Shown here: one piece after another, positions 1 through 20,558 of the stretch
Layout of the letters: the number at the start of each line of letters is the position of its first letter
Position numbering within the stretch: the stretch's first letter is position 1
From: a virus
Strand: one strand, 5' to 3'
IMG/VR virus record: IMGVR_UViG_3300046002_007359
Span: 1-20,558 of that record
Length of the DNA: 20,558 nt
Position numbers and translations under genes: made by a program
Notes under the pieces: generated by a model
The model's input: the letters and a program-made list of their open reading frames with translations, nothing else
Told to the model about the DNA's origin: nothing
Database searches by the model: none

Positions 1-1
1 T

Positions 2-943
2 AGGATGGTAACTCTTAATGGTATCACTACTGGTAGTAGTTTAAATCAAGCGCTAATTACACCGAGTTTTGAACCAATTGTTGTTTTAACAGAACAATAT
101 GGTGAAGAAGCAGGATCAGGAGGAAATGTTAATTATTATTCAGGTTCATTTACCTTAACATCAAGTGTACAGGATTATTCATTTGATACTTTTATGACAT
201 CAAGCGGTCTTACAGGTTCCGCTTATAATTTAGGACTTGAAGTAAAAAGAGTATTTTATCAAAACCCAATACCTGCGTCTGCTCAGTATCTTGATCCTTA
301 TTCTGGATTTGGATTTGGGGGTGCTATTGCCGCGGGTGTAGCAGGATTAGGAGGATTTGGTGGTGGAACTGGGTATTTAATGATGCCTTTAAGTTATGAC
401 ATACAAGTAATTCAAGCTATTGAAATGAATCAAACTGTTAGATGGAATAACTACAGTTTTGAAATTAAAAATAATAAATTAAGAATATTTCCTATCCCAT
501 GGTTTGGAGATGGTGCAAGTAATATTGAAACTAAAGTATGGTTTGAGTATATTTTACGAAATGAAAGAGTAAATAGCTCGGTTCAACAAGCTCCTACCCA
601 AGTAACAAACGTATCTAATACTCCATATAATAACCCTAATTATAATTTTATCAATTCAGTTGGTAGACAATGGATTTTTGAATATACATTAGCATTATCT
701 AAAGAAATGTTAGGGTATGTAAGAGGTAAATACAGTAGTATTCCTATTCCAAACGCTGAAGTTAATTTAAATCAAGGTGATTTATTATCAGCCGCTACAG
801 CAGAAAAATCACAATTAATAGAAAGATTAAGAGCATATTTTGATGAAACTTCAAGACAATCTTTATTAAATAGAAGAGCAGCTGAAGCAGAATCTAAAAT
901 GATTGAATTACAACAAGTTCCCTATACAATTTATATAGCGTAA
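2..943 (+). CDS. 13: Neck protein, T4 gp13-like (5' end outside window)
   Basis: In T4 the gp13 neck protein helps seal the filled head and join it to the tail. The first ATG is at 5, but the frame is open to the window edge, so the gene probably starts further left. From that ATG it encodes 312 residues; T4 gp13 has about 309. The best match to gp13 is at the C-terminus: a G(R)QW..EYTLALSKE stretch (about residues 223-235) corresponds to NRWVKDYATALAKE in T4, followed by an Ala/Glu-rich helix and a short hydrophobic end (YTIYIA). A glycine-rich loop lies at about residues 100-124. The following order (gp14-, gp15-like, sheath, tube) supports the call. The identification rests on recalled sequence patterns and gene order, not on a search. 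Confidence 0.65.
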   Translation, partial: RMVTLNGITTGSSLNQALITPSFEPIVVLTEQYGEEAGSGGNVNYYSGSFTLTSSVQDYSFDTFMTSSGLTGSAYNLGLEVKRVFYQNPIPASAQYLDPYSGFGFGGAIAAGVAGLGGFGGGTGYLMMPLSYDIQVIQAIEMNQTVRWNNYSFEIKNNKLRIFPIPWFGDGASNIETKVWFEYILRNERVNSSVQQAPTQVTNVSNTPYNNPNYNFINSVGRQWIFEYTLALSKEMLGYVRGKYSSIPIPNAEVNLNQGDLLSAATAEKSQLIERLRAYFDETSRQSLLNRRAAEAESKMIELQQVPYTIYIA

Positions 944-944
944 T

Positions 945-1475
945 ATGGCAATGTACACCGGAATGAGAGATGTTTCTCTCATGAGAAAATTTAACAGAGA
1001 ATTGATGGGTAATATTATTACTCAACAATGTGCTATATATCAATTTAAATTAGAGGAAACTAAAGTAAACATATACGGTGAAGCTGCTGAAGAAAAATAT
1101 TATAATGGTCCTTTCTTATTTAATGTTTTAATAAACAGAGAAAATCAAAACTATCCAACTCAAATGGAAAGTGTAGGATTTGAACAAGGAATTGAATTCT
1201 ATTTCTTTAGAGATGATCTAGTAGATGCTAATATTGTTCCTCAAGTAGGAGATATTATCTTATATCAAGAAGCATATTATGGTGTTCAAAGCACAGTAGC
1301 AAATCAATATTGGGGTGGTAAAAATCCACAATATCCTAATAATGATTCTGATGGTCAACCAAACCCATTAAATCCAGGTTTAAATGAATTTGGTAATAAC
1401 TTATCAATATTAGTAGGAACATATTACATACCAGCTGATAAAGTTGCTATATCACCTTATTACGAACGATTCTAA
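945..1475 (+). CDS. 14: Neck protein, T4 gp14-like
   Basis: This is a likely second neck component, acting with gp13 at the head-tail junction. The protein has 176 residues, shorter than T4 gp14 (about 256). The central block FFRDDLVDANIVPQVGDIILYQEAYYGV (split here for reference: FFRDDL, VPQVGDII, YYGV, about residues 87-114) resembles the T4 gp14 stretch with PKEGDLIYFP and a following aromatic strand. The ATG lies one base after the upstream TAA and there is no Shine-Dalgarno sequence, so the gene is probably translated by coupling with the gp13-like gene. Its stop overlaps the next start (TAATG), a tight operon arrangement. Similarity to gp14 is distant, and gene order carries much of the weight. 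The alternative is a generic head-tail connector. Confidence 0.55.
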   Translation: MAMYTGMRDVSLMRKFNRELMGNIITQQCAIYQFKLEETKVNIYGEAAEEKYYNGPFLFNVLINRENQNYPTQMESVGFEQGIEFYFFRDDLVDANIVPQVGDIILYQEAYYGVQSTVANQYWGGKNPQYPNNDSDGQPNPLNPGLNEFGNNLSILVGTYYIPADKVAISPYYERF

Positions 1476-2419
1476 TGGCAAATCCAAGAAAACCAATCCC
1501 AAAGTCTCAAAAGGCTATTAGTGCTGAAAAAACAATCCCATTTGAAGGTATTGAAAATAGAGGTAAATTAGGTAATCCTAATGCCTCTAATGAAAATGTT
1601 AACCCTAATTATCAAGAAACTGGCATATCGGTTAACAGATCAACTCAAATGAGTTTTAAAGAAGATGACACTAAACAATTTAATGTTGGACTTAAAGATA
1701 TAGATGAAGCAGTTTTTTATTATTTTCAAAATGTAATTAGACCTTTTGTATATCAAAATGGCACACGAAGAGAAGTACCTATTATCTATGGTGCCCCCGA
1801 AAGATGGAAATCATTCCAACGTGATGGGTATTATAGAGATAAAAATGGTGCCATCATGTTACCTATTATTGTAATTAAAAGAGATACAATTACTAAAGAT
1901 AGAAGTGTAGCAAATAAATTAGATGCTAATAGCCCTAATTTATATGGTACATTCTCTAAACAATTTAGCCCTAAAAACTTTTATAGTAATTTTGCTACTT
2001 TAAATAATAGAAAACCTGTAGAGGTATTTCATGTTGTAGCACAACCTTCTTATGTCACATTAGAATATAGCTGTCTTATCCAAACTTATTATATGGAGCA
2101 GTTAAATAAAGTAATAGAAGCATGTGAGTACGCCTCGGATTCATATTGGGGTAATCCTGAAAGATTTCAATTTAGAGCTTTTATTGATAGTTTTGCTACT
2201 GCTACTGAATTAACAGTTAATGAAGATAGATTAGTAAAAGGTACTTTTAATATAAGATTAAGAGGATATATTATTCCTGATACAATTCAAAATGAATTAA
2301 ATTCAATGAAAAAATATAATTCTAAAGCAAAAATTACAATTACATCAGAAGCTGTTAGTAATATTAATGAACCCTTTATTAATTACAATCCTCCTCAAGA
2401 AGGTAGAACTAGAATATAA
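1475..2419 (+). CDS. 15: Tail sheath stabilizer / tail terminator, T4 gp15-like
   Basis: This is a predicted tail completion protein that caps the tail tube and sheath and provides the docking surface for the neck. It has 314 residues (T4 gp15: about 272). Two blocks look like gp15: REVPIIYGAPERW with IMLPIIVI (about 98-133; T4 has IRVPITYASKEHF and ILPRINLHL), and the block from SYVTLEYSCLIQTYY to RLRGYIIP (about 191-266), matching YELSIFTRY through SLTFEVNGWMYP. The N-terminal 60 residues are polar and probably flexible. The start codon overlaps the gp14-like stop. An FRAFIDSF segment (residues 233-240) recurs in the large baseplate protein at 9150, which suggests a shared fold. Family assignment is inferred from these patterns plus the position just before the sheath gene. 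Confidence 0.65.
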   Translation: MANPRKPIPKSQKAISAEKTIPFEGIENRGKLGNPNASNENVNPNYQETGISVNRSTQMSFKEDDTKQFNVGLKDIDEAVFYYFQNVIRPFVYQNGTRREVPIIYGAPERWKSFQRDGYYRDKNGAIMLPIIVIKRDTITKDRSVANKLDANSPNLYGTFSKQFSPKNFYSNFATLNNRKPVEVFHVVAQPSYVTLEYSCLIQTYYMEQLNKVIEACEYASDSYWGNPERFQFRAFIDSFATATELTVNEDRLVKGTFNIRLRGYIIPDTIQNELNSMKKYNSKAKITITSEAVSNINEPFINYNPPQEGRTRI

Positions 2420-2437
2420 TTTTAAATAAACATATCC

Positions 2438-2451
2438 ATATTTATAATAAA
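2438..2451 (+). promoter_or_regulatory. Candidate late promoter 1
   Basis: ATATTTATAATAAA, with a perfect TATAAT at 2443-2448, lies 13 bases before the ATG at 2465. It is one of six copies of a conserved element found only upstream of structural genes in this window. Promoter function is inferred from conservation and position. Confidence 0.55.
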
Positions 2452-2464
2452 CAAAAAACACTAT

Positions 2465-2716
2465 ATGTCAGTTACAAATTTAACACCAGAAGAATTAAAA
2501 GTCCTTCAAGAATACCAAAACGAAAATAATGAAATAGTTGCCGGATTAGGTACAATTGAATTAACAATCGATAATTTAAATTCTCAAAAAATAGAGTTAT
2601 TAGAAAAGTTTAAAAAACTCCAAACACAACAAACCCAAACTGCTAAAGAATTACAAGCTAAATATGGGGATGGTAACATAAACCTGGAAACAGGAGAAAT
2701 TAGTGCGTTGGAATAG
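2465..2716 (+). CDS. Small coiled-coil protein of unknown function
   Basis: This 83-residue, highly charged protein is not recognised. Residues about 7-70 are predicted to be one long helix or a helical hairpin: hydrophobic residues recur at heptad-like spacing (LKVLQEY, VAGLGTIELTIDNL, IELLEKFKKLQ), with many Gln, Lys and Glu and no Cys. A GDG turn at about 68-70 precedes a short acidic tail. The gene has its own copy of the late promoter-like element and sits between the tail terminator and sheath genes, so expression with the tail genes is likely. It could be a tail assembly factor or chaperone, but nothing in the sequence settles that. The ATG is chosen because no other start precedes it after the promoter. 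Confidence 0.7.
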   Translation: MSVTNLTPEELKVLQEYQNENNEIVAGLGTIELTIDNLNSQKIELLEKFKKLQTQQTQTAKELQAKYGDGNINLETGEISALE

Positions 2717-2733
2717 ATTTTTGAGATATTTTC

Positions 2734-2750
2734 TAATATTTATAACAAAA
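2734..2750 (+). promoter_or_regulatory. Candidate late promoter 2 (tail sheath)
   Basis: TAATATTTATAACAAAA matches the shared element at 16 of 17 positions (C for T in the TATAAT box). It lies 27 bases before the sheath ATG in an otherwise featureless AT-rich gap. Confidence 0.55.
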
Positions 2751-2777
2751 TAATATTAAAAAATAATATAAACAACA

Positions 2778-4808
2778 ATGGCAGAAACATTATTATCTCC
2801 AGGTGTATTAGCAAGAGAAAACGATTCATCATTTATTGGTGCTAGACCCGTAACCTATGGTGCGGCTATTATTGGACCTGCAGTAATGGGTCCTGTTAAT
2901 ATCCCAACAGCAGTATCTACATTTTCTCAATACGAAGCTATTTTTGGTGGCACAGTAGAAAGTGGATCCCAATTTTACACTTATTTAAATTCAATTGCAG
3001 CAAGAAATTATTTTGCTCAAGGGGGTGAATCTTTATTAATAACTAGAGTTGTTACAGGTTCATTCACAGAAGCAACTAGCTCAATCGGAAGTAAACGTAC
3101 CTCAGGTGCTATACTAGGTGGATTGAATGCTCTTTCATCTTCAATTGTTTCCTCTCCAAACATTACAGGTAGTACAGGTGGTACTTCAACTAACTTAGTT
3201 ACAACAACAAGTGGTGGTGGAACTGGAGCAATAGCAACCGTATCTGTAGCTCCACAAGCTAACACTGCTACCGTGTCAAATATTACAGCTGTAACATTTA
3301 CTTCACCAGGTTCAGGATATGCAGTAGGTGATACTATTACAATAGCATCCGCTTCATTAGGTGCTACAGAAGCAGGAGGAACTAATTTAAATTTCCTAGT
3401 AGAAGCTAGTGATTTAGCTTACACTTCATCTTTCACATTAAAAACAATTTCTGAAGGTGTAATTATGAACAACTCTCAAATAGTTGATGGTGCAAATGGA
3501 ACTTTAACAAGTGGTTCAAATTACAACATTAGATGGGAAGTAGCTTCAGTTAACACATCTTCAGGCCAATTTTCATTATTAATTAGAAGAGGTAACGATA
3601 CAAATAATCAAAAAGCAGTATTAGAAACTTATAATAACTTATCATTAGATCCAACAGCTGCTAATTATATTGGTAACGCAATTGGTGATACTTACTTTAC
3701 AGTAGAACAAGATGGTGTTGATACCTATGTTAAAACAAATGGTAACTATCCAAACAGAAGTGCTTACGTTTACGTAGAATCTGTTAATTTACCAACCCCA
3801 TCATATTTTGATAATGATGGTGTAGCTAAACCACAATTCACAGCTTCATTACCTCAAGTATCATCAGGTTCATTTGGTGGTGCTACAGGAACAAATTATG
3901 TAAATAATGATGCTAAATTTAACGAAAATATAACATCAACAAATACACAAGGTATTTCAGCTGCAAGTTATACTCAAGCAATTAGCTTACTTTCAAACTC
4001 TGATGATTATCAATTCAACGTAATTGCCGCTCCAGGTTTAATTAGTACTTTACATGCTTCCGCAGTTAACTCAATAGTTAGCTTAGCACAAGGAAGAACC
4101 GATTGTATCGCTGTAATTGATTTGGTACCGTATAATTCAACGATAAATACAGTAACAAACGCGGTATCAGCATATGATAGTTCATACGCAGCTACTTACT
4201 GGCCTTGGTTGCAAACATTAGATGCAGCAACAGGACAAACAGTTTGGGCACCAGCTTCAACTTATATCCCAGGAGTATATGCATTTACAGATGCTTCATC
4301 AGACCCATGGTTCGCACCTGCAGGTTTAATTAGAGGAGCTCTAGGAAGTGTAATTAGAGCTGAAAGAAAATTAACAGCTGGAAATAGAGATACATTATAC
4401 GAAGCAAATGTTAACCCAATTGCAACATTCCCAGGAACTGGTACTGTAGTATTTGGACAAAAAACATTACAGAAAAAAGCTTCTGCTTTAGATAGAGTAA
4501 ATGTAAGAAGATTATTAATCGCTCTTAAAGGATATATCAGTCAAGTATCTGATAACTTGGTATTTGAACAAAATACAATTGCTACAAGAAATAATTTCTT
4601 AAGCCAAGTTAACCCATACTTAGAATCAGTACAACAAAGACAAGGTTTGTATGCTTTCAAAGTAGTAATGGATGATACAAACAATACACCTGATGTAATT
4701 GATAGAAATGAATTAGTAGGTCAGATTTATTTACAACCAACTAAAACAGCAGAATTTATAATCCTAGACTTTAATGTACTTCCAACAGGAGCTACATTCC
4801 CAGGATAA
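2778..4808 (+). CDS. 18: Tail sheath protein, T4 gp18-like
   Basis: This is the subunit of the contractile sheath that surrounds the tail tube and shortens to drive it into the host. The 676-residue protein (T4 gp18: about 659) has the hallmark N-terminus LLSPGVLARENDSS (about 5-18), then an ARP..YGAAIIGPAVMGPVN strand and the RNYFAQGG..LLITRVV block (76-92). The conserved C-terminal sheath domain runs from about residue 564 (LQKKASALDRVNVRRLLIAL) to the end and includes FEQNT and a Y-A-F-K-V strand. The middle (about 131-560) is Ser/Thr/Gly-rich and variable, as expected for outward-facing domains; it carries a PGSGYAVGDTITI module at 177-189. Nineteen of its twenty arginine codons are AGA. 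It has its own promoter-like element and is followed by the tube gene. Confidence 0.95.
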   Translation: MAETLLSPGVLARENDSSFIGARPVTYGAAIIGPAVMGPVNIPTAVSTFSQYEAIFGGTVESGSQFYTYLNSIAARNYFAQGGESLLITRVVTGSFTEATSSIGSKRTSGAILGGLNALSSSIVSSPNITGSTGGTSTNLVTTTSGGGTGAIATVSVAPQANTATVSNITAVTFTSPGSGYAVGDTITIASASLGATEAGGTNLNFLVEASDLAYTSSFTLKTISEGVIMNNSQIVDGANGTLTSGSNYNIRWEVASVNTSSGQFSLLIRRGNDTNNQKAVLETYNNLSLDPTAANYIGNAIGDTYFTVEQDGVDTYVKTNGNYPNRSAYVYVESVNLPTPSYFDNDGVAKPQFTASLPQVSSGSFGGATGTNYVNNDAKFNENITSTNTQGISAASYTQAISLLSNSDDYQFNVIAAPGLISTLHASAVNSIVSLAQGRTDCIAVIDLVPYNSTINTVTNAVSAYDSSYAATYWPWLQTLDAATGQTVWAPASTYIPGVYAFTDASSDPWFAPAGLIRGALGSVIRAERKLTAGNRDTLYEANVNPIATFPGTGTVVFGQKTLQKKASALDRVNVRRLLIALKGYISQVSDNLVFEQNTIATRNNFLSQVNPYLESVQQRQGLYAFKVVMDDTNNTPDVIDRNELVGQIYLQPTKTAEFIILDFNVLPTGATFPG

Positions 4809-4822
4809 AAAATTAAAATAAC

Positions 4823-4839
4823 TAATATTTATAATAAAA
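4823..4839 (+). promoter_or_regulatory. Candidate late promoter 3 (tail tube)
   Basis: TAATATTTATAATAAAA is an exact consensus copy containing TATAAT at 4830-4835. It lies 18 bases before the tail tube ATG, between the sheath and tube genes. Confidence 0.6.
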
Positions 4840-4857
4840 TAAATAATATATAACAAA

Positions 4858-5346
4858 ATGGCAGTATTAGACCCAAACGAAATATTTTTTACAGCATTCG
4901 AACCAAAACAAAAGAATAGATTTATTCTTTATGTAGATGGGATTCCTTCATACCAAATTAAAGGTATGGGAGCTGTAACATTAACACAAGGTACAGTAGC
5001 TTTAAATCACATTAATGTTCAACGATTTGTAAAGGGTAAATCAACTTGGGGGACTATTCAAATGACTTTATTTGATCCAATCACTCCTTCAGGAGCTCAA
5101 GCCGTAATGGAATGGGTACGTTTACACCACGAATCTGTAACAGGTAGAGATGGATATAGTGATTTCTACAAAAAAGACCTTACATTAGATGTATTAGGAC
5201 CAGTAGGAGACATCGTATCTGAATGGATTATTAAAGGAGCAATTATCACAGAAGCCAATTTTGGTGATTATAACTGGGATACAGAAAACGCTGCTCAAGA
5301 ACTTACAGTAACAGTTCAACCTGATTATTGTATCTTAAACTTCTAA
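4858..5346 (+). CDS. 19: Tail tube protein, T4 gp19-like
   Basis: This is the major tube subunit that stacks in rings inside the sheath and conducts DNA during ejection. It has 162 residues, matching the family (T4 gp19: 163). Recognisable blocks are KQKNRFILYVDGIPSYQIKG (16-35), ALNHINVQRFVKGKSTWG (48-65) with the tube-family K.K...W pattern, IQMTLFDPITPSGAQAV (67-83) and the C-terminal EANFGDYNWD segment (about 132-141). The position after the sheath gene is canonical. It is flanked by an exact promoter-like element upstream and a strong terminator downstream, so it can be transcribed as a short separate message, which fits a protein needed in very high copy. The leader is A-rich (ACAAAATG) with no Shine-Dalgarno sequence. 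Confidence 0.95.
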   Translation: MAVLDPNEIFFTAFEPKQKNRFILYVDGIPSYQIKGMGAVTLTQGTVALNHINVQRFVKGKSTWGTIQMTLFDPITPSGAQAVMEWVRLHHESVTGRDGYSDFYKKDLTLDVLGPVGDIVSEWIIKGAIITEANFGDYNWDTENAAQELTVTVQPDYCILNF

Positions 5347-5376
5347 GAAACTTATCCCCGCTTTTTTTCAAAAATT

Positions 5377-5402
5377 GCTTGGCTTCGGCCAAGCTTTTTT
5401 TT
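5377..5402 (+). terminator. Rho-independent terminator with UUCG loop
   Basis: A 7-bp perfect stem GCTTGGC/GCCAAGC (5377-5383 and 5388-5394) is closed by a TTCG tetraloop, with C-G as the closing pair, the most stable type. Eight T residues follow (5395-5402). It lies 30 bases after the tail tube stop codon and ends the sheath-tube transcripts. It is the only convincing intrinsic terminator I see in the window. Confidence 0.93.
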
Positions 5403-5406
5403 ATGT

Positions 5407-5423
5407 TCATATGTATAATAAAA
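5407..5423 (+). promoter_or_regulatory. Candidate late promoter 4 (variant copy)
   Basis: TCATATGTATAATAAAA is a diverged copy of the shared element that keeps TATAAT (5414-5419) and the A tract. It starts just after the terminator T run and 26 bases before the ATG at 5450, so it would restart transcription for the next unit. Confidence 0.5.
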
Positions 5424-5449
5424 CAACCGTTATTAATTAAATAAAGATT

Positions 5450-6178
5450 ATGGCCGAATTTAAGTTCCCTACTGAAGAAGTAGAATTGCCTTCAAGAGGA
5501 TTATTATATCCTAAAGAGTCTCCTTTATCAAAAGGTAAAGTAGAAATCAAATACATGACTGCTAAGGAAGAAGATATTTTAACTAACCAATCCTATATTC
5601 AAAATGGTACTGTGTTAGATAAATTATTACAATCTTTAATTGTAAATAAAGATATTAGTACTGATGATTTATTTGTAGGAGATAAAAATGCTTTATATAT
5701 CGCTGCTCGTATTTTAGGATATGGTAAAGAATATAATGTTAGAATAGCAGGTAAAGATCAAACAATTGATTTAACTACTTTAGAACCTAAAGAAATTGAC
5801 TTTTCTATATTAGAAAATGGAAAAAATGAATTTAGCTATGTATTAGAAAATACAGGTACAGTTTTAACTTTTAAATTACTTAATGGTAAAGATGAAAAAG
5901 CCATTGATAGAGAAGTAGCTGGATTAAAAAAATTAAATCCTTTAACTTCTAGTGAATTAACTACTCGTCTAAAACACATGATTACCTCAGTTGATGGTAA
6001 TGAAGAAAAAAAAGATATTAGAGATTTTGTAGATAACTACTTTCTAGCAAAAGATGCTAGAGCTTTTAGAGAGTATGTTAGAAATATTCAACCTGATATC
6101 AACATGAATGTTATTTTGGATAGTGGTGAGGAGGCTACTTTGCCTATTGGGCTTAACTTTTTTTGGCCTGACGCCTAA
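5450..6178 (+). CDS. Baseplate hub / tail assembly chaperone-like protein, T4 gp26 family
   Basis: The 242-residue protein has the pattern of the T4-type baseplate protein family that includes gp26. An N-terminal VELPSRGLLYP (about 11-21) is followed by KYMTAKEEDIL (34-44), a helical VLDKLLQSLI stretch (about 55-64) and LYIAARILGYG (82-92). The C-terminal half is charged and helical (DIRDFVDNYFLAKDARAFREYV) and ends in LPIGLNFFWPDA. It has no Cys. The gene lies between tail tube and tape measure, the slot that in many tailed phages holds the tail assembly chaperone pair made by ribosomal frameshifting. A second open frame continues past its stop in the +1 register with family-like sequence, after a run of seven T at 6158-6164. 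Function could therefore be hub component, tape-measure chaperone, or both; the sequence does not decide. Confidence 0.7.
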   Translation: MAEFKFPTEEVELPSRGLLYPKESPLSKGKVEIKYMTAKEEDILTNQSYIQNGTVLDKLLQSLIVNKDISTDDLFVGDKNALYIAARILGYGKEYNVRIAGKDQTIDLTTLEPKEIDFSILENGKNEFSYVLENTGTVLTFKLLNGKDEKAIDREVAGLKKLNPLTSSELTTRLKHMITSVDGNEEKKDIRDFVDNYFLAKDARAFREYVRNIQPDINMNVILDSGEEATLPIGLNFFWPDA

Positions 6179-6464
6179 TTCCGCTCCCGAGTTCCGAAAA
6201 TCTTTATTTTCACAAATCCATAGTATAGTATTCCATGGAAAAGGTGGATATGATTTTGGTACTATATACAATATGCCCATTTGGTTGCGTAAATTTACCT
6301 TATTTGAAATGAATAATTTCTATACCGACCAAAATGAACAAAGAGAAAAATCCAATAAAGGTAATAAAAATGCTACCAATATGGTTAATTCCGATGGTAC
6401 AGTTAATACCCCTGCTTTTTTAGCTGCCTCTAAGCAATACAAAGGTAAAACAGATTATAAGTAA
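6108..6464 (+). CDS. Frame-shifted continuation of the gp26-like gene (likely +1/-2 product)
   Basis: This frame is open from the ATG at 6108, but its first about 23 codons lie over the end of the gp26-like gene and look like a shadow of it. The protein-like part starts near 6177 and runs PEFRKSLFSQIHSIVFHGKG, then GGYDFGTIYNMPIWLRKFTL, then a polar Asn/Lys-rich tail of about 45 residues (about 96 residues in all). No ATG, GTG or TTG is in frame between 6150 and the ATG at 6272, which falls in the middle of that block, and there is no ribosome site. The register is +1 (equivalently -2) relative to the upstream gene. It is therefore best read as the C-terminal extension of the upstream protein, reached by frameshifting at the T run or at the GCC-TAA stop, or as the result of an indel. 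Separate translation by coupling is the alternative. Confidence 0.6.
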   Translation: MLFWIVVRRLLCLLGLTFFGLTPNSAPEFRKSLFSQIHSIVFHGKGGYDFGTIYNMPIWLRKFTLFEMNNFYTDQNEQREKSNKGNKNATNMVNSDGTVNTPAFLAASKQYKGKTDYK

Positions 6465-6481
6465 TAATATTTATAATAAAA
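6465..6481 (+). promoter_or_regulatory. Candidate late promoter 5 (tape measure)
   Basis: TAATATTTATAATAAAA is an exact consensus copy with TATAAT at 6472-6477, only 7 bases before the tape measure ATG. A start site about 7 bases after the TATAAT box would leave a leader of roughly 5 bases, so the message would be nearly leaderless. Confidence 0.6.
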
Positions 6482-6488
6482 TATTTAC

Positions 6489-8885
6489 ATGGCTTTAGAT
6501 CCTCAAAAAGACTTAAAAACAATACAGCAACTTAATGCTGAAATTGATTCTCTTTATAAAAGATTAGGGAGGCAAGATACTCCTCCTATCTTTGATGCTG
6601 CTAAAATAGGATCTGCTCGAAGAGAGATTAAAAAATTAAATGAGGATTTAGATGATGTAAATAATTCACTTACCTTTATTTCTAAATCTTTTAGAGACAG
6701 TATAGCAGAACTATCTAAACAAAACACCGAATTAGGATTTGCTAAGAAATCTCTTAGAAGTATTGAATCCATTGCTCGTAATATAGCTTATGAAAATTCA
6801 CAAGGATTATTAATAAGCGATAAAACCCTAAATTCTTTAGAAAAAAAAGCAAAAATAGAATACCAAAGTTTGCAAATTGCTATAGATAGCGGTAGAATAA
6901 AAGGAAAAGAATTAAAAGAATTTAAAGATAACCTTGCAACTCAAGAGGAATTTTTAAAAACAATGGAAAAAATCCGTAACCAAACTAAAATGGTTAAGGA
7001 TGATTTAGGTACTAAAACATTTGCATTTTTTGATGATTTAACCTCTAAAATACCAGGCTTAGCGGCATTATCAGAACCGTTTAAAGCTGCAAGAGAAGAA
7101 GCAGAAAGAGCAGGTAAAGCTAATGTTAACTTATTTGGGCAAGCAAAACCACTACAGAAAAAACAACTTGAAGCTTTAGAAAAAGCTGCTAAAACCGGTA
7201 AAGGTCTTACACAAGATAAAGTTAAAGAATTAGGATTAGAAAAATTATTAACTTCTCAATCTGGAAAAACTTTATCAGGTAAAGTTGCATCACAAAAAGC
7301 AGGTAAATTATTAGGAAGTGCTGCCTCTGCAGCAGGTCAAAGTGCTGTATCTCCTCTAATGGCTGGTTTAAAATCTATAGGCCCCGCAATATCGGGTATG
7401 CTTAAAAAAGTATTAGGCCCTATTGGTTTACTTATGGAGTTATTTGAAGCAATTAAAGCATCAGATGCAGCTGTAGCTGATATGGCTAAGAATTTCGGTA
7501 TGACTTATAATGAGGCCAGAGATTTAAAATCTGAAATGACCTCTGTTGCTACTTCTTCAGGTGATATTTTTGTTACTTCAAAAGGTGTTTTAGAAACTTT
7601 TACTGCTATTAATGGTGCTTTAGGTACTAATGCTATGTTAAGTGATGAAATGTCTATTTCTTTTACTAAATTAAGAGAAAAAGCTGGTTTTACTAATGAA
7701 GAATTACAAGGTATAGCTAGAATTCAATTAGGTACTAAAAATACTACTGAAGATATTACAGGTCAATTTTTAGCTCAAGCAAAAGTTTCATCACTTAAAA
7801 ATGGTGTTATAATGAATGAGCAAAAAATGCTTAAAGAAATAGGAAAAGTTTCCGCTGCAACTACTTTATCATTAGGTAAAAACCCAGGATTAATAGGACA
7901 AGCAGTAGCTACAGCAAAATCTTTAGGTATGGAATTATCTCAAGTAGATGCTATAGCTGGAAGTTTACTTGATTTTGAATCATCTATTGAAAATGAATTA
8001 TCAGCTGAATTATTATTAAATAAAGATCTTAATTTAGAAAAAGCTAGACAAGCAGCTTTAAATAATGATTTAGCTACAGTTGCTGAAGAAATAGCAAATC
8101 AAGTAGGTTCATCTGCTGAATTTGCTGAAATGAATAGAATCCAACAAGAAGCATTAGCTAAATCTGTTGGTATGTCTAGAGAAGATTTAGCCGAAACTTT
8201 AATACTTCAAGATCAATTAAAAGGATTAACTGCTGAACAAGCTGCTGAAGAGACTAAAAAATTTGAACAATTAAAAGGTCAAGTAGGAGAACAAGAAGCA
8301 ATGAGAATTCTTCAAGAACAAGGAGTTGAAGGTTTAGATAAACAAGTTGGGATGGCTGATAAGATGAATGCCCAAATGGAAAAATTAAAAGAAATTTTTG
8401 TTATCGTAGGTGAAGCTTTAATGCCTATTTTAGATATATTTGTTAGTATTTTTGATGTTATAGGTCCTATAATGAAATTATTAGACCCTATGATACAAAC
8501 TGTATTAGTAGGTGTTGCTGCTATAACAGATTTAGTTAAAGGTATTATGTATGTACTTTCTCTAGGTAACATGGAATTTGGAGAAAGCGCTACCAAAAAA
8601 CAAATTCAAAAAGCAGAAGCTTCATCCCAGAAAAACTACGGAGTTAGTGGAGATGCTTTTGGAGAAGATAAAAGTATTAGAAACCGTGCAGAAATGGCTT
8701 CAGGTGGTATAGTAACAGGACCAACTAATGCACTTGTAGGTGAAGCAGGACCAGAAGCAGTTATACCATTATCGAGTAATTCACCACAAATTAAAGTAGA
8801 CAACTCAGAAACAAATGCATTATTAAAACAATTAATTAGAAAAACACCTGAAATGGCTCCTTTAGGGTTGTATGAGGTACAATAA
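6489..8885 (+). CDS. Tail tape measure protein
   Basis: This 798-residue protein is predicted to set tail length and to be ejected ahead of the DNA (the role of T4 gp29). Residues 1-190 are charged and helical with coiled-coil character, containing many KxLE/ExxK repeats. An Ala/Gly/Leu-rich segment follows at about 280-325 (LGPIGLLMELFEAI), then a long helical region, and a strongly hydrophobic segment at about 636-695 that could span a membrane. The C-terminus carries the tape-measure signature ASGGIVTGPTNALVGEAGPE, followed by AVIPL (about 736-762). There is no Cys. Length and position (after the tube and chaperone-like genes, before the baseplate genes) fit well. It has its own promoter-like element immediately upstream. 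An embedded lytic domain was looked for and not seen. Confidence 0.88.
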   Translation: MALDPQKDLKTIQQLNAEIDSLYKRLGRQDTPPIFDAAKIGSARREIKKLNEDLDDVNNSLTFISKSFRDSIAELSKQNTELGFAKKSLRSIESIARNIAYENSQGLLISDKTLNSLEKKAKIEYQSLQIAIDSGRIKGKELKEFKDNLATQEEFLKTMEKIRNQTKMVKDDLGTKTFAFFDDLTSKIPGLAALSEPFKAAREEAERAGKANVNLFGQAKPLQKKQLEALEKAAKTGKGLTQDKVKELGLEKLLTSQSGKTLSGKVASQKAGKLLGSAASAAGQSAVSPLMAGLKSIGPAISGMLKKVLGPIGLLMELFEAIKASDAAVADMAKNFGMTYNEARDLKSEMTSVATSSGDIFVTSKGVLETFTAINGALGTNAMLSDEMSISFTKLREKAGFTNEELQGIARIQLGTKNTTEDITGQFLAQAKVSSLKNGVIMNEQKMLKEIGKVSAATTLSLGKNPGLIGQAVATAKSLGMELSQVDAIAGSLLDFESSIENELSAELLLNKDLNLEKARQAALNNDLATVAEEIANQVGSSAEFAEMNRIQQEALAKSVGMSREDLAETLILQDQLKGLTAEQAAEETKKFEQLKGQVGEQEAMRILQEQGVEGLDKQVGMADKMNAQMEKLKEIFVIVGEALMPILDIFVSIFDVIGPIMKLLDPMIQTVLVGVAAITDLVKGIMYVLSLGNMEFGESATKKQIQKAEASSQKNYGVSGDAFGEDKSIRNRAEMASGGIVTGPTNALVGEAGPEAVIPLSSNSPQIKVDNSETNALLKQLIRKTPEMAPLGLYEVQ

Positions 8886-8887
8886 TT

Positions 8888-8904
8888 TAATATTTATAAT
8901 AAAA
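8888..8904 (+). promoter_or_regulatory. Candidate late promoter 6 (baseplate operon)
   Basis: TAATATTTATAATAAAA is an exact consensus copy beginning 3 bases after the tape measure stop and ending 10 bases before the ATG at 8915. It is the last clear copy and would drive the five or six baseplate genes through 15869. Confidence 0.6.
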
Positions 8905-8914
8905 ACAATATATT

Positions 8915-9142
8915 ATGGGCTTATTAAACAAATTAACAACAGGACAATCGCAATTAACTGCGTTAAATGGTACAACTCCGGTTACACCAAATTTCCAACA
9001 ATCAACATTACATAAAGATTATTCTACTATTGGTGTTCCAACTTCTATTCAAGTTTTACCTCCAAACGGAATACTACCTTCTCCATCTCAATTAGATAGA
9101 CAAGGAGAACCAGTAAAATATTTGAATAACCTACCTGGATAA
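8915..9142 (+). CDS. Small structural-operon protein of unknown function
   Basis: This 75-residue protein is not recognised. It is rich in Thr, Pro, Gln and Asn, has almost no predicted helix after the first ten residues, and has no Cys. Pro-containing turns such as TTPVTPNFQQ (20-29) and VLPPNGILPSPSQ (47-59) suggest an extended, surface-wrapping peptide such as a baseplate linker, but that is inference. It is the first gene behind the last promoter-like element and is separated by only 7 bases from the large baseplate gene, so the two are probably co-expressed. The ATG is the only start in reach of the promoter. Confidence 0.65.
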   Translation: MGLLNKLTTGQSQLTALNGTTPVTPNFQQSTLHKDYSTIGVPTSIQVLPPNGILPSPSQLDRQGEPVKYLNNLPG

Positions 9143-9149
9143 TTAAAAT

Positions 9150-11429
9150 ATGCCATTAGTAAGTATGACAACCAACCTTAAATCCTTAAGGTTTGGTAAT
9201 GACAGAGTTGGAGGTGGAAACAGCAACCAGCCTTACATAGTAACTCCTATACCAGAAAAATTCTCAGATATTGGAAGAACTGGTGGGCCGGATTTTCTAT
9301 TGCGAGGTGGTACTCTTTTACCAAGAGTAATTGTTCAAGATACTTCTAGGCTATTTAAAATGTTTTTCGATTTTAGATCACCTTCTGGTCCTCTATTTAT
9401 TGCAAAACAAAATGTATTATCCTTAACTAATGTTAATTCCGGTACGGGTTATATATCATATGATGCATATAATGGTGCTAAAACTGGTAATTTACTACAA
9501 CGTACTCTTTCTTCTATAGGTAATTTTATAAGTAGTATAATACCATTAAATCAAGGTATTTACACACCCCTATCTACTTTAGGTCAGGCAGCCGGTAATA
9601 GTCTTGGTATTCACTTAAATAAACAAGGAATTAATCCATTTAGAGGAACCACTAAAGGTTCAACTGATGGTAATACTCCATTAGGTTTACCCACTTATTT
9701 AAATATTATTGCAACACCTGAAAACCAGGGAAAAAAAAGTAGATTATTAGGGCTTACTGATAAAATAAATATTAAACAAACAGATACTGTATTATACAAA
9801 TATAGTGGGGGTCCTGGAGCTTATTTAGGAGTAGGTAGAACTACTATAAATATGATTAATGATCAAAGAACAGGTATAAATAATATTTACAATACTCAAC
9901 TACCTTATATTAGTACTTGGGGTAAAAATTTTACATTTGATACTAGACAAATAACTGTAGGCGGTGAAGATCCAACAGCATCTCCTCAAACAGTAACCAA
10001 TACCAGAATTAAATATGTTGGTAGTTCTTATAGTGTGGGTCAAGGTAAATATTCAAACCCTACTGGAGAAGCATATATTCCCTCTCAAACTACTCCGGCA
10101 GCTGACTATAATTTACAATTAGCATATGGTGCTTCTATTAAATATTTTTCAACTCTACCACAAAACGCATATAATGATTCAAATTTTAATAATAATTGGT
10201 TAAATGTATCTGGTGTTGTAGCTCCATTATCTCCTAGTGTTTATAAACCTGGAGCAGGTTTAAAAACTAATGTTGATGGAGGTAAATTAAATAGTGGTGC
10301 TGGAAATTTTGTTCCACCTCAAGTTTTTACTCAAACTCAAATTAATAATTTTGATCCTGCTAGTAAAACTGATTTATCTTGGAAACCAAGTTTTACTAAA
10401 GAAATTGCTGAATTTGGATCACCATACATACCTAATACATTAGATTATGTAACCCAAAATATTGAAGATAGAGTTAAATTAGGAAACCCAGGCAAAAGAG
10501 GAAATTTAACTAGTTATGTTGTAGGTAAAATATCATCAAATTTAAGTGTGAGTCAAGGTGAAGATGCTATTAGAGCTAATAGTGGATATAAAAATGCAGC
10601 CGATTGGGTTACTGCCTTTCCTTTATATCAAACACTAGGTTTACCCCCAGCAGAAACTAATGATTTAGTTAAATTTAGAATTGGAGTTATAGATAATAAA
10701 AATCCAAAAAAGAAAACATATATTCATTTTAGAGCTTTTATAGATAGTTTTTCAGATCAATATTCATCTGATTGGAACTCTCAAAAATTTATGGGTAGAG
10801 GTGAAAGTTTTTATAAATATAATGGGTTTGATAGAACAATTTCATTATCTTGGACTGTAGCCGCTCAATCGAAACAGGAATTAATACCAATGCATCAAAA
10901 ATTAAATTATCTAGCATCAGTATGTGCTCCTGATTACTCAGATGCGGGATACATGAGAGGTAATTTAATATCATTAACCGTAGGTGGTTATTGTTATGAA
11001 CAAGTAGGTATTATGAAAGGTATTACATTAGATGTACCTGGAGAATCACCATGGGAAATTGGAATATCTGATGGATTTATTACAGGATCAAATAACGCCA
11101 ACCTTTCATCAGATCCTAGTGTTAAAGAATTACCAATGATAATTAAAGTATCCGGATTTACATTTGTACCTATTCATAAATTTGTTCCAAGAATACAACA
11201 AAATGCTTTTTACAATGGAGGTGATTCAGATGCTACTAATTTTATAACAAGTTATGGTAAAGAACATTATATAGGTTTAGCAGCTGCCGGGGTTAATAAT
11301 TATGATGGAGGAACAGTAAAAGGTGCAACTAATGGAAATTTAAATTATATACCACCACCACCAATTAGATTTGCTGCTCCTATTTTAGGTTTAAATGCCC
11401 CACAATTTCCACCATCAATAACAGGATAA
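9150..11429 (+). CDS. Large baseplate protein with tail tube-like C-terminal domain
   Basis: This 759-residue protein is probably part of the central baseplate that starts the tail tube (the position of T4 gp48/gp54). Residues 1-500 are Asn/Gly/Thr/Ser-rich and not recognised. The C-terminal part (about 505-690) looks like a tube-type beta domain: VKFRIGVID, a strand with FRAFIDSFSDQYSSDW (527-542), then YNGFDRTISLSWTVAA (about 557-572), a helix (LIPMHQKLNYLASVC), GGYCYEQVGIMKGI and SGFTFVPIHKFVPR. The FRAFIDSF segment is shared with the gp15-like protein. The tail ends in a proline-rich stretch with four consecutive prolines. The gene lies between the tape measure and the LysM and hub genes. 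The exact T4 counterpart is uncertain, and an N-terminal scaffold specific to this phage group is possible. Confidence 0.6.
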   Translation: MPLVSMTTNLKSLRFGNDRVGGGNSNQPYIVTPIPEKFSDIGRTGGPDFLLRGGTLLPRVIVQDTSRLFKMFFDFRSPSGPLFIAKQNVLSLTNVNSGTGYISYDAYNGAKTGNLLQRTLSSIGNFISSIIPLNQGIYTPLSTLGQAAGNSLGIHLNKQGINPFRGTTKGSTDGNTPLGLPTYLNIIATPENQGKKSRLLGLTDKINIKQTDTVLYKYSGGPGAYLGVGRTTINMINDQRTGINNIYNTQLPYISTWGKNFTFDTRQITVGGEDPTASPQTVTNTRIKYVGSSYSVGQGKYSNPTGEAYIPSQTTPAADYNLQLAYGASIKYFSTLPQNAYNDSNFNNNWLNVSGVVAPLSPSVYKPGAGLKTNVDGGKLNSGAGNFVPPQVFTQTQINNFDPASKTDLSWKPSFTKEIAEFGSPYIPNTLDYVTQNIEDRVKLGNPGKRGNLTSYVVGKISSNLSVSQGEDAIRANSGYKNAADWVTAFPLYQTLGLPPAETNDLVKFRIGVIDNKNPKKKTYIHFRAFIDSFSDQYSSDWNSQKFMGRGESFYKYNGFDRTISLSWTVAAQSKQELIPMHQKLNYLASVCAPDYSDAGYMRGNLISLTVGGYCYEQVGIMKGITLDVPGESPWEIGISDGFITGSNNANLSSDPSVKELPMIIKVSGFTFVPIHKFVPRIQQNAFYNGGDSDATNFITSYGKEHYIGLAAAGVNNYDGGTVKGATNGNLNYIPPPPIRFAAPILGLNAPQFPPSITG

Positions 11430-11433
11430 AAAA

Positions 11434-11763
11434 ATGGGAAGATATAGTCCAATAAAACAAGTTAATAGAACAAGACAAAACGTTACATCTGGAGTGAGAA
11501 TGTATATGGGTAACAAATACCCACAAGTTCCTCTAACTCAAGAAGATACTTATGTATGTGCCTCAGAAGGAGATAGATTTGATACTATAGCTCAACAATA
11601 CTATGGTGATTCTTCAATGTGGTGGATTATATCAATAGCAAATGAATCATTAAAACAAAATTCATATTATTTACCATTAGGAATCCAAATTAGAATCCCA
11701 GCTAATGTAGCTTCTATAATAGCGGATTACAATAAATTAAATAATAGAAGTAATAGGTTATGA
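11434..11763 (+). CDS. LysM-domain baseplate protein, gp53-like
   Basis: This 109-residue protein has one LysM-type domain at about residues 40-90: a strand TYVCASEGDRFDTIAQQYYG (40-59), then DSSMWWIISIANE and a closing LPLGIQIRIP. In contractile tails such small LysM proteins bind at the baseplate centre or wedge; T4 gp53 carries the same kind of domain. In this setting the domain is expected to be structural rather than to bind peptidoglycan. The protein has no signal peptide and no catalytic domain. The ATG lies 4 bases after the preceding stop, and the stop codon overlaps the hub gene's start (ATGA), so translation of the two is probably coupled. Confidence 0.72.
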   Translation: MGRYSPIKQVNRTRQNVTSGVRMYMGNKYPQVPLTQEDTYVCASEGDRFDTIAQQYYGDSSMWWIISIANESLKQNSYYLPLGIQIRIPANVASIIADYNKLNNRSNRL

Positions 11764-14700
11764 GCGTAATAGGAGAAAAATTTAAAAAATATGTTCAATC
11801 CCAAATTGCCGTAAGACAAAGAACACATGGTAAGGGGTATGCACCTAATTCATTTAGAACTAATGCAGAAATTGAAGTATTAAATAACCAAAATGCCTGG
11901 TTAAAACTTTCATCTTCAGTTAGAATAGTAGGAAATGAAGCAGCTAGTGGAAGTAGTTCTACAGATTCTGTTCCTATAAGTGCAGGGATTCAAAGATTAA
12001 TAGATATAGGATTAACTAATACCTCTAATTTTACTGGAAACAAATTAGCTAGACAAGCAGTATTATTTAATACTTTATCAGAAGTAGTCCCTACAACTTA
12101 TAGCAAGGGTAAAGTTGCAAATGCGGGTACTCATAATTTTAGATCAGGAGTAGCCACTTCAGGTAATGTGTGGAATATGAATTCTTATGGTTTAGGAGGT
12201 AATAGTTTTGGTTTATCTCCTGCTCCAGGTTTAATATCAGCTAAAATTGATTGTAAAAATCGAGGTTCTATTCGTAGTGCTACAGTTGAAATAAAATGTT
12301 ATAATAAATTTCAATTTGAATTACTAGAATTATTATACATTAGATTAGGATACTCTATGTTGTTAGAGTGGGGTTGGGATAAATATATAAATGGCGGTAA
12401 TCAATTATCACAAGTTGGAAATACTTTATGTGAAGATGTATGGTTTCAAGATTTACCTACTAATACTTTTAGAAATGTTATTGATACTATAGAAAAATAT
12501 AGACAAAAATATGAAGGTAACTATGATGGGTTTTTAGGTAAAGTAACTAACTTTAACTGGAAATTTGGTGCTGATGGTACCTTTGATATAACTCTTAATT
12601 TAATAACTATTGGAGACGTTATTGAATCTTTAAAGGTAAATTTACCTCAAAAAATGAAAAGTGTTGCTGATATTCAACAAATTTCTCTAACTTCTCCATA
12701 TACTACTAATTTATTAGATACTTCAATTGTTCAAAATGCTGGTTCTTCAACCTTAGCATATAGATTATATTCTGATATAGTAGAAACTGATCAAGAAAAA
12801 TGGACAGGAGGAGGTGGTTATTTAGGTTTATTTACTTTATTAAAACAAACAGAAGAATCATTAGTAAATAATATACAATCAGGTGAAGGAAAAGAAGGTA
12901 AAGGAGTAAATATAGATAAATATAATTATTTTTTAACCTTTGGTCAATTATTAAATTATATTACTGAATATGTTATTCCTTCTGTTCAAGGTAATAAAAT
13001 GATTAAAATAGATACTAATTCAACTGAAAATATATGTTCTATATTTCCAATGCAAGTATCTTTAGATCCCAGAGTATGTTTTATTAAACCTTTTTATCTA
13101 CCAGAATTATCAGCAAACCAAACAAGTGAAGCTGCTGGAAAAACAACTTATATTAAAAATTGGTATGGTTGGAATTTATCTGCTGTAGATTTTGGTATAA
13201 CTGATACCAAAGGAGTAATGTATGGTCAGATTATGAACGTATATTTAAATTATAATTTTGTTTCTGATTGTTTAAAAGATACTACTTCTAATGATGAAGT
13301 ATTTTTATTTAAATTTTTATCTAAAATTTGTAGTGGTATTAATAGTTCATTAGGAGGTTTAACTCAATTAGAACCTATATTAGAAGATGATAATATCTTA
13401 AAAATTATAGATCAAAATCCTATACCTGGTATAGCAAATTCTGCTACATTTGGAAGCAGATTTAAGGGGCAAATCACTCCATTTGAAATTTTTGGTTACA
13501 ACACAGCCAACATAGCAAATAGTGGATCAGTTACATCTAATTTTGTACGTGATTTTGGTTTTGTAACTAAAATAGATCCAAGTTTAGCTTCAATGATAAC
13601 CATTGGTGCTACAAAAGAAGGAACTAAATCCAAAAATTATGATGGTACCGCTTTTTCTAAATGGAATGAAGGTTTAGAAGATGCTTATGCTATGAAGTAT
13701 GACGATCCTAATTCATATGTTGAGACAAATATAGAAGATAGTAAAGGTTTATATGCCCCTCTTACTAATGAAAATATTAATGCGATGGAGACATATTTTA
13801 ATAGTCTCCCTGAAGATGATGGCTATTCTTTCTGGTTTGATCCTGATGGATACCAAGAATGGTCCGATGCCGGAGGAAAAAGACTTTACTCAACTCGTGA
13901 TATAGTTAAATGTCCTGTTACAGGAGAAAGTTTTGGCACATCTACTTGGAAAGAATATTTTGCCGATGTTATGGAATTTTTTCTATCTCAACAAAAAGAA
14001 GAACCTAAAAAAGAAGAAATTGCTACTAATTACATTCAATGGTTAGCAGTTGCTTTTCAGGGAGTAATAAACGGTACAGCTTATACTGATCCTAATTATT
14101 TTCAATTAAGTGAAGATTTTATTAATTTAGGAAAACAATTATGGAAATCTTATAAAACTGCTTATGATAATTTAGAATACGAAACAAACCAAAATCCCTC
14201 AAATGTTATAGGTTTTATTCCTATAGATGCTAATATTAAAATTGATGGTTTATCTGGAATTAGAATTTATCAAGAATTAACAGTACAACAAGGTGTATTA
14301 CCTCCTGCTTATCCAAAAGCAGTAAAATTTTTAATAACTAAAGTAAATCATGAAATTTCTGATAATGATTGGTCAACCTCTTTAGGTACAGTTTCAACCC
14401 CAGTTACTAAAGAAAGTAAAATACCATTAAACAATATAGTTTCTGATATAATTATAAACAACCCAGATTTAGGTGATACTGGTGAAACTAAAGTAACTGT
14501 TATAACCTCAGAAGAAAAGAAAAATAATATTAGAATAATAGCAAAATATCTTAAATCTATAGGAGTTACTAGAGAAGGAGCTATTGGATTTATAGGTAAT
14601 GTTTTAGGTGAATCTGGTGCTAATCCTCAAGCATATGAAAGAAGTAGTGCAATAGGTGGAAAAGGTGGAGTTGGAATAGTACAATGGACGGCTGCCAGAA

Positions 14701-14993
14701 GAAGAGCATTAGAAACATTTTCGGGTAAGGATAAAAGTAAAGTAGAAGATATTAATAATCAATTAACATTCCTAGGAAAAGAATTATCAGCTAGTTATAG
14801 TGGTGTATTAAAAAATTTAAAATCAAGTAAAAGTATAGCAGATAGCACAGCTTATGTTTTAGAAAAATTTGAAGTACCCGCAACATATCTAAACCGAGGA
14901 ACCAACCCAAAGGCTTATGCAGCTACTAAACAAAAACGAATAAATTATGCATTATCCGCTGAAGCAGTTGTTAATGAAGTATATAATAAATAA
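11760..14993 (+). CDS. Baseplate hub protein with C-terminal tail lysozyme domain
   Basis: This 1077-residue protein combines a large structural part with a cell-wall hydrolase. The N-terminal about 870 residues contain hub-like beta segments, for example IRSATVEIKCYN, LGYSMLLEWGWDKY and VTNFNWKFGADGTFDITLNL, and probably form the ring below the tube (the role of T4 gp27). After an acidic linker (about 885-920) comes a phage lysozyme domain of the type seen in tail-associated lysozymes: VTREGAIGFIGNVLGESGAN (about 936-955) with Glu951 as predicted catalytic residue, then GGVGIVQWTAARRRALETF, in which GIVQWT..RR is the family hallmark. It should locally open peptidoglycan during injection. T4 splits these roles between gp27 and gp5; here they seem fused. 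I see no separate needle (gp5 beta-helix) repeat. Confidence 0.75.
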   Translation: MSVIGEKFKKYVQSQIAVRQRTHGKGYAPNSFRTNAEIEVLNNQNAWLKLSSSVRIVGNEAASGSSSTDSVPISAGIQRLIDIGLTNTSNFTGNKLARQAVLFNTLSEVVPTTYSKGKVANAGTHNFRSGVATSGNVWNMNSYGLGGNSFGLSPAPGLISAKIDCKNRGSIRSATVEIKCYNKFQFELLELLYIRLGYSMLLEWGWDKYINGGNQLSQVGNTLCEDVWFQDLPTNTFRNVIDTIEKYRQKYEGNYDGFLGKVTNFNWKFGADGTFDITLNLITIGDVIESLKVNLPQKMKSVADIQQISLTSPYTTNLLDTSIVQNAGSSTLAYRLYSDIVETDQEKWTGGGGYLGLFTLLKQTEESLVNNIQSGEGKEGKGVNIDKYNYFLTFGQLLNYITEYVIPSVQGNKMIKIDTNSTENICSIFPMQVSLDPRVCFIKPFYLPELSANQTSEAAGKTTYIKNWYGWNLSAVDFGITDTKGVMYGQIMNVYLNYNFVSDCLKDTTSNDEVFLFKFLSKICSGINSSLGGLTQLEPILEDDNILKIIDQNPIPGIANSATFGSRFKGQITPFEIFGYNTANIANSGSVTSNFVRDFGFVTKIDPSLASMITIGATKEGTKSKNYDGTAFSKWNEGLEDAYAMKYDDPNSYVETNIEDSKGLYAPLTNENINAMETYFNSLPEDDGYSFWFDPDGYQEWSDAGGKRLYSTRDIVKCPVTGESFGTSTWKEYFADVMEFFLSQQKEEPKKEEIATNYIQWLAVAFQGVINGTAYTDPNYFQLSEDFINLGKQLWKSYKTAYDNLEYETNQNPSNVIGFIPIDANIKIDGLSGIRIYQELTVQQGVLPPAYPKAVKFLITKVNHEISDNDWSTSLGTVSTPVTKESKIPLNNIVSDIIINNPDLGDTGETKVTVITSEEKKNNIRIIAKYLKSIGVTREGAIGFIGNVLGESGANPQAYERSSAIGGKGGVGIVQWTAARRRALETFSGKDKSKVEDINNQLTFLGKELSASYSGVLKNLKSSKSIADSTAYVLEKFEVPATYLNRGTNPKAYAATKQKRINYALSAEAVVNEVYNK

Positions 14994-14999
14994 AATATC

Positions 15000-15869
15000 A
15001 TGTATTACCCTCTATCACAAATAAATCCTAATCTTTATACTAATGGAGATGAATTTGTGTATCTTGATCCAAGTAAAAATAATCAACCCTATACAGGAAA
15101 TTATTTTGCAACTTCTAATGGTAAATTTTTTACAGGTAAAACCCCACAAGATGTTCCTACTAATGAATTAGTACGTATTGTAGAAACATCAACTAATGAA
15201 TCTATAGTAGATATTATTGGGGATTATCCCTTTGGTATTAATCCATCAACAATTGGGTATTCACCTTCAAAATTACTCTCTCAGGTATCTAAGGAATCTC
15301 CTAGAATATCAATTCCATTTCCAACTCAAGCAGATTATGCTACTGGAGAATTTTTAAGATATTTTTTAAAAAGAAGAACAAATTATACTTATTTAGAGGT
15401 AGATCAATTAACATATGAAAATATAAAAAATCAAAATCCAAAAAGTCAATATCAATTATATGAAGGAAAATCTATAACATGGATATTAACTGGTAAATTA
15501 TTAGAAGTTTATAAAATTAATTACAATATTACTGAATTGGTTGAAAAACGAGATGGATGGTTAGGTTTTTCTAGATTTTTTAAAAATAACTTTACTAAAT
15601 ACTTTTCATTCGAAGCATCATCCCCTGTATTTTTATACACTAAAGGAAGTGAATTAAAACTTGAATCAACAGGCGAGGATTATGTAGGATATTACAATAT
15701 ATCTTCTATTGGTAGAATAATAGCAGGTAAGTCTGCTACTAGAACAACTCAAGAATATCTAATTCCATATAAAGGTGGTGAAAAAATTAACCAATCAAGA
15801 TCTATTGCTACTCTTGATAATGAAGTAGGCACATCAAGAAGACAAAATATACCTTTTACTCCAAGATAA
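15000..15869 (+). CDS. Unrecognised protein with two related beta modules
   Basis: This 289-residue protein closes the baseplate operon. I do not recognise it. The N-terminus reads YYPLSQINPNLYTNGDEFVY. A module at residues 31-60 (YTGNYFATSNGKFFTGKTPQ...) resembles one at 228-257 (YVGYYNISSIGRIIAGKSAT...): both have Y-x-G-x-Y, then G, then GK with hydrophobic residues at matching spacing, suggesting an internal duplication. The middle (about 120-200) is richer in charged and aromatic residues. A tail accessory or fibre-attachment protein is plausible from position only. The start lies 6 bases after the hub stop; a TATAAT-containing stretch at 14982-14990 upstream may be a degenerate copy of the late element. 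Confidence 0.7.
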   Translation: MYYPLSQINPNLYTNGDEFVYLDPSKNNQPYTGNYFATSNGKFFTGKTPQDVPTNELVRIVETSTNESIVDIIGDYPFGINPSTIGYSPSKLLSQVSKESPRISIPFPTQADYATGEFLRYFLKRRTNYTYLEVDQLTYENIKNQNPKSQYQLYEGKSITWILTGKLLEVYKINYNITELVEKRDGWLGFSRFFKNNFTKYFSFEASSPVFLYTKGSELKLESTGEDYVGYYNISSIGRIIAGKSATRTTQEYLIPYKGGEKINQSRSIATLDNEVGTSRRQNIPFTPR

Positions 15870-15900
15870 TTGGTTTATTCAAAATAAGTTCGTATATTGA
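15870..15900 (+). promoter_or_regulatory. Candidate host-type (-33/-7) promoter for the polymerase gene
   Basis: TTGG at 15870-15873 and TATATTGA at 15893-15900 are separated by 19 bases, preceded at the -7 side by TTCG. The Bacteroidota consensus is TTTG with TAnnTTTG at a similar spacing. The same arrangement occurs before the gp32-like gene. Transcription would start near 15907, supporting the ATG at 15915 over the TTG at 15897, which lies inside the -7 box. Confidence 0.55.
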
Positions 15901-15914
15901 TCCAAAAAGGTTAT

Positions 15915-17186
15915 ATGTATTGGCTTATAGAAAACGAGGAACAATTAGGGTTTTTAATAAATAGTGGTTATAAAGAAGCATTTGTTGAAGTAATCCCATT
16001 TAATGATAACATACACCCGGTATTAAACGACGTAAGTTTGGTGTATATTAGACCAATTTACGCATCTAAAGGTTATATGGTGGGCGTTATGCATAGCGAA
16101 ACTTTAAATGAGTTAAACACGTGTGTTACCGAACTACTAAAGAATTTTGATATACTATATTGTCGAGATAAAAAGGAAATATTACATTATTTTCAACTAA
16201 ATTCTTTCTTTGACATCACCCCACCCCCTACTCCGTATATACGACCTACCACACAAACACACGAATTATTCTATAGACAACATGGTGATAATCCGGATAT
16301 AAATTTAATTATACCGATTGTTAAACACTATGAATTGTGTGAAAATATTTTTGAAGATCTAAAAGCGAATATAAACAAACCAAAAACAAGTTATGATGAA
16401 TTCTTTAACAGTAAAACCTCAATGGTGTTCAACGCCATCGAGAGAAATGGAATACGTGTACACATTCCTACCTTCCAAGAGTATTTCCACCCCATTGATA
16501 GTGAATACACTTACACTCAGTACAACCTCAAAACTACCACAACAAGACCTTCAAACAAATTTAAAAACGTAAATTATGCAGCACTCAACAAAGAAAATGG
16601 ATGTAGGAAAAGCTTTATACCGCGTAATGGAAGGTTTGTGGAAATTGATATTTCTGCTTACCATCCTAGCTTGGCTGCTCGCCTCATTGGTTATAATTTT
16701 ACCACTAGCGATATTCACGCTCATTTCGCTACCCTTTATAATGTTGATTACCAAAAATCGAAAGAACTTACTTTTAAACAGCTATATGGAGGTGTATTTG
16801 AGAATTATAAACATCTGGAATTCTTTCAAAAAGTAGAAAAGTATGTTAAAGAAAACTGGAAATTATTTGAGAATGAAGGATACATAAAGTGTCCGGTATC
16901 GAATTTTGTATATACGAAGGAAGGGTTAGGGGATATGAATCCGCAAAAACTGTTTAATTATGTGCTACAAAATTTGGAGACGTCAATGAACGTTCGTATA
17001 TTATGGGATATGATAAGGATATTGAGGGGGAAAAAGACAAAGCTAGTCTTATATACTTATGATTCATTTTTATTAGATATAGAGGAAGATGAGATAGAAG
17101 TTTTAGAGGAAATTAGAACTGTATTCAAAAATTATAAATTTAACATTAAAGAAAAAACAGGTTATGATTACAGTTTTGCAGAATGA
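15915..17186 (+). CDS. Divergent, short superfamily-A DNA polymerase
   Basis: This 423-residue protein has a catalytic core like family A polymerases. TTTTRPSNKFKNVNYAAL (about 207-224, Arg211) matches the TGRLSS...NLQNIP region; VEIDISAYHPSLAARLIGY is motif A with Asp245; DIHAHFATLYNV and KSKELTFKQLYGG (281-293) correspond to the O-helix motif B; LVLYTYDSFLLDI is motif C with Asp383. Motif A has HPS where Pol I has ELR, and motif C reads YDSF instead of HDE, closer to the HDSF of T7-type RNA polymerases. The first about 160 residues show no convincing 3'-5' exonuclease motifs. Bacterial Pol I is more than twice as long. Use as replicative, primase-like or repair polymerase is open. The codon choice differs from the tail genes. 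The ATG at 15915 is preferred over the in-frame TTG at 15897. Confidence 0.68.
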   Translation: MYWLIENEEQLGFLINSGYKEAFVEVIPFNDNIHPVLNDVSLVYIRPIYASKGYMVGVMHSETLNELNTCVTELLKNFDILYCRDKKEILHYFQLNSFFDITPPPTPYIRPTTQTHELFYRQHGDNPDINLIIPIVKHYELCENIFEDLKANINKPKTSYDEFFNSKTSMVFNAIERNGIRVHIPTFQEYFHPIDSEYTYTQYNLKTTTTRPSNKFKNVNYAALNKENGCRKSFIPRNGRFVEIDISAYHPSLAARLIGYNFTTSDIHAHFATLYNVDYQKSKELTFKQLYGGVFENYKHLEFFQKVEKYVKENWKLFENEGYIKCPVSNFVYTKEGLGDMNPQKLFNYVLQNLETSMNVRILWDMIRILRGKKTKLVLYTYDSFLLDIEEDEIEVLEEIRTVFKNYKFNIKEKTGYDYSFAE

Positions 17187-17631
17187 TTTTAATACGTATA
17201 ACACGAATTACGATGTTATAACAGATATTAAAATACTAGGAGATTTGAACAATAAATTATTTTGTACGTTTACCGATTTAGAAGGATTGGACGCACTAAT
17301 AGAAGATATAAAAATAAAATACGACATTATATACAATAAACTTTTTGTCTTAGAGATTATAGGCAAAGATGAATATGTTGTTACCTACAATGTCGATCAG
17401 ACAAACTTAAATTCTATACCAGAAAATACTATTTTGGTTCATAGAAAAAAGGAATCTAACACTTTATACACAATTAATGCCCTTAACGAATTGATTAAGA
17501 AATTAAATGGTGGTGTGGTAGATCCGAAATTTCAAATAGATTGGAACCATTACAGAAATTGTGTATTGTTAACTCAACACAATGAATTGAACCAATTAAA
17601 TACAAAGATTTATAAGATAATCGAAGTATAA
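17164..17631 (+). CDS. Unknown protein overlapping the polymerase gene
   Basis: This 155-residue protein is not recognised. Its ATG lies 23 bases inside the polymerase gene in a different frame, so it is probably translated by coupling with it. The N-terminal half alternates charged and hydrophobic strands (KILGDLNNKLFCTFTDLEGL, then LIEDIKIKYDIIYNKLFVLEI), giving a likely alpha/beta fold. The C-terminal half contains YTINALNELIKKLNGG and a strand-rich end, DWNHYRNCVLLTQ, with two cysteines in the whole protein. There are no nucleotide-binding or metal-binding motifs, signal peptide or membrane segment. A small partner or regulator of the polymerase is the natural guess from the overlap, but nothing proves it. 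The stop codon abuts the promoter of the gp32-like gene. Confidence 0.72.
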   Translation: MITVLQNDFNTYNTNYDVITDIKILGDLNNKLFCTFTDLEGLDALIEDIKIKYDIIYNKLFVLEIIGKDEYVVTYNVDQTNLNSIPENTILVHRKKESNTLYTINALNELIKKLNGGVVDPKFQIDWNHYRNCVLLTQHNELNQLNTKIYKIIEV

Positions 17632-17632
17632 T

Positions 17633-17663
17633 TTGGTTCCCCAAAGATTTCTTCGTATATTTA
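17633..17663 (+). promoter_or_regulatory. Candidate host-type (-33/-7) promoter for the gp32-like gene
   Basis: TTGG at 17633-17636 and TATATTTA at 17656-17663 are separated by 19 bases, with TTCG immediately before the -7 box, exactly as upstream of the polymerase gene. A small inverted repeat TTTGG/CCAAA (17632-17636 and 17641-17645) overlaps the -33 box and could be an operator. The predicted start near 17670 leaves a leader of about 17 bases. Confidence 0.6.
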
Positions 17664-17686
17664 GTTACATTTAAACAGTTATAATT

Positions 17687-18529
17687 ATGGATTTATCATT
17701 ATTGAAAGCGAGACTAGATGGACTCCAATCAAAACCATCTGCGGGAGGTAACAAAACCGACTATTCAACTATCTTTTGGAACCCAAAAGTAGGTAAACAT
17801 CAAATTAGAATCGTACCATCAGCGTTTGATTCTAAAAACCCATTTAAAGAATTAAAATTTTATTATGGTATTACCAATAAGGTAATGATTTCACCATCAA
17901 ATTTTAATGAAAAAGACCCAATTGCTTTATTTGCTTCTAAACTTAGAGAAGAGTATAATAAAGAAAATTTCGTACTTGCTAAAAAATTAGACCCTAAAAA
18001 CCGTGTTTTCGCACCTGTAGTTGTACGTGGTGAAGAAGATAAAGGTGTTCGTTTATGGCAATTTGGAAAACAAGTATATGAAGAACTACTTGCACTTGCA
18101 GTAGATGATGAAATTGGAGATTACACTGACATAGTTTCAGGACGTGATCTTACAGTTGAAACTGTTGGACCAGAGTCTACAGGTACTCCTTATAATAAAT
18201 CTTCTATTCGTGTTAGATTAAAATCAACACCACTTAGTGAAAATAAAGATGAGGCACAAGCTTGGTTAGATAACCAACCAAACCCGGTTGAATTATTTAA
18301 ACGTTACACGTTTGATGAAATGAAATCAGCATTAGAAAAATGGTTATCACCAGAGGATGCAGCTGAAGAAGGAGATATTATTTCTGAACCAGCAGTCGCG
18401 TTTGATGAACCTAAATCAAACTTCGCTTTAGATACTTCTGCACCTAAAGTAAAACAGAACAAAGTAGATCAATTTGATTCTTTATTTGATGAAGATAAAA
18501 AAGAAGATTTTGACGATTTACCGTTCTAA
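17687..18529 (+). CDS. 32: Single-stranded DNA-binding protein, T4 gp32-like
   Basis: This predicted helix-destabilising protein coats single-stranded DNA in replication and recombination. It has 280 residues (T4 gp32: 301). A basic N-terminus (LLKARLDGLQ, 4-13) would give cooperativity. The core contains the gp32-type block KVGKHQIRIVPS (34-45), PFKELKFYYGI (about 52-62), RVFAPVVVRGEEDKGVRLWQ (105-124) with FGKQVYEELLAL, and GRDLTVETV. It has no cysteine at all, so the zinc site of T4 gp32 cannot form. The acidic C-terminal region ends in DFDDLPF, like bacterial SSB tails that recruit partner enzymes. It follows its own promoter and lies 2 bases before the recombinase gene, its expected partner. 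Confidence 0.85.
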   Translation: MDLSLLKARLDGLQSKPSAGGNKTDYSTIFWNPKVGKHQIRIVPSAFDSKNPFKELKFYYGITNKVMISPSNFNEKDPIALFASKLREEYNKENFVLAKKLDPKNRVFAPVVVRGEEDKGVRLWQFGKQVYEELLALAVDDEIGDYTDIVSGRDLTVETVGPESTGTPYNKSSIRVRLKSTPLSENKDEAQAWLDNQPNPVELFKRYTFDEMKSALEKWLSPEDAAEEGDIISEPAVAFDEPKSNFALDTSAPKVKQNKVDQFDSLFDEDKKEDFDDLPF

Positions 18530-18531
18530 TT

Positions 18532-19611
18532 ATGGCAAGAAGTGTAAAAAAATCTCTCTCGGCGGCAGTGTCCGCCGAGATTAAAAGCAAATTTGACTTA
18601 AATAATTTTAAAACCAAAAAAGGTTTAGATAAAAACGTCAAATTTAAAGATCAACAATGGATTCCATTATCACCAGCGTTTCAAGAAGTTACTTCTATTC
18701 CTGGTATTCCTATGGGACACATTGTGATGCTTAGAGGACATTCAGATACGGGTAAAACCACAGCAATGATCGAAGCAGCTGTATCGGCACAAACCAATGG
18801 AATTTTACCAGTATTCATTATTACTGAGATGAAATGGAATTGGGAACATGCAGTACAGATGGGTTTAGAAATTAATATTACTAAAGATCCTGCTACTGGA
18901 GAGGTTATTGATTATGAAGGTAATTTTATTTACGTAGATAGAGAAACACTTAATTCTATTGAGGACGTAGCTGCGTTTATGTTAGATTTAATGGATGAGC
19001 AGAAAAAAGGTAATTTACCTTATGATTTATTATTCTTATGGGATAGTATTGGTTCAATTCCTTGTGATTTATCAATTCGTTCAAATAAAAATAATAATGA
19101 ATGGAATGCAGGTGCTATGTCAACCCAATTTGGAAATAGCGTTAATCAAAAAATTGTAATGACTCGTAAAGAATCATCACCTTATACTAACACATTAGTA
19201 GTGGTTAATAAAGTTTGGACATTAAAACCTGAAGGTCCTATGGGACAACCAAAATTAATGAACAAAGGTGGGTATGCTATGTGGTACGATTCAACTTTTG
19301 TAGTTACATTCGGAAATGTTATGTCTGCTGGTACATCTAAAATTAAAGCAATTAAAGATGGTAAACAAGTAGAATTTGCAAAACGTACTAATCTACAAAT
19401 TGATAAGAATCACGTTAATGGTGTTACAACTAGAGGTAAAATTATTATGACACCTCATGGGTTTATTAATGATGATGAAAAAGAACTTAAAGCCTACAAA
19501 AACCAGTACGCTGGTGAGTGGAGTAAAATATTAGGAGGAACTGATTTCCAAGTAGTTGAAGAAGGTGAAGAAGTAATGAATACTTCTTACTTCGATCAAG
19601 AACCAGAATAA
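18532..19611 (+). CDS. uvsX: UvsX/RecA-like recombinase
   Basis: This 359-residue ATP-dependent strand-exchange protein (T4 UvsX: about 391) forms filaments on single-stranded DNA for recombination-dependent replication and repair. Walker A is GHSDTGKTT (69-77, Lys75). ITEMKWNWEHA (97-107) carries the conserved glutamate region. Walker B is DLLFLWD (165-171), followed by SIGSIPCD. NNNEWNAGAMSTQFGNSVNQ (187-206) and NTLVVVNKVW match the UvsX DNA-binding loop region and adjacent strand. The C-terminus is acidic. The ATG follows the gp32-like stop by two bases without its own promoter, so both come from one message. A strong hairpin (18557-18580) lies within codons 9-17 and may tune its translation. 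Confidence 0.9.
   Translation: MARSVKKSLSAAVSAEIKSKFDLNNFKTKKGLDKNVKFKDQQWIPLSPAFQEVTSIPGIPMGHIVMLRGHSDTGKTTAMIEAAVSAQTNGILPVFIITEMKWNWEHAVQMGLEINITKDPATGEVIDYEGNFIYVDRETLNSIEDVAAFMLDLMDEQKKGNLPYDLLFLWDSIGSIPCDLSIRSNKNNNEWNAGAMSTQFGNSVNQKIVMTRKESSPYTNTLVVVNKVWTLKPEGPMGQPKLMNKGGYAMWYDSTFVVTFGNVMSAGTSKIKAIKDGKQVEFAKRTNLQIDKNHVNGVTTRGKIIMTPHGFINDDEKELKAYKNQYAGEWSKILGGTDFQVVEEGEEVMNTSYFDQEPE
18557..18580 (+). promoter_or_regulatory. GC-rich hairpin inside the start of uvsX
   Basis: A perfect 9-bp stem TCTCGGCGG/CCGCCGAGA (18557-18565 and 18572-18580) with a six-base CAGTGT loop starts 25 bases after the A of the start codon. It uses codons such as TCG, GCG, GTG, GCC and GAG that are unusual in this AT-rich genome. 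There is no following T run, so it is not an intrinsic terminator. A role in translation or mRNA stability is inferred. Confidence 0.6.
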
Positions 19612-19615
19612 ATTT

Positions 19616-20558
19616 ATGAAACACAAAGAACTATTTAGTCTCCTGAATGATATTCAGGAAGACCAGGATATCCCTACCCTAAAAAAACATGACAGGGTTT
19701 TATTAATAGATGGTTTAAATCTATTTTTTAGAAATTTTGCTATGATGAATATGGTAAACCCTGATGGAATACACGTTGGTGGTTTAGGGGGATTTTTCCG
19801 TTCTTTAGGTGCCATGATTAGACAAATGAATCCAACTTCTGTTTATGTAGTATTCGATGGGGCAGGTTCTACGACAAATCGTAAGAACCTACTCTCCGAG
19901 TACAAAGGAGGAAGAAATTTGCAAAGAATTACTAATTGGGAAGCATTTGAAAGCTTAGAAGAAGAACACGATTCTAAAATCGACCAAATAGTACGAGTTA
20001 TACAGTATCTTAAGTTATTACCTGTAAAAACTACCTTGCTTGACAAGGTGGAAGCAGATGATATTATTGCTGTGTTAGCTGAGAAACTTGTTGAAAAATA
20101 TAATTCAACAGTTTTTATTCTTTCATCAGATAAAGATTTTGTCCAATTGGTTACTGATAAGATTATATTATACAGACCTATGGATAAGGTTTACTTTACT
20201 CCTAAAGTGGTAGAAGAAAAGTTTGGTGTATTAACTAAAAACTTTATTTTATACAAAACACTATTAGGTGATAGTTCTGATAATATTCAAGGAATTAAAG
20301 GATTAGGTGAGAAAGGATTATTTAAAAGGTTTCCTGAGTTAAGAACTCAAGAATTAACCTTAGATGATATCTTTGATATATCTGCTAGGAAATATAAAGA
20401 ACATTTAGTATATTCGCGTATCGTTCAAGATGAAGCTAGAATAAGAAACAATTATAAAGTCATGGATTTAAGTAATCCAATGATAGATAAAAATGAGATT
20501 AAATATCTTGAGAGTTTAATAGAAGAGGATTTCCCTGAGCTTAATTCTGAGTTCCTTT
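19616..20558 (+). CDS. rnh: 5'-3' exonuclease, RNase H/FEN family (3' end outside window)
   Basis: This flap/RNA-primer-removing nuclease is of the T4 RNase H type. 314 residues are visible with no stop, so the gene runs off the right edge (T4 RNase H: 305). Metal-binding motifs are in order: DGLNLFFR (Asp32), VYVVFDGAG (Asp81) followed by the basic NRKNLLSEYKGGR segment, VEADDIIAVLAE (Glu146, Asp148, Asp149), SSDKDFVQLV (Asp172, Asp174), and LLGDSSDNIQGIKGLGEKG (Asp219, Asp222) with the helix-three-turn-helix DNA-binding loop. All expected acidic residues are present, so the enzyme should be active. The start ATG lies 4 bases after the uvsX stop and the gene probably shares the gp32-uvsX message. 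T4 also pairs RNase H with gp32 functionally. Confidence 0.9.
   Translation, partial: MKHKELFSLLNDIQEDQDIPTLKKHDRVLLIDGLNLFFRNFAMMNMVNPDGIHVGGLGGFFRSLGAMIRQMNPTSVYVVFDGAGSTTNRKNLLSEYKGGRNLQRITNWEAFESLEEEHDSKIDQIVRVIQYLKLLPVKTTLLDKVEADDIIAVLAEKLVEKYNSTVFILSSDKDFVQLVTDKIILYRPMDKVYFTPKVVEEKFGVLTKNFILYKTLLGDSSDNIQGIKGLGEKGLFKRFPELRTQELTLDDIFDISARKYKEHLVYSRIVQDEARIRNNYKVMDLSNPMIDKNEIKYLESLIEEDFPELNSEFL

Follow-up and report, generated by a model that had tools for sequence, protein, structure and literature searches.

A conserved TATTTAT-x-A element ahead of structural genes is very probably the late promoter of T4-type phages related to Flavobacterium phage immuto

Near-identical short elements lie just ahead of structural genes in a 20,558-nucleotide stretch of viral DNA (IMG/VR record IMGVR_UViG_3300046002_007359, positions 1 to 20,558; this whole stretch is called the window), which raises the question of whether they are promoters, on which strand they act and what reads them. 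This fragment belongs to a T4-type myophage, and the closest isolate is Flavobacterium phage immuto. A sequence-only reading had described six such elements, three or four of them exact, each containing TATAAT (TATAAC once) and five containing TATTTATA, which on the other strand reads exactly as the T4 late box TATAAATA, and had seen none ahead of the replication genes. All six elements were found on the + strand, three of them matched the 17-mer fully (Table 1), the TATAAT and TATTTATA contents were correct, and no late element was present in either of the two gaps of the replication module of the window. In contrast, a degenerate seventh copy proposed at 14982-14990 was outside the 14 best matrix matches per strand.

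The six elements are beyond chance both by shuffling and by an independent matrix. When up to three mismatches to the 17-mer were allowed, 2.68 matches were expected by chance and six were reached in 2 of 100 shuffles; with at most one mismatch, four matches were observed compared to 0.03 expected, and four were reached in none of 100 shuffles. The matrix, built from 23 distinct elements in tail-sheath leaders, all from other phages, recovered exactly the six window elements with scores of 14.3 to 20.8, and the next match on either strand scored 8.4. Within the structural module, an element was present at all six junctions with a gap of at least 24 nt and at none of the tight junctions. Two more copies were found 259 and 994 bp ahead of the window start in contig L008, which is near-identical to the window (99.6% identity over 14.8 kb) and belongs to the same species.

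Table 1. Late elements, genes, terminator and host-type promoter candidates in the window
Feature	Position	Strand	Details
Late element 1, CCATATTTATAATAAAC	2436..2452	+	3 mismatches to 17-mer; PWM 14.3; 12 nt to 83-aa gene
83-aa gene	start 2465	+	12 nt 3' of late element 1
Late element 2, TAATATTTATAACAAAA	2734..2750	+	1 mismatch; PWM 20.3; 27 nt to tail sheath gene
Tail sheath gene, 676 aa	2778..4808	+	anchor used to find relatives
Late element 3, exact consensus	4823..4839	+	0 mismatches; PWM 20.8; 18 nt to tail tube gene
Tail tube gene	start 4858	+	tail tube family match
Intrinsic terminator after tube gene	5377..5402	+	7-bp hairpin, TTCG loop, T tract; -12.7 kcal/mol
Late element 4, TCATATGTATAATAAAA	5407..5423	+	2 mismatches; PWM 14.4; 26 nt to baseplate hub gene
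Baseplate hub gene	start 5450	+	baseplate hub family match
Late element 5, exact consensus	6465..6481	+	0 mismatches; PWM 20.8; 7 nt to 798-aa gene
798-aa gene, likely tape measure	start 6489	+	synteny with immuto
Late element 6, exact consensus	8888..8904	+	0 mismatches; PWM 20.8; 10 nt to 75-aa gene
75-aa gene	start 8915	+	first of 9150-15869 baseplate run
Host-type (Bacteroidota sigma-A-like) promoter candidate, TTG-N20-TATATT	15870..15898	+	before divergent PolA gene
PolA gene, divergent	ATG at 15915	+	behind host-type promoter candidate
Host-type promoter candidate, TTG-N20-TATATT	17633..17661	+	before ssDNA-binding protein gene
ssDNA-binding protein gene	start 17687	+	behind host-type promoter candidate

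A related sheath gene was present in at least 599 IMG/VR stretches. Among 80 sheath loci, 12 with a match that was partial or at or near a contig edge are not shown, leaving 68. With L008 set aside, the element preceded the sheath gene in 65 of 67 relatives (L035 has it); the exceptions were L037, with no element in the 68 nt of its sheath leader, and L055, with none within four mismatches. L008, as the same species, and L035 and L037, with short leaders, were excluded from the motif alignment. In the 23 distinct elements, the TATTTAT-x-A core and the A run were near-invariant, and the conserved unit on the sense strand was A-TATTTAT-x-A-xx-AAA. TATAAT, pointed out in the sequence-only reading, is not itself what is conserved, as relatives differ at positions 11 and 13. 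In 232 dereplicated elements strong information was confined to the element itself, and the search for an upstream block or -35 partner gave no position from -49 to -13 above 0.09 bit.

Among the relatives examined, too, the element lies ahead of structural genes. In an unbiased 8-mer count in immuto, TATTTATA ranked first in the 81 late-half gene leaders (16 compared to 0.8 expected), and the top 8-mers of the early-half leaders were different ones, including TATATTTAG. TATTTATA was found in 16/81 late-half and 8/152 early-half leaders (p = 8e-4), a bias that is not absolute; some immuto elements lie in the early half (24546, 25035 and 59988), before genes of unknown timing. In Microcystis phage Mel-JY01, the core was found before 13/60 late genes compared to 4/108 other genes (p = 3.8e-4; gene starts were hand-chosen from the annotation as a subset of the genes, with the start of the gp118 homologue in neither list). 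The element is also often placed close behind terminators. In the window, element 4 starts 5 nt past the tube-gene terminator, and at 56 strong terminators the core was found 0-30 nt after the T tract in 25, at 30-120 nt in none, and on the antisense strand in none.

A second promoter class was found at the replication genes. The host-type signal was present in 16/18 polA and ssb leaders of nine genomes compared to 116/793 ORF leaders; the polA leaders of G001 and G003, which are without the pattern and where the start may be misplaced, were counted as misses. In immuto, TATATTTAG occurred in 18/152 early and 0/81 late leaders, and TTG was found 20 nt upstream of it in all 18 gene-leader copies. 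The strict host pattern TTTG-N18-21-TAnnTTTG gave no match on the + strand of immuto and three on the - strand. The looser TTG-N19-21-TAnnTT is unspecific alone, with 20 matches on the + strand of the window, one of them over the terminator, so only the conservation and spacing of the host-type pattern were used.

The complete relatives that were examined carry a gene for a 'hypothetical' protein of the immuto gp118 family, and the six 'phages' records with gp118 homologues were the six best sheath relatives. In its N-terminal half, gp118 resembles sigma region 2, both by sequence and by predicted fold, a supported but remote similarity. The family has an FDxxxGAKAxSYFxxIVKRWLI stretch like sigma regions 2.2-2.3, a likeness tested by profile and structure comparison. 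Sigma70_r2 weakly matched 21/41 family members, with a best E-value of 0.006, below the curated cut-off. Residues ~6-115 superposed on sigma region 2 in a predicted model of a gp118 relative (8x6g, Z 9.0, rmsd 2.5 over 91 aa; 1or7, Z 8.9), although Z near 9 may be incidental for helical bundles according to the tool's own note. The structural matches listed for this model were sigma factors or polymerase subunits that include a sigma-like domain, and Foldseek matches to the model were weak (E-values >0.1). For the C-terminal domain, the best fold match had a Z of 5.0 and nothing was convincing; no listed match was to sigma region 4, a fold that the domain may nonetheless have.

gp118 may be remotely related to T4 gp55, judging from profile comparisons. 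With a ten-sequence gp55 profile, gp118 ranked first among the immuto ORFs (E 0.017), and the profile-profile match was colinear from the N-terminus with a P of 3.7e-4 compared to 0.038 for the best of 20 column shuffles, at an HHalign probability of only 36%. A four-sequence profile, with which no immuto ORF was significant and the HHalign probability was 3.5%, had been replaced by this version. The late-sigma family phrog_234 matched gp118 with an E-value of 0.008 in a one-genome search and 0.5 against all PHROGs (T4 control, 2.5e-70). A sequence search of solved structures with the gp118 profile returned unrelated chains only. gp118 was absent from 18 of the 31 records searched, and each of these 18 fell short of full genome length. 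No gene of the window was found on the five contigs that have gp118 of the 60% group, so that its lineage is not tied to gp118 on one contig. The search for a gp55-like late sigma, proposed in the sequence-only reading, yielded a divergent candidate in related genomes and no sigma gene in the window, whose genome is a fragment.

The core ATATTTATA mirrors itself and so leaves the direction unfixed when taken alone, and the exact complementarity of TATTTATA to the T4 box in five of six copies allows the elements to be seen as T4 late boxes on the opposite strand that drive antisense or leftward late transcription. However, the additional fixed positions (12 and 15-17) are on the sense side only, and element and genes share direction. 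A reversed, uncomplemented matrix was dropped as a control, as it finds the same sites again in a core of this kind; column permutations and a count of antisense matches took its place. In nine genomes and contigs at a score of at least 14, there were 72 sense matches just upstream of genes, 0 antisense and 4 within genes, compared to means of 3.4, 1.4 and 7.8, respectively, for 60 column-permuted matrices. TATAAATA was upstream of 0/14 late-module genes of the window and TATTTATA upstream of 5/14, whereas T4 in the same strand test had TATAAATA at 9/36 and TATTTATA at 2/36. Since these counts are opposite to those of T4, the element is not the T4 box read backwards; the orientation question left by the first reading is resolved in favor of the sense strand, and the reading as T4 boxes on the opposite strand is highly improbable. 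A host sigma-A or sigma70-like TATAAT promoter, in use throughout infection, would account for the TATAAT in the element and for TATTTATA being two letters from the Bacteroidota -7 box TAnnTTTG, but TATAAT is not what is conserved, there is no TTG at -33 and no upstream block, the same phages bear clear TTG-N20-TATATT sites at their replication genes, and the motif is kept in a cyanobacterial phage. We regard this explanation as quite unlikely.

About equally unlikely is an RNA-level signal carried by the leaders of abundant virion proteins, for instance one that enhances translation initiation or marks a site of mRNA processing. It would fit the nearness of the elements to start codons and, according to PMC6847099, the lack of Shine-Dalgarno sites and the preference for upstream A in Bacteroidota. 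Against it, the distance from element to ATG varies widely (5-95% range of 1-29 nt in the 232 elements, some overlapping the start codon), the element is bound to the 0-30 nt after terminators, tightly coupled late genes are without it, and Rfam gave no match for it. Moreover, GGAG-like Shine-Dalgarno sites in Mel-JY01 are mostly separate from the core and closer to the start codon, 3' of the element; this phage combines the core with a gp118-type protein, and its Shine-Dalgarno sites are separate, so that the signal goes with the phage rather than with translation. Less probable than gp118, though far more plausible than the foregoing, is a late promoter read by some other factor, for example a further phage protein or a host sigma in modified form, and this variant is compatible with the promoter part of the best explanation. 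gp118 is tied to the element by co-occurrence and fold only, and LR756508 has a gp118 homologue yet no such motif in the 42 kb examined. On the other side, no further sigma-like frame was found with Sigma70_r2 in any of 16 records, and phrog_234 matched nothing besides gp118 in immuto and nothing in Mel-JY01.

In silico, the proposal of a phage-specific late promoter gains strong support from the conservation of the element, its strand and position, its bias toward late genes, its adjacency to terminators and the separate promoter class at replication genes. The repeated element is very probably such a promoter and the late switch for the structural genes, as judged from the genomes compared. 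We infer late timing, the position of the start site and the reading of the element by gp118. Each element would be the core of a late promoter for a phage-modified host RNA polymerase, a single block A-TATTTAT-x-A-xx-AAA read on the sense strand. If this block occupies the place of the Flavobacterium -7 box, at -12 to -5, the predicted start of transcription is in the AAA run at 17-mer positions 15-17, with leaders of ~8-30 nt. With no -35 partner, like T4 late promoters, specificity must come from a dedicated factor. The replication genes would be transcribed first, from host-type promoters, and the structural genes would be turned on once this factor is made. The best candidate reader, linked to the element by co-occurrence and fold and somewhat favored by us, is the gp118 family, which would combine a sigma-region-2-like N-terminal domain, a disordered linker and a helical C-terminal domain in a single chain. 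Literature searches on TATTTATA as a phage promoter, immuto and Flavobacterium phages, late promoters of Bacteroidetes phages and phage sigma factors found no description of the element, which does not prove its absence from print; neither 'promoter' nor immuto turned up when the Baltic Flavobacterium phage paper PMC7077304 was searched for these terms.

A large group of related phages shares this signal, which is distinct from the T4 signal of textbooks and points to a viral protein, so far unrecognised, as its possible reader. With it, an abundant, almost uncultured marine phage group receives a concrete map of transcription, a simple rule for annotating late operons in these genomes and a named candidate regulator in an unannotated protein found in hundreds of contigs. 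A broader reading, which we hold to be doubtful, is that a Bacteroidota T4-type phage clade runs its late genes with gp118 as a single-chain late sigma on the TATTTAT-x-A promoter, without a T4-like sliding clamp. If true, gp118 would be the 'fused late-transcription sigma' noted by the T4 field as not found in nature, and late transcription would be uncoupled from clamp-dependent replication control. The finding bears on two points raised in a T4 review (PMC2988020): the reason that domains 2 and 4 of the late sigma always occur apart, in gp55 and gp33, and how general the coupling of late transcription to replication is.

Compared with the T4 late system (gp55/gp33/gp45; Straboviridae and cyanophages), the T4-type virion genes are shared, as are a single AT-rich box, an AT-rich downstream region and a location mostly at structural genes. 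The T4 late promoter has no -35 element (PMC2988020), and neither has the late element. The boxes differ, TATAAATA in T4 and TATTTAT-x-A here. The candidate factor is likewise sigma-region-2-like with a gp55-like N-terminus, but no family-level gp55 was found in relatives, and gp118 is longer, with its C-terminal domain in the same chain. None of four clamp families, including gp45, PCNA and DnaN, was found in three of three complete or near-complete relatives, although the annotation of Mel-JY01 includes a clamp loader subunit. With respect to sigma70 factors, the gp118 N-terminal domain superposes on Sigma70_r2 with sequence similarity under the curated cut-off, and region 4 was absent from the matches listed for its C-terminal domain. 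The TTG at -33 and the TAnnTTTG of the Bacteroidota primary promoter (TTTG / TAnnTTTG, sigma-ABfr) are absent from the late element (232 elements, core TATTTAT-x-A), whose box differs at 2 of 6 fixed letters (positions 6 and 8 of TAnnTTTG), whereas a closely similar TTG-N20-TATATT stands before the phage replication genes and many early-half genes.

The window, a 20.6 kb IMG/VR fragment, carries genes for neck, sheath, tube, hub, tape measure and baseplate and, downstream of them, genes for a divergent PolA, a ssDNA-binding protein, RecA and an exonuclease; several of the names were assigned by synteny with Flavobacterium phage immuto, the best isolate match (55% in the sheath, with identical gene order). 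The immuto polymerase, to which the divergent PolA is homologous, appears to correspond to the divPolA1 described in PMC11188092. The true start of the window PolA is probably ATG 15915 rather than TTG 15897, since most homologues align from residue 7.

All six copies of the 17-mer element lie on the + strand at the positions that the sequence-only reading had claimed. Taken alone, the count that allows three mismatches carries little weight (6 in the window, a number attained in 2 of 100 shuffles, compared to 2.68 expected); within one mismatch there were four copies compared to 0.03 expected. A stronger and independent test was provided by a matrix built from 23 distinct elements, all from tail-sheath leaders of other phages, with which the six elements scored from 14.3 to 20.8, the runner-up, which is intragenic, 8.4, and the best site on the - strand 7.7. 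The seventh copy suspected at 14982 was missing from the matrix list of best-scoring window sites. Two extra elements were seen just beyond the window edge in contig L008, which is 99.6% identical over 14.8 kb.

Features in the window and in phage immuto
Feature	Coordinates	Remarks
First ORF	window 5-943	cut by window edge; full gene in L008 is 392 aa and starts ~236 bp upstream of the window edge; a late element of its own lies 259 bp upstream of that edge
Intrinsic terminator	window 5377-5402	followed by element at 5407
118-aa frame	window 6108-6464	71-nt overlap with hub gene end in a different frame; encoded beside hub gene in relatives too
Divergent PolA	window 15915-17186	
Early promoters TTG-N20-TATATTTAGGTATC	immuto 22092-76214 (L004, L005)	~20, very similar, mostly before small unknown genes; many share conserved downstream stretch AATAATTAAAA
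gp118	L005 28174-28872 (immuto 78174-78872)	conserved 'hypothetical' with sigma-region-2-like N-terminal half

The IMG/VR scan for sheath relatives returned at least 599 stretches, of which 80 were retained. The element was present before the sheath gene in 65 of 67 relatives with a readable sheath leader, the two misses being L037 and L055; a script count over 65 regions found it with up to three mismatches in 60, compared to 4.4% under a first-order Markov null. Among the 23 distinct elements, positions 4-10 (TATTTAT) and the A at positions 12, 16 and 17 were invariant. Positions 11 and 13 varied, and therefore the conserved unit is not TATAAT. At a matrix score of at least 14, nine genomes or long contigs contained 72 sense-upstream, 0 antisense-upstream and 4 intragenic matches, compared to means of 3.4, 1.4 and 7.8, respectively, for 60 column-permuted matrices. 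The complete immuto genome has 29 matches scoring at least 10, of which 23 were on the sense strand, no more than 55 nt upstream of a gene start or just overlapping it. The genes concerned include those for tube, portal, sheath, a tail spike and a virion protein, gp065 (which adjoins the capsid gene) and gp036; three good sites in the early half precede genes of unknown timing. An alignment of 232 dereplicated elements out of 415 (score at least 12, ATG-initiated frame within 60 nt) showed a single strong information block, partly set by the selection, and an empty -35 region, the flanks being unaffected by selection. At the G005/L073 sheath-tube junction, the G005 tube gene lies approximately 1.8 kb past the sheath gene rather than immediately after it, and two late elements occupy the space between them, suggesting that a gene was inserted there.

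In 25 of 56 distinct cases, the core occurred within 30 nt downstream of a strong intrinsic terminator, and in the same 56 cases it was never found at 30-120 nt or antisense. Re-initiation after termination is a promoter's job, and this adjacency is therefore promoter-like. Unbiased 8-mer counts ranked TATTTATA first in 81 late-half leaders of immuto, whereas 152 early-half leaders gave a different top set including TATATTTAG, which had TTG exactly 20 nt upstream in 18 of 18 leader copies, a spacing close to the Bacteroidota -33/-7 promoter layout described in PMC6847099 and PMC9723704. This host-type layout precedes both PolA and the ssDNA-binding protein gene in the window, and was found in 16 of 18 polA/ssb leaders of nine genomes or contigs compared to 116 of 793 ORF leaders overall; the late core was found in none of the 18. 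There are thus two signal classes. The same kind of count in T4 returned TATAAATA on the sense strand as the top 8-mer, indicating that the method recovers a known late promoter. Taken together, terminator adjacency, the two signal classes and the T4 control support the late-promoter reading, and the element is very probably a phage late promoter; targeted searches of open-licence papers found no printed description of it.

A gp55-like factor, as had been proposed earlier, was sought with phrog_234 (gp55 family), which gave no match in 15 contigs and one weak match in immuto, the 232-aa 'hypothetical' protein gp118 (E 0.008; T4 control, 2.5e-70). A gp55 profile over immuto ORFs also ranked gp118 top (E 0.017), and profile comparison of its family with ten gp55 sequences aligned the two families starting at the N-terminus, with a probability of 36% and P 3.7e-4, compared to 0.038 for the best among 20 shuffled controls. 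Residues 64-110 resemble sigma region 2. The AlphaFold model of a gp118 relative (pLDDT 78) superposed on sigma region 2 of S. aureus sigma-B (Z 9.0; 91 residues, rmsd 2.5) and of E. coli sigma-E (Z 8.9). By the tool's own caution, helical bundles may reach Z values of this size incidentally, but the matches listed are sigma factors or sigma-like. In immuto, gp118 sits in a same-strand gene run that begins at a host-type promoter (76,214), and the stretch between this promoter and gp118 contains no late element with a score of at least 10, as expected for a factor made ahead of the late phase; a bare core that the matrix does not support is found still further upstream (76,096).

Relatives of gp118 occur in at least 600 IMG/VR stretches. 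The protein is also encoded by G016 and G017, the two further relatives of complete size that were tested. In a set of 50,697 phage records, only the four immuto records, Microcystis phage Mel-JY01 and phage record LR756508 gave homologues, and the six best sheath matches lie in these same records. Mel-JY01, which infects a cyanobacterium and has GGAG-like Shine-Dalgarno sites and a gp118 homologue at 36%, is a useful natural experiment: the ATATTTAT core precedes 13 of 60 late genes compared to 4 of 108 others (p = 3.8e-4) and lies upstream of the Shine-Dalgarno site. This sets the element apart from translation and from the host promoter code, and links it to the phage factor. Against this link, no such motif was found in 42 kb around the LR756508 sheath gene, though a gp118 homologue is present. 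On balance we lean towards gp118 as the reader of the element.

T4 late promoters require gp55, and a T4 review asks why a fused late sigma has never been found (PMC2988020). Beyond a disordered linker, proteins of the gp118 family carry another helical domain, predicted with confidence; fold search with this domain returned no sigma region 4 match, and the family might represent such a fusion. Searches of immuto, G016 and G017 for gp45-, PCNA- and DnaN-type clamps were negative, although a diverged clamp could escape them; the Mel-JY01 annotation includes a clamp loader subunit. Since the T4 control places TATAAATA on the sense strand, the window box is not a reversed T4 box. In silico, the element resembles the T4 late promoter in function, being a single box without a -35 region, AT-rich downstream and placed before virion genes, but it differs in the defining sequence and is thus not a member of that class.

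Follow-up and report, generated by a model that had tools for sequence, protein, structure and literature searches.

The window analysed here, i.e. the whole stretch of DNA under study, is a 20.6-kb IMG/VR virus record, in which the genes and signals relevant to this work are arranged as follows.

2778-4808: tail sheath gene, upstream of the tail tube gene
4858-5346, + strand: tail tube gene, the upstream neighbour (phrog_4542 tail tube, E=5.7e-23)
5450-6178, + strand: ORF1, predicted short form (TAC-N) of the gp26/gp51 family, 242 aa
6128-6134, + strand: GAGGAGG purine tract, Shine-Dalgarno-like, a candidate upstream stimulator
6155-6157, + strand: AAC codon before the T run, which keeps the run at seven T and avoids the -1 heptamer T_TTT_TTT
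6158-6164, + strand: putative U7 slip site, with TTT at 6158-6160, TTT at 6161-6163 (P site) and the last T plus GG at 6164-6166 (A site)
6165-6464, + strand: ORF2, 99 aa, the predicted C-terminal part (TAC-C) of the long form, which ribosomes would reach only by a +1 shift
6167-6169, + strand: invariant CCT, which fixes Leu (CTN) in the +1 frame directly after the putative slip
6176-6178, + strand: TAA, the 0-frame stop of ORF1, outside the signal
6489-8885, + strand: tape measure-like protein, 798 aa, the downstream neighbour

The name given to the gene at 6489-8885 is based on its position and length; its product also displays a weak match to the tape measure family phrog_23574 (E=0.017), and homologues occupying the same slot are annotated as tape measure proteins in the phages immuto, SP-15 and LIS04. 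Both in the window and in its relatives ORF1 and ORF2 are sited between the tail tube gene and the tape measure-like gene, which is the location expected of tail-assembly chaperone (TAC) genes, and the proposal of the initial annotation that this slot produces such chaperones was in this respect borne out. The gap between the tube gene and ORF1 holds an intrinsic terminator (5377-5402, GCTTGGC-TTCG-GCCAAGC followed by eight T), and a terminator is annotated in the same gap of Bacillus phage SP-15. Such an element could lower the transcription of the chaperone and tape measure genes relative to that of the tube gene.

The last codons of ORF1 are GGG CTT AAC TTT TTT TGG CCT GAC GCC TAA. From the end of the T run the +1 frame reads GLTPNSAPEFRKSLF...YNMPIWLRKF... 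and closes with a TAA stop at 6462-6464. Accordingly, the initial annotation had correctly described the end of ORF1 (...NFFWPDA, stop at 6178), the run of seven T at 6158-6164 and a second frame open in the +1 register to 6464; its statement that no start codon precedes the conserved core is wrong for the window, where the +1 frame has an ATG at 6108, within ORF1, a codon that is not conserved among the relatives.

Conservation of the frame relation and of the putative slip site

Homologues were gathered from IMG/VR, GTDB genomes and phage records, and reduced to a non-redundant set of 125 loci (<95% identity) with enough sequence downstream. ORF2 lies in the +1 register in 121/125 of these loci, among which locus L152 was assigned by its motif, its longer open frame being a different one, and 101/125 carry the exact site TTT TTT TGG CCT. 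The remaining 20 +1 loci include 16 with a recognised variant of the site; the sites other than TTT TTT TGG CCT comprise TTC TTT TGG (7), CTT TTT TGG (3), TTT TTT TAC (2) and single variants. The split in two frames, for which the initial annotation had advised a comparison of related genomes, is thus conserved in these loci, and the conserved +1 overlap (121/125 loci) agrees at the sequence level with the two overlapping frames typical of TAC genes, whose products are here predicted. The same arrangement is found in the isolates immuto, Mel-JY01, SP-15, LIS04, GXN1 and RM378. Rhodothermus phage RM378 has TTT TTT TGG and a second ORF in +1, but this ORF is without the usual core motif, and the genes downstream are arranged differently, the tube gene following the second ORF on the opposite strand.

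The ORF2 frame is itself maintained as a coding sequence. In 35 related pairs, which are not independent of each other, substitutions at codon positions 1/2/3 of the +1 frame amounted to 218/101/522, a coding-type pattern, and a conserved GL..YNMPIWLR core was identified in 57 loci. No ATG is available ahead of this core in the ORF2 frame in 66/121 of the +1 loci, and in 38/121 the available frame has neither ATG nor GTG nor TTG. Furthermore, 43/113 loci have a +1-frame stop no more than 12 nt upstream of the T run, so that in them the shift would fall between that stop and the stop of ORF1, within the run or a few codons behind it.

The site is also a specific mark of this locus. The word TTTTTTTGGCCT occurs once in the window, against 0.01 occurrences expected, and a scan of IMG/VR with the 16-mer CTTTTTTTGGCCTGAC, blind to protein, recovered at least 120 loci. 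Among the matches listed, 120/120 are found in the last part of a gp26-like ORF, identified by profile, and 119/120 are followed by ORF2-like sequence in +1, the last one being cut by the contig end, whereas the permuted control 16-mer matched IMG/VR as a whole at 6 places, 0/6 of them in a gp26-like ORF. Among these listed matches the TTT TTT TGG CCT region is specific to the gp26-like locus; since the profiles derive from the relatives gathered beforehand, this result speaks for the specificity of the motif and not for an independent sampling of the family.

Codon choice around the site is strongly biased, in agreement with the remark of the initial annotation on atypical codons near the switch. 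The proline following TGG is encoded by CCT in 112/113 loci (36/37 after thinning to 70% identity), as compared with 30% of the proline codons elsewhere in the same genes. Read one base later, this frame-0 CCT yields GGC CTN, i.e. Gly-Leu, and because it fixes these residues the +1 frame must be under selection straight after the T run, which would place the shift at or before UGG. Likewise, the asparagine preceding the run is encoded by AAC in 39/39 cases, compared with 28% elsewhere, the run is of exactly seven T in 100/113 loci, and the base before it is C or G in 102/113 loci, compared with 27% before other phenylalanine codons. A T in that place would create T_TTT_TTT, the classical -1 heptamer, and consequently the C or G found there may protect the direction of the shift; the concurrent avoidance of A is not explained in this way.

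Further upstream, a Shine-Dalgarno-like word is present within 60 nt of the site in 100/113 loci as against 131/1260 control windows, and in the clade of the window a GAG GAG pair is nearly fixed, although GAG accounts for 81/764 glutamate codons elsewhere (about 11%). This purine tract is kept in most relatives at a varying distance, which from the P site amounts to at least some 25 nt and is thus beyond the reach of ordinary Shine-Dalgarno stimulation. Judging from its conservation the tract is possibly a stimulator of the shift, a candidate for which there is no convincing mechanism. GAGGAGG was also considered as the signal of an independent internal start, and rejected, because the +1 frame has no conserved start codon at a suitable spacing from it. 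Downstream of the site, in the intervals 0-60 and 12-72 nt, no conserved RNA structure was seen (mean z near 0 in comparison with synonymous shuffles). Just before the site a hairpin gave z -1.7 in the clade of the window and -0.5 in the wider set, and this small element is a candidate helper, supported only in the near clade.

Possible origins of the +1 register

Taken as a whole, these data make it highly probable that ORF1 and ORF2 constitute one tail-assembly chaperone gene from which a programmed +1 ribosomal frameshift gives rise to a short and a long form. Most ribosomes would read ORF1 to its stop and release the 242-aa short form, while a minority would pause at the point where the P site holds the Phe-tRNA paired with UUU (6161-6163) and the A site presents UGG. 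This Phe-tRNA would then slip +1 onto UUU (6162-6164), with GGC as the next codon, and translation would run on through ORF2 to produce a 337-aa long form (residues 1-238 plus 99). By analogy with gpG/gpGT of lambda, the short form would coat the tape measure protein, and the long form would recruit tail tube subunits through its C-terminal part; a chaperone function of the predicted products is suggested by the same analogy. That the event takes place on the ribosome, together with its direction, its efficiency and its product, is what we infer from the comparison of sequences. The junction at the T run, as proposed in the initial annotation, is supported by the frame conservation (121/125) and the 101 identical sites, and at these sites and their variants the P-site codon is able to re-pair after a +1 slip (UUU_U, CUU_U or UUU_C).

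The same register would result from a programmed -2 shift on U7, as in phage Mu, which would add one extra phenylalanine to the long form. In the window and at the 101 U7 loci the re-pairing is perfect (T4-6 to T2-4) and the two directions are indistinguishable, and the prevalence of exactly seven T (100/113) also fits such a slip. Nevertheless, re-pairing two bases upstream holds only at U7 sites, and the +1 register persists where it fails, at TTC TTT TGG (7 non-redundant loci), TTT CTT TGG, TTC TTT CGT and AAC TTT CTA. Sites compatible with +1 re-pairing only were found as TTC TTT TGG in L091-L105, TTT CTT TGG in Flavobacterium phage immuto, TTC TTT CGT in Streptococcus phage GXN1, TTT TTT CGT in L112 and TTT CTA in LR756508; after a +1 slip the tRNA would move from UUU to UUU or UUC, or from CUU to UUU, the latter being the case of RF2. 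Because the variant sites keep only the +1 re-pairing, we favour +1 over -2, in a comparative argument that assumes a single mechanism across the whole family, and one mechanism for all sites needs +1. A -2 shift is consequently regarded as unlikely, and while the initial annotation was right in seeing a variant among T4-like phages, the "+1/-2" it had proposed is narrowed to +1, the -2 part being at odds with the variant sites.

Some observations count against the +1 reading. The A-site codon is UGG in most sites, and we know of no indication that this codon is rare in the hosts. The site of LIS04 is TTT TTT AGT, where the slip would need the first TTT, the ORF2 of RM378 is devoid of the usual core, and in this one phage, judged by its own sequence, translation might be initiated at the ATG at 6108.

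Slippage of the RNA polymerase would place the event in the transcript, part of the mRNA having lost one T or gained two, and every species being read normally. This process classically requires a homopolymeric T run, and the run length is nearly fixed at seven, but the register is kept with a run of only 3-4 T (TTC TTT TGG, CTT TGG, TTC TTT CGT), and the conserved codon context (CCT, AAC) is not needed by a slipping polymerase, which renders this origin very improbable.

To a similar degree we doubt that ORF2 is a separate gene, translated from a start of its own or by reinitiation after the ORF1 stop. The in-frame ATG at 6108 in the window is in favour of this view, and so are the loci L102 and L106, in which ORF2 forms its own gene and starts with an ATG directly behind the stop of ORF1; such homologues with a separate start, which the initial annotation had named as evidence that would refute the joining of the two frames, do therefore exist. 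However, both loci are without the slip site (TTC TTG TAT; TTC CTT TGG CCA) and both are nested beside immuto within the frameshifting clade (98/98 support), and since the site was lost inside that clade they act as natural controls rather than as counterexamples. In addition, a separate gene is contradicted by the missing starts (no ATG in 66/121 loci; no ATG, GTG or TTG in 38/121) and by the constraint on the +1 frame, which begins right after the T run, with CCT, upstream of any usable start.

The remaining alternatives are weaker. A shift at the stop codon itself, GCC_TAA, in the manner of SPP1 gp17.1* (CCC_UAA), had been named as an alternative slip site in the initial annotation, and a stop in the A site does commonly promote +1 shifts (prfB, SPP1 gp17.1*); but the ORF1 stop varies (TAA 58, TGA 37, TAG 18), its distance from the run ranges from 15 to 36 nt, the codon before it is one of many, GCC to CCT re-pairing is poor and the +1 Gly-Leu is conserved upstream of the stop. 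As stop codon, neighbour and distance all vary, GCC-TAA was excluded as the site, and a shift there is hardly credible. Homopolymer runs are error-prone, but a sequencing or assembly indel splitting one gene, which the initial annotation held to be the main competing explanation, has a negligible probability, for hundreds of independent contigs share the arrangement: the two frames stand in the same relation in 121 non-redundant loci, which come from many metagenomes and from isolates and include sites without a long homopolymer.

Protein family and known chaperone systems

ORF1 matches both profiles of the T4 gp26/gp51 family, phrog_150 ("baseplate hub") with E=2.3e-9 and PF12322 with E=2.4e-4 and 21.3 bits, just below the curated cut-off of 24.5; the relatives GXN1 and LIS04 reach 89.1 and 85.6 bits, respectively, with PF12322. 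The same two profiles are also matched by T4 gp26 and T4 gp51, with gp51 spanning positions 13-280 of the 282 in the profile and gp26 ending at 235. Moreover, the ORF1 protein of GXN1 matches KVP40 gp26 directly (E=4e-4), and the annotation of KVP40 describes the short ORF that follows gp26 as resembling the gp51 C-terminus. Based on the longer profile cover of gp51, the match between GXN1 and KVP40 and the KVP40 annotation, ORF1 is likely the counterpart of gp26, and the joined product that of gp51. The ORF2 profile aligns weakly with the C-terminus of gp51 (probability 12%, P 0.0024), outscoring each of 200 column shuffles, though narrowly, and the Gram-positive ORF2s match the alignment A7 in hhalign, with no shared rows, at a probability of 96% (E 6e-9, 0/200 shuffles). 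A single-sequence profile comparison with T4 gp26 and gp51 was uninformative.

With respect to structure, among the PDB matches of the AlphaFold2 model of ORF1 (pLDDT 91.9) the highest probability is that of the HK97 tail assembly chaperone gp13 (2OB9), a weak match (0.63, TMt 0.47, E 0.57), and YqbN (3KLU) is also among the matches (E 2.1). ORF2 is predicted to adopt a three-helix fold (pLDDT 83.6), for which a fold search returned no significant match. A sequence search of solved structures found no relative.

Frameshifting in tail chaperone genes is the best-conserved recoding event in phages. In lambda, G/GT produces a short and a frameshift-extended long form, as is predicted for the window, between the tube and tape measure genes, but lambda shifts -1, whereas the register of the window is +1 at UUU_UGG, and no sequence similarity between the proteins of the window and lambda-type TACs is detectable. 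The long form of Mu gp41/gp42 is obtained in the same register (+1 equals -2) by a shift reported as -2 (PMC5009743), in contrast to the variant sites of the present family, which allow +1 only. The same source records -1, -2 and +1 shifts in the tail chaperones of different phages, with T4 as the exception, and describes that of the haloarchaeal myovirus HSTV-2 as "very likely +1" (PMC5009743); HSTV-2 would share its predicted direction with the locus of the window. A +1 shift at UUU_CGU was demonstrated by mass spectrometry for PA-X of influenza A (PMC3498833), and this very site is carried by GXN1 (L085) and L112, where a P-site UUU would slip +1 as in PA-X; PA-X, however, belongs to a eukaryotic virus, and most sites in the family of the window are UUU_UGG.

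T4 gp26 and gp51 belong to the same family as ORF1, but T4 has two paralogous genes on opposite strands, without frameshift, and the extra C-terminus of gp51 aligns weakly with ORF2. Some T4-like phages are stated not to use frameshifting but to carry two genes, a short one and a long fusion (PMC10885494, in a passage citing Vladimirov 2022). In KVP40 (gp26 and KVP40.0327) and in the cyanophage S-SM2 (gp26 and SSM2_011), gp26 is followed by a short ORF similar to the gp51 C-terminus, before a large gene, an order resembling that of the window; there the second ORF lies in -1 behind a canonical T_TTT_TTC heptamer, whereas in the window it lies in +1. Poly-T signals for -1 shifts are known in T4-like TAC-N genes (PMC12846349).

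Possible evolution of the two predicted forms

The -1 arrangement was found in KVP40, S-SM2, C48C1, XacN1, Atu_ph07, LR756511 and L090 (L086, L090 and L339-L343, one being an IMG/VR contig), whose ORF1 ends with T_TTT_TTC or T_TTT_TTT (T_TTT_TTY); it is the arrangement of KVP40, cyanophages and jumbo phages. KVP40 and LR756511 have an ATG at the ORF1 stop as well, and a coupled translation of their second ORF is possible. When the four strategies are mapped on a tree of ORF1, 5 changes are needed, compared with a mean of 10.6 for shuffled assignments; the deep order of this tree is unreliable on account of its long branches. Within it L102 and L106 group with immuto (98/98), whose site is already CTT TGG, and, as read from their sequences, the loss of the predicted site in these two loci goes together with the gain of a start.

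Although with less confidence than for the frameshift itself, we consider it rather probable that one chaperone family has reached two forms in three ways, namely a -1 shift at T_TTT_TTY, a +1 shift at UUU_UGG or UUU_C and the duplication seen in T4, and that a fourth, the separate ORF2, arose within the +1 clade. Whether ribosomes slip -1 or +1 would then depend on a few bases flanking the same Phe-Phe codons: a T ahead of the run would produce a -1 heptamer, and a C or G in that place, together with TGG behind the run, would lead to +1. UUU_UGG would represent a new and very widespread class of +1 sites in bacterial phages, possibly helped by the upstream purine tract and hairpin. The clade using it appears to be a large, mostly uncultured group of T4-related phages. 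The locus ties T4 gp26 and gp51 to relatives that would use frameshifting, and suggests that the direction of the shift changed inside one family; it supplies hundreds of natural variants of one site and opens to test the question of which bases decide between a +1 and a -1 slip on a U run.

In the literature examined we found no account of a +1 site for the gp26 family; Vladimirov 2022 (Virology 566:9-15) is represented there by its title and by second-hand statements, and for that reason part of the finding may already have been published. The GenBank records of immuto, SP-15, Mel-JY01 and LIS04 mark no frameshift; ORF2 is annotated in the first three as an independent, often truncated, hypothetical protein and in LIS04 is unannotated, so that the annotation of the second part is corrected here for all of them. 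Elsewhere in the window, a 429-aa ORF with a TTG start (15897-17186) weakly resembles the C-terminal region of phrog_17, a family of phage DNA polymerases (E 3e-4), which suggests a short or split polymerase.
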